From the NCBI GenBank assembly GCA_030535295.1, contig JAUMXK010000002.1:1-59060 (forward strand): a DNA stretch of 59,060 bases, in the 5' to 3' direction. The notes beneath the pieces are model-generated. The model saw only the letters and a program-made list of their open reading frames with translations. It ran no database searches and was not told the origin of the DNA. Position 1 is the first letter of the stretch. Each line of letters starts with the position of its first letter. Made by a program: the position numbers and the translations under genes. This stretch comes from Eubacteriales bacterium. GTDB lineage: Bacteria > Bacillota > Clostridia > Lachnospirales > Vallitaleaceae. Of the stretch, positions 1-59,060 are shown in pieces.

Positions 1-52
1 AAGACATCGCCCTTTCACGGCGGTAACAGGAGTTCGAATCTCCTATGGGTCA
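1..52 (+). tRNA. tRNA-Glu (UUC), 5' part cut by window edge
   Basis: The anticodon arm has loop CTTTCAC with anticodon TTC, followed by a T arm with GTTCGAATC and an acceptor strand ATGGGTC plus discriminator A. The sequence is identical to the same part of the complete tRNA-Glu at 396-467, so the window starts inside a second copy. The 5' half lies before base 1. Confidence 0.95.
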
Positions 53-54
53 CT

Positions 55-127
55 TTGTCAACCGAACAACTCATCTTCCGAATGTGGAAAGTGATGTTAT
101 ACATTGCATGAGTTGTCGGAATGACAA
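55..127 (+). other. Long imperfect inverted repeat between tRNA-Glu and 5S rRNA
   Basis: Left arm 55-74 (blocks TTGTCA, CCG, ACAACTCAT) pairs with right arm 108-127 (ATGAGTTGT, CGG, TGACAA) with only small bulges. An inner hairpin can form around 74-92. The stem lies between two stable RNAs of one transcript, so a role as an RNase processing stalk is likely. There is no T-run, so it is not a terminator. Confidence 0.6.
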
Positions 128-137
128 TAAAAAATTT

Positions 138-252
138 ATGGTAGCGATACGTCCTTGGGAAACACCCGTTCCCATCCCGAACACGATGGTTAAGCCTTGG
201 ACGGCCGATGGTACTTAGCTGGAGACGGCTTGGGAGAGTAGGTGGCTGCCAT
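138..252 (+). rRNA. rrf: 5S ribosomal RNA
   Basis: About 115 nt, with the typical internal block CCCATCCCGAACACG and the 3' half ending GGGAGAGTAGGTGGCTGCCAT. The ends ATGGTAGC and GCTGCCAT pair as helix I. No 23S rRNA lies directly before it in the window; it sits between tRNA genes, an isolated 5S inside a tRNA array. Ends are placed by helix I pairing and may be off by a few bases. Confidence 0.93.
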
Positions 253-275
253 TTTTTATATAAATTATCTATTAT

Positions 276-346
276 GGCGACATAGCCAAGCGGTAAGGCA
301 TGGGTCTGCAACACCCTGATCACCGGTTCAAATCCGGTTGTCGCCT
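276..346 (+). tRNA. tRNA-Cys (GCA)
   Basis: The acceptor GGCGACA pairs with TGTCGCC. The anticodon loop is CTGCAAC (anticodon GCA), the T loop is GTTCAAATC, and the discriminator is U, which is the Cys identity base. CCA is not encoded. It is part of the same array as the 5S and tRNA-Glu. Confidence 0.96.
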
Positions 347-395
347 TTTATAGAAGATACCATAAGAGTTGTATCATCTATGACTCCACCATTAT

Positions 396-467
396 GGCCC
401 ATTGGTCAAGCGGTTAAGACATCGCCCTTTCACGGCGGTAACAGGAGTTCGAATCTCCTATGGGTCA
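396..467 (+). tRNA. tRNA-Glu (UUC)
   Basis: The acceptor GGCCCAT pairs with ATGGGTC. The anticodon loop is CTTTCAC (TTC) and the T arm is intact. CCA is not encoded. The 3' half matches the truncated copy at 1-52. It is the last gene of the array before a terminator. Confidence 0.96.
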
Positions 468-477
468 TTGAATGAAG

Positions 478-502
478 AAGTAGCGCAAGCTGCTTTTTTT
501 TT
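478..502 (+). terminator. Intrinsic terminator of the tRNA/5S array
   Basis: A 7-bp stem AAGTAGC/GCTGCTT with a GCAA tetraloop is followed by an 8-T run. It ends the stable-RNA transcript. The following stretch 503-665 is AT-rich and I see no gene in it. Confidence 0.88.
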
Positions 503-725
503 GTCTAAAAAAACGTAGCAGCTTCCAATCATTTTCAAGTTTTTATCAATCAGATTCTATTACAGAATCCTAAAAAAGCATTTATAATAACATCATAGCA
601 AATGACAAGCACACGCTTTATCACAGAACAGTGATTCGCCGGTAAGACATAATACGAAAAGTAAAATGTGGATAAACCAGAAAGAAACAGTGCTGCTTGT
701 GAAAAAAGTAAGTTGGGAGGAAATG

Positions 726-1220
726 ATGTTAGGAGCCGGATTCTTGGGAAAATGGTTGTCAAATCGCTGGGTACTTTTTGCAGTCGGATTGATGGTAATT
801 TTACTGGGAATTCACCAAATGGGAATTATCAAGCTAAAAGTATTTGATTCTTTTCAAGGATTGCAGTTTAAAAACAATAGGAGCAAGGCACTGGGTACTT
901 ATTTAATGGGAATTTCTTTTAGTTTGGGATGGACACCATGTGTCGGGCCGATTTTAGGAGCGGTATTGGTAACATCTGCCAGCAGTGGTACAGAGTTCTA
1001 CGGAGCATTTTTAATGCTGGTGTATTCTTTGGGTTTGATGATTCCTTTTCTAGTGATGGCAATTGCCTCCGGTTTGGTACTGGATAAGATTGGTGCATTA
1101 AGAAAGCATCTGACTTTGATAAAACGTATTGGCGGTGCAATGGTAGTGATTATGGGAATTATATTGATGACCAATCAATTGACAGGTATTACTGTGTGGA
1201 TTGAGCGTTTATTTGCATAG
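726..1220 (+). CDS. ccdA: CcdA-family thiol-disulfide electron-transfer membrane protein, N-terminally truncated
   Basis: CcdA/DsbD-type proteins carry electrons across the membrane to extracytoplasmic thioredoxins using one Cys in TM1 and one in TM4. This product keeps the second Cys motif (WTPCVGP) and the later helices. It starts in the middle of the family alignment, just before the usual LGxxFLGKxL...ILxGIHxMG segment. TM1 with its PC motif is missing, and no coding remnant is visible in 503-665. ATG 726 is chosen because GGGAGG lies at 715-720; an ATG at 666 is in frame but lacks a ribosome site. The neighbours (thioredoxin lipoprotein, MsrAB) fit its role, but without the first Cys the relay should fail. 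It may be a decayed gene. Confidence 0.78.
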   Translation: MLGAGFLGKWLSNRWVLFAVGLMVILLGIHQMGIIKLKVFDSFQGLQFKNNRSKALGTYLMGISFSLGWTPCVGPILGAVLVTSASSGTEFYGAFLMLVYSLGLMIPFLVMAIASGLVLDKIGALRKHLTLIKRIGGAMVVIMGIILMTNQLTGITVWIERLFA

Positions 1221-1411
1221 TAACTTTGTATATTATCAGGAAGGTGAGAAAGATAAAAATGATATTAGCAGTGATTATGGCATGAAAATTGCAGAATCAC
1301 GGTAAAAGCCGGATAGGATACATTCGGTTGGAAGAATTTCGCTTGTTTGCGGTAATAACCGTATCATCTAAAAAATAGGATATAATATCCGCGAAAAAAG
1401 CACGAGTGCGG

Positions 1412-1468
1412 CGTGCTTGGGTGAAAGAAATGGTATGCTTGCAAAAGTATTTCTTTCTCCCAAGCACG
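1412..1468. repeat. Near-perfect 20-bp palindrome
   Basis: A 20-bp arm beginning CGTGCTTGGG at 1412 pairs with the arm ending CCCAAGCACG at 1468, with one mismatch and a loop of about 17 nt. It directly abuts the dispersed repeat at 1468-1540 and shares its GCACG end motif. The rest of the 1221-1568 gap holds no convincing gene; a tiny ATG-TGA frame at about 1259 was rejected. Confidence 0.75.
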
Positions 1469-1540
1469 ACATAAGAGTGCCCTCGCGACCAAAAATTACA
1501 AAGTAATTTTTGGTTCACTCGTGCTAAATTTATGATATAA
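1468..1540 (+). repeat. Dispersed hairpin repeat, copy 1
   Basis: It matches 34206-34277 over about 72 bp: the start GACATAAGAG, then CCCTCGC, AAAATTA, GTAATTTTTGG, CTC or CTCA followed by CGTGCT, and the end TATGATATAA. Inside is an 11-bp perfect stem CCAAAAATTAC/GTAATTTTTGG. Both copies end in a promoter-like TGATATAA sequence 28-48 bp before a start codon. It resembles a small non-autonomous palindromic repeat. Confidence 0.72.
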
Positions 1541-1541
1541 C
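1533..1541 (+). promoter_or_regulatory. Extended -10 promoter for the thioredoxin/MsrAB operon
   Basis: TG-A-TATAAC forms an extended -10 element at the right end of the dispersed repeat, with no good -35 at 17 bp. Transcription would begin near 1548, about 20 nt before the lipoprotein start. The same TG-A-TATAAT arrangement is found in repeat copy 2. Confidence 0.5.
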
Positions 1542-1568
1542 ATAATAAAAGACAATTAGGAGGAAAAA

Positions 1569-2231
1569 ATGAAAAAAAATATTAGATTTATGATAGCATT
1601 ATTGATGGTAGTGATGGCATTGGCGGCCTGTGGCAGCAATGGAGGAACAAAGTCTGAAAAAGAAAAAACAGAAATGCAGGACGACAAAATGTCGGATGAT
1701 AAGAATTCGGAAATGAAAGAGGATAAAATGATGCAGGACGACAAAATGTCGGATGACAAGAATTCAGAAATGAAAGACGACTCAATGATGAAGGACGAAA
1801 AAAAGAATGATGGCGAAATGGCCATGGATTTTACCTTAATGAATAAAGACGGAAAAGAGTTTTCTCTTAGCACGGCAAAGGGAGAAAAAGTGTATGTGAA
1901 GTTTTGGGCTTCCTGGTGCTCTATTTGTCTTGCCGGTTTGGAAGAATTAAATACTTTGGCAGGAAAAGACAATGATTTCAAAATTGTCACCATTGTTTCT
2001 CCAAATGCCAAGGGAGAAAAAAGCAAAGAAGACTTTATTGAGTGGTTTGACACTTTAGGATATAATAATGTAGAGGTTTTATTTGATGAAGGCGGAACGG
2101 TGGCGGATACTTATGGAGTAAGAGCATTTCCGACTTCTGTATTGGTTGGTTCTGACGGAGTACTTACGGCGGTTCGTCCCGGCCACATGTCTACAGAAAT
2201 GATTGAAAAAGCATTTGCTGAGATTCAATAA
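1569..2231 (+). CDS. Extracytoplasmic thioredoxin-like lipoprotein (TlpA/ResA type) with Met-rich linker
   Basis: A lipoprotein signal ends in LAAC (Cys21). Residues 22-85 form an acidic, Met- and Asp-rich linker containing two tandem 19-residue units. The C-terminal thioredoxin fold has the active site WCSIC (Cys117 and Cys120) and a cis-Pro FPT motif. The expected role is to pass reducing power from a CcdA protein to the MsrAB lipoprotein encoded next, on the outer face of the membrane. AGGAGG lies before the ATG. Such CcdA, thioredoxin and MsrAB sets are known in streptococci and fusobacteria. The repeat-rich linker is unusual. Confidence 0.9.
   Translation: MKKNIRFMIALLMVVMALAACGSNGGTKSEKEKTEMQDDKMSDDKNSEMKEDKMMQDDKMSDDKNSEMKDDSMMKDEKKNDGEMAMDFTLMNKDGKEFSLSTAKGEKVYVKFWASWCSICLAGLEELNTLAGKDNDFKIVTIVSPNAKGEKSKEDFIEWFDTLGYNNVEVLFDEGGTVADTYGVRAFPTSVLVGSDGVLTAVRPGHMSTEMIEKAFAEIQ
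1674..1787 (+). repeat. Two tandem 57-bp coding repeats (Met-rich linker)
   Basis: Units start at 1674 and 1731 (ATGCAGGACGACAAAATGTC) and differ at only a few bases. Each encodes 19 residues rich in Met, Asp and Lys. Being in frame, the array could expand or contract without breaking the protein. Confidence 0.9.
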
Positions 2232-2353
2232 GAACGCTAGAAAAAATAGAGAGTTTGACAAAAAAATAAGCAGAAACCGGAATCCATAGAAATAGACGCA
2301 TAAAAACAATTTGAAAATTGAAAACATAGAGGATATTAAGAAAGGAGTATGCC

Positions 2354-3469
2354 ATGAAATGGAGAAGATTGGCGGCCATTGGACTACTGGCGGCAGTGAC
2401 GGCAACTGCCTGTTCCAATAACAGTGGGAGCCATAATCAGGCCAAAGCAAGTGAAAAGAGTATAAAAGCCGAGGCAATGACGGCAAAGACAGTGGAAGAA
2501 AAAATGAAAGAAGTAAAAGGAGAATTAAAGGAAATTTATTTGGCGGGCGGATGTTTTTGGGGATTGGAAGCCTACATGGAAAGAATCTACGGTGTGGTGG
2601 ATGCGGTCAGCGGCTATGCCAACGGTAACACAGAAAATCCGAAGTATGAAGATTTAATTTATCACAATAGCGGTCATGCAGAAACGGTAAAAGTAGTTTA
2701 TGATTCCGCCAAGACCAATTTACCGACTTTATTGGCTTATTATATGAAGGTCGTTGATCCGACCAGTCTCAATAAGCAAGGCAATGACAGAGGAAGCCAA
2801 TACCGCACCGGTATTTATTTTACGGATAAGAAAGAAGAAGCAGTGATTCAGGACTTTTTGACAAAAGAACAAAAGAAATATGAAAAACCGATTGTGATTG
2901 AAAACTTGCCATTGGCCGGATTTACTATAGCAGAGGAATATCATCAGGATTATTTGAAGAAAAATCCAAACGGATATTGCCATATTGATTTGAATCAAGC
3001 CATGGATGTGGTGATTGATCCGGCAAGATATCCTAAGCCCTCACCGGAGAAAATCAAGGAAATGCTCACAGATGCCCAATATAAGGTAACACAGGAAAAC
3101 AATACCGAGTATGCTTTTTCCAATGAATATTGGGACAATAAAGAGCCCGGACTTTATGTAGATGTTGTAACCGGCGAGCCGCTTTTTAGCTCTGCAGATA
3201 AATACGATTCCGGTTGTGGTTGGCCAAGTTTCACCAAACCGATTGCAGAAGAAGTGTTGACATATCACGAAGACAATAGCTATAATATGAAAAGAGTGGA
3301 AGTCAGAAGTAGGGTAGGAGATTCGCATCTGGGACATGTTTTTGAAGACGGGCCAAAGGATAGAGGCGGACTACGCTATTGTATCAACAGTGCATCCATT
3401 CGTTTTATTCCGGCAGCGGAAATGAAAGCGGAAGGATACGAGTATTTGATGTACTTACTGGCACAATAA
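2354..3469 (+). CDS. msrAB: Bifunctional peptide methionine sulfoxide reductase MsrA-MsrB, lipoprotein
   Basis: It reduces both S- and R-forms of methionine sulfoxide in surface proteins. The signal peptide ends at Cys20 (ATAC), a slightly unusual lipobox. MsrA spans about 58-210, with catalytic Cys67 in GGCFWG. MsrB spans about 225-365, with [17 protein letters not shown] and catalytic Cys343 in RYCINS. The zinc-binding CxxC pairs of many MsrB proteins are absent, as is usual in MsrAB fusions of this type. Its reductant is probably the preceding thioredoxin-like lipoprotein. The spacer from the previous gene is 122 bp, so one transcript is likely. Confidence 0.95.
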
Positions 3470-3534
3470 AGGAATCAAAGGGTTGATTGGGCTTTTCCAT
3501 TTCGGAAAAGCCCAAATAGTATTTAGAGGAAAAG

Positions 3535-4332
3535 ATGTATAAATTATTGATTGTAGACGATGAACCATGGATTCGCAGAGGAATCCAAGCTCTTATGAAT
3601 TTGGAAGAAATCGGAATATCGGAGTTATGGGAAGCAGAAACAGGAAAAGAAGCTTTGGAGATGGTTCGAAGACATTTGCCGGATATTGTTTTTATGGACA
3701 TCAATATGCCGGAAATGGACGGCTTGACTGCGGCAGCGACCATGAAGGAAACCTATCCAAAGATGATTGTCATTATCATTACCGGTTATGATTATTTCGA
3801 ATATGCTCAAACCGCTATTCGGGCGAAAGTAGATGATTATATTTTAAAGCCGGTATCTAAGGCAGACCTTGAAACGGTTTTGTGCAGGACAATTCAAATC
3901 CTGAGAGAAAGGTCCAAACAAGAAGAAGCACGAAAAATTCTGGAGGAAAGCAGCAAGGAAGAAATGCCGGAAACAAATGACGATATCTCGGCTTTGGTAG
4001 AGGGCTATCTTCGGGAGCATCTATATTCCAAAGACCTTAGTTTAGCAGGAATGGCAAACACTATCGGGTTTAACAGCAGTTATTTGAGTGTGGTGGTCAA
4101 GCAACTTTATGGATTGCCCTTTCAGGATTATGTGCAAAAGAAAAGAATGGAAAAAGCGAAACTCCTGCTACTTTCCACCTCAATGAAAAACTATGAAATT
4201 GCCGAGCATATTGGGATGGAAGATGTCAATTATTTTGTGACTAAGTTCAAAAAAGCCTGGGGAGTGACACCGAAACAATATAGACAAGGAATGAAAAGCA
4301 ATGAAAATGAAAGCCTTCTTATCAAAGATTAA
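3535..4332 (+). CDS. Two-component response regulator, AraC-type output
   Basis: The receiver domain (about 1-120) has the acidic pair D8-D9, phosphate acceptor D55 (VFMDINMP) and the KP motif YILKP. Two AraC-type helix-turn-helix units occupy about 155-255. This is the YesN architecture, usually paired with a LytS/YesM-type kinase, and exactly that kinase follows with a 32-bp overlap. Position right after msrAB suggests control of the methionine sulfoxide repair genes, as with other Msr-linked two-component systems, but the sequence does not prove it. Confidence 0.93.
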   Translation: MYKLLIVDDEPWIRRGIQALMNLEEIGISELWEAETGKEALEMVRRHLPDIVFMDINMPEMDGLTAAATMKETYPKMIVIIITGYDYFEYAQTAIRAKVDDYILKPVSKADLETVLCRTIQILRERSKQEEARKILEESSKEEMPETNDDISALVEGYLREHLYSKDLSLAGMANTIGFNSSYLSVVVKQLYGLPFQDYVQKKRMEKAKLLLLSTSMKNYEIAEHIGMEDVNYFVTKFKKAWGVTPKQYRQGMKSNENESLLIKD

Positions 4333-6007
4333 TGTGCAAATCAGTTTGGCCTTTTTGACTCTTTCCATCGTGTTTGTGTCACTGCTTTCCTTTGCGTTTT
4401 ATTATGCGGCCGGTCAAATTCTGGTGGATAATATTCGCAAACAAACGGCAGAATCTGTAGCACAAACAGGTGATTATCTTTATGCCTATTTTGATAAGAT
4501 TCTCAGCCTTAGCGACATCATCGCCATGCATCCGGACACCACCAAGGCACTGGAGCAGGGGGATACCGAGGCCATAGAATCCCTTTCGGGCATAGTACAA
4601 ATTTCTGCCATGAGCGATACTCGGATTCAGAGTATTGCCGTCATTTCCAAAAACGGTTTTGCTCTGACCAGTGACAGCAATATGGCCATTCCGCTATCGG
4701 GGAATATGATGGAGGAATCCTGGTATCAGGCGGCGGTGGCATCAAAACAAATTCCGGTTGTGACCTCGATTCGCCATGGTGAGTTTACCATGGATAAGGA
4801 AAGCTGGGTTATTTCCATCAGCCATGAAATTGTAGGTTCTCAGGGAGAACATTTGGGTGTGGTGCTGATTGACCTTTCCTATAAATTTATTGAAGATTAT
4901 ATTTCCGGTCTGGATTTAGGCTCTACAGGATATGCGTATATTTTTGATCAAAATCATCAAATCCTTTATCATCCGGAAGAAAAGGCATTAATGGACGAAA
5001 TGAAAGCAAGCGAGCTTTTAGAGTTGGCCAAGGAAATGGATGGCAGCCTTTCCAGAAATCGCATCGTCACCAAGAAGGAAATACCGCAATTGCAATGGAC
5101 ACTGGTCGGAATCTCCTCGATGGAAAAGATGGATGATCTGAAACGTCAAATGATGGGTATGATTGTTTGGATCAATCTATTACTGATTGTGGTGGGAATT
5201 TTCATCAGCTGGGCAGTTTCTCGAAGGCTGACCAAGCCGATTTTTGAACTGCAAAAAGCAATGCAAGATGTGGATAAAAACTGGGGGCATATTCAAATCA
5301 GCAGCAGAAGTTCTACCGAGCTGAAAGCTTTGACAGAAGAATACAATGCACTGCTTGATAGAATTAAGAAACTGACCGAAGACATTGCGGAAAAGGAAAA
5401 TACCAAACGTATTTTTGAACTCAAAGCACTGCAAAGCCAAATCAATCCCCATTTTCTTTATAATACCTTAGACACGATTTTATGGTTGGCTGAGTTCGGA
5501 GAAAATGAAAAAGTCGTGGAAGTCAGCAAAGCACTGGGAGAAATGCTGCGCCTATCACTGAATATCAATCAAGATATGGTATCGCTCACCCAAGAAATTG
5601 CTCATACCAAGAATTACTTGAAAATCCAGCAGCAAAGGTATTTGGATAAAATCGAGTATCAAATCAGCGGCGATAAGAACTTACAAAATGTGGAAGTGCC
5701 AAAGCTGATTCTACAGCCGATTGTCGAAAACTCCATTTATCACGGTATTCGCCCGAAAAAAGGAAAGGGTTTGATTGCAATTTCTTATTACAAAGAAAAG
5801 GAAGACCTCATTTTGCAAGTCAAGGATAATGGTTTGGGCTATCATCCGGAAAAAAAGGAGGAGCATTTAATCAAAACCAGACTGGGCGGCATTGGTCTAA
5901 AAAATGTTGACCAAAGAATCAAAATTTTATATGGCGAGGACTATGGCCTTACGATTGGCAATCATGAAGAAGGAGGAACGATAGTAAGATATCGCCTCAA
6001 AATGTAA
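4301..6007 (+). CDS. Membrane sensor histidine kinase (YesM/LytS type)
   Basis: TM1 at about 10-35 is followed by an extracytoplasmic Cache-like sensor (about 36-285), TM2 (about 288-310), a HAMP region, the His_kinase domain with phospho-acceptor His384 in NPHFLYNTLD, and a HATPase with N-box VENSIYHG and a GIGLKN G-box. ATG 4301 is chosen because AAGGA lies at 4286-4290. The gene overlaps the response regulator by 32 bp, so translation is probably coupled. The external sensor would suit detection of oxidised or small extracellular molecules; the ligand is unknown. Confidence 0.93.
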   Translation: MKMKAFLSKINVQISLAFLTLSIVFVSLLSFAFYYAAGQILVDNIRKQTAESVAQTGDYLYAYFDKILSLSDIIAMHPDTTKALEQGDTEAIESLSGIVQISAMSDTRIQSIAVISKNGFALTSDSNMAIPLSGNMMEESWYQAAVASKQIPVVTSIRHGEFTMDKESWVISISHEIVGSQGEHLGVVLIDLSYKFIEDYISGLDLGSTGYAYIFDQNHQILYHPEEKALMDEMKASELLELAKEMDGSLSRNRIVTKKEIPQLQWTLVGISSMEKMDDLKRQMMGMIVWINLLLIVVGIFISWAVSRRLTKPIFELQKAMQDVDKNWGHIQISSRSSTELKALTEEYNALLDRIKKLTEDIAEKENTKRIFELKALQSQINPHFLYNTLDTILWLAEFGENEKVVEVSKALGEMLRLSLNINQDMVSLTQEIAHTKNYLKIQQQRYLDKIEYQISGDKNLQNVEVPKLILQPIVENSIYHGIRPKKGKGLIAISYYKEKEDLILQVKDNGLGYHPEKKEEHLIKTRLGGIGLKNVDQRIKILYGEDYGLTIGNHEEGGTIVRYRLKM

Positions 6008-6013
6008 TCTTCT

Positions 6014-7909
6014 CTATCTCTTTTGCAAAAGTTCCGGCTCTACTTGATTGATATAGGACTCCAAAGTGTTTTTATCGACCAGGGATGGCACTACGCCTTC
6101 TCTGGTGATGCAGAAGCCGGCCGCATACTGCGCAATATGAATGGCTTGTCTGATGGAATAACCATAGAGCAGATAAGAAGCGAAAGCCGAAATAAAGGCA
6201 TCTCCGGCACCCGTTTTATCAATAGAAGAAAAGTTTTTTGCCGGAAAATACTCACTGATTTCCTCCGTCAAGGCATAGCAGCCCTGTGCTCCCAAAGTGA
6301 CAATGACAATGCGTGGGCCGGACTTCCAAAAGAATCTGGCCTTTTTCTCGATGCTGTCTTCTTTTGGGTATATGGCATTTAATTCATTGGCATTTAAAAT
6401 CAAAATATCTACCATTTCCAGCAATTCTTTCCTTAAATGATTGCTGGTGGAAGGTTTTAAAATTGTCTTTCCGCCATGTTTACGAGTCAGGCGGCAGGCT
6501 GTTTCGACGGTTTCCATCGGGATTTCCGAATTGATTAAACAAAAAGCGGTATTTTCAAAAAGATGTTCCTTTTCTTCCAAATCTTGCGGCGAAAGGGCTT
6601 CATTGGCTCCGGACAAGACGGTAATCATCGAATCGCCCTTTGGCTCTACAAAGATGTAGGCCTTGGCAGTGGAAAAATCCGAAACTCTTTTAATGCCGTC
6701 CATATTGACATCTTGTTGATGCAGGGCATCAAAAATAATATCCGCTTCCGTACTGTTTCCGACAGCACCGATGATAGCGGTTCGATGTCCGAGCTTGGCA
6801 GCGCCCACTGCTTCATTGGTTGCCTTTCCCCCTGCATACAGGGAAGACTGTGATGTCAAAACCGCTCTTCCTGTGCTTGGCAGCTGGGGTACTTTCAAAT
6901 ACACATCCAAATTGATGCTGCCAATGGTCAGGATTTTTTTTGTATGCAGAAAATGAGGAATATCAATAGTTACCCGGCTACTCAGTTCGGATTTGGCTTC
7001 GAAATTGAGTTTGTCGGGTGATTTATTTTCTATCACGGAAATTATTTTTTGGCAAAGATAGTTTCCAAAATCAAAACGGGAAATTGAGTAACTGGAAATA
7101 TCGGGAAAAGAGGTTTCCGAGCGAAAGTCATCCTTGAGGCTGACAATGGAAAAATCCCAAGGAATTTTATAATGGTGGCTCAGACTCCGGGCATACAGCT
7201 CCGAAGCAATCGCAAAGTGAGAGCAAACGGTTGCAGTGATGGATTGATTGCCGATTTTTTGCAGCAGTGCGGCAATTTGATTTTGGTCAAAGACCAGCTC
7301 TTCCCGAAAAGGGATATGATAATCAAAAAGACATTTCTTATACCCCTCGAAAAAAGCATCGGTTCTGGTTCCGCTTAGAAGCAGACAGCCGATATCTTCA
7401 TGTTTCGCTTCAATCAAAGTTTGAGTGGCGGCATAGCCGAAACGATGATAATCAATATTTTCCGAGCCTTCCACAGTAGAATTGAAAATTAAATAAGGGA
7501 TACCGTTTTTTTCCAGTTCTGCACAATGATTCAAACTTTTTTCTTCCACCACTTCCCAAAGCAAGGCATCCACTTTATTTTTGCAAAAACTGGTGATGGC
7601 CTTTAATTCACATTCCGTATTATCATTGGAATAGGCCAAAAGGATTTGATAGCCCTGTTTGGCAGCACTATCCATAATGCCCCCGAGGAGCTTGGAAATA
7701 TTCTGATTGGAGCGAAATAATACCCCGATAACAAAGGTCTTGGCAGTAGCAGGCAGGTAAGAAGAATAGGGAGCATAATTATATTCTTTGGCAATTTTCA
7801 GCACCTTTTCTCTGGTTTCCTGGCTGATACTGGCATCTTTTTGGTTCATAACCTTGGACACAGTCGACACGGAAACCCCTGCCAGTTTAGCAATATCTCG
7901 GATATTCAT
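6014..7909 (-). CDS. LacI-type repressor fused to a PfkB-family (ribokinase-like) kinase
   Basis: One 631-residue frame holds a LacI helix-turn-helix (about 1-50, start NIRDIAKLAGVSVSTVSKVM), a periplasmic-binding-protein-like effector domain (about 55-320) and a complete PfkB kinase (about 325-620). The kinase has GSINLD, the sugar-binding AGGKATNEA and the anion-hole and catalytic motif DKTGAGDAF. Normal LacI regulators stop near residue 340. The gene is divergent from the nucleoside importer and is followed tail-to-tail by the sensor kinase. I infer that it represses the two importer operons and senses, and perhaps phosphorylates, ribose or a nucleoside. GGAGAG precedes the ATG. Confidence 0.92.
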   Translation of the reverse strand: MNIRDIAKLAGVSVSTVSKVMNQKDASISQETREKVLKIAKEYNYAPYSSYLPATAKTFVIGVLFRSNQNISKLLGGIMDSAAKQGYQILLAYSNDNTECELKAITSFCKNKVDALLWEVVEEKSLNHCAELEKNGIPYLIFNSTVEGSENIDYHRFGYAATQTLIEAKHEDIGCLLLSGTRTDAFFEGYKKCLFDYHIPFREELVFDQNQIAALLQKIGNQSITATVCSHFAIASELYARSLSHHYKIPWDFSIVSLKDDFRSETSFPDISSYSISRFDFGNYLCQKIISVIENKSPDKLNFEAKSELSSRVTIDIPHFLHTKKILTIGSINLDVYLKVPQLPSTGRAVLTSQSSLYAGGKATNEAVGAAKLGHRTAIIGAVGNSTEADIIFDALHQQDVNMDGIKRVSDFSTAKAYIFVEPKGDSMITVLSGANEALSPQDLEEKEHLFENTAFCLINSEIPMETVETACRLTRKHGGKTILKPSTSNHLRKELLEMVDILILNANELNAIYPKEDSIEKKARFFWKSGPRIVIVTLGAQGCYALTEEISEYFPAKNFSSIDKTGAGDAFISAFASYLLYGYSIRQAIHIAQYAAGFCITREGVVPSLVDKNTLESYINQVEPELLQKR

Positions 7910-7947
7910 TCTTCTCTCCTTTCAAACTCACAACTTTCTCTAATGGT

Positions 7948-7977
7948 ACTTTAGCATAGATGGAAGGTGGAATGCAA
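7948..7977 (-). promoter_or_regulatory. Candidate promoter of the LacI-PfkB gene
   Basis: On the minus strand, TTGCAT (7977-7972) and TAAAGT (7953-7948) are separated by 18 bp, about 40 bp before the start codon. The match is moderate. The divergent gap 7910-8218 holds this promoter, an AT-rich upstream stretch and the importer promoter. Confidence 0.4.
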
Positions 7978-8117
7978 GAAATAAATTATAAGAGCTGATT
8001 TTTCTGATATCACAACCAACAAAAAGGATAATCGCCCAAAATAGAATAATAATATGTTGATTTTCCACAAACTTTGTCAAAAAATAAATAAAAAATATAC
8101 AAATTTATGAAAAAGTA

Positions 8118-8146
8118 TTGACAATCCCTTCAATAAGAAGTAAGAT
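8118..8146 (+). promoter_or_regulatory. Sigma-A promoter of the first nucleoside importer operon
   Basis: TTGACA (8118-8123) and TAAGAT (8141-8146) are 17 bp apart. An AT-rich UP-like block precedes it. The whole arrangement is repeated before the second BMP lipoprotein gene at 18718-18746 with identical hexamers and spacing. Confidence 0.88.
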
Positions 8147-8172
8147 GAATACATAACTAGGAAAAAGTTATA

Positions 8173-8186
8173 GGAAAACATTTTCC
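8173..8186 (+). promoter_or_regulatory. LacI-type operator, copy 1
   Basis: GGAAAACATTTTCC is a perfect 6+6 palindrome around a CA centre, typical of LacI/CcpA-type sites. It lies 26 bp downstream of the -10 box, a roadblock position, and inside the block GAAAAAGTTATAGGAAAACA, which is conserved exactly at copy 2. The divergent LacI-PfkB gene encodes the likely binder. Confidence 0.72.
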
Positions 8187-8218
8187 CTAAAATTTATCAA
8201 GAAAAAAGGAGAAAGCAA

Positions 8219-9274
8219 ATGAAGAAAATAGCAAGTTTGTTACTAGCGTGTTTGTTGTGTTTTAGCCTTGTTGCCTGTGGTCAAAGCGGTGATAAGAAAG
8301 AGGGAACCTCAAAAGAGGGAGCAAAGAAGAGAATTTGTATCGTCTATACCGGAAACTTAGGAGACAAATCCTATAATGATTCCTGTAATGCCGGTGCGGA
8401 AAGAGCAAAGAAAGACTTCGGTATTGAACTCAAATCTTTGGAAGGCACGACCGCACAAGAGTGGGAAGCCAATTTGGTAGCAGCCTGTGAAGAAGGCTAT
8501 GATTTAGTTATTGGCGCATCTTCGAATATTGCAGATTATATTACCAAACATGCCGCCAACTATCCGAATGTAAAGTTTGCGGTCATTGATACCACAGTGG
8601 ATTTACCGACCGTAGCATCCATCAGTTTTGCTCAAAACGAAGGCTCTTTCTTAGCCGGAGCGGCAGCTGCGATGTTTACTCAAAAAACCGATATTGACGG
8701 TGTCAATGCAGAAAAAGTTATCGGCTGGGTAGGCGGAATGGATATTCCGGTATTGCATGATTTCTATATCGGCTATGAACAAGGCGCAAAATATGTTGAC
8801 CCGGATGTCAAAATTTTACAAGCGTTTGCAGGTAGCTGGATTGATCCGTTAAAAGGAAAAGAATTGACTTTGGCTCAATATGAGCAAGGCGCAGATATTG
8901 TGATGAACGTAGCATCCGGTACCGGCAACGGTATTTTGGAAGCGGCCAAAGAAGCAAAAAAATATGCCATCGGTGTTGACTTAAACCAAGACAATGACCA
9001 ACCGGGCCATGTCCTGACCTCTATGGTAAAAAGAGTGGATAATGCTTGCTACTTAGTCATCCAATCTGTAGTAGAAGATAAGTTCCAAGGTGGCAAAACC
9101 CAATATCTCAGCCTGAAAGAAGGCGGCGTCAGCTTAACGGATTTCTCCGTCATTGAGCAAGCATTGGGCGAAAAGTTCCCGAAAGATATTGTAGAAAAGT
9201 GCAAAGAATTAGAACAAAAAATTATTTCCGGAGAAATTAAAGTCAAAAATTACGAAGGTTTTGGGCCGAAATAG
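8219..9274 (+). CDS. BMP-family nucleoside-binding lipoprotein (importer 1)
   Basis: This is the extracytoplasmic substrate-binding component of a nucleoside ABC importer. The signal peptide ends LVAC (Cys20). The mature protein follows the BMP/PnrA pattern: an early VYTGNLGDKSYND segment, FAVIDTTV, and SFAQNEGSFLAGAAAAM followed by GWVGGMDIPV. AGGAG lies 7-8 nt before the ATG. It heads an operon with an ATPase and two permeases, from which it is separated by a weak terminator-like hairpin that may keep the binding protein in excess. Confidence 0.94.
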   Translation: MKKIASLLLACLLCFSLVACGQSGDKKEGTSKEGAKKRICIVYTGNLGDKSYNDSCNAGAERAKKDFGIELKSLEGTTAQEWEANLVAACEEGYDLVIGASSNIADYITKHAANYPNVKFAVIDTTVDLPTVASISFAQNEGSFLAGAAAAMFTQKTDIDGVNAEKVIGWVGGMDIPVLHDFYIGYEQGAKYVDPDVKILQAFAGSWIDPLKGKELTLAQYEQGADIVMNVASGTGNGILEAAKEAKKYAIGVDLNQDNDQPGHVLTSMVKRVDNACYLVIQSVVEDKFQGGKTQYLSLKEGGVSLTDFSVIEQALGEKFPKDIVEKCKELEQKIISGEIKVKNYEGFGPK

Positions 9275-9284
9275 AGAGCGGAAT

Positions 9285-9315
9285 GGAGGTCTTTTCAAAG
9301 ACCTCCTTCTTTATT
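9285..9315 (+). terminator. Intercistronic hairpin after BMP gene 1 (attenuator-like)
   Basis: GGAGGTCTT pairs with AAGACCTCC around TTCA, followed by a T-rich but interrupted tract (TTCTTTATTT). It probably causes partial termination, giving more binding protein than ATPase and permease. Confidence 0.7.
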
Positions 9316-9403
9316 TGAGAGAGCGGCCGTGAAGTAAAATAGCCGAAAACCTCTTTCAAGAGAACATGGCTAACTTTAATCCAGCTCCTATAAGGAGGAT
9401 AGA

Positions 9404-10945
9404 ATGAGCGAATACATTGTGGAAATGAAAAATATTGTCAAATCTTTCGGTGAAGTTCGTGCCGTTCGGCATGGAGAATTTACCTTGAAAAAAGGGGAAA
9501 TTCATTCGCTGATAGGAGAAAACGGTGCGGGGAAGTCTACCATGATGAAACTGCTCTATGGGATGTACCCGATTGATGACGGTGAAATCTATATACGAGG
9601 GCAAATAATGCCCAGGCTGGAGCCGAGGATGGCAATCCAAATGGGAATTGGTATGGTTCACCAGGAGTTTATGCTCGTCAATGATTTGACCGTACTGGAA
9701 AATATTATTTTGGGTTTTGAGCCCAGAAAGGGCATTACCATAGATTTTGATAAGGCCAGAAAAGAAGTCGAGCAATACATCAAGCAGTATAAAATGGAAG
9801 TACAGCTCGATAAAAAGGTCGGCCAAATTTCGGTTGGTGAAGCGCAAAGAGTGGAAATCATCAAGACCCTGATGAGGGGAGCGGAAGTGATTATTTTGGA
9901 TGAACCGACCGCCGTACTTACTCCACAGGAAACCCAAAAATTATTTGAAATTCTGCGCAATCTGAAAGCAGAGCAAAAATCATTGGTTTTTATTTCGCAC
10001 AAGCTCAATGAAGTAATGGAAATATCCGACCGTATCAGTGTGATGCGGCAAGGCAATTATATCAGCACCGTCAAAAAAGAAGAAACCACACCGCTTGGTT
10101 TGACCAAGGATATGATAGGCAGAGAAGTCTTTTTGAATATTGAAAAGGATTACAGCAAAGCAGGAGAAAAAATACTGGAAGTGCAGGATGTTTGGATTCC
10201 CAGTCAAAAAGAGTCTTCCAAGATTCGAGGTCTTTCCCTTCATGTCAATGAAAGAGAAATTGTCGGCATTGCCGGCATTGACGGCAATGGGCAGTCTGAG
10301 CTGATTGAAGCCATTACGGGGCTACGTTTGGTGGAAAAAGGCAAGGTCATTTTAAATGGCAAAGACATCACCAATCAAAAGCCGAAAGCCATTCGCAATG
10401 CAGGAATGGCACATATTCCGGAAGATAGAAATGTCAGAGGCCTAAACAGACAAATGAGCATGGAAGAAAATATGATTGCTGTCGATATTGACAGTCCGAA
10501 GTTCAGCAAAGGCGCTATATTGGATATGGAATCAGGTGCACAGTACACCAAGCAAATGATTGAAAAATTTGATATTCGTCCGGCAGACCATCGCTTGCCG
10601 ACTTCCTCCCTTTCCGGTGGAAATGCGCAAAAAGTGGTAGTAGCCAGAGAAGTTTCCATGAAGAAAAAATTACTGGTTGCTTCCCAGCCGACCAGAGGTG
10701 TGGATATCGGAGCCATCGAAATCATTCGGAATACTCTGGAAGAGGCCAAGAAAGAAGGGGCCGGTGTTCTTTTGGTTTCTGCGGAACTGGAAGAAATCAT
10801 TTCTTTATCGGATCGTATTTTGGTCATGCATGAAGGAAAAATAACAGGAGAATTGCCGGCTCATGATGCCAATGAAAACAACTTGGGACTTTTGATGATG
10901 GGCGGCAAAGTAGAAGAAGATGTAGAAGGGAGAAAAGAGCCATGA
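9404..10945 (+). CDS. Nucleoside ABC importer ATPase, two fused ABC domains (importer 1)
   Basis: The sugar/nucleoside-type double ATPase has 513 residues. Domain 1 has Walker A GENGAGKST, signature ISVGEAQR and Walker B VIILDEPT. Domain 2 has the family-typical altered Walker A (GIDGNGQSE) and signature LSGGNAQK. It energises the two permeases encoded directly downstream. Its stop overlaps the next start (ATGA). GGAGG lies before the ATG. It is a paralogue of the ATPase at 20049. Confidence 0.95.
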   Translation: MSEYIVEMKNIVKSFGEVRAVRHGEFTLKKGEIHSLIGENGAGKSTMMKLLYGMYPIDDGEIYIRGQIMPRLEPRMAIQMGIGMVHQEFMLVNDLTVLENIILGFEPRKGITIDFDKARKEVEQYIKQYKMEVQLDKKVGQISVGEAQRVEIIKTLMRGAEVIILDEPTAVLTPQETQKLFEILRNLKAEQKSLVFISHKLNEVMEISDRISVMRQGNYISTVKKEETTPLGLTKDMIGREVFLNIEKDYSKAGEKILEVQDVWIPSQKESSKIRGLSLHVNEREIVGIAGIDGNGQSELIEAITGLRLVEKGKVILNGKDITNQKPKAIRNAGMAHIPEDRNVRGLNRQMSMEENMIAVDIDSPKFSKGAILDMESGAQYTKQMIEKFDIRPADHRLPTSSLSGGNAQKVVVAREVSMKKKLLVASQPTRGVDIGAIEIIRNTLEEAKKEGAGVLLVSAELEEIISLSDRILVMHEGKITGELPAHDANENNLGLLMMGGKVEEDVEGRKEP

Positions 10946-12054
10946 GTCAATCAATCCGAGGATTTGTAAAAATTAGCATGACTCTGCTATTGGTATTTTT
11001 AATCGGAGCGGTCTTTATCTTAATGATTGGAGAAAATCCGCTCAGTGCCTATCGGGCCGTACTAAAGGGTGCATTTGGCACCAGACTCGGCTTTGGCAGT
11101 ACCATTGCAGGTTTTACTCCGCTTCTTTTGACCTCTATTGCCTTTGCTGTAGCGGCAAAAGCAGGTGCCTTTAATGTCGGCGTAGAGGGAGAAGTTTGCT
11201 TAGGAGGCATTACCGCAGCCTATATCGGTATCAACTGGGGATTTTTGCCGAAACCTTTGTTGCTATTGGCTTGCTTTTTGGGAGCCATGGTGGTGGCAGG
11301 CTTGTGGGCATCCATTCCGGCAATGCTCAAGGCATATTATAATGTTTCGGAAGTTTGTGTGACGATTTTGATGAATACCGTGGCACTTTATATTGCTTCC
11401 TATCTGGTCAGTGGTCCGATGAGCGCCGGTACTGCCAATCCGCAGTCACATCCGGTACTGGTCACCCTACCGAAAATTATGAAACCGTCTTCAGCCAATG
11501 CAGGGGTGTTTATTGCCTTTGCCATTGTCATCTTGGTTATCTTTATGCTTTATAAAACCAAATGGGGTTACAAAATCCGCAGTGTCGGAAACAACCCTTT
11601 CCATGCTGATTATGTCGGAATTCCGTCCAAAAAAGTCTTTATCAACGCCATGATTTTATCCGGTGTACTGGGAGGGATTGCCGGATGTATTGAAGTTTTG
11701 GGTGTGCATGGATATTACCTTGATAACTTTGCCAAAGATTTAGGTACCAATGGTATGCTGGCAGCCTTAATCGTAAAATCCAATATGATTTTTACTCCGT
11801 TTATGGCATTTTTCCTGGGTGCTTTAAAATCCGGAGCCATGGCAATGCAACAATCCACCGGTGTACCGAAATCGATTGTCGATACCATTTCGGCCATCTT
11901 TATTATTGTGGCAACCATGGAATTATTATTCCAATTAAAGGGAAGACATTCCCTATTAGCGAAACTGAAAAAAAATACACCGACAGTTCATGCAGAAGGT
12001 CCGGAGGAAGAGGCAGCGAATGAAAGTCAAGAGAAAGAGAGGGAAACATTATGA
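10942..12054 (+). CDS. Nucleoside ABC importer permease, larger subunit (importer 1)
   Basis: This is a BPD_transp_2-type permease of 370 residues with about eight to ten hydrophobic helices and the typical segments KAGAFNVGVEGE and YKTKWGYKIRSVG. The charged C-terminal tail is short. It overlaps the ATPase gene and the next permease gene by 4 bp each, so the three are translationally coupled. It corresponds to the YufP/NupP class. Confidence 0.93.
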   Translation: MSQSIRGFVKISMTLLLVFLIGAVFILMIGENPLSAYRAVLKGAFGTRLGFGSTIAGFTPLLLTSIAFAVAAKAGAFNVGVEGEVCLGGITAAYIGINWGFLPKPLLLLACFLGAMVVAGLWASIPAMLKAYYNVSEVCVTILMNTVALYIASYLVSGPMSAGTANPQSHPVLVTLPKIMKPSSANAGVFIAFAIVILVIFMLYKTKWGYKIRSVGNNPFHADYVGIPSKKVFINAMILSGVLGGIAGCIEVLGVHGYYLDNFAKDLGTNGMLAALIVKSNMIFTPFMAFFLGALKSGAMAMQQSTGVPKSIVDTISAIFIIVATMELLFQLKGRHSLLAKLKKNTPTVHAEGPEEEAANESQEKERETL

Positions 12055-12986
12055 TGGAAAATTTAGCCAAGATTTTTAATATTTCTCTGATTTATGCGAC
12101 TTTCCGAGCCTCTACACCCATTATCTTTGCGGCCCTTTGTGCAGCGATTACTCAGCAGGCCAATATACTAAACATCGGAACGGAAGGCATTATGTTGGTG
12201 GGTGCTTTTACCGCTGTGACAGTCAGCTATTTTACGGGAAGCTGGATTGCCGGTGTACTGGCAGCGATGGTGGCGGGTGGTATCATCGCCATGATTATGG
12301 CAGTCGGACATATTCGATATAATTCGGAAATTTGTGCCATCGGTATGGGTATTAACTTACTGGCGATTGCCATTACCAAGTTTTTATTGCAAGTCATTTT
12401 CAAAACCAATGGTACTTTTTCCAGTCCCCAAATTGCTCCGATTCCCCGAATACATTTGCCGTTTTTGGAAAATGTACCGGTGCTCAATGACCTGTTGAAT
12501 GATTGGAGTTTGACGGAATGGTTTGTGATTGTCTTTATTATTTTGTTGCAATTTTTATTCTATAAAACGGTCTGGGGCTTGCGTTTGCGTGCAGTGGGAC
12601 AATTGCCTTTGGCAGCGCAAACTGCCGGTATTCATGTCAATGCGGTCAAATATCAAGCAATGTTTATTTCCGGAATTATCGGTGGATTGGCCGGTGCTCA
12701 TTTATCTCTGGGATACAGCAAACAATTTGTAGAAAACATGACCAATAGCCGTGGCTTTATGGGTGTTGCCGCCATGTATTTCGGTGGTGCCAATCCGGTT
12801 CTGACGGCAATCGGCTGCCTTTTATTCGGCTTTGCCGATTCGATTGGGGCAAGGCTTCAAGCGTATGGCTTTCCGGCTCAATTTGTCCTTATGATGCCAT
12901 ATATTGTAACGATTGCAGTACTGGGAGTGTCGATGTTTATCAAAATCAGAAGCCACAAGAAGAAAGAATCTTCGTTAATTGCCTAA
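12051..12986 (+). CDS. Nucleoside ABC importer permease, smaller subunit (importer 1)
   Basis: This is a second BPD_transp_2 permease of 311 residues, YufQ/NupQ class. It has the motif ILNIGTEGIMLVGAF near the N-terminus and YKTVWGLRLRAVGQ in the middle. It forms the heterodimeric channel with the preceding permease. The purine-rich 99-bp gap that follows leads into the first nucleoside hydrolase without a terminator. Confidence 0.93.
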   Translation: MMENLAKIFNISLIYATFRASTPIIFAALCAAITQQANILNIGTEGIMLVGAFTAVTVSYFTGSWIAGVLAAMVAGGIIAMIMAVGHIRYNSEICAIGMGINLLAIAITKFLLQVIFKTNGTFSSPQIAPIPRIHLPFLENVPVLNDLLNDWSLTEWFVIVFIILLQFLFYKTVWGLRLRAVGQLPLAAQTAGIHVNAVKYQAMFISGIIGGLAGAHLSLGYSKQFVENMTNSRGFMGVAAMYFGGANPVLTAIGCLLFGFADSIGARLQAYGFPAQFVLMMPYIVTIAVLGVSMFIKIRSHKKKESSLIA

Positions 12987-13085
12987 AGGCTTAGAAAAAC
13001 TTTTGACAAAAGGAGAAAAGTCGGAAAGAGAATATCGGCCGAAAAGGAATTGCCTTGAAAATAGGAAAATAGGAAGGAGATAGAA

Positions 13086-14021
13086 ATGGAAAAGAGAAAA
13101 ATAATATTGGATTGTGATCCGGGGCATGATGATGCGGTGGCGATAATGCTGGCAGCCAAACATCCTGCCATTGATTTGCTGGGGATTACAGTGGTAGCAG
13201 GCAATCAGACTCTCGAAAAAACGCAGCGCAATGCGGTCAATGTGGTGGAGCATTTGGGGCTTGAGGTTCCGGTTTATGCCGGCTGCGGTCGTCCGATTGT
13301 CAGAGAAAAAGTAATTGCCGGAGACATTCATGGTGAAACGGGATTAGACGGACCGGTCTTTGCACCACATAGCAGAGAGGTGGAAAAGGAACATGCCGTC
13401 AATTATATGATAAGAACATTGATGGCCTCGGACGGTGATATTACTGTAGTCACCACCGGCCCGATGACCAATTTGGCCATGGCAATGCGTATGGAGCCGA
13501 AAATTCTTTCCAAAATCAAACAAATTGTCCTGATGGGAGGCGCATATACCAATGGCAATGTCACACCGGCAGCAGAGTTTAATATTTTTGCGGATGCCGA
13601 TGCGGCACATATTTGCTTTAGCAGCGGAGTGCCGGTGGTGATGGTGGGGCTGGATGTGACACGAAAGGTACTTTGTTATCCGTCCGTAGTGGAGAGAATG
13701 AGTCATATCGGCAATTCGGCTTCACAACTTTTTGTAGACTTGATGGGGCATTTTTGTAAAACACAAAAAGAAATCTTTGGTTGGGATGGGGGGCCGCTAC
13801 ATGATCCACTGACCATTGCTTATTTGATTGATCCCGGTATTTTGACACTCAAGCCGATGCATTCGGAAATCGAGCATCGCAGCCTTCAGTCCTATGGCAG
13901 AACCAATTGTGATTACTTCGGTTATATGAAAAAAGAGCCGACGGCAGAGATTGCCATTGATGTGGATGTGGAAAAGTTTTGGGATTTGATAGAAGAAACC
14001 TTAGGGATGTATTCCTCTTAG
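13086..14021 (+). CDS. Nucleoside hydrolase 1 (IUNH family)
   Basis: It splits ribonucleosides into base and ribose. The N-terminal calcium site is DCDPGHDDA (residues 9-17), the form seen in RihA/RihB pyrimidine-type hydrolases. The middle motif is MGGAYTNGNVTPAAEFN, and the active-site His239 is present in LHDP. GGAGAT lies before the ATG. As the first enzyme after importer 1, it would act on imported nucleosides. Confidence 0.94.
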   Translation: MEKRKIILDCDPGHDDAVAIMLAAKHPAIDLLGITVVAGNQTLEKTQRNAVNVVEHLGLEVPVYAGCGRPIVREKVIAGDIHGETGLDGPVFAPHSREVEKEHAVNYMIRTLMASDGDITVVTTGPMTNLAMAMRMEPKILSKIKQIVLMGGAYTNGNVTPAAEFNIFADADAAHICFSSGVPVVMVGLDVTRKVLCYPSVVERMSHIGNSASQLFVDLMGHFCKTQKEIFGWDGGPLHDPLTIAYLIDPGILTLKPMHSEIEHRSLQSYGRTNCDYFGYMKKEPTAEIAIDVDVEKFWDLIEETLGMYSS

Positions 14022-14113
14022 AGTAAGGCAATGGCAGTAAAATAAAAGACTGTTCCGGGGAACGTGGAAAAGTTGAGTAAAAGACATGTCTTTTATCCAA
14101 TCATGAGAGGAGA

Positions 14114-15391
14114 ATGAAATTGAGAGATTTAAGAGAAGTGTTGCAAGAAAATCAGGAAAAATATATCCGGCATTTAAAAGAATTAGTGGCTATCGACACC
14201 CATGACTTAGGGCATGGCATTGATGGCGGTTTGGAAAAGGAAGGGCAGGATTATTTGATTGCCCTATTTGAGAAAATGAAGGCATCCTCGATTCTGGTTG
14301 ACCCGATGACCGAAGAGGCGATTGAAAAATGCTACCGGGAGCATCAGGAAGGCAATTTAAAGCACAATTACGACAATCGCTATAATGTCTATGCTGCTTT
14401 TGTCGGCAAGAAAGCGAAGAAATTGATGTTTAACGGCCATATTGATGTTATGCCGGCGGATAATGTTGAGGATTGGAGCAATCCTCCTTTTGAACCGGTG
14501 ATTGCGGACGGAAAAATGTATGGCAGAGGAACCGCCGATATGAAAGCTGGACTTATGGCTTCCATTATGGCAGTGCAGCTTTTAAAAGATGCCGGTTATG
14601 AAGAATTGCCGCTGGAAGTAGTAATTACTTCGGTTTGTGATGAAGAAGGCGGAGGAAACGGCTCCATGCAGGCTATCATGAGCGGTCAGAAGGCAGATGG
14701 TGTTGTCGTATGCGAAGGCACCAGCGATGAGCTGATTTTGGCACACATGGGCTTTATTTTCTTCAAAGTGACGGTCAAGGGCAAAGCTTGCCACTCCGGA
14801 GATAAGAAAAAAGGAGTGAGTGCCATTGAAAAAACGATAAAAATTATTGAAGCTTTAAAAGATAAGGAACACCAATGGCTTTTACAGTATAAGCATCCGC
14901 TTCTGCCACCGCCGAATTTGAATGTGGGAGTCATTAAGGGAGGAGATGCCGGCTCTACCGTAGCCGGAGAATGTGAATTTTCCACCTGTGTCCATTATCT
15001 TCCAAATCAAATGACACATGATCAAGTGGTGAGAGAGTTTACCGATGTGGTCATGCGAGTAGCCAAATCCGATGAATGGATGGAAAATCATCTTCCGGAA
15101 ATCGAAATATATCAGGCCGGAGGCGGTTTTGAAATGGAGAAAGAGCATCCTTTTGTCAAAGCCTTTGAAACAGGCTATCAAAGAGCGAGGGATAAGCAGG
15201 TCAAAATTGTCGGTTCCCCGGCAGGATGTGATTCCAGGTTGTGGAAAAATATTGCCAAGTCACCGACCATTCAATTCGGCCCCGGTCATTTGGCACAATG
15301 TCATGGAATTGATGAATGGGTCAGCATAGAAGATTATCTGGAAAGTATTTTGATATATGCCAATCTGATTTTGGCATTTGGAGAAGAATAG
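14114..15391 (+). CDS. M20-family metallohydrolase (ArgE/DapE-like), copy 1
   Basis: This is a 425-residue zinc hydrolase with metal ligands in FNGHIDVMP, GRGTADMKAG, CDEEGGG and AQCHGIDE, plus a dimerisation (lid) domain in the middle. Family members cleave N-acyl, N-carbamoyl or peptide bonds. Placement between a nucleoside hydrolase and a ribokinase is unexpected for a peptidase and suggests a ring-opened or acylated base derivative as substrate (inference). ATG 14114 sits very close to GAGAGGAGA; TTG 14120, two codons later, has better spacing and may be the true start. Confidence 0.85.
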   Translation: MKLRDLREVLQENQEKYIRHLKELVAIDTHDLGHGIDGGLEKEGQDYLIALFEKMKASSILVDPMTEEAIEKCYREHQEGNLKHNYDNRYNVYAAFVGKKAKKLMFNGHIDVMPADNVEDWSNPPFEPVIADGKMYGRGTADMKAGLMASIMAVQLLKDAGYEELPLEVVITSVCDEEGGGNGSMQAIMSGQKADGVVVCEGTSDELILAHMGFIFFKVTVKGKACHSGDKKKGVSAIEKTIKIIEALKDKEHQWLLQYKHPLLPPPNLNVGVIKGGDAGSTVAGECEFSTCVHYLPNQMTHDQVVREFTDVVMRVAKSDEWMENHLPEIEIYQAGGGFEMEKEHPFVKAFETGYQRARDKQVKIVGSPAGCDSRLWKNIAKSPTIQFGPGHLAQCHGIDEWVSIEDYLESILIYANLILAFGEE

Positions 15392-15468
15392 GGACGTTTC
15401 GCAATAGGAAGGAAAAGGAAACTTGATTTTGTAAGGCATAGGCTAGGCTTTACAAAAGATAACGCATA

Positions 15469-15506
15469 GAAATTATAAGTAATAGGAGAAATTATAAGTA
15501 ATAGGA
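15469..15506 (+). repeat. Tandem 19-bp duplication carrying the ribosome-binding site
   Basis: GAAATTATAAGTAATAGGA occurs twice back to back, at 15469-15487 and 15488-15506. Each copy carries a Shine-Dalgarno core, and the second is followed at once by GG and then the start at 15514. A small hairpin (15431-15453) lies just before it. Confidence 0.9.
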
Positions 15507-15513
15507 GGAAAAA

Positions 15514-16263
15514 ATGGGTAAAAAAATTTTATTGGCAGGCGAATCTTGGATGAGTTATATCACACATGTAAAGGGTTTTGACACTTTTTATACTTCTGTC
15601 TATGAATCCGGAGAAAAGTATTTAAAGGAGGTTTTGGTAGGGGCAGGTCATGATTTTGAATTCATGCCGAATCACTTGGCAATGGACCATTTCCCATTTA
15701 CCTTGGAAGAATTGATGCAATATGATGTCATCATTCTCTCCGACATCGGTGCCAATACCTTGCTTTTACCGACGGCAACCTTTACCAAGAGTCAAGTCCG
15801 TCCGAATCGTTGCGATTTACTGAAAGAATATGTTTTAAAGGGCGGCAGCCTTTTGATGGTGGGTGGATATATGACATTTTCCGGTATTGACGGTAAGGGG
15901 AAATGGCAAGATACGGCGGTACAAGATATTCTTCCGGTCAAAGTGCTGCCAACGGATGACCGTATGGAATACTGTCAAGGCATAGAGCCAAAACCGGTCA
16001 AGGAACATTTCATACTGGACGGTGTCGGTCTGAATTGGCCGAAAGTATTGGGATATAATAAGACGGTTGCCAAAGAAGAAGCGGAAGTGATTGCTAAAGT
16101 GGGAGAAGATCCTTTTATTGCTTTGGCTGAATATGGGGAAGGCCGTAGTGCCGCTTTTACGACGGATTGTGCACCGCACTGGGCACCGGCAGAATTTTGC
16201 GAATGGGACGGATATGGTAAAATCTTCTTGAACTTGGTAAAATGGTTAACGAAAGAAGCTTAG
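15514..16263 (+). CDS. ThuA/GATase1-like protein of unknown activity (PF07090 type)
   Basis: This 249-residue protein resembles the family annotated as putative glutamine amidotransferase (GKKILLAGESW start, DVIILSDIGANT, GGSLLMVGGYMTFSG, C-terminal TTDCAPHW). At the place where class I amidotransferases carry the nucleophile Cys it has GGYMTFSG with no Cys, so amidotransferase activity is unlikely. Relatives of the ThuA fold are linked to sugar metabolism. It lies between an M20 hydrolase and a ribokinase in a nucleoside operon. I would not assign a reaction. Confidence 0.8.
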   Translation: MGKKILLAGESWMSYITHVKGFDTFYTSVYESGEKYLKEVLVGAGHDFEFMPNHLAMDHFPFTLEELMQYDVIILSDIGANTLLLPTATFTKSQVRPNRCDLLKEYVLKGGSLLMVGGYMTFSGIDGKGKWQDTAVQDILPVKVLPTDDRMEYCQGIEPKPVKEHFILDGVGLNWPKVLGYNKTVAKEEAEVIAKVGEDPFIALAEYGEGRSAAFTTDCAPHWAPAEFCEWDGYGKIFLNLVKWLTKEA

Positions 16264-16286
16264 ATAATAAAGAATAGGGTGAAGAA

Positions 16287-17180
16287 ATGAAAATATTAAA
16301 TTTTGGTTCCTTAAATATTGATTATGTCTATTCAGTAGAGCATTTTGTAAGAAAAGGGGAAACAATTTCTTCGCATCAATTGGAAGTGTTCAGCGGTGGG
16401 AAGGGATTGAATCAATCCGTTGCCATGGGCAGGGCAGGAGTGGAAGTTTATCATGCCGGTGCCATCGGCAAAGACGGAGAGAATTTATTGGAGCTTTTAA
16501 AAGAAGCAGGTGTCAATGTTGATTATGTGGAGGTTTTGGAAAAAACCAAATCCGGCAATGCCATTATTCAAAGGGATGCAAGCGGAGATAACTGCATTAT
16601 CCTTTATGGAGGAGCCAATCAGGAAATCAGCCAAGAGCAGGTAGACAATGTGCTGGCACATTTTTCAGCCGGAGATTTTTTGGTGTTGCAAAATGAAATC
16701 AACGAAATGCCTTATATCATGGAAAAAGCACATCAAAAGGGGATGAAAATCGTCCTCAATCCTTCTCCGATGAATGAAAAAATCTTGCAAATGCCGCTGG
16801 ATTTTGTAGATTATTTTATCTTGAATGAAATTGAGGCCAAGGAGATTTTGGGAGCAGCTCAGGACGGAAAGGCTGCAGGGAAGGAATTATTGGAGCGATT
16901 GCACCAAAAGTTCGAAAAGGCCAAAATTGTCCTGACACTTGGTGAGGAAGGCTCTTTGTATGCGGATGAAAAAGAGCGAGTTTGTCAAGGTATTTACCAA
17001 ACAAAGGTTCAAGATACGACGGCTGCCGGTGATACCTATACCGGTTATTTTATGGCCGGTGTGGTGGCAGGGCTTTCCATCCGGGAATGTATGGATTTGG
17101 CAGCCAAGGCATCTGCAATTTCTGTTTCCCGATTGGGGGCAGCTCCTTCGATACCCAAGATGGAGGAGGTCAGAAATTAA
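16287..17180 (+). CDS. Ribokinase-like PfkB sugar kinase
   Basis: It has 297 residues with the N-terminal NFGSLNIDYVY, the ribose-binding SGGKGLNQSVAMGRAG and the catalytic motif DTTAAGDTYTGYF, all close to ribokinase. The likely reaction is ATP-dependent phosphorylation of ribose freed by the nucleoside hydrolases, feeding the pentose phosphate pathway. It is 23 bp after the previous gene and 17 bp before the next, so it is inside the operon. Another nucleoside-linked sugar or nucleoside itself is possible. Confidence 0.9.
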   Translation: MKILNFGSLNIDYVYSVEHFVRKGETISSHQLEVFSGGKGLNQSVAMGRAGVEVYHAGAIGKDGENLLELLKEAGVNVDYVEVLEKTKSGNAIIQRDASGDNCIILYGGANQEISQEQVDNVLAHFSAGDFLVLQNEINEMPYIMEKAHQKGMKIVLNPSPMNEKILQMPLDFVDYFILNEIEAKEILGAAQDGKAAGKELLERLHQKFEKAKIVLTLGEEGSLYADEKERVCQGIYQTKVQDTTAAGDTYTGYFMAGVVAGLSIRECMDLAAKASAISVSRLGAAPSIPKMEEVRN

Positions 17181-17197
17181 GATAAAGGAGGACTTAT

Positions 17198-18325
17198 ATG
17201 GAGCAAAGAGAGGATGCCGTTCTTTTTCTAAAAGAAGTGCTGAACATTGCCTCGGTCAACGGCAGAGATGATGAAGGCAAAGTGGCGGAATATTTGCAGA
17301 AGTGTTTTCAAAATCATGGAATTGCAAGCTTTGTGGACAGGATAGATGGCAGACATGCCAATGTTCTCGCCTTTTTGGAAGGGGAAGACACAACGACCGA
17401 AATTTGGAACGGTCATTTGGATACGGTAGATTACGGCAATTTGGGCATTTGGGAAACCAACCCCAGAGAAGTCGTGGAAAAGAACGGGAAAATTTATGCC
17501 AGAGGTGCCTCCGACATGAAAAGCGGATTGGCGGCAATGGTCTATGTGCTTTGTCATTTACCGAAGCGACCCAAACGCAGCATTCAATTTATCGGTACTT
17601 GTGATGAAGAAAAGGGCGGTTTGGGTGCCCGAAAAATACTGGAAAAGGAACAAATGAAATCAGCGGAAATCCTGCTGATTTCCGAACCCAGTGCCATGGA
17701 TTTGGCTTTGGCGCAAAAAGGTTGCCTTTGGCTGAAAGTGAAGGTAAAGGGAAAGACCGGCCATGGTGCCTATCCGGAGCAAGGGGTGAATGCCATTCAT
17801 TTTCTTTATGAAATGGCAAAAGAATTAAGAGTCTATATAGAAGGATTCGGGCATTATCTTCTGGGGGATTCTACCTTGCAAATCAATCAAATCCAAGGGG
17901 GGATTGTGCCCAATATGACGGCGGACAATTGTGAAGCGGTACTGGATATTCGTATGGTGCCAAGCCTGACGGCGGATATGGTGCTAGCCAGGGCAGAACA
18001 AATTCTGCAAACGCTGAAGCAGGAAAAGCCGGCTTTGGATATGCGCTTTGAGGTAATGAATCAAAGACGTGCCATTGAAATTGCCCAGGAAGAGAGAGAA
18101 GTACAGAAATTGAGGCAAATGATTGAAAAGAGAGGCTATCAACCAAAGCCGATTGGAATCAATTATTTTACCGATGCATCTATTTTGGCGCAAAATGAGT
18201 TGACGCAAAAAGTCTTGATTTGCGGCCCCGGTGAGCCGGAGCTGGCACATCAACCCAATGAATATGTGGAAATCCGGAAGTATTTAGACTATATTGAGGT
18301 ACTGAAGGAATATGCCTGCGAGTAA
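17198..18325 (+). CDS. M20-family metallohydrolase, copy 2
   Basis: This 375-residue M20 enzyme has ligand motifs GHLDTVDYG, RGASDMKSG, CDEEKGGLG and SEPSAMD, and a late His in LAHQPNEY. It is distinct from copy 1 (shorter, different insert). AAGGAGG lies before the ATG. It is the last gene of this segment and is followed by a strong terminator. The substrate is unknown; ArgE/DapE-type deacylase or carbamoylase chemistry is possible. Confidence 0.86.
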   Translation: MEQREDAVLFLKEVLNIASVNGRDDEGKVAEYLQKCFQNHGIASFVDRIDGRHANVLAFLEGEDTTTEIWNGHLDTVDYGNLGIWETNPREVVEKNGKIYARGASDMKSGLAAMVYVLCHLPKRPKRSIQFIGTCDEEKGGLGARKILEKEQMKSAEILLISEPSAMDLALAQKGCLWLKVKVKGKTGHGAYPEQGVNAIHFLYEMAKELRVYIEGFGHYLLGDSTLQINQIQGGIVPNMTADNCEAVLDIRMVPSLTADMVLARAEQILQTLKQEKPALDMRFEVMNQRRAIEIAQEEREVQKLRQMIEKRGYQPKPIGINYFTDASILAQNELTQKVLICGPGEPELAHQPNEYVEIRKYLDYIEVLKEYACE

Positions 18326-18382
18326 AAGAAAGCATTTGTCGTCAAAATAAGGTGATTTTACCCTGAATAATCAGTACTTTTA

Positions 18383-18416
18383 AGCGTAGCAGTTTGATAG
18401 CTGCTACGCTGTTTTT
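18383..18416 (+). terminator. Intrinsic terminator ending the first nucleoside operon
   Basis: AGCGTAGCAG pairs with CTGCTACGCT over a perfect 10 bp with an 8-nt loop, followed by GTTTTTA. Confidence 0.9.
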
Positions 18417-18420
18417 ATAG

Positions 18421-18680
18421 ACTCTAAAAAAAGGAACGAGTTTTTATTCGGAAACTTCAACATTTAAAATTACTTTAGTTTTTATGCGGGTAGTTAATCC
18501 GGCGGAAAAAGACTTTTCTTTGGTGCCTAGAAAAGCTGAATTTATAAGAAAATCCTTCAGAATAGTCCGTTTAGGGCTGGAGGGAGTGTTAAATAAAAAT
18601 AGAACAATAGGAATAAATTGTTTATTTGCATTGTTAAAATGTATTTTTGTAACATAGTAATTTCGCACAAAAGTTGTGAA
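18421..18680. other. Gene-free stretch
   Basis: About 260 bp between the terminator and the second importer promoter. Both strands have open frames of about 60-75 codons, but none has a convincing ribosome site or recognisable family. From about 18680 the sequence becomes nearly identical to the upstream region of the first BMP gene. Confidence 0.6.
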
Positions 18681-18717
18681 ATAATAAATTAAAAATATAC
18701 AAATTTGCGGAATAATA

Positions 18718-18746
18718 TTGACAAGCCTATCCGGAAGAAGTAAGAT
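18718..18746 (+). promoter_or_regulatory. Sigma-A promoter of the second nucleoside importer operon
   Basis: TTGACA (18718-18723), a 17-bp spacer, and TAAGAT (18741-18746). It is identical in hexamers and spacing to the promoter at 8118-8146 and has the same AT-rich block upstream (AAAAATATACAAATTT). Confidence 0.9.
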
Positions 18747-18772
18747 GAGTACATAGCCGAGAAAAAGTTATA

Positions 18773-18786
18773 GGAAAACATTTTCT
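18773..18786 (+). promoter_or_regulatory. LacI-type operator, copy 2
   Basis: GGAAAACATTTTCT lies 26 bp after the -10 box, exactly the geometry of the site at 8173-8186. The palindrome has one changed outer base. It is probably bound by the same LacI-PfkB regulator. Confidence 0.7.
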
Positions 18787-18811
18787 TACAAAAAGTAGAA
18801 AGGAGCAAAAG

Positions 18812-19984
18812 ATGAAACGAGTTTGGAAGACAAGGTATTCAAAAATCAATTTATTGACTGTATGGGTGATGTTATTTGTTATGATCATTGCAGCAGGATG
18901 CTCAAACACGACTACAAAGGAGAAAGAAACGGCAACCACCGGAAAGACGGAAGAGAAAACGGAGGAAAAAACAGAAGAAAAAGGGGAAAGTACCAAGAAG
19001 GCGATTTTAATTATCAATGGTAATCTGGGTGATTTGGGGTTTTTTGATTCTGCCAATGCCGGGATGCAAAAATTAAAGGCAGACTACGGGATGCAGATTC
19101 AAGTCATAGAAACCGGTTCGGATGAATCCAAATGGGAGCCGGCTTTGGCAGATGCAGCCGAGGAAAAAGCGGACTACGTCATTGCTGTTTCCCCATCTAT
19201 GGTAGAGCCGATGCAAAAAATAGCCCCGATGTATCCGGACAAGAAGTTCTTATTGATTGACAACAAGGTCGATTTTGACAGTGCGGATTTGAAAAATGTT
19301 TATTGTGCAACCTTTAAGCAAAATGAAGGTTCTTATCTGGCAGGAGTGGCAGCAGCCGTTCTGGCACAGGATAAAAAGATATTAGGCTTTGTGGGCGGAC
19401 AAGACATTCCTCCAATCAATGATTTCCTGGTAGGTTTTATTGAAGGAGCTTTAAAGGTGGATGAAGAGATGAAAATTATTGCCACATATCCGGGAGATTA
19501 TTATGATCCGGCAAAAGGTAAGGAATATGGCATCCTCTTAGCCAATCAAGGAGCGGAAGTCATGTTTGCGGCAGCCGGCCCTACCGGACTGGGTGTTATC
19601 GAGGCGGCAGTAGAAAGAGATAAATTTATCGTCGGTGTAGACTCCGACCAATCGGCAGGCTATGCAGCCAATGGGGATGAAAAGACAGCCAAGAAAATCT
19701 GTACTTCCATGCTCAAGAATGTGGGAGATGCTATCTATAGAGCCATCAGTATGGATTTGGAAGGAAAACTGTCCTTTGGTACAGCGGAAAGTCTTGGAAT
19801 TGCCGAAGGCGGTGTAGGGCTTGCCAAAAATGAGGTTTACCAATCCGTATTTTCAGAAGAAGCAAGAGCAAAAATCGAAGCAATTGAAAAAGAAGTGGTC
19901 GAAGGAAAAATCAAGGTGTCTACAGCCATTGGAATGAAACAAGAGGATTTGGATCAATTACGCAATCGTGTGAAACCGGAATAG
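18812..19984 (+). CDS. BMP-family nucleoside-binding lipoprotein (importer 2)
   Basis: A long positively charged N-region and a hydrophobic segment end in AAGC (Cys30), followed by a Thr/Glu/Lys-rich linker with TEEK repeats. The BMP domain has INGNLGDLGFFDSANAG, FKQNEGSYLAGVAAAV and GFVGGQDIPP. It is diverged from the first BMP protein (8219), so a different nucleoside preference is likely. AAAGGAG lies before the ATG. It is followed by an intercistronic hairpin and then its own ATPase and permeases. Confidence 0.93.
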   Translation: MKRVWKTRYSKINLLTVWVMLFVMIIAAGCSNTTTKEKETATTGKTEEKTEEKTEEKGESTKKAILIINGNLGDLGFFDSANAGMQKLKADYGMQIQVIETGSDESKWEPALADAAEEKADYVIAVSPSMVEPMQKIAPMYPDKKFLLIDNKVDFDSADLKNVYCATFKQNEGSYLAGVAAAVLAQDKKILGFVGGQDIPPINDFLVGFIEGALKVDEEMKIIATYPGDYYDPAKGKEYGILLANQGAEVMFAAAGPTGLGVIEAAVERDKFIVGVDSDQSAGYAANGDEKTAKKICTSMLKNVGDAIYRAISMDLEGKLSFGTAESLGIAEGGVGLAKNEVYQSVFSEEARAKIEAIEKEVVEGKIKVSTAIGMKQEDLDQLRNRVKPE

Positions 19985-19994
19985 AAAGTGATGG

Positions 19995-20030
19995 AAAGCA
20001 CCTGAGTTAGTTTTAACAAGGGTGCTTTTT
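19995..20030 (+). terminator. Intercistronic hairpin after BMP gene 2 (attenuator-like)
   Basis: AAAGCACC pairs with GGTGCTTT across an 18-nt loop, followed by a short T-run. It occupies the same position as the hairpin after the first BMP gene and may again favour binding-protein synthesis. Confidence 0.6.
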
Positions 20031-20048
20031 GCGTGTGAGGTGTATTTT

Positions 20049-21602
20049 ATGGAAAATAAAGTAGTTTTGCGTGCAGAAAATATATTAAAGGTCTATCCAA
20101 ATGGAATTGTGGCGAACAGGGATGTCAATTTTGAAGTTTATGAAGGGGAAATACATGCCCTTATCGGTGAGAATGGAGCAGGAAAATCTACGTTGATGAA
20201 AATATTATTTGGCATGGAAAGTCCCGAGGAAGGAAAAATTCTTTTGAACGGACAGGAAGTGAAAATTGAAAATTCCAAAAAAGCGATTCAGCTGGGGATA
20301 GGAATGGTTCATCAACATTTTATGTTGGTTGATACTTTGTCGATTGCGGAAAATATTGCCCTTGGAAATGAGCCGAAAAAATATGGTTTTTTGACGGATT
20401 ATGGAAAGGTGCTTATGGCGGCAGAACAATTGGCGGAAAAATATAATTTCAAAATCAATGTCAAAGACAAAGTAGGAGATGTCAGTGTCGGAATCAAGCA
20501 AAAAACCGAGATTTTAAAAGCTTTGGCAAGAGGAGCGAAAATTTTGATATTGGATGAGCCTACCGCAGTCTTGACACCGCAGGAAACGAAAGAGCTCTTT
20601 ATCGAATTAAGAGAGCTGAAAAAGCAGGGGCATACCATCATCTTTATTTCTCATAAGCTCAATGAAATCATGGAAATCTGTGACCGGGTGACGATTATGC
20701 GACAGGGCAGAACAATAGATACTTGCTATATCAAGGACACCAATCCGCAACAAATTTCCAATAAAATGGTAGGCAGGGAAGTGGTTTTGCATATTACCAA
20801 AGCCAAGTCCGACAAGAAGGAAGTACGCCTTCAGGTCAAAAACTTAAGCTATATCAACAGTTTGGGAAAAAAGATGCTCGATAATGTCAGCTTTTCTTTA
20901 CGTGGGGGTGAAATCCTTAGTGTGGCAGGAGTGGAGGGCAACGGACAATCGGAGCTGGCGAGTATTTTAATCGGCAGGCTGAAACCGGCCGGTGGAGAGA
21001 TTTATGTCAATCGTGAAAAGGTAGAGTCCGTCAGTTCTCCGGAAATGAGAAAACGCAAAGTTGCGTATATTCCGGAAGACAGAATGTCCAACGGCTGTGC
21101 TCCGATGCTTTCGATTTTGGATAATTTGTTTGCAGATAAGATTGAAGGTTATCTGGATACGAAAAATATTTTTTTGGACAGAAAAAAAATGTTGACGGAC
21201 AGTGCCAAATTAATTGAGGATTTCAATGTCATTTGTATTTCTTCCGGTAGCCCGATTAATATGCTTTCGGGTGGTAATATCCAAAAGGTAGTGGCTGCCA
21301 GAGAACTTTCCGGAGAGATTGATATCGTGATTGCCGAGCAGCCTACTCGGGGAATTGATGCGGCGGCCTCGGAATTGATTCGCAGAAAGATTGTGGAGCT
21401 TAGAGATAAGGGTGTGGCAATTTTACTGATTTCCGCAGATTTGAATGAGGTATTGGAACTGGGCGATAGTACCATTGTGATGCATAATGGAAAAATCAAT
21501 GCCTATTTCTCGGAAACCTCACAATTGACAGAACAAGAACTGGGTTATTACATGCTTGGAGTGAAAAAGCAAGAGGAGAAGGAGGTAGAATCGGTAATAT
21601 GA
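20049..21602 (+). CDS. Nucleoside ABC importer ATPase, two fused ABC domains (importer 2)
   Basis: It has 517 residues from ATG 20049, chosen because GAGGTG lies at 20036-20041; an upstream in-frame ATG at 20022 lies in the attenuator hairpin. Domain 1 has GENGAGKST, VSVGIKQK and ILILDEPT. Domain 2 has GVEGNGQSE and LSGGNIQK. It is a paralogue of the 9404 gene. Its stop overlaps the permease start (ATGA). Confidence 0.94.
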   Translation: MENKVVLRAENILKVYPNGIVANRDVNFEVYEGEIHALIGENGAGKSTLMKILFGMESPEEGKILLNGQEVKIENSKKAIQLGIGMVHQHFMLVDTLSIAENIALGNEPKKYGFLTDYGKVLMAAEQLAEKYNFKINVKDKVGDVSVGIKQKTEILKALARGAKILILDEPTAVLTPQETKELFIELRELKKQGHTIIFISHKLNEIMEICDRVTIMRQGRTIDTCYIKDTNPQQISNKMVGREVVLHITKAKSDKKEVRLQVKNLSYINSLGKKMLDNVSFSLRGGEILSVAGVEGNGQSELASILIGRLKPAGGEIYVNREKVESVSSPEMRKRKVAYIPEDRMSNGCAPMLSILDNLFADKIEGYLDTKNIFLDRKKMLTDSAKLIEDFNVICISSGSPINMLSGGNIQKVVAARELSGEIDIVIAEQPTRGIDAAASELIRRKIVELRDKGVAILLISADLNEVLELGDSTIVMHNGKINAYFSETSQLTEQELGYYMLGVKKQEEKEVESVI

Positions 21603-22687
21603 AAAAAAAGGTATTTCGGCCCGAACAACTCAATACTTCTTTTGAGATATTAAGATTTTTGGTGGCAATTTTGATTGCTTTCGGAATTTCTTTGATTATT
21701 ATCTCTTTTTCAACAGCGGAGCCGGTAAAAACCATTGCCAATTTATTTATCGGTCCTTTTACCTCTGTCCGAAGATTCAGTACGGTTTTGGAAAAGATGA
21801 TTCCGCTGACCTTTGCCGGTCTGGCGGTTTGCGTTATGTTTAAAGCCAATCAATTTAATTTGGCAGCAGAGGGAGCACTCTTTTTTGGAGCCTTGATTTC
21901 CGCAATGGTGGCGATTTATATGCCGGGTCCTTCCTTATTGGTAAAAATGACAGCTATTTTAGCGGCAGGCTTTGCAGGGGCAATGGTCACGGTCATTCCG
22001 GGAATCTTGAAAATCAAGTGGAAATGCAGTGAAATGGTGGTATCTTTGATGCTCAACTATGTTGTTTTGTATTTTTCCACCTTCCTTTTCAATCAAACGA
22101 TTAAGGATCCCAACTCCGCTTATAAGACTTCTTTTCCTTTTCAAGACGGGGTAACACTACAGAATTTGATTCCACGTACCAGATTGCATAGCGGTATCTT
22201 TCTTTTGATTTTGTTTATTGTTCTTACTTATACTTTCATCTACAAAACCAAATGGGGTTATCAGTTGAGGATTACCGGCAGTAATATCAAATTTGCACAA
22301 TGTTCAGGGATAAAGGTTACAGCGATTATTCTCCTTTCCCAGCTATTGGGCGGTATGATTGCCGGAGTGGGTGGTGGTACGGAGATGCTGGGCATTTACA
22401 ATCGATTTCAGTGGTCTTCACTTCCCGGATATGGTTTTGATGGAGTAGTTATCAATATTCTAGCCAGAGAAAATCCGGCGTTTATCCCATTTGCCGCTTT
22501 TTTTGTTTCTTTTATTCGTATCGGAGCAGATTATATGTATAAGCAATCGGACGTAGCGGCAGAAATTGTGGCGATTATCGAGGGTTTAATCATTATTTTG
22601 GTGGCGGCATCCGCCTTTTTGGCAACTTGGAGACACAAGATGACCACCAGATTATCGAAAGAACAGATTGCAAAGGAGGGAAATTAA
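21599..22687 (+). CDS. Nucleoside ABC importer permease, larger subunit (importer 2)
   Basis: A 362-residue BPD_transp_2 permease, with about nine helices and the segments MFKANQFNLAAEGALFFGA and YKTKWGYQLRITGSN. It overlaps both neighbours: 4 bp with the ATPase, and by a TAATG junction with the next permease. It is a paralogue of the 10942 gene. Confidence 0.93.
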   Translation: MKKKVFRPEQLNTSFEILRFLVAILIAFGISLIIISFSTAEPVKTIANLFIGPFTSVRRFSTVLEKMIPLTFAGLAVCVMFKANQFNLAAEGALFFGALISAMVAIYMPGPSLLVKMTAILAAGFAGAMVTVIPGILKIKWKCSEMVVSLMLNYVVLYFSTFLFNQTIKDPNSAYKTSFPFQDGVTLQNLIPRTRLHSGIFLLILFIVLTYTFIYKTKWGYQLRITGSNIKFAQCSGIKVTAIILLSQLLGGMIAGVGGGTEMLGIYNRFQWSSLPGYGFDGVVINILARENPAFIPFAAFFVSFIRIGADYMYKQSDVAAEIVAIIEGLIIILVAASAFLATWRHKMTTRLSKEQIAKEGN

Positions 22688-23616
22688 TGCTGCAAAAAGT
22701 TTTAGAATCCATCTTTAGTACGGCGTTCATTATTTCTTTGATACGTGTGGCGACTCCTTTGATTTTGGCTTCTTTGGGGGCAGTGATTACATCCAATGCC
22801 GGGATTACCAATATCGGTATCGAAGGAGTTATGCTGGTGTCGGCACTGGCCGGTGTATTTGCCAGTGCTTTTGGGTGGGGACCTTGGTTTGGTCTGGTGA
22901 TTGCTATTTTGACCGGTATTCTTTGTTCACTGGCAATCGGCTACATGGCCATGAAACTTCAAGTCAACAGTGTTCTGGCCTGTATTGCATTTAATACCAT
23001 GGCAATTGGCGGTACGGTGTATTTTATGTATGCAGTTGTCAAAGATAAGGGCACTACTTTGGCTTTGGATTCCGGTAAGCTGCCGGATTTATATATTCCG
23101 GGTCTATCGGATATTCCGGTACTGGGAGAGCTTTTCTTCCGGCACAATGCAGTTTCTTATTTGGCATTTCTGATGATTATTGTAGTTTCGGTTTTGCTTT
23201 ATAAGACTCCGGTAGGGATGAGAATCCGTTCTGCGGGGAAAGCACCGCATGCCTTATCTTCGGTGGGCGTGAGTCTGATAAGAATTCGTTATTTGGCATT
23301 GGCGATTTCCGGTGTTTTGGGAGGAATGGCAGGTGCTTTTATGTCAATGGGCTATGTTACTTGGTTTTCCAAGAATATGACGGCAGGCAGAGGTTTTATT
23401 GCTTTGGCGGCAGATGCCATGGGCAATTCTCATCCGGTCGGTGCGGTCATTTCCGCTTTGTTTTTTGCCTGTGCCGAAACCCTGTCTTATACTTTGCAGA
23501 TTACCAATATTCCGCCGGAGCTGGTGCAAATGGTGCCGTATTTATCGACTATCGTCGGTTTGGCAATTTATGCCGCCAAAAAAGATACGGAAAAGAAAAA
23601 GATAAAAACGATATAA
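22687..23616 (+). CDS. Nucleoside ABC importer permease, smaller subunit (importer 2)
   Basis: It has 309 residues from ATG 22687, chosen because AAGGAGGG lies at 22673-22680 and the TAATG junction couples it to the previous gene; the frame stays open 20 codons upstream. The motif TNIGIEGVMLVSAL and the YKTPVGMRIRSAG segment mark the YufQ/NupQ class. It completes importer 2. Confidence 0.93.
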   Translation: MLQKVLESIFSTAFIISLIRVATPLILASLGAVITSNAGITNIGIEGVMLVSALAGVFASAFGWGPWFGLVIAILTGILCSLAIGYMAMKLQVNSVLACIAFNTMAIGGTVYFMYAVVKDKGTTLALDSGKLPDLYIPGLSDIPVLGELFFRHNAVSYLAFLMIIVVSVLLYKTPVGMRIRSAGKAPHALSSVGVSLIRIRYLALAISGVLGGMAGAFMSMGYVTWFSKNMTAGRGFIALAADAMGNSHPVGAVISALFFACAETLSYTLQITNIPPELVQMVPYLSTIVGLAIYAAKKDTEKKKIKTI

Positions 23617-23821
23617 AATACATAGAAGAAAGACGGAAAGGAATCGCAGAGATAGGAATTATTGGATAGAAAGAGAAAGGCCAAATCAAAAGGAATCAGA
23701 AAATAAATAATGCAATAAAAAAGCCTTGAAAAGAGTGAAATAGAAAACAACAAAGAAATAGGGAAAAGGAAACACACGGAAATACATGGAAACAAATATA
23801 AATAGGAATAGAAAGGATGGA
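23617..23821 (+). other. Purine-rich intercistronic spacer
   Basis: About 200 bp on the coding strand made very largely of A and G, with no terminator, no promoter match and no gene I would accept. Shorter gaps with the same bias occur at 12987-13085, 27835-27896 and 28866-28980. The following hydrolase is probably read from the importer promoter. Confidence 0.6.
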
Positions 23822-23824
23822 ATG

Positions 23825-24778
23825 ATGAAAAAAATACCTGTTATTATTGATTGCGACCCGGGACACGATGATGCCATTGCCATATTGTGGGCACTTTCTT
23901 CTCCTAAACTGGAAATTAAGGCAGTTACCACGGTAGCCGGCAATCAGACTTTGGATAAAGTAACCACCAATGCGATTAAGGTCTTGACAAAGGCAAGAAG
24001 ATTGGATATTCCGGTGGCAAGAGGAGCTGCCAAGCCGATGATTCGAAAACTGAAAACCGGTGATATCGTTCATGGAGAATCCGGACTGGAGGGGCCGCTG
24101 TTGCCGGAGAAGGGCTTTGAAGAAAGTGAATTGTCGGCCTTGGAGATGTTGATTCAGGTACTGGAGGAATCGGAGGAGAAGGTGACTTTGATTCCGGTAG
24201 GGCCGCTGACCAACATCGGCACTTTATTGGTGGTTCGTCCCGACCTGAAAGCAAAAATTGATAAATTATATATTATGGGCGGTGGAATGTATCGTGGTAA
24301 TTTTACACCGGTGGCGGAGTATAATATTTGGGCAGACCCGGAAGCGGCCAAGGTGGTCTTTCAGTCGGAGCTGCCGATTGTGATGGCTGGATTGGATGTG
24401 ACGCATAAGGCTTTTGTGACAAGGGAAGAGAATGAAATATTGCGTAGTCAGGGCAATGAAATTTCGGTTTTTGTTGCGGAGTTAATTGATTATTTCAGCA
24501 AATATCACTACGAGATGGAAGGATTTGCCGGCTGTACCTTGCATGATCCGGCTGCAGTGGCGGCTTTGCTTTATCCGGAGATTTTTCAAGGCATTCCATG
24601 CAGCGTAGATGTGGAGACCGGTGGGGAATTAACCACCGGCATGACCGTGGTCGACACCATTGGCTACAAGGAAAAAATCTGGAAAGAAAAGGTGGTTAAG
24701 AATACGACCTTACTTTTGGATGTGGATAGGGAGGAATTTGTAAGATTGTTCCTGGCAGATATGAAGAAACTGGGATAG
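23825..24778 (+). CDS. Nucleoside hydrolase 2 (IUNH family)
   Basis: The calcium site is DCDPGHDDA, the middle motif MGGGMYRGNFTPVAEYN, and active-site His240 is present (LHDP), so this copy should be catalytically normal. AAAGGA at 23812-23817 favours ATG 23825; ATG 23822 just before it and a further in-frame ATG at 23786 are less likely. It is closest in motif style to hydrolase 1, suggesting pyrimidine-type preference (inference). Confidence 0.93.
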   Translation: MKKIPVIIDCDPGHDDAIAILWALSSPKLEIKAVTTVAGNQTLDKVTTNAIKVLTKARRLDIPVARGAAKPMIRKLKTGDIVHGESGLEGPLLPEKGFEESELSALEMLIQVLEESEEKVTLIPVGPLTNIGTLLVVRPDLKAKIDKLYIMGGGMYRGNFTPVAEYNIWADPEAAKVVFQSELPIVMAGLDVTHKAFVTREENEILRSQGNEISVFVAELIDYFSKYHYEMEGFAGCTLHDPAAVAALLYPEIFQGIPCSVDVETGGELTTGMTVVDTIGYKEKIWKEKVVKNTTLLLDVDREEFVRLFLADMKKLG

Positions 24779-24889
24779 AGAGACAAGCTTCAAAGTTTTA
24801 AAAGAAGAATATTTTTTGTAGGATGTTTACTTCGATTATTGCATTTAGAAAGAACAGAGGCTTGATGATATGTTTTAGAGGAGGAAAGG

Positions 24890-26107
24890 ATGAAAAAAGA
24901 TGAAGTCATTCTAAAGAGGCAGTCCATAAAGATATTTTTCAAAAATGAAGATATAGATTTTTTATTTAACTGGTTATTGGGAATAGGAGAAGTGTTTGGA
25001 TTATCACATGGTGAACTTTTCTATCTTGCACAGAGAATGGGAAAGTCACCTAAGCCCTATGCTTGGAAAAGAGTATTTTTGTCACATGCTAAATATTTGG
25101 ATAAAAAAGTACGGGCTTTACATGGAAGTAAATATACAAAAGCAGAGTATTATTTAGCACAAACCTATTCTTTTCGTGCTGCTTTGCAGTTTATTGATCC
25201 ATTTTCCGAGGAATATCCGGTAATTGTTCGCAGAATGGAGCAGGCTTTTTCAAGAGCTATGTACTTTCTGGAAGCACCAGTTGAAAAGCTGGCTATAGAT
25301 TATCAAGGTAGCTATCTACCGGGATATTATTTGCATAGCGGGGATGATTGCCCGACACTTATCATGGTTGGCGGCGGAGATACTTATCGCGAGGATTTGT
25401 TTTATTATGCAGGTTATCCGGGATGGAAACGAAAATATAATGTGTTGATGGTGGATCTGCCAGGGCAAGGTTCCAATCCGAGCAGGGGGTTAACCTTTGA
25501 TGTGGATGCCGCTATTCCAATTTCCTTGTGCATTGATTGGCTAGAGAAACGAAATCCAATGAGAAACCATTTGGCGATTTATGGTGTAAGCGGCGGCGGT
25601 TATTTTACGGCGCAAGCGGTGGAGCAGGATTTCAGGATTCATGCTTGGATTGCCAGTACACCTATCTATGATGTGGCGGAATTATTCAGAAAGGAATTCG
25701 GCTCGAGTTTGAAAGTTGCCGGTTGGTTGATGAATTTGGTTTTAAAAGTTGCCGGAAGTCTGAATGAATCTGCAGATTTAAGTCTAAAAAAATATGCCTA
25801 TCAATTTGGATCTTCTGATTTTAAGAGTGCTATTGAGGAAGTGTTTCAAAGGGCAAAAAGAGTGGATTATCAAAAGATTCAATGTCCATGTTTGTTTTTG
25901 ATGGGAGAAGGAGAAGGTGTAGAGCTGCAACGCCAAACCAAGGTGATTTATGATGCATTGAAATCGAAATCGAGTCATACGGCGCTTCAAGTATTTGAAG
26001 CAGAAAGTGGAGCAGATGCACATTGTCAGATCAATAATTTACGACTGGCGCATCACGTTGTCTTTGATTGGTTGGATCATTTATTTGAATGGAAGCAAGA
26101 AGGATAG
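24890..26107 (+). CDS. Alpha/beta hydrolase (FrsA/esterase-like)
   Basis: A 405-residue protein with an N-terminal helical extension (about 1-140) before the alpha/beta core. The nucleophile elbow is GVSGGGY, the preceding strand region is VLMVDLPGQGSNPS, and a late acid/His pair lies in the C-terminal 60 residues (GADAHCQ). The helical cap resembles the FrsA and pseudooxynicotine-hydrolase branch (C-C or ester hydrolysis). Inside the nucleoside operon it could remove an acyl group or open a ring; the substrate is unknown. AGGAGG lies before the ATG. Confidence 0.82.
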   Translation: MKKDEVILKRQSIKIFFKNEDIDFLFNWLLGIGEVFGLSHGELFYLAQRMGKSPKPYAWKRVFLSHAKYLDKKVRALHGSKYTKAEYYLAQTYSFRAALQFIDPFSEEYPVIVRRMEQAFSRAMYFLEAPVEKLAIDYQGSYLPGYYLHSGDDCPTLIMVGGGDTYREDLFYYAGYPGWKRKYNVLMVDLPGQGSNPSRGLTFDVDAAIPISLCIDWLEKRNPMRNHLAIYGVSGGGYFTAQAVEQDFRIHAWIASTPIYDVAELFRKEFGSSLKVAGWLMNLVLKVAGSLNESADLSLKKYAYQFGSSDFKSAIEEVFQRAKRVDYQKIQCPCLFLMGEGEGVELQRQTKVIYDALKSKSSHTALQVFEAESGADAHCQINNLRLAHHVVFDWLDHLFEWKQEG

Positions 26108-26130
26108 GAAGAAGAAACGAGGATAAAAAA

Positions 26131-26760
26131 GTGAAGAATGGAAAACTGATATTACGAATAGGGATTGCATTTTTGGGTTTGATGTTTTGCGGAATTGGAG
26201 TGGGTACTTTCCTGTTTGCAGGAATGGGCGTAGACCCTGCCAGTGTTTTGATGCAGGGTATCAGCAAATCGGTGGGTATCAGCTATGGGACGGCTTCTGC
26301 GGCAGTGAATATTTTGATTCTAGTAATTGTCTTTTTGGTGGATAAAAAATACATCAATATTTCATCCTTGATTGCTATTTTCGGCATTGGCTATACGGCC
26401 GATTATACCAATCGTTTGCTTTTATGGCTTTTGGGAACGGAAAATTCCTTGTTGACCAAGAGCATTCTTTTGGCAGTGGGGCTGGTCATTATCGGAATCG
26501 GAGTAGCCACTTACATTCATGCGGATTTGGGAGTGGGTGCGATTGACCTAATTTCGGAAGTGGTTAGCGAGAAATCGGGTGTCCAATACCGTATTGTTCG
26601 AATTATCAGTGATGTCTTTCTTCTGGTGGCAGGTTTCGTCCTTGGTGGTACGGTAGGAATCGGTACGGTCTTGGCGGCTTTCGGCATTGGACCGATTGTT
26701 CAATTTGTACGCCCGACCGTGATGCGCATTTTGGACAAGCAATTAAGAAGAGATGAATAG
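26131..26760 (+). CDS. YczE/YyaS-type integral membrane protein
   Basis: About 209 residues with five or six membrane helices and two related halves (GVGTFLFAGMGVDPAS and GVATYIHADLGVGAID), typical of the YczE/YitT-like family. The start is taken as GTG 26131 because GAGGA lies exactly 7 nt upstream; an in-frame ATG at 26089 inside the previous gene has no good site. The biochemical role of the family is not settled; the operon position hints at export or permeability linked to nucleoside breakdown. Confidence 0.8.
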   Translation: MKNGKLILRIGIAFLGLMFCGIGVGTFLFAGMGVDPASVLMQGISKSVGISYGTASAAVNILILVIVFLVDKKYINISSLIAIFGIGYTADYTNRLLLWLLGTENSLLTKSILLAVGLVIIGIGVATYIHADLGVGAIDLISEVVSEKSGVQYRIVRIISDVFLLVAGFVLGGTVGIGTVLAAFGIGPIVQFVRPTVMRILDKQLRRDE

Positions 26761-26808
26761 TTTGCAGAAATGGCAAAGGGGACAGAAAACGAGGAAGAAG
26801 ATAAGAAG

Positions 26809-26838
26809 AAAGGAGCAAAGATGAAAGGAGCAAAGATG
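26809..26838 (+). repeat. Tandem duplication of a ribosome site plus start codon
   Basis: AAAGGAGCAAAGATG appears twice in a row, giving two in-frame ATGs (26821 and 26836), each with a well-spaced AAAGGAG. The gene therefore has two equally good starts five codons apart. Confidence 0.9.
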
Positions 26839-27834
26839 AAACATATCATTTTGGATATTGATTCGGTAGGAGATGATATGCTGGCAGTGCTTTATGCGGC
26901 ACATCATCCGGATATCGATATTTTGGGGATTACTACCGTCAACGGAGCATGCGGCAGCATTGAGCAGGCAAATCATGTTGCCTTGAAAATGGTGGAGTTG
27001 ACAGGAAAAGAAATTCCGGTCTATTCCGGAGCGGCAGAGATGTTAAATCCGAGAAAAGATTCTGTAGACGGGGATCCGGTCAATTTTGAAGAGGTGCTTC
27101 GCCCCAAACTGGGAGAGCGATTGGATAAATTTAATGAGGTGATGTCGCCAACCGCTCGAAAAGTAGAGGAGATGAAAGCAGAGGACTTTATCATACAAAT
27201 GGCATATCAATATGAGAAAGAGTTGGTTGTAGTCACGACCGGTCCAACCACCAATCTGGCAAAAGCTTTATGTAAGGATAAAACGATTGCGGAGAAAATC
27301 GGAAAGGTCTATATGTTGGGCGGAAACTTTCAAATTGCAGGCAATATTACGCCGGCATCCGAATATAATATCTGGGCGGATCCGGAAGCGGCACAAATTA
27401 TTTTGCGTTCGGATTTGCAGGTGGTCTTGGTGCCTTTGGATATTTGTGAGAACAATGAATTTGCCGATGGCATGATGACAAGGGATCATTTGGCGGATTT
27501 GAGTGTGGGAGCAGGGCCGGTTTGTCGATTTATCATGGATAAATTTCCGATTTACATTGATATTTGGAGAGAATTTTTCCAATTGGCGGGTTTTCCTATG
27601 GACGATGTTATTACGGTTGCTTTGGTAGCCGAGGAAGAACTTTGCACCTATAGTGAGCCGGTTTTTGTAGATATTGAATTAAACGGTGATATCACCAGAG
27701 GTATGACGGTGGCTTATTTCGGGCATCAAATTGTGCACAACGTCAGAAAGGAACATCGCAATGTCCGGATTGCACAATCGGTTCAAGGAAAGAAATTTAT
27801 GAATTTATTTGTGGAAACTTTGAAAGGAAAGTAA
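26836..27834 (+). CDS. Nucleoside hydrolase 3, divergent active site
   Basis: It has the IUNH fold with MLGGNFQIAGNITPASEYNI and WADPEAA, but two key sites differ. The N-terminal metal motif reads DIDSVGDD instead of DxDPGxDD, though the Asp ligands are kept. The usual active-site His is Asp256 (PMDDVIT in place of LHDPLT). Altered chemistry or substrate is likely, though weak or lost activity cannot be excluded. Start 26836 or 26821 (duplicated ribosome site). It begins a run of three hydrolases before an ECF transporter. Confidence 0.88.
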   Translation: MKHIILDIDSVGDDMLAVLYAAHHPDIDILGITTVNGACGSIEQANHVALKMVELTGKEIPVYSGAAEMLNPRKDSVDGDPVNFEEVLRPKLGERLDKFNEVMSPTARKVEEMKAEDFIIQMAYQYEKELVVVTTGPTTNLAKALCKDKTIAEKIGKVYMLGGNFQIAGNITPASEYNIWADPEAAQIILRSDLQVVLVPLDICENNEFADGMMTRDHLADLSVGAGPVCRFIMDKFPIYIDIWREFFQLAGFPMDDVITVALVAEEELCTYSEPVFVDIELNGDITRGMTVAYFGHQIVHNVRKEHRNVRIAQSVQGKKFMNLFVETLKGK

Positions 27835-27896
27835 AAGCAAAGAAGAAAAAAGCGAATCAAAGAGGAAAAGCAACCTAATAAAAGAAAGGGAAACCG

Positions 27897-28865
27897 ATGA
27901 ATACAAAGCAAAAAGTAATTATGGATGTCGATCCGGGGATAGATGATTCTCTGGCCATTGTGTTTGCCGGTATGGCAAAGCAGATTGAGCTGCTGGGACT
28001 GACAGTAGTCAGTGGCAATATTGAGGTCAATCAGGCAGCACGAAATGCGATAAAAGCATTGCAGATGTGTGGAAGAGAGAATGTGCCGGTTTATAAAGGA
28101 GAAGCTCTGCCGCTGAAGAGGGAATACTTTGATGCTACAGATACACATGGCAAGGATGGTGTTGGAGAGAACTTTTTTCAAGTAGAGGAGCGCTGTGAAA
28201 CGATGTCCGCCGATGATTTCATCATTCGGGAGCTGACACAGAACCCTGGAGAAATCACCATTTTAGCGCTTGGGCCGCTAACCAATTTAGCAAAGGTGAT
28301 AGAAAAGGATGCACAGGCATTAAAAAAAGCAAAACAAATCATTATCATGGGCGGTGCAGCTACCATTCACGGAAACTGCTCGCCGGTGGCGGAATATAAT
28401 TTTTGGGTTGATCCGCATGCAGCCGCTTTCTTCTTTGCAAGAGATTATGAAAATGTGGTTTTGGTGCCACTGGATGTGACCTATTCTATTTTACTGACAC
28501 CGAATATGCGTGAGATGGTTCGCCAGTTGGGTACGGAATTATCGGAATATGTCTATCAGATTACCGGTTTTTATGTAGATTTTCATTGGGCACAGGAGAG
28601 AACTTTGGGCTGCATTATCAATGATCCTCTTACCGTGGCATATTTACTGAAACCGGAGATTTTGCAATTGCTGCCGGCCGGTGTCCAAGTGGAAACAGAG
28701 GGTCTTTGTCTGGGACAATCCGTATGTGACTTTTTTAAGGAGAATGCCAATACCAAGGTGGCCAGAGGAGTGAAGGCAGAGGAGTTTTTCCGGCTGTTTT
28801 GGCTGACGATTTTTCCGGAAAAGGAAAGAGATATCCTGCTGATGTATCGTAAGGGATATTTATAG
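27897..28865 (+). CDS. Nucleoside hydrolase 4, active-site His replaced by Asn
   Basis: It has a canonical calcium motif DVDPGIDDS and MGGAATIHGNCSPVAEYN, but the C-terminal motif is INDP with Asn242 where His normally donates the proton to the leaving base. The length (322) is normal. Together with hydrolase 3 it suggests that this cluster handles bases that leave without His assistance, such as modified purines. AAAGGGA lies before the ATG. Confidence 0.9.
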   Translation: MNTKQKVIMDVDPGIDDSLAIVFAGMAKQIELLGLTVVSGNIEVNQAARNAIKALQMCGRENVPVYKGEALPLKREYFDATDTHGKDGVGENFFQVEERCETMSADDFIIRELTQNPGEITILALGPLTNLAKVIEKDAQALKKAKQIIIMGGAATIHGNCSPVAEYNFWVDPHAAAFFFARDYENVVLVPLDVTYSILLTPNMREMVRQLGTELSEYVYQITGFYVDFHWAQERTLGCIINDPLTVAYLLKPEILQLLPAGVQVETEGLCLGQSVCDFFKENANTKVARGVKAEEFFRLFWLTIFPEKERDILLMYRKGYL

Positions 28866-28982
28866 TGATAGGGAGGTGTTTCGCAGGCGGAGAACTTGGA
28901 AAAGGGATGGAAAAGATAAGCCGGAATCGGGAAAGTGAATTGACAGGAAGGAAAAGTTTTTTCTAAGCGTGAGGAGTAATTT

Positions 28983-29957
28983 ATGAGAAAAGTAATTATT
29001 GATACGGATCCGGGAATAGATGATGCTTTTGCCATTGTGGCTACATTGTTAGCTCCGGATGTCGAGGTTTTGGGGATTTGCAGTGTAGGAGGCAACAAAG
29101 GAATTGAAACGACCACGGATAATTCTCTGGCATTGGCAGAGTGGCTTGGACTGCCGGCAAAGGTATATAAAGGTGCGGACAAACCTTTAAAGGAAGACAG
29201 TGAAGCGGCTCATACACCCGATGAAGTTCACGGCAGGAATGGCCTTGGAGGGGTTCATTTGCCATTGGATGCGTCTAGGCTGTCCGAGCAGTCTGCGGTA
29301 GATTTTATCTTGGAAATGGCAGAGAAATACCCGAATGAGGTCGAGATTTTTGCCTTGGGGCCACTTACCAATCTTGCCCTTGCCATTGAAAAAAAGGAAT
29401 CTTCTATGAAAAAACTGAAGGCCATTTACTCTATGGGGGGCGGTATTTTAAAGGGAAATGTGACTCCGGTAGCAGAGTTTAATTACTGGTTTGATCCGGA
29501 AGCGGTGGCAAAGGTTTTGGAGATTACCAATAGGGTACCTTTTTATATGGTAGGTTTGAATGTAACCCACCAGATTGTTTTTGACTTCAACGACATTTTC
29601 TTTTTGGAAAAAGAAGGAGGAGAAAAAGGAAAGCTGCTGGCACAAATGCTTTACCCATATATGGATTTATATTGGAAGGAAGCAAAAATCGTCGGTGGTG
29701 TTATTCACGATTTGACAGCAGTATTATTTGCCCTTTACCCTGAACTGACAAAGCCTGAGGATATATGTCATTGCAATCTGAGGATGGCAACTGAAGGAAT
29801 TACCAGAGGACAAAGCGTGGCGGATTTGGTAGATTCATGGCATTTGGAAAAAAATGCCTATGTTGTAATGGGGATGGACGGCAATGCCTCGAAAGAAAAG
29901 TTTTTTGAGCTACTGATTCCGGAAAAGGTCGAACTTTACCGAAAATATGTTTTATAA
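28983..29957 (+). CDS. Nucleoside hydrolase 5 (IUNH family)
   Basis: The calcium motif is DTDPGIDDA, the middle motif MGGGILKGNVTPVAEFN, and His242 is kept in IHDLTA (Leu replaces the usual Pro). Residues DEVHGRNGLGG match the substrate-loop region. It is the last hydrolase before the ECF genes, which start 63 bp later. Confidence 0.92.
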   Translation: MRKVIIDTDPGIDDAFAIVATLLAPDVEVLGICSVGGNKGIETTTDNSLALAEWLGLPAKVYKGADKPLKEDSEAAHTPDEVHGRNGLGGVHLPLDASRLSEQSAVDFILEMAEKYPNEVEIFALGPLTNLALAIEKKESSMKKLKAIYSMGGGILKGNVTPVAEFNYWFDPEAVAKVLEITNRVPFYMVGLNVTHQIVFDFNDIFFLEKEGGEKGKLLAQMLYPYMDLYWKEAKIVGGVIHDLTAVLFALYPELTKPEDICHCNLRMATEGITRGQSVADLVDSWHLEKNAYVVMGMDGNASKEKFFELLIPEKVELYRKYVL

Positions 29958-30020
29958 CGACGGACAAAAGTTTTACAGAAGGTCATAGTGAAAGCCAAAC
30001 CAAGAATAGGAGGAATTACC

Positions 30021-30596
30021 ATGAAAAAAATGTCATTAATGAGTATTTTGTTGTTTCCGATTGCGATTGCTATCAACTTTGTAGGAGGGCAAATTGTAGC
30101 GCTATTGAGATTACCTGTTTTCCTGGACTGTATCGGTACGGTATTGGTCTCTGCTCTGACAGGACCGATTGGCGGTATCATCGTCGGTGTTTTGACCAAC
30201 TTGATTTTGGGAATTACCGCTCCGACTTTTATTCCGTATGCCATTGTTTCGGCAGCCATTGGTTTAGTAGCCGGAGTTTGTGCCAAAAAAGGGATGTTTA
30301 AGACTGTAAAATCCACGCTGATTGTCGGTGTTTTTGTTTGGATTGTGACACAATTGACAGCCATTCCGATTACGACTCTTGTATTTGGCGGAGTAACCGG
30401 TAGCGGTACTTCTTTTATTACCGGATTTTTTGTCAGCACCGGACAGGGATTATTCGAAGCGGTATTTACCACCAGTATCTTGACGGAAACCGTAGATAAA
30501 TTCATTACGGTATTGATTGCTTATTTCTTGATTAAATCCATTCCGGCCAGAACATTGATGAAATTCCCATTGGGAGAAATCTATATGAAAGAATAA
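30021..30596 (+). CDS. ECF transporter substrate-binding (S) component
   Basis: A hydrophobic 191-residue protein with about six helices, including LPVFLDCIGTVLVSALTGP and LILGITAPTFIPYA, a pattern seen in ECF S components found beside nucleoside hydrolases. It binds the substrate and docks on the T and A subunits encoded next. The start is ATG 30021 with AGGAGG at 30008-30013. Substrate is inferred from context: a nucleoside, base or queuosine-type molecule released or used by hydrolases 3-5. Confidence 0.85.
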   Translation: MKKMSLMSILLFPIAIAINFVGGQIVALLRLPVFLDCIGTVLVSALTGPIGGIIVGVLTNLILGITAPTFIPYAIVSAAIGLVAGVCAKKGMFKTVKSTLIVGVFVWIVTQLTAIPITTLVFGGVTGSGTSFITGFFVSTGQGLFEAVFTTSILTETVDKFITVLIAYFLIKSIPARTLMKFPLGEIYMKE

Positions 30597-30650
30597 AGAT
30601 AAAAAGCTTATCGGAAATAGAAATTGTATTCGTAGAAAGGGAGAATCCGT

Positions 30651-31409
30651 ATGAAAAAGAAGATGATTTCCGAGATTTATCCGATTACCAAATTGTGGGT
30701 AGTGGCTACTTTGATTCTTATCGGATTTTTATTTCGGACTTATGTATATGGCTATTTAATCGTTTTGCCATTTACCATTTTGGTTGCGTTTTTAAATGGC
30801 AGCGGAAAAGCCTATCTGAAAAAAGTGATTGCCGCTATGCTCTTTTTTGTGGTGTTTTACCTGGCATTTAAAATTATGCTGGACGTATCGGAATCCAAGG
30901 TGCTGTTTCAGTGGAAATTTATTACGATAAAACAAGAAGGTCTCGTTTCCGGACTCAATGAATCCGGATTGATTATGGTCTTTGCAGCTACGTTTCTGAT
31001 ATTTTTTGAAACTACGGATATGCTGGATTTCATGATTTCTTTAAATAAATTGGGATTGTCGCATGTCGGTTCTTATGTGGCACTTTCCACCTTGCAAATG
31101 ATTCCGGAAATGGGGAAAAAAAGCAAGGTCATTATGCAGGCGCAACAAGCAAGAGGTATCGAAACGACAGGCAATGTATTGACCAGAATGAAGGCCTTTA
31201 TTCCGGCTATCGGACCGCTGATTATTTCTTCGATTACGGATTTGGAAGATAGGGCAGTTACTTTGGAAGTAAGGGCATTTTCCAGTGAAAATCCGAAGAG
31301 CTTTTATCGGGAACTCCCGTTTCGAACAAGGGATAGGGTGATAATCGGAGTGTTCAGCTTATTGCTGGTGATTTGCATTGCATGGAGGGTATTACTATGG
31401 CTCAAATAG
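30651..31409 (+). CDS. ECF transporter transmembrane (T) component, EcfT/CbiQ family
   Basis: It has 252 residues with several N-terminal helices and the ATPase-coupling region containing QAQQARGIETTGN (the ARG motif of EcfT). AAAGGGAG precedes the ATG. Its end overlaps the first ATPase gene by 13 bp. Confidence 0.92.
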   Translation: MKKKMISEIYPITKLWVVATLILIGFLFRTYVYGYLIVLPFTILVAFLNGSGKAYLKKVIAAMLFFVVFYLAFKIMLDVSESKVLFQWKFITIKQEGLVSGLNESGLIMVFAATFLIFFETTDMLDFMISLNKLGLSHVGSYVALSTLQMIPEMGKKSKVIMQAQQARGIETTGNVLTRMKAFIPAIGPLIISSITDLEDRAVTLEVRAFSSENPKSFYRELPFRTRDRVIIGVFSLLLVICIAWRVLLWLK

Positions 31410-32269
31410 AAATCAAAGAGGTAAGTTTTCAATATCCTTTGACGGATTTTCCGGCCTTGGATAAGATTAGTCTGTCTGTTGAAAAAGGAGAGTTTTTGGC
31501 GCTTATCGGTAAGAACGGAGCCGGAAAGACTACTTTGTGCAATGCCATTCGGGGCTTAATTCCGCATTTCCAAAAAGGGAAACTCGAAGGAGAAATCACC
31601 ATTGACGGCCTAAGTACGCAGGAAATGACCTTGGGCAATTCGGCCGGAAAAGTGGGATTGGTTTTTCAGAATCCTTTTATTCAGGTTAGCGGAGTGAAGC
31701 AGACGGTATTTGAAGAAATTCTATTCGGCTTGGAAAATTTGGGGGTATGTCGGTCAGAAATGATTGAGAGAACCGAGGACATCATCCGTCAGCTAAAAAT
31801 TGATTATTTGAGAGATAAGAATCCTTTGGAATTATCCGGTGGGCAAAGGCAGAGAGTAGCGATTGCTTCCGTCTTGGTGATGAATCCAGAAATCCTGATT
31901 ATTGATGAGCCGACTTCGCAATTAGACCCTATCGGTACAGAAGAGGTATTTGAAACGATTTCCCTGATGAAAGAAAAGAAAATCACGATTATTTTAGTGG
32001 AGCAAAAGATTAATTTGATTGCAGAATATGCAGAAAAGGTAGCGGTTATGGACGAAGGCAAAATCGTTCTTTATGGTGAGGCCAAAGATATTTTGACCAA
32101 TCCGGAGATTAAGCGTTATGGTTCGCCTTTGCCGGAGGTGACCGAGTTTTGCTATCAATTCATGAAAAAACGTGGACAGATACTCGATAGGCTTCCTATT
32201 ACATTGGAGGAAGCTAAGCGAGTATTGGCAGGGATGGCTGCCAAGCAGAGGAAAGAGGGGTTACAATGA
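31397..32269 (+). CDS. ECF transporter ATPase, first subunit
   Basis: It has Walker A GKNGAGKTT, a full LSGGQRQR signature, Walker B ILIIDEPT and the ECF-typical Q-loop region. ATG 31397 is supported by GGAGGG at 31384-31389 and lies within the end of the T gene. It pairs with the next ATPase as an asymmetric heterodimer. Confidence 0.93.
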   Translation: MAQIEIKEVSFQYPLTDFPALDKISLSVEKGEFLALIGKNGAGKTTLCNAIRGLIPHFQKGKLEGEITIDGLSTQEMTLGNSAGKVGLVFQNPFIQVSGVKQTVFEEILFGLENLGVCRSEMIERTEDIIRQLKIDYLRDKNPLELSGGQRQRVAIASVLVMNPEILIIDEPTSQLDPIGTEEVFETISLMKEKKITIILVEQKINLIAEYAEKVAVMDEGKIVLYGEAKDILTNPEIKRYGSPLPEVTEFCYQFMKKRGQILDRLPITLEEAKRVLAGMAAKQRKEGLQ

Positions 32270-33060
32270 GCGGAATTCAATTAGAGCAGGTCAGTTTTCG
32301 ATATGATAACGGTTTTGTGGCAGTGGAAAATGTCAACATGGACATTAAGAAAGGCGAAAAGGTTGCCATTGTCGGTCAAAATGGTGCAGGAAAAACGACG
32401 ACGGTCAAGCTGATGAACGGACTTTTGCGACCTTTTACTGGTAGGGTTTTGGTGGACGGCGAGGATATTGCAACCAAAACAACTGCCACAGTTTCCCGTA
32501 AGGTGGGATATGTTTTTCAAAATCCGGGAGACCAGATTTTCAATAAAGATGTTTATTCTGAGATTGCGTATTCACCAAAATATATGAAACTGGATAATAC
32601 AGAAGTAGACAGACGGGTGCAGGAAGCGGCGGAGCTTTGCGGTATCAAAAAATATTTAAAGATTAATCCTTATGAGCTTCCGTTTTCGCTTCGGAAATTT
32701 GTGACCATTGCTTCGGTGATTGCTATGGGTTGTGAATATATTATTTTAGATGAACCGACGGCAGGACAGGATTTGGAAGGGCTTCAGCTGCAAAAAAGAA
32801 TTATTGATGAGTTGATTGCACAGGGAAAAACAGTGGTGACGATTACTCATGATATGGAGTTTGTGTTGAATCACTTTTGCAGAGTGATTGTCATGGCCAA
32901 TAAAAAGGTAGTGGGAGATGGGAATGCCAAGGAGATTTTTTGGGATTTGGATATTTTAAAACAAGCAGATTTGAAACAGCCGAATATTTTGCAATTGGCA
33001 GATTATCTCGGAATTCAAGGAATAACGAATGTTTCGGAATTGATTGGGGCACTCGAATGA
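32266..33060 (+). CDS. ECF transporter ATPase, second subunit, with degenerate signature motif
   Basis: Walker A GQNGAGKTT and Walker B YIILDEPTAGQD are intact, but the signature reads LPFSLRKF instead of LSGGQ. Some two-gene ECF ATPases show this asymmetry, leaving one consensus and one degenerate ATP site. The gene overlaps the previous one by 4 bp (ATGA), so a 1:1 complex is likely. Confidence 0.92.
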   Translation: MSGIQLEQVSFRYDNGFVAVENVNMDIKKGEKVAIVGQNGAGKTTTVKLMNGLLRPFTGRVLVDGEDIATKTTATVSRKVGYVFQNPGDQIFNKDVYSEIAYSPKYMKLDNTEVDRRVQEAAELCGIKKYLKINPYELPFSLRKFVTIASVIAMGCEYIILDEPTAGQDLEGLQLQKRIIDELIAQGKTVVTITHDMEFVLNHFCRVIVMANKKVVGDGNAKEIFWDLDILKQADLKQPNILQLADYLGIQGITNVSELIGALE

Positions 33061-34205
33061 CAAGAAAAACAAAATTTGTAATTATTTTCTTTATGTTTCT
33101 TACTTTTTTTACAGTATTGGAAATGAATATCGTCTTGCCTTTGGCACCGTCGATTGCTAAGCTTTATAGTATTCCACTGGCCAATATTTCACTTTTAAAT
33201 CTGGGATATTCGCTGGCCGGATTATTTGCACCGGTATTCGGTTATTTTTCTGATAGATACCATATAAAATGGGTGTTGCTCGCAAGTCTTATTCTTTTTT
33301 GTGCAGGATGTTTGATGATGGTGCTTGGCAAGGGGGTATTTACTTTTGTTGCCGCCCGTTCGGTGATTGGTCTTAGTTATTATGCGATTGTCGGATTGAC
33401 TGCCTCTTATACTGCCGGAGCCGTCAGTGAAGAAAAGATAGGCTATGTAGGAGGTTGGTATAAATTGGCATTTGGTATGGGAATTGTCATTTCGCCGATG
33501 CTGGGAGCCTTTATGATGGAAACTTTCGGATTTTCCGCTATTTACATTTTTCTGCTGTTTGCAGGGATTTTAGGAGCTATCGGAGTTTTTTTCCTGGAGT
33601 CGATAGAAGAAAAGTCTGAGAAAATTACTTTGCAAGAGGTTAGGTCGTTATTGAAAGAAAGCAAGGTCAAGGTCTACGTCCTGATTACATTTGCTTTGTC
33701 GGTACCGGCGGTCTTGTTTTACAATTATTACTCCATTCATTTGGAAACATTGGGGTTTCATCAAATTGAAATTGGCGAAATGTATACCTATGTTTCTGCC
33801 GGCAGTGTCATAGCTGCTATTTTGATTATTTTATGGAGCGAAAAAATAGGAAAACTGAAAATGGCTATTTTCGGCTTACTTCTTTGTGTAGTGTTTATGC
33901 TGCCTTTGGCACTGGGGCAAAAGATTATTTTGGTATTATCCTCGATTTTCTTCGGCATTGGTTATGATATGATTTGGGGATTGCATTTTCCGCTTAGTTC
34001 TTTGATTTATAAAAGAGGAAACAGTACCTTTTTGACGATTCTCAGTCTATCTATGGCAGTGACCAATGTGGTTACCAATGTTACAGCACCACTCATTTTC
34101 GGAAAAGGCGGATTTTCATTCAATATTTTTATCAGTTTTTTGGCTCTGCTTTTGACTTTGGTCTTGTATCTTTGGGAGAATAAGGCGGAGCTGAAAAAGA
34201 AGTAG
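33057..34205 (+). CDS. MFS transporter
   Basis: About 382 residues and 12 helices; the loop after TM2 has YFSDRYHIKW, the MFS motif A. The start at ATG 33057 overlaps the stop of the ECF ATPase gene, making it the last gene of the nucleoside region. It may export a base or another end product of nucleoside cleavage (inference from position). No strong terminator follows; the dispersed repeat begins right after the stop. Confidence 0.88.
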   Translation: MTRKTKFVIIFFMFLTFFTVLEMNIVLPLAPSIAKLYSIPLANISLLNLGYSLAGLFAPVFGYFSDRYHIKWVLLASLILFCAGCLMMVLGKGVFTFVAARSVIGLSYYAIVGLTASYTAGAVSEEKIGYVGGWYKLAFGMGIVISPMLGAFMMETFGFSAIYIFLLFAGILGAIGVFFLESIEEKSEKITLQEVRSLLKESKVKVYVLITFALSVPAVLFYNYYSIHLETLGFHQIEIGEMYTYVSAGSVIAAILIILWSEKIGKLKMAIFGLLLCVVFMLPLALGQKIILVLSSIFFGIGYDMIWGLHFPLSSLIYKRGNSTFLTILSLSMAVTNVVTNVTAPLIFGKGGFSFNIFISFLALLLTLVLYLWENKAELKKK

Positions 34206-34277
34206 GACATAAGAGAACCCTCGCAACCCAAAATTAGGAAGTAATTTTTGGCTCATTCGTGCTTTTTATGATATAAT
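34206..34277 (+). repeat. Dispersed hairpin repeat, copy 2
   Basis: It aligns with 1468-1540 from GACATAAGAG to TATGATATAAT with scattered changes; the central stem is weaker here (CCAAAATTA / TAATTTTTGG). It directly follows the MFS stop codon and precedes the ABC exporter operon. Confidence 0.72.
34269..34277 (+). promoter_or_regulatory. Extended -10 promoter for the ABC exporter operon
   Basis: TG-A-TATAAT is a strong extended -10 at the end of repeat copy 2, with a loose -35 candidate TTGGCT 18 bp upstream. The ATG of the ATPase gene is 49 bp downstream. Confidence 0.6.
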
Positions 34278-34325
34278 GGATAAGCATACAACTAATCTAA
34301 TGAAAGGAGTAATCAAGGGGGTTCT

Positions 34326-35306
34326 ATGTCTGTAATTGTGGTGGAAAAAATCAGTAAGCACTTTGAATATTATAAAAAGGAAGAGGGTATAAAAAACTCA
34401 ATTCGCAATTTATTTCATCGAGAAAGACTGGTCAAAGAAGCCGTAAAAGAGTTGAGTTTTTCGATTGAAGAAGGAGAAATTATCGGTTTTTTGGGGCCGA
34501 ATGGTGCCGGAAAAACTACGACTATAAAACTTCTTTCGGGAATTATTTTTCCAACAGAAGGTAAGGCGGAGGTGCTTGGCTATGTTCCTTGGGAGAGGAA
34601 AAATGACTTTAAAAAACAAATGGCAGTGGTGATGGCGCAAAAAAATCAACTTTGGTGGGATTTACCGGCCAATGAAAGTATTCTTTTAAATCGCTATATA
34701 TATGAAATACCTAAGAAAGAATATGAAAGAAATTTAGAAGAACTGGTAGAAATGTTTGAAGTCAAAGATTTATTAGGTGTTCAGGTACGAAGATTATCTT
34801 TGGGAGAGAGGATGAAATTTGAAATTATTTCATCTTTGATTCATAAGCCAAAAGTTGTTTTTTTAGACGAGCCAACCATTGGCTTGGATATTGTAGCACA
34901 AAGAGATATGCGGAATTTTATTCGAAGATATCGGGAGGAGCAAAAAGCTACCATTATTTTGACCAGCCATTATATGCAGGACATAGAGGAGTTGTGTGAA
35001 CGGACTATTATTATCAACCAAGGAGAAAAGGTCTTCGATGGAAAATTAAGTGATGTCAAGCAAGGTGGACATAAGCTGGTCACTTTTTTTATGGAAGAGT
35101 CGGTCTTTGCGAGAGACAATATTGCCAACTGGGGAGAAATTAAGAGACAGGAAAAGGGACAATTTACATTGGCAATTGCTAAAGCAAAAATGAAGGATTT
35201 TTTGCAGATGCTGATTCATCAGTATGACAATACGGATTTTTTGGTAGAAGAAGCCCCTATGGAAGAGAAAGTGATTGCATTTTATAAAGTGGGAAGGGGA
35301 AAGTAG
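34326..35306 (+). CDS. ABC exporter ATPase (ABC-2 type)
   Basis: It has 326 residues with Walker A GPNGAGKTTT, signature LSLGERMKFE and Walker B VVFLDEPTIGLD, plus a C-terminal extension. It is encoded 2 bp before the first of two matching permeases. The set matches the ATPase-plus-two-PF06182-permease exporters, of which a cyanobacterial example exports viologen dyes; the natural substrate here is unknown. Confidence 0.92.
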   Translation: MSVIVVEKISKHFEYYKKEEGIKNSIRNLFHRERLVKEAVKELSFSIEEGEIIGFLGPNGAGKTTTIKLLSGIIFPTEGKAEVLGYVPWERKNDFKKQMAVVMAQKNQLWWDLPANESILLNRYIYEIPKKEYERNLEELVEMFEVKDLLGVQVRRLSLGERMKFEIISSLIHKPKVVFLDEPTIGLDIVAQRDMRNFIRRYREEQKATIILTSHYMQDIEELCERTIIINQGEKVFDGKLSDVKQGGHKLVTFFMEESVFARDNIANWGEIKRQEKGQFTLAIAKAKMKDFLQMLIHQYDNTDFLVEEAPMEEKVIAFYKVGRGK

Positions 35307-35308
35307 AG

Positions 35309-36109
35309 ATGGTAAAATATTGGCGTGTCGGTATCATTGCTTTTATGGGCACACTGGAATATCGTTTCGATTTTCTTTTTGATTTGCTTTCCAAGTTTTT
35401 TCCGGCTCTGATTCAAGTGTTTTTATGGACGGCTATTTACACAAATTCGACACATCGCATTATTATGGGGTATAGCTATCAGCAAATGATTTTATATACC
35501 GTGATGTCAATTTTTATCACCGGTATCTTGGCGGTTAATATACACTGGAAAATTTCTGAGGACATTAAAAATGGCTATTTGAGCAAGTATTTTGTTTTGC
35601 CGATAGAATATTTTTGGTATCAATTTTTTCAATTTTTAGGCACCAAGGTGATGGAATGGTTAATGATTGCGGTGGGAATGGGAGGAACCCTTTATCTTTT
35701 TTGGTTGAAAAAATATGTTGAAATGGATAGTCAACGACTTCTTATTTTTATTCCGGTGATTGTTTTGGCATTTGCATTGCAATATTTGCTTTACTATTGT
35801 ATGTCAGCCATTGCTTTTTGGCTTGGAGAATGCGGTGGTGTTTTTATTGTGCTACAGGTGATTTCTTTGATTGTTTCCGGCTCAATTTTTCCTTTGGATA
35901 TTTTCGGTGAGAAAGTCGTTTGGATTTCCGGATGGCTGCCTTTTTATTATATCACATATTTTCCTACCAATCTTTTTATTGGCAGAGTAAGCAATCAACA
36001 AATTTATAATGCACTTGTTGTAATGCTTATTTGGCTGGTTATACTGAAGGTATTTAGTAGGATTATTTGGGAAGTTGGTAAAAAGAGATATGTTGCAATG
36101 GGAGGTTAG
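35309..36109 (+). CDS. ABC-2 type permease, PF06182-like, subunit 1
   Basis: A 266-residue protein with about six membrane helices. The N-terminal region FMGTLEYRFDFLFDLLSKFFPALIQ is matched in style by the second permease (MAQMEYRINFIISM). It lies 2 bp after the ATPase and 4 bp before the partner. Confidence 0.88.
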   Translation: MVKYWRVGIIAFMGTLEYRFDFLFDLLSKFFPALIQVFLWTAIYTNSTHRIIMGYSYQQMILYTVMSIFITGILAVNIHWKISEDIKNGYLSKYFVLPIEYFWYQFFQFLGTKVMEWLMIAVGMGGTLYLFWLKKYVEMDSQRLLIFIPVIVLAFALQYLLYYCMSAIAFWLGECGGVFIVLQVISLIVSGSIFPLDIFGEKVVWISGWLPFYYITYFPTNLFIGRVSNQQIYNALVVMLIWLVILKVFSRIIWEVGKKRYVAMGG

Positions 36110-36113
36110 GTGA

Positions 36114-36911
36114 ATGAGAACTTTGAAGAAGTACGTGGTGTTGTATTTTTGTTTTATAAAAAACAGCATTATGGCTCAAATGGAGTATCGCATCAATTTT
36201 ATTATTTCCATGTGTATCCAACTTGCCTATATGGGAATTAAGCTGACGTATGTGGTTGTTCTATATCATGCAGATATTGCGATTAACGGTTTTTCGCCGG
36301 ATGAAATGATGATTATGATTGGAACTTACAGTGCATTATCCGGAGTGTTTGTATCTTTTTTCTTGCTCAATTTCAGTGCCTTGCCGGAGTTGATAAAAAG
36401 CGGAAGTTTGGATTCTTATATTGTTAAGCCGGTATCTTTGCAATTTATGGTGACACTTCGTCGGGTTGATTTGGCATTTGCCACGGTCTCTGTCATTGTG
36501 GGCGGTGCGATGGTTGGCATTGGCTGGTATCGTGCCGGAGTAACATTTAGCCTTATCAATGTGCTGGGATTTTTGGGTTTTACCTTTTGGGGACTTTTTT
36601 TAACCTACAGTTTATTTTTAATTCCCAATATCATTTCTTTTTGGACGGTATCTTCTAGAGGATTGGGGCAATTTGTTAATCAGCTTTGGGATTTTAACAA
36701 TATGCCCATGACCATTTATAGTAATAGCGTAAAATTTATCGGCACATTTATCATACCGGTTTTCTTAATTACCAATACGGGAGGTTTATTTATTTTAAGA
36801 AAACTGAGTCCTTTATTGATGTTTTGGGCCATTTTCTCTCCGATTTTATTATTTCTTTTCTGTCGGCTTTTGTGGAAAAAGGCTATTCGGCATTATGTCA
36901 GCGTAAATTAA
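36114..36911 (+). CDS. ABC-2 type permease, PF06182-like, subunit 2
   Basis: It has 265 residues, about six helices, and the conserved LPELIKSGSLDSYIVKPVSLQF segment typical of this family (first residues of the motif: SGSLDSYIVKP). It forms a heterodimeric channel with the preceding permease. It is followed by a strong terminator. Confidence 0.88.
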   Translation: MRTLKKYVVLYFCFIKNSIMAQMEYRINFIISMCIQLAYMGIKLTYVVVLYHADIAINGFSPDEMMIMIGTYSALSGVFVSFFLLNFSALPELIKSGSLDSYIVKPVSLQFMVTLRRVDLAFATVSVIVGGAMVGIGWYRAGVTFSLINVLGFLGFTFWGLFLTYSLFLIPNIISFWTVSSRGLGQFVNQLWDFNNMPMTIYSNSVKFIGTFIIPVFLITNTGGLFILRKLSPLLMFWAIFSPILLFLFCRLLWKKAIRHYVSVN

Positions 36912-36917
36912 AGATAC

Positions 36918-36945
36918 AAAAAGCACTCGAAAGAGTGCTTTTTTC
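36918..36945. terminator. Bidirectional intrinsic terminator
   Basis: An 11-bp stem AAAAAGCACTC/GAGTGCTTTTT with a GAAA loop, T-rich in both directions. It serves the exporter operon and the convergent Rpn-type gene. Confidence 0.9.
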
Positions 36946-36966
36946 ACGGGATTCAGTTTTTGTATT

Positions 36967-37920
36967 TTACAAAGCCAGGATTTCTTCTTCGCTTAATTTC
37001 GTATATCTCATAATTTTGTCGATAGCAAAGCCGTCTTCCTTCATTTCACGGGCAATGGCGATTCGTTCCGCTTTTTCACCTTCTAGTCTACCTTCCTGTC
37101 TGCCCTCTTGTCTGCCTACCAATCGTCCACGTTTTTCTAATCTATCAATAATTGTTTCCATGGTGTCGCCTCCTTCTTGTTTTATTAAATCTATGATATC
37201 GCTATCCATAAAGTCTTTACGAAAGGCACTGATATAGGCGATTGTTCTTTCGCCGTATTCAAAAAAGACTTCATCTTCAAGCTGACGGATGCCTTTGAAG
37301 ATTTCAAGAACTTCATGAATAAAATGTTGTTTTTCGGGTTCATAGATTGCCCGAATCATTCTTAAATATAGCTCCAACTTTAATTGATGCCCTTTCAGTT
37401 TTTCTTTATTTTCCAAAGAAAAATCGTAAAACAATGCCTCATAAAGGGGAAGATATTTTAATAATTCTTTTGGCGTATCAGGATGTAATACATCCTTTAG
37501 TTGTAAAAAATTCCACTTTTTTACCCCCTGATAAAAAATTAGGGGGAGTACCGGACAAATCTTATGGTTTGTTCGAAGCTGATTGTCCCAAATTTCTACA
37601 ATATAGCGCAGGATTTGAATACTGGTATGAATGTCTGTATAACTCTTATGCTCCATAAGAAACAGTAAAAAGCTGTCTTGATTTGCAATTTTAATGCGAT
37701 AAAGTAGATCGGCTTCCTGTAACTTGAGTTTGGGACTAATGCTTTTAGGTTCAACCAGAAGAAGGGAATCATATTCCACCAGCTCACTGATTTTTATCGG
37801 TAAATATGACTGCAAAAAGTCTTTTATGACTTCGGGCTTACTCATATTTGCCTTAAAAAAGGCATCATGCGGCTTGAAAATTGATTTTTTTTCGGTTTTA
37901 TTTTGACGTTTCGGATTCAT
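36967..37920 (-). CDS. Rpn-family PD-(D/E)XK nuclease (Transposase_31-like)
   Basis: About 317 residues beginning MNPKRQNKTEKK. The nuclease core shows QEADLLYRI and LLFLMEHKSYTD, fitting an acidic residue followed by ExK. The C-terminal GRQEGRQEGRLEGEK run is typical of Rpn proteins, which cut DNA and promote recombination rather than transpose. The start at 37920 has GAGGG upstream; a TATAAT box (minus strand, 37939-37934) lies so near that the leader would be under 10 nt. No inverted repeats or target duplications are seen, so it is a stand-alone gene. Confidence 0.87.
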   Translation of the reverse strand: MNPKRQNKTEKKSIFKPHDAFFKANMSKPEVIKDFLQSYLPIKISELVEYDSLLLVEPKSISPKLKLQEADLLYRIKIANQDSFLLFLMEHKSYTDIHTSIQILRYIVEIWDNQLRTNHKICPVLPLIFYQGVKKWNFLQLKDVLHPDTPKELLKYLPLYEALFYDFSLENKEKLKGHQLKLELYLRMIRAIYEPEKQHFIHEVLEIFKGIRQLEDEVFFEYGERTIAYISAFRKDFMDSDIIDLIKQEGGDTMETIIDRLEKRGRLVGRQEGRQEGRLEGEKAERIAIAREMKEDGFAIDKIMRYTKLSEEEILAL

Positions 37921-38214
37921 CGTTTCTACCCTCATTATATAGTAAATTTGCAAATTTTTCCAGTAAAAGAAAAATGGATTACAAAATCTGCATAAAAAGA
38001 GTATAGCAATTGAGAAACGAAAAGTCGTCCTCTAGTTGTGGAATTTAGTAATCTTTTTATAAATAAAATATTATAAATATATAAAAAAGAGCAATTGTAG
38101 TTTCGGATTTCCGTGCATGGTTTTAGGCGTAGTCTTTGCAGTTTGCCGTAATGCATTGTATGAAATCTGTATCTAACAACAGCTCTTTTATTGTATTTTA
38201 TTATTTACAAAATC

Positions 38215-39633
38215 TTATTCTACTTCCTGAACTTTCATCAAATTGGTATTGCCACTAATGCCCAGAGGGATACCGGCAGTGATGACTACAAGGTCGCCTT
38301 CTTTGGCAATGCCCATGGCTTTAATGGTGGCCACTGATTTATAGAATAAAATTTCTGAGGAAGTTTCCTGCTTAACAAGGATTGGTTCCACGCCCCAGTA
38401 TAATTGCATGATTCTTTGAATCTTTGGATTGGAGGTAGTGGCTACAATCATAGAGTTCGGTTTGAATTTACTCATCATACGAGCGGTATGACCTTCATAG
38501 GTAGGGCATACAATGGCTTTGGCGTTTAAGTATTCCGCTGTAGATACGGTAGCAAAAGAAACTGCATTGGTTACGGAAGTACCTTTGTCGTCCAAGGTAC
38601 GGTGCGGTTTTGCACGCTGGCGCACCGACTTTTCGGTTTGGATAGCAATTCGCTTCATCATGCGCACCGATTCAATCGGATAAGCTCCGGCAGCGGTTTC
38701 CCCTGAAAGCATAATAGCGTCGGCGCCATCCCAGATGGCATTTGCCACGTCGGAGACTTCCGCTCTGGTCGGACGAGGGTTTTTAATCATGGAGTCAAGC
38801 ATTTGAGTAGCGATAATAACCGGTTTTTCCAGGTCGTTACAAACATCTACAATATGTTTTTGAACTTCCGGAATCAATTCCGGTGGAGTTTCTACCCCTA
38901 AATCACCACGGGCAACCATGATACCATCGGAGGCTTCGATAATTTCACGAATATTGTTGACGCCTTCTTGATTTTCAATTTTGGAAATAATTTGTACCTG
39001 TTTACCGCCATGAGCAACCAAATGCTTACGAATGGTTTCTACATCCGATGCATTTCGCACAAAGCTGGCAGCTACAAAGTCAATATCGTTTTCGACACCA
39101 AAAATAAGGTCTGCTTCATCTTTGCTGGTAAGAATGGGAAGATTTAGGTGAATATTCGGTACATTGACACCTTTATGGTTTTTAACATCTCCACCATTTT
39201 TAATTAAGCAATGAACATCGGTTCCTTGAATTTCTAAAACTTCCAACTCGATTAAACCGTCATCAATTAAGATAGCGCCGCCCACTTCTACATCAGTGTG
39301 AAGGGATGGATAGGTTACGCTGATTCTGGTAGAATCACCGTCAAAGACTTCCGGAGAAAGAATGACTTTCTCGCCGGTTTTTAAAGTAGCAATTCCATTT
39401 ACAAAATTACGAGTACGGATTTCCGGACCTCTGGTATCCATCAAAATAGCAACCGGAATGCCAAGCTCTTCACGCACTTCTTTAATCATCTCGATATTTT
39501 TGGCATGAACTTCTTGGTCGCCATGAGAAAGGTTTAATCTGGCAACACGCAGGCCACTTCTGACAAGCTCGGAAAAGACTTCTTTGTTATTACTGGATGG
39601 ACCAATAGTTCCAACAATTTTGGTTTTGTTCAT
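38215..39633 (-). CDS. pyk: Pyruvate kinase
   Basis: It converts phosphoenolpyruvate and ADP to pyruvate and ATP. It starts MNKTKIVGTIGPSS and has the substrate region GDLGVE, with ATQMLDSM and AIMLSGETAAGAYP, ending in the allosteric C domain. It has 472 residues, without the extra C-terminal PEP-utiliser domain found in bacilli. GGAGG precedes the ATG. It is transcribed alone from a leader of about 210 nt. The gap 37921-38214 after it holds no gene. Confidence 0.97.
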   Translation of the reverse strand: MNKTKIVGTIGPSSNNKEVFSELVRSGLRVARLNLSHGDQEVHAKNIEMIKEVREELGIPVAILMDTRGPEIRTRNFVNGIATLKTGEKVILSPEVFDGDSTRISVTYPSLHTDVEVGGAILIDDGLIELEVLEIQGTDVHCLIKNGGDVKNHKGVNVPNIHLNLPILTSKDEADLIFGVENDIDFVAASFVRNASDVETIRKHLVAHGGKQVQIISKIENQEGVNNIREIIEASDGIMVARGDLGVETPPELIPEVQKHIVDVCNDLEKPVIIATQMLDSMIKNPRPTRAEVSDVANAIWDGADAIMLSGETAAGAYPIESVRMMKRIAIQTEKSVRQRAKPHRTLDDKGTSVTNAVSFATVSTAEYLNAKAIVCPTYEGHTARMMSKFKPNSMIVATTSNPKIQRIMQLYWGVEPILVKQETSSEILFYKSVATIKAMGIAKEGDLVVITAGIPLGISGNTNLMKVQEVE

Positions 39634-39846
39634 AATCGCTTTCCTCCAAGGTAAAACGGGTGAAAATATGTTTTTTAAAATAGCTATCTACACAGAACTA
39701 ATTTTTCAGGCACTTCGTTTACAGGGCTTTGTTATAACAAAAGCTCCTCTATAAAGCCTAATTTGGTATTAAAATATCGTGATTTTTTCCACAATCCAAG
39801 CAATCTCAACGCAGAAAAGGAAAAAATCAAAAATTTCCCTTTTATA

Positions 39847-39875
39847 AGAATATCATATCTTTTTCGAAAAGGCAA
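39847..39875 (-). promoter_or_regulatory. Candidate pyk promoter and structured leader
   Basis: On the minus strand, TTGCCT (39875-39870) and TATTCT (39852-39847) are 17 bp apart. The resulting leader of about 210 nt contains a hairpin built from GCTTT/AAAGC and GTT/AAC near 39725-39755. I recognise no riboswitch class in it. Confidence 0.35.
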
Positions 39876-39913
39876 GCATTGACAAACAATGTGAAATAAT
39901 TATCGGTCAGATA

Positions 39914-40045
39914 TCAAAAAAACTTAGCATGTAAAGTACGCAAGTAAAATGGAAGCGGCTGAGAAGCCGATATTTACATGTTGCTTGCATTCCACCGTCA
40001 GATGCAGAGCACGAAGTGCGACAAATGTGATTGGTCTGACGGTGG
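39914..40045 (-). terminator. Structured 3' region of the MFS gene, terminator-like
   Basis: Reading on the minus strand after the MFS stop: first an 11-bp perfect stem (40045-40035 with 40002-39992) enclosing a small GCAC/GTGC hairpin. A second stem follows, TTTACATG/CATGTAAA (39973-39980 with 39928-39935), enclosing CGGCT-GAGA-AGCCG, and then seven Ts (39920-39914). The gap 39634-40067 has no gene. Confidence 0.55.
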
Positions 40046-40067
40046 CAACTCCCCAATGAAGTGCTTT

Positions 40068-41315
40068 CTAGGGTTTTTCGTATAGCTTTGGAAAACAAGC
40101 TCTATCCAGTTTGTAAATATAAAGCAGAAGTAAGATGGCAAAAACCCCGACACTGATGGTGAGAGCAAAGGCCGGAACATAGGAGTAGTTGTCAATGATG
40201 TTGCCGATAATCAGCTGGCTGAAAACAGAACCCGTACCATATCCGATGCTGACAATAGCAGACAATCTACCACGGTGAGAGCTTGGCACTCTGCGACTGA
40301 TGTATGGGGAAATCCCCAAAGTATTGACGATTTCGCCTAAAGTAAAAATGAAAATCATAATGTAAAAAACGAAATAAGGCGGCTCGGCGATAATCAAGGC
40401 AAAACTGAGGGAATAAAGAGCCACTCCCAGTATGGTTTTTTGCAATCCGAAGGCTTTTCGCAGCAGCCAAGTGATAATCGGAGTAAAGGCAATGACCGTA
40501 AAGGCATTGAAAGAAGACAAAAAGCCATAGTAAGCAGGTCCTTTCTCACCAAAAAGATGAGCCATGTAAAGAGGCAAGGAAAATCCCCATTGGCTGTAGA
40601 CAAAACCGGACAGAGCAATGGCAAAAAACATAAAGAACAGCGGCGGCCGTTTTTTCAGGAGCTGGACTGTGGAAATGTTTTTATCCATATCATCCTCGTA
40701 TTCATTGATTTCGTGGGCTGCCAGTTCTTCTCTTTTAATCGGGTGAACAAAGAGAATTATCAAGATGGTGGAAGTTAGGGTGGTGAGTCCGTCAAAAATA
40801 AAGGCAAGATGCAAATAGTCATTAAAGAGCATACCACCTACAGCTGCTCCGAACATATAGCCAAGATTATGCCCCAGATAGCCGAGGGAATAGACTTTTT
40901 CCCGTTCAGCGGATTTGGTGGCATCAGCAGTAAGAGCATCATAGGCAGGGGCTTCCATACTGGCAAACAAACCGGCAATACCGAATAACACCACCATCAA
41001 AATACTGGGCTTTACAAAGGCACAGACAATAAAAAAGATGGTGCTGATGATATCAAACACAATAATGATTTTTTTGCGGTCAAAATGGTCGGCTATTTTA
41101 CCGCCGACAATCCCGCCCACCAAATAAAAAAGGGAAATACCGGTGGTGGCATATGCGCTTTGCAAGGCAGATAGGCCAACTTTTTTCGTCAAAATCAATG
41201 TCATCAACGGCCAAATAAAGGCTCCCATGTGGGTAATCGTTTTACCAATAAATAAAATATAGGCAGAACGGGAAAGTCCCCGATACTGTGAAAATAATAC
41301 AGTGATACTTTTCAT
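40068..41315 (-). CDS. MFS transporter (putative drug or metabolite efflux)
   Basis: About 415 residues and 12 helices, with motif A GGKIADHFDRKK after TM2. ATG 41315 is chosen because AAGGAGA lies just upstream (41327-41321); an in-frame ATG at 41345 lacks a site. It is a single-gene unit. The substrate is unknown. Confidence 0.9.
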   Translation of the reverse strand: MKSITVLFSQYRGLSRSAYILFIGKTITHMGAFIWPLMTLILTKKVGLSALQSAYATTGISLFYLVGGIVGGKIADHFDRKKIIIVFDIISTIFFIVCAFVKPSILMVVLFGIAGLFASMEAPAYDALTADATKSAEREKVYSLGYLGHNLGYMFGAAVGGMLFNDYLHLAFIFDGLTTLTSTILIILFVHPIKREELAAHEINEYEDDMDKNISTVQLLKKRPPLFFMFFAIALSGFVYSQWGFSLPLYMAHLFGEKGPAYYGFLSSFNAFTVIAFTPIITWLLRKAFGLQKTILGVALYSLSFALIIAEPPYFVFYIMIFIFTLGEIVNTLGISPYISRRVPSSHRGRLSAIVSIGYGTGSVFSQLIIGNIIDNYSYVPAFALTISVGVFAILLLLYIYKLDRACFPKLYEKP

Positions 41316-41540
41316 AAAAATCTCCTTAAGATTTGAAGTGCGCAAATCATCAATTCGTTTATCCGTTTATTGTAGAGGATTTTTAGGTTTTTGGCAAGTA
41401 AGAAGTGGAAACGAGCCATGCAAGCTGCAAGTTTGCTCAATTTCTTTTATTTCTCTGCGCAAAAGGAATAGTGGGAATTATAATGAATTATAATGAAAAG
41501 AACGAAGATGATACTTTTACTGGTGCTTTTCTCTATTTTA

Positions 41541-41549
41541 TGCTATACT
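41541..41549 (+). promoter_or_regulatory. Extended -10 promoter of the ferritin gene
   Basis: TG-C-TATACT lies 38 bp before the ATG. No clear -35 at 17 bp. I see no convincing Fur or PerR box overlapping it. Confidence 0.5.
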
Positions 41550-41586
41550 ATAAAAATAAGGTATAGGGTATAGAAAGGAGAACTTT

Positions 41587-42099
41587 ATGTTATCGGAAAA
41601 GATGGTAAAGTTGTTAAATGAGCAAATCAACAAAGAACTCTACTCGGCTTATCTTTATTTGGATATGTCAAATTTTTATGCAGATAAGAATTTAAAAGGG
41701 TTTTCTAATTGGTATTATGTTCAATTTCAAGAAGAAATGGCACATGCTATGCTCTTTCGGGATTATTTGTTAAGAGAGGGCTATCAAGTCAAATTGGAAG
41801 CCATTGCGAGGCCTGATGTAGAATTCAAAGAGCTAAATGATCCGCTGAAAGAAGCTTATAAACATGAGATTTTTGTGACCGGAACCATTCACAATATCTA
41901 TGCGACGGCTCAAGAAGAAAGAGACTATCGCACCGTAAACTTTGTAGATTGGTTTGTCAAAGAACAGGCAGAAGAAGAAGACAATGCCAACGATTTGGTA
42001 CAAAAATACGAAATGTTCGGACAAGACATGAAAGCACTTTATTTGCTGGATGCCGATTTGGGAACAAGAGTATTTACTCCTCCCACCTTGGTGATTTAA
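41587..42099 (+). CDS. ftn: Ferritin (bacterial non-haem type)
   Basis: It stores iron as a 24-subunit shell. The ferroxidase residues are visible: Glu in NKELYSAYLY, the EEMAHA Glu-His pair, a Glu in the third helix (TAQEERDY) and the fourth-helix EQAEEEDNA. The length of 170 is normal. AAAGGAG lies before the ATG. A single-gene transcript with its own terminator. Confidence 0.95.
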   Translation: MLSEKMVKLLNEQINKELYSAYLYLDMSNFYADKNLKGFSNWYYVQFQEEMAHAMLFRDYLLREGYQVKLEAIARPDVEFKELNDPLKEAYKHEIFVTGTIHNIYATAQEERDYRTVNFVDWFVKEQAEEEDNANDLVQKYEMFGQDMKALYLLDADLGTRVFTPPTLVI

Positions 42100-42135
42100 G
42101 TAGTGTGCAAAAGTCCGGAAAAAGTAAGAATGATG

Positions 42136-42163
42136 AGTGGCGGGCATTAGCCCGCCACTTTTA
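42136..42163 (+). terminator. Ferritin gene terminator
   Basis: A 10-bp stem AGTGGCGGGC/GCCCGCCACT with an ATTA loop, followed by TTTTA. Confidence 0.88.
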
Positions 42164-42305
42164 GAGAAAAGCTTTGTTTTTCTTGCGGACTAAGACCGGA
42201 TGAAATCCTTGCAAAACCGGAAAGCACAAAGAAAATACAGGAAAAGAAGAAAACTGCCGACAAAAAAGACCGAGAAGAAAGACAGAAAAGAAAGAAAGGG
42301 ATTTT

Positions 42306-43523
42306 ATGGAAAATATTGTAGAGAAATTTATACGCTATGCCAAAGTGGAAACCACTTCCGATCCATTTTCCGAAAGTTCGCCGACAACCGCCAGACAGTT
42401 TGATTTGGCGAAGATGCTGGTACAAGAGTTGGAAAGTATCGGAATGACAGAAATAGAATTAACCGATAAATGCTATATCTATGCCACTTTGCCTGCCAAT
42501 ACAGACAAAGTGGTGCCGACCGTGGGCTTCATTGCACACATGGATACCGCTCCGGATTTTTCGGGCAAGGATGTCAAACCACGCATTGTAGAAAAGTATG
42601 ATGGCAAAGCAATTGCCTTAAACGAAAATATCCGCTTAGAGCCCAAAGAGTTCCCGGAACTTTTGAATTATGTAGGAGAAGATATCATTGTTACAGATGG
42701 CAATACTCTTCTGGGGGCAGATGATAAAGCAGGAATCGCAGAGATTATGTCTGCCATGGAGTATCTGGTGGAGCATCCGGAAATCAAACATGGCAAGATT
42801 CGGATTGGCTTTACTCCGGATGAAGAAGTAGGAAAAGGTGCCGACCACTTTGATGTGGAGAAATTCGGTGCGACATTTGCCTATACCATGGACGGAGGGC
42901 AAAGAGGAGAGCTGGAATACGAAAGCTTTAATGCAGCGGAAGCAATTATTCGTATCCAAGGAAAAAGTGTGCACCCGGGTTCGGCTAAGAATAAAATGAT
43001 AAATGCTTCCAATGTATTGGTTGAGCTACATAATCTATTGCCCGTAGCCGAAAGACCGGAGCATACCGAAGGCAGAGAAGGATTTTTCATGTTGCATCAT
43101 GTGACCGGAGGTGTAGACTTTGCGGAAAGCCGATACATTATTCGAGACCATTGTGCCAAGAAGTTTGCTGAGCGCAAAGAAACGATGAAGCAGGCAGTGG
43201 AATACCTGAACCGAAGATACGGAGGTAGACTGCAACTGGAAATATCGGATTCATATTATAATATGAGAGAAAAAATCGAGCCGATGATGTGGATTGTTGA
43301 CTTGGCAAAACAAGCGATTCTGGAAGAAGGAATGGAGCCTTTGACAGAGCCGATTCGTGGTGGCACGGACGGTTCCAGATTGTCCTATATGGGACTGCCT
43401 TGTCCGAATATTTTTGCCGGCGGGCTCAATTTCCATGGCCGTTATGAATATTTACCGGTGAAATCACTGGAAAAAGCAAGAGATGTGATTATTCGCTTGA
43501 TACAGCTTCTGGAGCAAAGATAA
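42306..43523 (+). CDS. pepT: Peptidase T (tripeptidase, M20B)
   Basis: It removes N-terminal residues from tripeptides in the cytoplasm. Zinc-ligand motifs: AHMDTAPDFSG, LLGADDKAG, TPDEEVGKG, YTMDGGQRGE and the C-terminal NFHGRYEY. The length of 405 is typical. The ribosome site is weak (AAAGGG). The purine-rich gap upstream (42164-42305) has no gene. Confidence 0.96.
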   Translation: MENIVEKFIRYAKVETTSDPFSESSPTTARQFDLAKMLVQELESIGMTEIELTDKCYIYATLPANTDKVVPTVGFIAHMDTAPDFSGKDVKPRIVEKYDGKAIALNENIRLEPKEFPELLNYVGEDIIVTDGNTLLGADDKAGIAEIMSAMEYLVEHPEIKHGKIRIGFTPDEEVGKGADHFDVEKFGATFAYTMDGGQRGELEYESFNAAEAIIRIQGKSVHPGSAKNKMINASNVLVELHNLLPVAERPEHTEGREGFFMLHHVTGGVDFAESRYIIRDHCAKKFAERKETMKQAVEYLNRRYGGRLQLEISDSYYNMREKIEPMMWIVDLAKQAILEEGMEPLTEPIRGGTDGSRLSYMGLPCPNIFAGGLNFHGRYEYLPVKSLEKARDVIIRLIQLLEQR

Positions 43524-43690
43524 GAAAAATATCCGGAAAAGTCAGCCGCTGGTAAAGGGCTTTTCAAGGAATAGTGAAGCAATATTGAAACAATTTTGTA
43601 AAAGAGTGAAATAATCGCATAAAAAATTGTAGAGATAGAAACTTGTGTCGATATAAAAAGTAACAAAAAAGGAACAAGAAAGGAAAAAAT

Positions 43691-44881
43691 ATGGCAAAGA
43701 GATTTTTTACATCCGAATCGGTAACCGAAGGGCATCCCGATAAAATATGTGATCAAATTTCGGATGCGGTTTTGGATGCGATTTTAGAGCAAGATCCGAA
43801 AGCAAGAGTTGCATGCGAAACCACCACCACGACCGGTATGGTGTCCGTAATGGGAGAAATCACCACCGAATGTTATGTGGATATTCCGAAAATTGTAAGA
43901 AAGACAGTCAAAGAAATTGGCTATGATAAAGATGAATACGGCTTTTCCGGTGATAATTGCGCAGTTATTACCAGCCTGGATGAGCAATCCCATGATATTG
44001 CCATCGGGGTAAACTCTGCTTTGGAAGGTCGTCAGTCCGAAGAAACTTTGGAGGAAACTGCCAATATCGGTGCCGGTGACCAAGGTATGATGTTCGGTTT
44101 TGCATGTACCGATACCGAAGAATTGATGCCGCTTCCGATTGCCTTGGCACATAAACTCAGTATGCAACTGGCAAAAGTGCGGAAAGACGGTACTTTGAAT
44201 TATTTAAGACCTGACGGAAAAACGCAAGTGACCGTTGAATATGAAGATAATAAAGCACTTCGTATTGATGCCGTTGTAGTCAGTACGCAGCACCATCCGG
44301 AAGTAAGCCAAAAGCAAATCCGGGAAGATATCTTAAAATATGTGATTGAGCCGGTGATTCCGGCAGAATTATTGGATGAAAATACCAAATACTTTATCAA
44401 TCCGACCGGACGCTTTGTCATCGGAGGACCGGCAGGTGACAGCGGATTGACCGGTAGAAAGATTATTGTCGATACCTATGGCGGCTATGCCGGACATGGC
44501 GGCGGTGCCTTTTCCGGAAAAGACCCGACGAAGGTGGACCGTTCGGCTACCTACGCAGCACGATATGTAGCCAAAAATATTGTAGCGGCAGGTCTTGCGG
44601 AGCAATGTGAGCTGGAAGTGGCTTATGCCATCGGTGTGGCGGAGCCTTTGTCCGTTTATGTCAATACCAAGGGAACGGGCAAGGTGTCGGATGAAAGATT
44701 GGTAGAGATTATCAAAGAAGTCTTTGACTTAAGACCGGCAGCGATTATTCGTGACCTAGACTTGCGCCGTCCGATTTACCGTCAGGTAGCGGCTTACGGA
44801 CATTTTGGCAGACCGGAATTGGATTTACCTTGGGAGAGAACGGACAAAGTTGAGATTTTGAAAGAAAAAGCAGGACTTTAA
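43691..44881 (+). CDS. metK: S-adenosylmethionine synthetase
   Basis: It makes SAM from methionine and ATP. Motifs: [11 protein letters not shown] at the N-terminus, [10 protein letters not shown], the P-loop-like [14 protein letters not shown] and [11 protein letters not shown] at the C-terminus. The length of 396 is normal. AAGGA precedes the ATG. No SAM riboswitch is recognisable in the 167-bp leader. Confidence 0.98.
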
Positions 44882-44926
44882 AAAGTTGTGGGAAAGTTGA
44901 GTAAGTAAAATAACAGCAGAAACGGA

Positions 44927-45005
44927 GTTGCCGAGGAAAGCAAGATGCAAGGAAGCAAAGGGTTATTTCCCTGACTTTCGCATGGAGCTTTTGCGGCAAC
45001 TTTTT
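44927..45005 (+). terminator. Large structured hairpin after metK
   Basis: The outer stem GTTGCCG (44927-44933) pairs with CGGCAAC (44994-45000), enclosing smaller pairings (AAAGC/GCTTT, ATGC/GCAT, GGG/CCC), and is followed by TTTTT. It is either an unusual terminator or a structured leader of recD2, whose ribosome site lies 8 nt beyond. Confidence 0.55.
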
Positions 45006-45024
45006 CAAATTTAGAGGGGAAAGC

Positions 45025-47229
45025 ATGGAAAAAAAGACAGGAATCATTGAGGAAATCATCTTTCGAAACGAAGACAACGGTTATACGGTGTTTGAAGTTT
45101 TGACGGACATCGGAATTGAAACCTTTGTGGGCTCCTCTCTATCCATTTCCGTAGGAGAAGAAATCATCGCCAATGGAGAATATACCGAACATTCACTTTA
45201 CGGCAGGCAGTTTCAAGTCAAAGAAAGTATGACACAGGTTCCGCAGGAAATCAAAGCTATGGAAAGATATCTCGGCTCCGGCGCCATCAAAGGGATTGGC
45301 CCGGTACTGGCTCAAAAAATAGTGGAACATTTTGGAGAAGATACCTTTCGTATCATGGAAGAAGAACCGGAAAAATTGGCCAATATTCATGGAATCAGCC
45401 ATAAAAAAGCCATGGCAATTGCCGAGGTCTTTTTTGAGCAGCGCAATATGCGACGTATTTTTCTATTCTTGCAGGAATATGATTTGTCGATGACTTATGC
45501 CATGAGAATCTATGAGAAATACAGGGAGCAAACTTTTTTTATTGTAAGAGAGCAACCCTATCGTCTGGCCAATGATATTGACGGTATCGGTTTTCAGATG
45601 GCGGATAAGATTGCGGCCAAGTCAGGAGTGGCAAGAAATTCACCGTCCCGTATTATCTGCGGAATTCGCTATGTGTTGGAAGAGGCCTTAAATGAAGGAC
45701 ATGTCTATCTGCCCAAAGACGAGCTGTTTCGTAGAGCCTGTGCTATTTTGCAAATAGAGATTGAGTATTTGGAAAGCTATCTAATGGAAATGCAAATGCA
45801 GCAGACGGTATTGGTCAAGAAAGTCGATGAGCAGGAGCGGATTTATCTGCAACGCTATTATCACATGGAAAAATACATTGCCGGAAAGCTCCTGACCTTG
45901 CTACACTTTGATTCGGGCAAGCTGGAAAATGAGCGGAATATGCCGGAAGAAGAGGAAGACTTTGCTTTTGATGAATTTCAAAAAGAGGCGATTGCCCTTT
46001 CTCTCAGCCAAAATGTATTGGTGATAACCGGTGGTCCGGGTACAGGCAAGACGACAATTATCAACCAAATCATCCAAATTTATTCCGAGCAGGGCTATCG
46101 GGTGGAACTGGCAGCACCAACCGGCAGAGCGGCAAAGCGTATGTCGGAAACGACCGGAAGAAAAGCCAAAACCATTCACCGACTGCTGGAAAACTACTAT
46201 CTGTCGGAAAAGAATCAGCAACTTTTTCAGCGGGATGAAGACTATCCTTTAGAATGTGATTTGCTGATTGTGGATGAGGCTTCCATGTTGGATGTTTTTT
46301 TGATGTATCATATCCTGAAAGCGATGCCGCTAGGCGCCAGACTGATATTGGTGGGGGATAGAGATCAGCTGCCGTCCATTGGAGCCGGAAATGTCCTGAA
46401 AGACATATTAAATAGCCCGATTCCCAGCATTCGTCTGAGCAAAATCTATCGCCAGAAAAATGATTCTGCCATTGTGCTCAATGCCTTTCGGATTCATCAA
46501 GGGGAGCAGATGGAGTACAAAGGAAAATCAGATTTCTTCTTTATAAAGAGAAAAAAGGGAGAGGATATCCTAAAGGAAGTACTGAGTCTGATTCAAACCA
46601 GATTGCCGAAGTTTACCGGCTTACATCCGGTCGAGGAGATGCAGGTCATTACCCCTATGCGCAAGGGACAACTCGGAGCCAATCAGCTCAATCTGGAGCT
46701 GCAAAAGGTGCTCAATCCTCCGGCTAAGACGAAGTATGAAAAGAAATACCGGGAACTCCTTTTTCGGGAGGGGGATAAGGTCATGCAAACCAAAAATGAC
46801 TACCAGATGGACTGGAAAATCTATTCCTCTATGGGAGAGGTGACCGAGGAAGGCAGCGGCATTTTCAATGGAGATATTGGCATTGTAGAAGATATCAATG
46901 ATTTTGAGGAGTGTATTACAGTGCGATTTGATGATGAAAAAATGGTAAAATATCCTTATCAAAATCTGGACGGTCTGGATTTGGCCTATGCCATGACCGT
47001 ACACAAGTCGCAGGGAAGTGAGTATCCGGTGGTTATTTTGCCGCTGTATGATGCCGGTGGCCGTTTGCTCAGTCGAAACCTTCTTTACACGGCCATCACC
47101 AGAGCCAAAAAATATGTAGTTTTGGTTGGGGAAGAGAGGATTGCGGAGCGAATGATTGCCAATAATCGGGAAGTGGAGCGTTATTCCGGCCTATCTCAAA
47201 TGATTTATGAATTGGAAATGATTTATTAA
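45025..47229 (+). CDS. recD2: RecD2-type ATP-dependent DNA helicase
   Basis: A superfamily 1B 5'-3' helicase of 734 residues with the long N-terminal extension of RecD2 proteins from organisms without RecBC partners. Helix-hairpin-helix repeats lie around 85-210. Walker A is GGPGTGKTT (Lys342), Walker B is LLIVDEASMLD, and late motifs include YAMTVHKSQGSEYP and YTAITRAK. GAGGGG precedes the ATG. It acts in DNA repair and replication-fork maintenance. Confidence 0.96.
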   Translation: MEKKTGIIEEIIFRNEDNGYTVFEVLTDIGIETFVGSSLSISVGEEIIANGEYTEHSLYGRQFQVKESMTQVPQEIKAMERYLGSGAIKGIGPVLAQKIVEHFGEDTFRIMEEEPEKLANIHGISHKKAMAIAEVFFEQRNMRRIFLFLQEYDLSMTYAMRIYEKYREQTFFIVREQPYRLANDIDGIGFQMADKIAAKSGVARNSPSRIICGIRYVLEEALNEGHVYLPKDELFRRACAILQIEIEYLESYLMEMQMQQTVLVKKVDEQERIYLQRYYHMEKYIAGKLLTLLHFDSGKLENERNMPEEEEDFAFDEFQKEAIALSLSQNVLVITGGPGTGKTTIINQIIQIYSEQGYRVELAAPTGRAAKRMSETTGRKAKTIHRLLENYYLSEKNQQLFQRDEDYPLECDLLIVDEASMLDVFLMYHILKAMPLGARLILVGDRDQLPSIGAGNVLKDILNSPIPSIRLSKIYRQKNDSAIVLNAFRIHQGEQMEYKGKSDFFFIKRKKGEDILKEVLSLIQTRLPKFTGLHPVEEMQVITPMRKGQLGANQLNLELQKVLNPPAKTKYEKKYRELLFREGDKVMQTKNDYQMDWKIYSSMGEVTEEGSGIFNGDIGIVEDINDFEECITVRFDDEKMVKYPYQNLDGLDLAYAMTVHKSQGSEYPVVILPLYDAGGRLLSRNLLYTAITRAKKYVVLVGEERIAERMIANNREVERYSGLSQMIYELEMIY

Positions 47230-47246
47230 AAGACAGGAGAAAAGCC

Positions 47247-47957
47247 ATGAAAAACAGTTTGCTCAGTGAAATTTTGGATTGGCTCTATCCCTTGCGATGT
47301 GGGATATGTGCGGAAAGACTTCAGCAAGAAGAAAGGTTGATATGCCAAAGCTGTCAGGAAGGCGGTATTTTTATCTTGGAAGATACCTGTCAAAAATGCG
47401 GCAGAGCAGTAGAAAAAGATGAAATCTATTGCTATGACTGTAGTCATAATTCTCATCATTATGAAAAAGGGTATGCCCTCTTTTCATACAGTGAGGTACA
47501 GGAGGCGATTTTGGCTATGAAATACAAGCGGGAAAAGTGGCGCTTGAAAGTCATGGCGGATTTGATGGCCTGGCTTTATGAGGAGGTCAAAAGGGAGTGG
47601 CAAATTGATGCCATTGCCTATGTACCCCAACATTTTTTGTCATTAGGAGAAAAGGGCTATCACCCGACAAAAGTCCTGGCAAAAAGTTTGGCGAAAGCAT
47701 GGGGACTCCCATTGACAGACAGTTTGGCATGTCATCCGAAAAAGAAACATCAGAAGCAGTTGGAGAAGGAAGATAGAAAAAAGAATTTGAAAAATATTTT
47801 TTACTGTAAGGAAAAGGTGAAATATTGCCGAATTCTATTGATAGATGATATTTATACGACCGGAAGTACCATAGATGCCTGCAGCTTATGCTTGAAGCAA
47901 AACGGTGCCGAAGAGATTTATTTTTTAACAATTGCCAATGGCGGTTTCAGTCAATAG
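47247..47957 (+). CDS. comF: ComF-family phosphoribosyltransferase-like protein
   Basis: It has 236 residues. The N-terminal zinc region has Cys pairs (CGIC, CQSC, CQKCG, CYDC). The C-terminal PRTase fold has LIDDIYTTGSTIDAC. ComFC acts in DNA uptake during transformation; some family members serve in DNA repair. It lies 17 bp after recD2 and directly before the flagellar genes, an order common in Bacillota. Confidence 0.93.
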   Translation: MKNSLLSEILDWLYPLRCGICAERLQQEERLICQSCQEGGIFILEDTCQKCGRAVEKDEIYCYDCSHNSHHYEKGYALFSYSEVQEAILAMKYKREKWRLKVMADLMAWLYEEVKREWQIDAIAYVPQHFLSLGEKGYHPTKVLAKSLAKAWGLPLTDSLACHPKKKHQKQLEKEDRKKNLKNIFYCKEKVKYCRILLIDDIYTTGSTIDACSLCLKQNGAEEIYFLTIANGGFSQ

Positions 47958-47967
47958 GAGGAAAATC

Positions 47968-48393
47968 ATGGATGTAAGAAATTGTGTCAGATGCGGAAGA
48001 ATTTTTAATTATATTACCGGTCAACCGATATGTGTGGACTGTAAAGCAGAACTGGAAAAGAAGTTTTCCGAAGTAAAGTTTTATTTGAGGGAAAATCCGG
48101 GTGCCAATATTCAGGAAGTATCGGAAGCAAATAATGTAGAAATTCGTCAAATCAAGCAATGGATTCGAGAAGAGAGAATCACCTTCTCTGAAGGCTCCAT
48201 GGTCGGAATTGAATGTGAGATGTGTGGCACGATGATTCGTACCGGACGTTTTTGCAATAAGTGCAAAGCAGATTTGGCCGACGGCCTAAAAAACATAGGT
48301 GAATCGGCTCAGCATAACGGATTTACAACAACCGGTGCAGCTCGTCCGCTCAAGCGAGAGGAAGAGGAAAACCGTTTAAGATTTCGTAAATAA
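47968..48393 (+). CDS. yvyF: Flagellar operon zinc-finger protein (YvyF family)
   Basis: 141 residues with an N-terminal CVRCG...CVDC zinc pair, a helix-turn-helix-like middle (IQEVSEANNVEIRQIKQWI) and a second CEMCG...CNKC pair. The start is ATG 47968 with TAGGAGG at 47955-47961. The family sits between comF and flgM in many flagellated Bacillota; its molecular role is unknown. Confidence 0.9.
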   Translation: MDVRNCVRCGRIFNYITGQPICVDCKAELEKKFSEVKFYLRENPGANIQEVSEANNVEIRQIKQWIREERITFSEGSMVGIECEMCGTMIRTGRFCNKCKADLADGLKNIGESAQHNGFTTTGAARPLKREEEENRLRFRK

Positions 48394-48415
48394 GAATATT
48401 TTATCATAAAAAAGG

Positions 48416-48442
48416 TTAAGAAAATAAAAACCGAGACGATAA
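48416..48442 (+). promoter_or_regulatory. Candidate sigma-28 (SigD/FliA) promoter of flgM
   Basis: TTAA (48416-48419), a 15-bp spacer, and GACGATAA (48435-48442) approximate the TAAA-N15-GCCGATAA consensus. It lies 38 bp before flgM, where a late flagellar promoter is expected. Confidence 0.5.
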
Positions 48443-48480
48443 ATTAAATAGCAACAACTAGAACAAAAGGTGGTGTAAAA

Positions 48481-48744
48481 ATGAGAATAGTTAGAACAGA
48501 TAGTGTCCAAAGCGCTTATGGAAAAAATGCAGTAAAGAGAGTAGAGCCGAAAGTAGCGGTTGCTCAAGGGAAGGACAGTGTTTCATTTTCTTCTTTTGCC
48601 AAGGACATGAAATTAGCAACGAAGGCAGTCAAGGATGCACCGGATGTAAGAATGGACAAAGTGAACCAAATTAAGGCACAAATTGAAGCAGGAAAGTATA
48701 ATGTCAGTGCCAACCAAATTGCGGAAAAGATTTTAGGCTACTAG
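48481..48744 (+). CDS. flgM: Anti-sigma-28 factor FlgM
   Basis: 87 residues, typical of FlgM: a disordered N-terminal half and a conserved C-terminal half with MDKVNQIKAQIEAGKYNVSA. It binds and inhibits sigma-28 until the hook is complete. It heads the late flagellar operon; flgN begins 10 bp after its stop. AGGTGG-like site before the ATG. Confidence 0.95.
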   Translation: MRIVRTDSVQSAYGKNAVKRVEPKVAVAQGKDSVSFSSFAKDMKLATKAVKDAPDVRMDKVNQIKAQIEAGKYNVSANQIAEKILGY

Positions 48745-48754
48745 GTGAGATACC

Positions 48755-49267
48755 ATGGCTGGCTTAATAGATGATTTAATCGCAATTATGGAAAAAGAAG
48801 CGGTTTGCTATGAAAGCTATTTGGAGATAGCAAATAATAAAAAGGAAGTTATTATTAAGGGAGATGTGCCCAGCTTACAAGAAATTACCCAGGAAGAGGA
48901 AATTGTGGCTGGGCAACTTTTTCGTTTGGAGAAAAGTCGCAAAGAGATTATTGAGGATATCTGCACCGTAACCAATCGAAAAATTGAAAACTTCAAGATA
49001 CTTGATTTGGTGGAAGAATTATCCGCCAGGGAGGAAGAAAGCCAAAGACTAAAGGAAGTGGCACAAAGGCTGGAAACAGCCCTAAAGGAGTGCGAGCAGG
49101 TCAATCAAACCAATAAGATGCTCATCCGGCAGTCGTTGGAGTTTTTGGAGTTTTCCATCAATGCCTTGACCGGATTAACACAGGGAAATAGTAGCCAAAC
49201 CTACGTCAAACGAGGAGAGGCATTGGACAGTCATTCGGAAAGGCCGATTTTTGACGCCAAGCAGTAA
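48755..49267 (+). CDS. flgN: FlgN-type flagellar export chaperone
   Basis: 170 residues, almost wholly helical (coiled-coil propensity over 30-135), with a short disordered tail. Its location between flgM and flgK fits the chaperone of FlgK and FlgL. A weak ribosome site and short spacing suggest coupling to flgM. Confidence 0.88.
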   Translation: MAGLIDDLIAIMEKEAVCYESYLEIANNKKEVIIKGDVPSLQEITQEEEIVAGQLFRLEKSRKEIIEDICTVTNRKIENFKILDLVEELSAREEESQRLKEVAQRLETALKECEQVNQTNKMLIRQSLEFLEFSINALTGLTQGNSSQTYVKRGEALDSHSERPIFDAKQ

Positions 49268-49295
49268 CAAAGGAACAGGAAGATAGGAGAAGATT

Positions 49296-50990
49296 ATGGG
49301 CTCGATGAGTAGTTTTTCAAGAGCGGTTTCCGGAATGATGAGCCATCAACAGGCTCTCAATACAACCACTCACAACCTGACGAATATAAAGACACCGGGC
49401 TATTCCAGACAAATGGTGCTGTATAAAGATGCACCGTATGCCAAGGTGGGCCAAAACGGCACCACTATGATGCAGGTGGGAATGGGAACGGATATTCAAA
49501 TGGTCAGACAGGCGAGAGATTTGTTCTTAGACCAGGCATATCGTGCCGGAAACGGTAAGAAACAATTTTATGCCGGACAAGAGCAGGCGTTATCCGAAAT
49601 CCAAGTGATTTTAGGTGAGCCTTACAAACAACAATTCAACAGCTCATTAAATAGTCTGGAAAGCTCTTTGCATGAATTGATTCAGCACCCGGAAGGTCTG
49701 GAAACCAGAGGTGTGTTTATCAAAAATGCCGGTCAGTTTTTGGAAAAAGCCAATCTAATCGGAACACAGCTTAGAGAATATCAGCTTAATTTAAATGAAC
49801 AAATCAAACAAAAAATACATCGAATCAACGAAATCGGCAAACAACTGCGGGATATGAACCGGCTTATTTCCCGGGAAGAGCTTGGACGAGAGGTCGGCTT
49901 GGCACCGAATGCCAATGATTTCCGTGACCAGAGAAACAAGCTCCTAGATGAATTGTCGGGTTTGGTGCAAACCAGATATTACGAAGAAAAGAACGGCGTG
50001 GTCAATGTCACCATTGAAGCGGTGCCGTTTGTGCAAGATGACTTTGTCTATGAGCTGGGGATGATGCCGGCCAGAGAAAAAAGTTCTTTGGTAGTACCGT
50101 ATTGGCCGCATTTAAGTGATAAAAATGCCGTACCGCCGCAAATGTATCCCTTGATTTCTTTTGCCAATCCGATTGGCCCGGAATACAATAATAATTCCGG
50201 AGAGCTGAAGGGTCTTATTTTGGCGAGAGGCGACCATGCGGCAAACTATACGGAATTGAAAAATCAGGCAGAATATGAAAAGAATATCAAACCATCTGCC
50301 ATTATGAATGTACAGGCGCAATTTGACAACTTGGTACATGACATTGTGGTGATGATTAATAATATTTTGGCACCGAAAGTGGATGCAGGAGTGCCCGGAA
50401 AACTAAAACTGGATGAAGCCAATGCACCGTATGGCCTGAAGAATGCACAAGGCGAAGTCAGTCGAGGGGAAGAACTTTTTGTTCGCAAATACATTCCGCA
50501 TCATTCGGAAACGGGCGGTCTTTATCAAGCGGAAGATGAAACCAACGAGTATAGCTTGTATTCGGCTTCCAACTTAAAGATCAATGAAGTATTGCTCAAT
50601 GATTACAACAAATTGGCACTTTCGCAAAATGTGCATGACATCGGTGATTCCAAGTCCGTTGTCAATAAGATTTTGGAAGCCTGGCATGAAAAAAGATTGC
50701 TTTTGGAGCCGGGAGCGGCCGGCAAGGAAGCATATTCCGGTTATTACCGTGCGATGATAGATTCGCTTGCCAACAAAGCGCAGTCCGTGGAGAATAATCT
50801 CAAAGGCGGAGAGGCGCTTCTGAATAAAATAGATTACGAAAGAAGTACCGTTATGTCTGTTTCCCAGGATGAGGAATTTGGCAATTTGATTAAATATCAA
50901 CATGCTTACAATGCCTCTGCCAGACTGGTTGGAGTGATTGACTCCATGATGGATCGTCTGATTAATCAAACAGGCTTAGTGGGTAGATAG
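49296..50990 (+). CDS. flgK: Flagellar hook-associated protein FlgK, paralogue 1
   Basis: 564 residues with the N-terminal rod/hook signature (SRAVSGMMSHQQALNTTTHN, GYSRQ) and a C-terminal LIKYQHAYNASARLVGVIDSM helix, both needed for assembly at the hook-filament junction. The middle region is shorter than in the next gene. A second full FlgK follows 27 bp later, so the two may form a mixed junction. AGGAGA lies before the ATG. Confidence 0.93.
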   Translation: MGSMSSFSRAVSGMMSHQQALNTTTHNLTNIKTPGYSRQMVLYKDAPYAKVGQNGTTMMQVGMGTDIQMVRQARDLFLDQAYRAGNGKKQFYAGQEQALSEIQVILGEPYKQQFNSSLNSLESSLHELIQHPEGLETRGVFIKNAGQFLEKANLIGTQLREYQLNLNEQIKQKIHRINEIGKQLRDMNRLISREELGREVGLAPNANDFRDQRNKLLDELSGLVQTRYYEEKNGVVNVTIEAVPFVQDDFVYELGMMPAREKSSLVVPYWPHLSDKNAVPPQMYPLISFANPIGPEYNNNSGELKGLILARGDHAANYTELKNQAEYEKNIKPSAIMNVQAQFDNLVHDIVVMINNILAPKVDAGVPGKLKLDEANAPYGLKNAQGEVSRGEELFVRKYIPHHSETGGLYQAEDETNEYSLYSASNLKINEVLLNDYNKLALSQNVHDIGDSKSVVNKILEAWHEKRLLLEPGAAGKEAYSGYYRAMIDSLANKAQSVENNLKGGEALLNKIDYERSTVMSVSQDEEFGNLIKYQHAYNASARLVGVIDSMMDRLINQTGLVGR

Positions 50991-51017
50991 TGAGAAAGTA
51001 TCTCAAAGGAGAAGAAG

Positions 51018-52946
51018 ATGAGGTCAGCATTTTTTGGAATTAATGTAGCTCAACAAGGCTTATTTTCATCCAGAGCCAATTTGGATGTCATAAATCATAA
51101 TATCAGTAATTCAAATGTAGAGGGGTATTCCCGCCAATACGGAATTCAAAAAGCGGGCAGACCTTTGCGCAATATGCACCGAGGTATGGTCGGAACCGGC
51201 TCTGAGCTTGTGACAGTAGACCAATATCGGAGCGAATATCTGGATGTGAAATATCGCAATTTCAATCAGGATAAGGGTGAGTTTAAGATTAAAAATGAGT
51301 TCTTAAACCAAATGGAACTCTTATTCCAAGAGCCGTATTCCAATGGATTGTCGACTTATTTGGATAATTTGTATGCCGGTTTGAAAGCGCTAACAACCTC
51401 GCCGAATGAAGATGCGGCCAAGACCAATGTCATTCAACTTTTCAAAGGAGTGACGGATGCCATTAATAATTCTTCCAAGAAGTTGAGGATGTTGCAAGAA
51501 GATTTGAATTTTGAAATCAAAAGTGTAGTCAGCCGTATCAATGCTTATGCAGAGCAAATTGCCGCTATCAATCGTCAAATCGAGGATTCGGAATTGCACG
51601 GACACAAAGCCAATGATTTGCGTGACCAGAGAAATCGTTATTTGGATGAGCTCAGTCAAATCGTGCCGATTTCCTTTGGAGAAAGTACAGATGCCTTGGG
51701 AATGAAGACTTTTAGTGTCACGATAAATGGTGCGCAACTTGTCAACAGTTCGATTGCCAGCTATTTGGAAGTTAGACCGAGAGAGCATTTGGCCAATCCG
51801 GAAGACAATGCAGGGCTTTTTGATGTTTACTGGAAAACAGGACAAAAACTGAATGTCACTGCAAACAGTTTTGCCGGAAGCTTAAAGGGCTTGATTGAGC
51901 TGAGAGACGGTGCCAACAGTGCCAATTTCAGAGGACAGGTAGAAAGTGTAGCAGGAGCCAATACCCTAAAAATAAAAAATGTCAATCGTTTTGATTTGCC
52001 GATGTCGGGCAGTTTTAGCATTGAAGGCAGAGTGATAGAATATACCGGTTATGTGGTCAATGAAGCGACCAAAGAAATAGAATTTCAGTTGAAAAATCCG
52101 GCACCGAACGGCATTCACGGCAAATATGCCATTATGGGAGAAAATATCAATTTCCGGGGTGTTCCTTATTATATTAGCCGTTTGAATGAATTTTCCAGGA
52201 TTTATTCCGGTAAAATGAATGAGCTTCATCAAAAAGGAAGCGGCAATACCGGACTTCCGCTCTTTGTGGGAACCGGCAATTTTGCAGGGAAGATTGCGGC
52301 AACTCCCGGTGGAGCGACCACCAATCAACTGACAGTGTATATGGACCATGATGCCAAGGTACAAAGCCAAGGTAAGCTGGTCATTCATGGACAGGAAATC
52401 GAATATGCTTCGGTATCGGCGGCTACAGAAGTGACATTGCCGGACGGCTCGAAGAAAATGCAAAGAGTCTTTACCTTAAAAAATACCATTCAGGTAGATG
52501 ACCGTATGACCAAAGGCAACACGGTTCGGGTACAGGATATCAACAGCGATAATTTGACGGTCAATCCTGACATTATCAATGACATAAAAAAACTGGAAAC
52601 CTATTATTCGAAAAAGAGTTTGGGAGATGTCAGCGATACCGCATTGTTGCAAGACATTATTACTCTTCGTCAAAATACACACTTCTTTGACCGAGGTACG
52701 CCGGATAACTTTGTGCAGGCGTATTTGGGTGAGCTGGGTATTGATAAGGCACAGGCAGCTTCTTTTAAAAAGAGCAATGATGATTTGATCAAAATGGTGG
52801 ACATCCAAAGAATGTCCGTTTCCGGCGTCAACCGAGATGAGGAAATTGCCGAAATGACAGCATATTTGCATGTTTACCGCTATTCTGCGAAAGCAATGGA
52901 AATTTTTGACCGTATTTATGAAACAACGATTAACTTAGGAAGGTAG
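51018..52946 (+). CDS. flgK: Flagellar hook-associated protein FlgK, paralogue 2, enlarged
   Basis: 642 residues. N-terminal FFGINVAQQGLFSSRANLDV and GYSRQY, C-terminal EMTAYLHVYRYSAKAMEIFDRIYE. The middle (about 295-510) carries two similar beta-rich segments (GSFSIEGRVIEY... and GKLVIHGQEIEY..., both ending near LKN), which look like an internal duplication in the exposed D2/D3 part. AAGGAG precedes the ATG. Confidence 0.93.
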   Translation: MRSAFFGINVAQQGLFSSRANLDVINHNISNSNVEGYSRQYGIQKAGRPLRNMHRGMVGTGSELVTVDQYRSEYLDVKYRNFNQDKGEFKIKNEFLNQMELLFQEPYSNGLSTYLDNLYAGLKALTTSPNEDAAKTNVIQLFKGVTDAINNSSKKLRMLQEDLNFEIKSVVSRINAYAEQIAAINRQIEDSELHGHKANDLRDQRNRYLDELSQIVPISFGESTDALGMKTFSVTINGAQLVNSSIASYLEVRPREHLANPEDNAGLFDVYWKTGQKLNVTANSFAGSLKGLIELRDGANSANFRGQVESVAGANTLKIKNVNRFDLPMSGSFSIEGRVIEYTGYVVNEATKEIEFQLKNPAPNGIHGKYAIMGENINFRGVPYYISRLNEFSRIYSGKMNELHQKGSGNTGLPLFVGTGNFAGKIAATPGGATTNQLTVYMDHDAKVQSQGKLVIHGQEIEYASVSAATEVTLPDGSKKMQRVFTLKNTIQVDDRMTKGNTVRVQDINSDNLTVNPDIINDIKKLETYYSKKSLGDVSDTALLQDIITLRQNTHFFDRGTPDNFVQAYLGELGIDKAQAASFKKSNDDLIKMVDIQRMSVSGVNRDEEIAEMTAYLHVYRYSAKAMEIFDRIYETTINLGR

Positions 52947-52953
52947 GAGTCAG

Positions 52954-54243
52954 ATGAGAGTCACCAATACCATGATGCAAAAAAATCTCATTCATACAAT
53001 CAATGAGAGATTGGAGAACATGACGAGATTAAACGACCAAATTAATAGTACCAAGAAAATCAGTCGTCCCTCCGATGATCCGATTATTGCCACTCGTATT
53101 TTGAAATTCCGCACCACGCTGAGTGAGATTGAGCAATATAAATCCAATGGAGAAGCGGCAAAAAACTGGGTTTCTATGACTGAAGGAGCGATGGAAAAGA
53201 CCAGAGAAGTGTTCGAGGAAATGAATAAGAAATCAATTCAGGCCTCCAATGATGTCTTAAACTTTGCCAATCGTCATTCGATTGCCAGTGAGTTTAAGGA
53301 ATTGCAGGAGCAAATTGCCACCCAGGCTAATGCTTCCTATGCCGGACGTTATATTTTTTCCGGCTATAAGACGGATCGTTCTGTAATGTTTGAAGAGAAC
53401 TACTCCGCAAATCCGCCATATAAAATCAATGAAAAGTTATCTGCCAAAAGTGTGACAAAAATTGAAAAAGCTTTTGGAAATACCAAGAATGAAGTATATC
53501 GCATTCGTTTGGCCTATTCCAATATTGATAATGCGACTTTTCAGCCGGCTTTGCCGGGAGGCGCACCGACGGTAGCTCTTTCCACGGATGCCGGAGCCTA
53601 TGATACAGCCGGCGGAGCAAAGTTCTTAAAAGATACCGGAGAATTGATTTTACCGAAGAACATCGCCGATAATTTAGGGGAATATACCATTACTTACGAA
53701 AAAACCGAGTTTAAAAAAGGCGATATTCGTCCGGAACTTTATTTTGATGTGACGACTCCGGATGGCACGGTTTTCAAAATGAAGGAAGAAAATATCGACT
53801 ATCAAATCAGCTACAATCAAAGATTTACCGTTAATTTGCGAGCACATGATGTCTTCCGTCTGGAGATGAGAAGAGAAATTGAAGAGATTATTCGGGAAAC
53901 GGAGCTTTTGGCAAAACCGGATAATGAACTGACAGAGGATGATAAGATTTCTCTGAAATTGCTTGGCCAAAGATATCGGGATTTTGCGGGTAAGATGCAA
54001 AAACACTCGGACGGACTTTCCAATCAGATTGCACTGATTGGTGCCAAAGAGAGCCGCTTGCTGCTAACAATCAATCGACTGGATGATGATAAGCTGAATT
54101 TTAAAAGCCTGTTGTCTGAAACGGAGGATACCAATATTCCGGAAGCGATTATCAATTTGAAGAACGTCGAAAATGCGTATTCCATGTCGCTGGCCGCAGG
54201 TGCCAAAGTTATTCAGCCAACCCTTTTAGATTTCTTACGTTAA
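52954..54243 (+). CDS. flgL: Flagellar hook-filament junction protein FlgL
   Basis: 429 residues with the N-terminal MRVTNTMMQKNLIHTINERL, the flagellin-like STKKISRPSDDP motif, and a C-terminal helix ending AAGAKVIQPTLLDFLR. It connects FlgK to the filament. It begins 7 bp after the second flgK. Confidence 0.95.
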   Translation: MRVTNTMMQKNLIHTINERLENMTRLNDQINSTKKISRPSDDPIIATRILKFRTTLSEIEQYKSNGEAAKNWVSMTEGAMEKTREVFEEMNKKSIQASNDVLNFANRHSIASEFKELQEQIATQANASYAGRYIFSGYKTDRSVMFEENYSANPPYKINEKLSAKSVTKIEKAFGNTKNEVYRIRLAYSNIDNATFQPALPGGAPTVALSTDAGAYDTAGGAKFLKDTGELILPKNIADNLGEYTITYEKTEFKKGDIRPELYFDVTTPDGTVFKMKEENIDYQISYNQRFTVNLRAHDVFRLEMRREIEEIIRETELLAKPDNELTEDDKISLKLLGQRYRDFAGKMQKHSDGLSNQIALIGAKESRLLLTINRLDDDKLNFKSLLSETEDTNIPEAIINLKNVENAYSMSLAAGAKVIQPTLLDFLR

Positions 54244-54276
54244 AAGATACCATAACATAAAAAGATACCATAACAC
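54242..54276 (+). repeat. Short tandem repeat before fliW
   Basis: AAAAGATACCATAACA-type unit occurs twice with a period of 18 bp, starting right at the flgL stop. No role assigned. Confidence 0.75.
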
Positions 54277-54310
54277 ACAAACAGATTGTGATTATAAAGG
54301 AGAATAATCG

Positions 54311-54763
54311 ATGGTAATTCAAACAAAGTATTTTGGACAGGTAGAAATTGATGACTCAAAGGTAATAAACTTTGAAAATGGAATTTTTGGTTTTGAAGAC
54401 CAAAAGCAATTTGCGGTTTTATATGAAGGAGATGCAGGAGAAAATCCTTTTTGCTGGCTTCAATCTGTGCAAGAGCCTTATGTTTGCCTGCCGATGATTG
54501 ATCCCCTGATTTGGTTCCCTGATTATCAACCGGAATTGGCCGATGAAGAAATTTTAAAATTAGGAGAGCTTGACTCCGAGGTGATTAGTGTTTATACTGT
54601 TACCGTAGTACCGGAAAATATCGAGGAAATGACAACCAATCTCAGGGCACCTATTGTGATTAACTTAGCAACGAAAAAAGGGGCTCAAATTGTGACGATT
54701 GAGGAGCAGTATCAAATCCGAGAGAATTTATACAACAGGATTAAAGACACAAGGGAGGAATAG
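54311..54763 (+). CDS. fliW: Flagellar assembly factor FliW
   Basis: 150 residues with FENGIFGFEDQKQF and the typical ending region. FliW binds CsrA and flagellin: when flagellin is secreted, FliW sequesters CsrA and releases flagellin translation. It is followed immediately by csrA (one base between stop and start codons), matching the known pair. Confidence 0.95.
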   Translation: MVIQTKYFGQVEIDDSKVINFENGIFGFEDQKQFAVLYEGDAGENPFCWLQSVQEPYVCLPMIDPLIWFPDYQPELADEEILKLGELDSEVISVYTVTVVPENIEEMTTNLRAPIVINLATKKGAQIVTIEEQYQIRENLYNRIKDTREE

Positions 54764-54764
54764 T

Positions 54765-54992
54765 ATGCTGGCACTTTCAAGACGAGTAGGCGAATCAATC
54801 ATTATTGATAACAACATTGTAGTTACAGTAATTGGAGTAAGTGGCGAGCAAGTAAAGCTTGGGATTCAAGCACCGAGTCATATCAAAATCTATCGGGAAG
54901 AAATTCAAGAACAAATCAGACAGGAAAACCAAGCAGCCGTGAATGTAAGCGACAAATCGACCGAGGCGTTGAAAAATTTAATGAATCAGTAG
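54765..54992 (+). CDS. csrA: Carbon storage regulator CsrA
   Basis: 75 residues starting MLALSRRVGESIIIDNNI, with the GEQVKLGIQAP core that binds GGA motifs in mRNA leaders. ATG 54765 has GGGAGG at 54753-54758. The neighbouring fliW encodes its antagonist. The flagellin gene is not in this window. Confidence 0.96.
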   Translation: MLALSRRVGESIIIDNNIVVTVIGVSGEQVKLGIQAPSHIKIYREEIQEQIRQENQAAVNVSDKSTEALKNLMNQ

Positions 54993-55228
54993 ACCCGAAA
55001 ACAGCTCTTTGCAAAAGTTTAATACAATCTTTATGAAAAAATTATGAAATTCCGCAATTTGTGGACGATTTTTGGAAAAAGAAATGGTAATATAAGGATA
55101 CAAGCTATTTCTTTGAAAAGCCATAGCAAACAGCAGAGTAGAAAAGAAGGGAAGGGATTGCTTTCGTTCTTTATACTTGTCACAAAGTTCAAATATTTTA
55201 TAAAGAGAAGAACGGGAATTTTAGGAAA

Positions 55229-55250
55229 AAGAAATAAAATTTTATTTCTT
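55229..55250. promoter_or_regulatory. 22-bp perfect palindrome touching the rpsF -35 box
   Basis: AAGAAATAAA and TTTATTTCTT with a central AT form a perfect 22-bp inverted repeat. Its last two bases are the first two of the -35 hexamer. It could bind a dimeric regulator; a terminator role is unlikely as there is no GC-rich stem. The gap 54993-55228 shows no gene I would accept. Confidence 0.5.
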
Positions 55251-55277
55251 GCAATTTAGAAAGAGCTGTGTTATAAT
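55249..55277 (+). promoter_or_regulatory. Sigma-A promoter of rpsF-ssb-rpsR
   Basis: TTGCAA (55249-55254), a 17-bp spacer, and TATAAT (55272-55277). Transcription should begin near 55284, giving a leader of about 55 nt. Confidence 0.88.
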
Positions 55278-55292
55278 TTGCAATTGGAACTA

Positions 55293-55330
55293 TCCTTGCT
55301 CGGCAGATGTCGGGCCAAAGACCGTAAGGA
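55293..55330 (+). promoter_or_regulatory. Candidate S6:S18 autoregulatory leader
   Basis: An outer stem TCCTT (55293-55297) pairs with AAGGA (55326-55330), which is part of the ribosome site. An inner 7-bp stem GCTCGGC/GTCGGGC has an AGAT loop. A CCG lies in the unpaired segment (55322-55324). This matches the known rpsF leader in which S6 and S18 bind a hairpin with an exposed CCG and block translation. Confidence 0.55.
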
Positions 55331-55338
55331 GGTGTAAA

Positions 55339-55626
55339 ATGAATAAGTATGAATTAGCTCTTGTAATCAATGGTCGTTTGAGCGATGAAGAAAGAGATAG
55401 TGCTTTTGAAAGTGTAAAAGCAATTATCGAAAGATTCAACGGTAAAATCAACGATGTTGAAGATTGGGGTAAAAAGCGTTTGGCTTATGAAATTCAAAAG
55501 ATGCATGAAGGTTTTTACTACTTCATTCACTTTGAAGCAGAAGCAACTGCTCCGATTGAAATCGAATCTCGTATTCGTATCCTTGAGCCTGTTCTTCGTT
55601 ACTTGATTGTAAAGGAAGGAGAATAA
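55339..55626 (+). CDS. rpsF: 30S ribosomal protein S6
   Basis: 95 residues beginning MNKYELALVI, with the WGKKRLAYEI and GFYYFIHF segments of S6. ATG 55339 has AAGGAGGTG at 55326-55334. It is first in the rpsF-ssb-rpsR operon. Confidence 0.97.
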   Translation: MNKYELALVINGRLSDEERDSAFESVKAIIERFNGKINDVEDWGKKRLAYEIQKMHEGFYYFIHFEAEATAPIEIESRIRILEPVLRYLIVKEGE

Positions 55627-55629
55627 GGC

Positions 55630-56073
55630 ATGAATAAAGTCATGTTAATGGGCAGACTAACCAGAGATCCGGAGCTCCGATATTCACAGGGAGCAAATCC
55701 AATTGCTGTTGCAAGATATTCTTTAGCAGTTGATAGACGATTCCGTAAAGATGGGGATCCGGAGGCGGATTTTTTAAATATTGTAGCCTTTGGCAAGGCG
55801 GGCGAATTTGCAGAAAAATACTTTAAAAAAGGTATGAAAGTGGTAGTAGTAGGCAGGTTGCAAACCGGCAGCTACGAAAAGGACGGCATTACTCGTTATA
55901 CTACCGATATTATTGCAGAAGAGCAACATTTTGCCGAAAGTAAAAAAAGCTTTGAAGGAAATCAAGAACAAAGTTTTTCCCGCCCAAGTTCAAAACCGGC
56001 CAATTCCATGTCGGAAGATGGCGGCTTTGCACCTATCGGAGATGATTTTGATGACGATGATATTCCTTTCTAA
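55630..56073 (+). CDS. ssb: Single-stranded DNA-binding protein
   Basis: 147 residues: an OB-fold domain (MNKVMLMGRLTRDPELR, ADFLNIVAFGKAGEF), a flexible middle, and the acidic tip DDDDIPF that recruits repair and replication partners. It lies 3 bp after rpsF. Confidence 0.97.
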   Translation: MNKVMLMGRLTRDPELRYSQGANPIAVARYSLAVDRRFRKDGDPEADFLNIVAFGKAGEFAEKYFKKGMKVVVVGRLQTGSYEKDGITRYTTDIIAEEQHFAESKKSFEGNQEQSFSRPSSKPANSMSEDGGFAPIGDDFDDDDIPF

Positions 56074-56093
56074 GAGATAAGGAGGAGTAAAGA

Positions 56094-56330
56094 ATGGCTT
56101 TTCAAAAGAAACAGCAAAGACCAATGAAAAAGAAAACTTGTTCTTTTTGTGATGAAAACGGTGAAAAGTTAAGCTATAAAGATGTCAATAAATTACGTCG
56201 CTTTATTTCTGAACGTGGTAAGATTTTACCTCGCAGAATTACAGGTGTATGTGCAAAAGACCAAAGAACATTGACAACTGCTATTAAAAGAGCAAGACAT
56301 GTAGCGCTTTTACCATATATTGAAGATTAA
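56094..56330 (+). CDS. rpsR: 30S ribosomal protein S18
   Basis: 78 residues with [20 protein letters not shown] and the end [10 protein letters not shown]. It keeps the Cys set (CSFC and GVCAKDQ) of the zinc-binding form of S18. AAGGAGG precedes the ATG. Last gene of the operon. Confidence 0.97.
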
Positions 56331-56332
56331 TA

Positions 56333-56361
56333 GAAACCGCCGTTTATCGGCGGTTTCTTTA
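56333..56361 (+). terminator. Terminator of rpsF-ssb-rpsR
   Basis: A 10-bp stem GAAACCGCCG/CGGCGGTTTC with a 5-nt loop, followed by TTTA. Confidence 0.88.
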
Positions 56362-56471
56362 CATTTTGGAATCCAAATGGAAAATTTCTTGATTTTTTGA
56401 GGTTCTGTGTGTATGATAGTAGAAGATGCGTCAATTGCACAGGATTTTCTCAAAAGAGAGAAAGGAAGCCA

Positions 56472-57425
56472 ATGAATTATATAGAATTAAAGCATGGAAA
56501 GTACCAAGCCCACATTTTGCCTGAATTGGGCGGAAATATTGTCTATTTATACGATTCCGAGCAAAAAAGGGAGCTTTTAATCGGCACACACAGCCTAGAT
56601 GAACTAAAAAGCAGTCCTTATGTCTATGGAATGCCCCTTCTTCTTCCGCCGAACCGGATTGAAGATGGAAAATTTCGATACGACGGCCGTGAATATCAAT
56701 TCCCCGTCAATGAAAAGGAAAGAAACAATCATTTGCATGGTTTGTTTATTTTTTCCGATTATCAAGTGAAGTCGGAGATACATTCCGAAGAGAAGGCAGA
56801 GCTTATTTTGGAATATCAATTTGATGAAAAGGATGAGAATTTTACGTATTTTCCGCATAAGATGAAGCTGCAAAAGGCCTACTGTCTGGATGCTACTGGG
56901 CTGAATCTTACTTTTACAGTGGAAAATCAAAGTGAAAAAACGATTCCGATGATGTTTGCATTTCACACTACATTTCCGCTGATGAATGATCCGGCGGAAA
57001 ACGAGAAAATGAAGATTCGAATGTCGGTCAATGCCAGAGTACGCTTGAATGAAAGGCTTTTGGGAACGGAAGATTATATTCCGATGGATAAGATTGCAAA
57101 TGTGGCGGCAGCCGAGGGCTTTTCGCCACTGGAAGAAGATATGGATAATGTTTTTCGCATGAAAACATTCGGCTTTCGAGGAGCCTTGCTGGCCTATCCG
57201 AAATACAATGGACTCACAGTCTATGAAGTGGATGATCTTTTCCGCTATATGGTAGTATGGAACAATGGCCAAAAAGGGGATAAGATTTGCATAGAGCCGC
57301 AAACTTACAAAAATAACGGTATCAACTTGCCGTCATGGGAAAAAGACGGACTTCATTTGAAATCCGGAGAAACCTTGCAGGCCAAAATGAGAATTTCATC
57401 ATTACCTTTGGATAAAACAGTATAA
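56472..57425 (+). CDS. Aldose 1-epimerase family protein
   Basis: 317 residues with the galactose-mutarotase fold: NHLHGLF, MMFAFHTTFPL and ICIEPQTYKNNGIN provide the expected His and Glu. The start is ATG 56472 with AAAGGA at 56461-56466. It could interconvert sugar anomers or act on a hexose-phosphate; the sugar cannot be told from sequence. Confidence 0.9.
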   Translation: MNYIELKHGKYQAHILPELGGNIVYLYDSEQKRELLIGTHSLDELKSSPYVYGMPLLLPPNRIEDGKFRYDGREYQFPVNEKERNNHLHGLFIFSDYQVKSEIHSEEKAELILEYQFDEKDENFTYFPHKMKLQKAYCLDATGLNLTFTVENQSEKTIPMMFAFHTTFPLMNDPAENEKMKIRMSVNARVRLNERLLGTEDYIPMDKIANVAAAEGFSPLEEDMDNVFRMKTFGFRGALLAYPKYNGLTVYEVDDLFRYMVVWNNGQKGDKICIEPQTYKNNGINLPSWEKDGLHLKSGETLQAKMRISSLPLDKTV

Positions 57426-57535
57426 AATCCGAAAGTGTTGAAAAAAGGCCGGGCAGTGGTGGATGAAGCATGGAATACAAGTTTTTGAGAATCACCAAAA
57501 ACAAATAATGGGAACAGAAAATAAGGAGTATTGTA

Positions 57536-58687
57536 ATGAAGAAATTTTTAAGCTTAGTATTGGTATTGGCGTTATCTGCAAGTATTTTGGCAGGTTGCGG
57601 TAAGACCGAAAACAAAGAAACAGAAACGAAAACCGAAACCGGTACGAACGAAAATAAGGAACCGGCGGCAAATACAGAGAATGATAAGGTACTTTTGACG
57701 GTCGGTGATAAGACCATGACCAAGGCGGATGCCAATATCTACCTTTACAGTGCAAAGCTGAATGTCGAAAGAATGGGTATGGGGCCTACCATCTGGGTGA
57801 ATGAAATTGAGCCGGGAAAGACCTTTGAAGCGGCACAGTTGGAGCAATTGAAAAATACTTTAAGTTATGTCAATATTTTGAATTTGGAAGCACAAAAGAG
57901 AAATCTGGCGATGGATAAAGAGGAAGAAGAAAAGTCGGTTGCGGAAGTGAAGCAAATTATTGAAACACTCCCGGCTGAAATCAAAGAATACTATGGCTTT
58001 ACCGAAGAAAGTTTCCTCAAATTTTTCAAGGAGCAATCTTTGATACAGAAAGTATTTGAAGATGAAATGAAAGATTTCAAGGTAGACGAAAGTAAATTGA
58101 AAACTTTGTATGAAGCGGATCAAAGATATCAAAAGATGGAAGAAATCGGAGTAGACCACTACTTTGATCGTGTCAGAGCAAGACATATTTTAATCAGTAC
58201 TTTGGATGGAGAGCGTAAGCCTTTGCCGGAGGATAAAAAGGCGGAAGCCAAGAAAAAAGCGGAAGAACTTTTGAAAAAGGCCAAAGCCGGGGAAGATTTT
58301 GCAACACTTGCCACTGAAAACAGTGAAGATCCGGGCAGCAAAGACAAGGGCGGCGAGTATATTTTCGGTTACGGAGAAATGGTGCCGGAGTTTGAAAAGG
58401 CAGCCTTTGAATTGGAAGTTGGAGGTATCAGTGATTTGGTAGAAACCAGCTATGGCTATCACATCATTAAATTGGAAGAAAGAATTCCTGCAAGTGCAGA
58501 GGATAAGAAGAAAGCCGAAGATCAAAAGAAACAAATTATCGAAAGCTATGAAGAGCAGTTGAAGGCGGAAGAATTCCAAGTACGCTATGACGAGTTGGCG
58601 AAAAATTATGAGGTCAAATTCGATGACGCATTATTTGAGACTTTAAGCCTTAGCTATACCGTACCGAGTCCTGCCAAAGAGCAGTAA
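57536..58687 (+). CDS. prsA: PrsA-like peptidyl-prolyl isomerase lipoprotein
   Basis: A signal peptide with the lipobox LAGC (Cys21), a Thr/Glu/Lys-rich linker (about 24-48), a SurA-like helical chaperone domain (about 50-220) and a parvulin domain (RARHILIS, DFATLATENSEDPGSKDKGGEYIFG, YGYHIIKLEER; about 222-335). It folds secreted proteins on the outer face of the membrane. AAGGAG lies upstream. Confidence 0.93.
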   Translation: MKKFLSLVLVLALSASILAGCGKTENKETETKTETGTNENKEPAANTENDKVLLTVGDKTMTKADANIYLYSAKLNVERMGMGPTIWVNEIEPGKTFEAAQLEQLKNTLSYVNILNLEAQKRNLAMDKEEEEKSVAEVKQIIETLPAEIKEYYGFTEESFLKFFKEQSLIQKVFEDEMKDFKVDESKLKTLYEADQRYQKMEEIGVDHYFDRVRARHILISTLDGERKPLPEDKKAEAKKKAEELLKKAKAGEDFATLATENSEDPGSKDKGGEYIFGYGEMVPEFEKAAFELEVGGISDLVETSYGYHIIKLEERIPASAEDKKKAEDQKKQIIESYEEQLKAEEFQVRYDELAKNYEVKFDDALFETLSLSYTVPSPAKEQ

Positions 58688-58694
58688 AAATGTT

Positions 58695-58728
58695 TACCTG
58701 CGGACAGAAATGTTCGCAGGTATTTTAA
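58695..58728 (+). terminator. Terminator after the foldase gene
   Basis: A 12-bp stem TACCTGCGGACA/TGTTCGCAGGTA with a GAAA loop, followed by TTTTAAAA. Confidence 0.85.
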
Positions 58729-58802
58729 AAAAAATGAATAGAAAGGCCGCAAAGCCTTTTGGAGAGAGGGATAGAAAAAATAAAAAAAATCTCATTTTTT
58801 TC

Positions 58803-58831
58803 TTGACAATCTCAGCTTTCTTTAGTATAAT
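58803..58831 (+). promoter_or_regulatory. Strong promoter of the downstream tRNA operon
   Basis: TTGACA (58803-58808), 17 bp, TATAAT (58826-58831): both hexamers are perfect consensus. The first tRNA begins 34 bp later. Confidence 0.95.
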
Positions 58832-58865
58832 CATCTATGTTGCTTGACAAACAAGTCATTCAATT

Positions 58866-58939
58866 GGCCCAATGGTTCAGTCGGTTAGAACGCCGCCCTG
58901 TCACGGCGGAGGTCAGGGGTTCGAGTCCCCTTTGGGTCG
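58866..58939 (+). tRNA. tRNA-Asp (GUC)
   Basis: The acceptor GGCCCAA pairs with TTGGGTC, discriminator G. The anticodon loop is CTGTCAC (GTC) on a CGCCG-type stem, and the T loop is GTTCGAGTC. CCA is not encoded. Confidence 0.97.
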
Positions 58940-59002
58940 TTGATAAGAATTATCTTATCTGTATGTAATTGAAATCATTCAATTATCCCAGACCTTACAA
59001 GA

Positions 59003-59060
59003 GGGCGCTTAGCTCAGCTGGGAGAGCACCTGCCTTACAAGCAGGGGGTCACAGGTTCGA
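59003..59060 (+). tRNA. tRNA-Val (UAC), 3' end cut by window edge
   Basis: The gene starts GGGCGCT, has D arm AGCTCAGCTGGGAGAGC, and anticodon loop CTTACAA (TAC) on stem CCTGC/GCAGG. The window ends inside the T loop. Confidence 0.95.

Follow-up and report, generated by a model that had tools for sequence, protein, structure and literature searches.

What does an ECF transporter import when its genes lie directly behind those of three nucleoside hydrolases? The cargoes known for ECF transporters are vitamins and metals, and the question was raised by a stretch of 59,060 nucleotides (the window), a single contig from a Vallitaleaceae draft genome of 2.46 Mb that is 89.6% complete. A first-pass annotation had described here three PF01156 hydrolases that lead, with tight junctions, into genes for a full ECF importer (S, T, A and A') and for an MFS carrier, and had proposed that they may form a queuosine-type salvage module. 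Gene identities were assigned by matches to Pfam and NCBIfam profiles, and all eight genes were confirmed, each on the + strand. Hydrolases 3 (26836-27834, in an ORF open from 26770), 4 (27897-28865) and 5 (28983-29957) are followed by the S component (30021-30596), a T component of the CbiQ family (30651-31409; PF02361), the ATPase A (31397-32269; ABC/ECF ATPase family match, its ATG start set 24 bases into the ORF as listed), the ATPase A' (32266-33060; recognised from its sequence and grouping with other ECF ATPases in protein clustering) and the MFS carrier (33057-34205; PF07690). The genes are separated by 62 bp (hydrolases 3/4), 117 bp (4/5), 63 bp (hydrolase 5/S) and 54 bp (S/T), and then overlap by 13 bp (T/A), 4 bp (A/A') and 4 bp (A'/MFS); matches to promoter motifs were no commoner than in shuffled sequence. 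The module brings together genes for a protein with the S fold, a T of the CbiQ type and both ECF ATPases, and so belongs to ECF group I, the dedicated type.

The best family match of the S component, over its full length, was NF045596 ("CD3073 family putative ECF transporter S component"), at 132 bits against a curated cut-off of 180, and its match to PF12822 (23.5 bits) likewise fell under the cut-off, so the identity of S was checked by structure. An AlphaFold2 model (pLDDT 87.9, pTM 0.85, 39 sequences in the alignment) had ECF S components as its top 19 PDB matches (Z 11.6-15.0), including those of thiamine, riboflavin, folate, biotin and pantothenate transporters, with the next, unrelated entry being Lnt at Z 9.5. 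As modelled, the S protein of the window has the ECF S fold. A firm grouping with a vitamin transporter had been named in the first-pass annotation as an outcome that would tell against queuosine; S groups with none. A look-up of CD3073 gave no substrate and no relevant publication.

In 84,980 genomes scanned there were at least 538 encoded relatives, of which 80 loci (1.34 Mb) were kept for analysis. The S family is large and uncharacterised and occurs in at least six phyla, its hosts belonging to Bacillota, Chloroflexota, Thermodesulfobacteriota, Actinomycetota, Mycoplasmatota and Pseudomonadota, and also including SAR324-labelled MAGs. Where the contig allows, S is usually trailed by T and one or two ATPases, and an MFS carrier after A' recurs in most loci of the clade to which the window's S belongs. 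HMM searches located 72 PF01156 hydrolase genes in 48 of the 80 loci, the nearest always within 5 kb of S, an association that is beyond chance. Ribokinase genes are present in 31 of the 80, and uridine-phosphorylase-like, LacI, MFS, M20 and ThuA-like genes are recurrent neighbors, names given outside the library scan being a reading of the sequence only. In Lederbergia, a purine riboswitch comes after the order LacI-hydrolase-S-T-A-A'-ribokinase, and past it lie two genes that, read from sequence, would encode a purine permease and an adenine deaminase. The linkage of S to hydrolase, ribokinase, uridine-phosphorylase-like and LacI genes, along with the purine genes of Lederbergia, argues for the explanation that we favor, with a probability of about 60%: that the module is a dedicated ECF importer of ribonucleosides coupled to their hydrolysis and catabolism in the cytosol. 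Counting against it are the 32 loci with no hydrolase nearby, some of which are on short contigs, and the general tendency of ECF systems to carry micronutrients. A literature search found no ECF transporter for ordinary nucleosides. One locus (L018) has macro-domain-like and ADP-ribosylglycohydrolase-like genes, as read from their sequences, 5' of S, and PF01156 enzymes can cleave nicotinamide riboside, which together might point to the import of nicotinamide riboside or of ADP-ribose breakdown products and their cleavage to the base vitamin. That context is confined to a single species (L018 and L068 cover the same contig region) and no NAD genes were noticed at the other loci, making the vitamin explanation extremely unlikely.

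The three hydrolases differ in their active sites. All match PF01156 at E ≤ 3.3e-69, and the first-pass annotation was right that some have unusual active sites, namely hydrolases 3 and 4, while hydrolase 5 is canonical. Hydrolases 4 and 5 have the family score, the N-terminal DxDxGxDD motif and the terminal calcium-binding Asp. The residue before this last Asp is the catalytic His in hydrolase 5 (HD), Asn in hydrolase 4 (ND, within GCIINDPL) and Asp in hydrolase 3. The latter scores over the PF01156 cut-off and keeps its Asp residues, but its fingerprint reads DIDSVGDD and it has lost both catalytic His, the loop His to Asn and the HD His to Asp-Asp; it is a long branch in the hydrolase tree and is not part of the operon of a complete congener (L016). 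In the same tree, hydrolase 5 falls in a different ECF-linked clade from hydrolase 4, and none of the three falls within the RihA or the RihC branch. In comparison with E. coli RihA and RihC, they belong to one enzyme superfamily, with the catalytic His-Asp retained in hydrolase 5 and the His lost in hydrolases 3 and 4. Over the S loci analysed, the hydrolase types numbered 34 HD, 37 ND and 6 AD, and both a His-type and an Asn-type enzyme were present in 22 of the 24 loci that have two or more hydrolases (18 HD-ND loci of the Chloroflexota type and four of the window's type). That the Asn-type hydrolases form one clade was rejected (p 6e-7), from which it follows that the pairing arose more than once. 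Pairing of this kind beside one importer family is a new observation, and it also argues for ribonucleosides as the substrates.

Non-standard active sites, as in hydrolases 3 and 4, could instead be read as adaptations to modified or unusual ribosides, such as methylated RNA nucleosides or 7-deazapurine ribosides, the more so as the window already holds two BMP importers and RihA-type hydrolases that could deal with the ordinary ones. His241 gives a proton to the leaving base in nucleoside hydrolases, yet S. solfataricus enzymes without it act on ordinary nucleosides (PMC8910321), so the Asn alone is no proof of a modified substrate. As purine and uridine genes adjoin relatives of S as well, we consider this specialisation possible but doubtful.

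As for the proposal of queuosine salvage, the kinship that it pointed to is real. In the C. difficile-type QueK-QrtT-QueL operon, a PF01156 hydrolase also adjoins a homologous ECF S component, and under queuosine salvage the ECF transporter would take in queuosine, from which hydrolase 4 would free queuine for tRNA. References for QueK, QrtT and QueL were taken independently of the window, as the genes that lie 3' of preQ1-I riboswitches across the class (391 genomes). QrtT proteins are 28-39% identical to the window's S (E 3e-31 to 3e-18) and, judged by sequence, QrtT and the S family make up a single homologous superfamily; QrtT also matches NF045596 (86-110 bits), so the family name gives no substrate. 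Hydrolase 4 and its counterparts in three loci (L016, L019 and L026) form a clade (support 100/99) that is sister to a 17-row, mainly QueK clade (99/98). Hydrolase 4 has the His-to-Asn change of QueK, and its ten best non-self matches in the 391 genomes all adjoin preQ1 riboswitches. That S and hydrolase 4 are the closest kin of QrtT and QueK speaks for queuosine, and the nearest experimentally known relatives carry queuosine precursors, which counts against ribonucleosides as the cargo.

Homologous and on the sister side, the window's proteins are nevertheless distinct. Hydrolase 4 lies outside the QueK clade proper. In the S phylogeny, which the first-pass annotation had suggested as a check, a branch with 100/100 support separates 12 QrtT proteins (the S components linked to QueK and preQ1 riboswitches) from 43 others, and the window's S sits among the latter in a clade of ten or eleven. 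A single clade of the window's S with QrtT was neither supported nor rejected (AU p 0.18). Of the residues conserved in QrtT (F/W24, D67, Y72, Q152 and D156 in window S numbering), none is found in the window's S, which has Q24, A67, P72, S152 and E156. No preQ1 riboswitch was detected beside S in the window or the S-family loci searched; the positive controls of the search were detected. The module further differs from the C. difficile-type operon in having its own T, A and A', a second, His-type hydrolase and a setting of ribokinase, LacI and BMP genes, and in lacking QueL.

The last difference matters because of the queuosine metabolism of the hosts. The window showed neither a tgt nor a lyase gene, as the first-pass annotation had stated, and the absence of tgt from the genome, which it considered fatal to its own proposal, was not what the genome search returned: tgt is present elsewhere in the window's own genome and in a second genome (G021), and QueA in these two and in the complete congener (G020). 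As a discriminator, tgt is uninformative, being present in 40/40 S-family and 14/14 control genomes. QueC, counted only at more than 200 bits, had no real match in these three genomes, those at 20-34 bits being set aside as unrelated ATP-pyrophosphatases, and it was lacking in 10/10 genomes of the clade to which the window's S belongs. The genus, which has tgt and QueA and lacks QueC, therefore needs a precursor, and so do those ten genomes. Their shared lack of QueC is the pattern expected of queuosine scavengers; it counts against ribonucleosides and is the best remaining argument for queuosine. That neither QueT nor YhhQ was detected in the window's own draft genome points the same way. QueL converts queuine to preQ1, and it was found in 7/7 QrtT genomes and, by the same search, in 0/32 S-family genomes, including the window's own draft and the complete congener (two 20-bit fragments were disregarded). 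The window's own TGT has the motifs DEC and GLAVGE, corresponding to the Cys158 and Val233 conserved in bacterial, preQ1-using TGT (PMC3660597), and is therefore of the preQ1 type. In a cell with such a TGT and QueA, but no QueL, queuine freed from imported queuosine would be a dead end. In addition, most of these genomes have another transporter of the preQ1 type: QueT, a canonical preQ1 transporter, is present in the congener and 21 more of the 39 genomes, and YhhQ exceeded its cut-off in nine of the 39. QueT and YhhQ have limited power as discriminators, as four of the 22 QueT-bearing genomes are among the seven with QrtT. Taken with the linkage of S to ribose and nucleoside catabolism genes, these results make queuosine salvage unlikely, and the absence of QueL and of a preQ1 riboswitch by S is in keeping with the import of ribonucleosides. 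A variant would circumvent the dead end: if the cargo were a 7-deazapurine riboside such as preQ1 riboside, hydrolase 4 could release preQ1, directly usable by the cell's own TGT, so that QueL would not be needed. Although we regard this as very unlikely, it would suit genomes that have tgt and QueA and lack both QueC and QueL, and if true it would be a second, undescribed path of queuosine-precursor salvage.

The genomic setting also bears on the cargo. In the congener, a divergent gene for a fusion of an RbsR-like LacI part with a ribokinase part adjoins hydrolase 4-hydrolase 5-S-T-A-A'-MFS, and next downstream are a BMP-type ABC importer, a hydrolase, an M20 gene, a ThuA-like gene, a ribokinase, a second M20 gene and then pyruvate kinase. 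The window has such a LacI-ribokinase fusion as well (6014-7909, - strand) and a ribokinase-like PfkB kinase (16287-17180, + strand; 246 bits, cut-off 300). A search for a LacI operator with a central CG produced none that was convincing, and a palindrome with a central CA was found instead. In the window, AGGAAAACATTTTCCC lies 5' of the first BMP importer operon (8172-8187) and again 5' of the second (18772-18787), and the form AGGAAAACATTTTCCT occurs with 0-1 mismatches 5' of both congener operons, hydrolase-ECF (L016 position 10216) and BMP, and with one mismatch 5' of both BMP operons of the window. With up to three mismatches on both strands, there were seven matches in the window versus 2.45 expected by chance, and four in L016 versus 0.6. 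We infer that the palindrome is a putative operator of the LacI-ribokinase protein, and the module looks to be embedded in a nucleoside/ribose regulon. This common palindrome and setting favor ribonucleosides as the cargo, and counting against them is that the window's own ECF operon had no palindrome at its start, with only a three-mismatch site at 28949, between hydrolases 4 and 5. The BMP importer and RihA-type hydrolase clusters share with the ECF module a presumed job, the palindrome and the genomic island, whereas the BMP transporters are of an unrelated class, with a substrate-binding lipoprotein and two permeases.

Under the ribonucleoside explanation, S would bind a nucleoside outside the cell, T and the A/A' ATPases would power its entry, and hydrolases 4 and 5, being Asn-type and His-type, would cleave different nucleoside classes to ribose and base. 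The ribose would be captured by a ribokinase, either from a separate gene or in the LacI fusion, and the bases would be reused or exported, with the MFS carrier perhaps being the exporter. The ribose-repressor-like LacI-ribokinase fusion may control the module jointly with the BMP-type nucleoside ABC importers.

Whatever its cargo, the module is a genuine ECF system for import and hydrolysis that recurs across genomes, related by homology to queuosine salvage yet distinct from it. The repeated, independent origin of the His/Asn pair provides a testable case of a convergent division of labor at one catalytic position. If the family, known from at least six phyla, does supply ribonucleosides for hydrolysis and for the catabolism of ribose, a class of nutrients would be added to those that ECF transporters import. 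A common origin of queuosine salvage and of a general system that imports and cleaves nucleosides would then be suggested, with a caution against calling these genes qrtT on homology.

Among the PF01156 hydrolases of the module, hydrolase 3 (window 26836-27834) retains neither of the catalytic His residues, its fingerprint reads DIDSVGDD, and the operon of the congener, a complete related genome, has no counterpart of it; the protein may have a novel specificity or be an inactive partner.

Among the sampled loci carrying relatives of the window's S component, L095 and L096 each have, at about 2500-16500, a tandem of two complete ECF modules belonging to the same family as the window's, within one apparent operon that also includes phosphorylase, hydrolase, M20, amidohydrolase-like and ThuA-like genes. 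At L030, L031, L092 and L093, from Chloroflexota and Hafnia, a small protein read from its sequence as PPC/DUF296-like is encoded immediately before the S component or the hydrolase. In L018 (5511-8355), macro-domain-like and ADP-ribosylglycohydrolase-like genes stand immediately upstream of an S-T-A-A' module; the module there is also adjoined by a relative of the window's Rpn/PD-(D/E)XK-type transposase-like gene (36967-37953), whose product has an internal GRxEG repeat close to its C-terminus. The S component of L021, on a contig labelled SAR324, clusters with those of Halanaerobiales and other Bacillota and is 54% identical to that of the window; the contig may be mis-binned.

An ArgE/DapE-like M20-family deacylase and a ThuA-like protein of ~248 aa, the latter matching no NCBIfam model, form a recurrent pair adjoining ECF or BMP nucleoside importers (window 14114-16263; also L018, L095, L096 and L174). 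The window (6014-7909) and the congener's module locus, L016 (8083-9987), also encode a single protein in which a full ribokinase domain is fused to a LacI-type repressor, and which may be a regulator that senses or makes its own signal.
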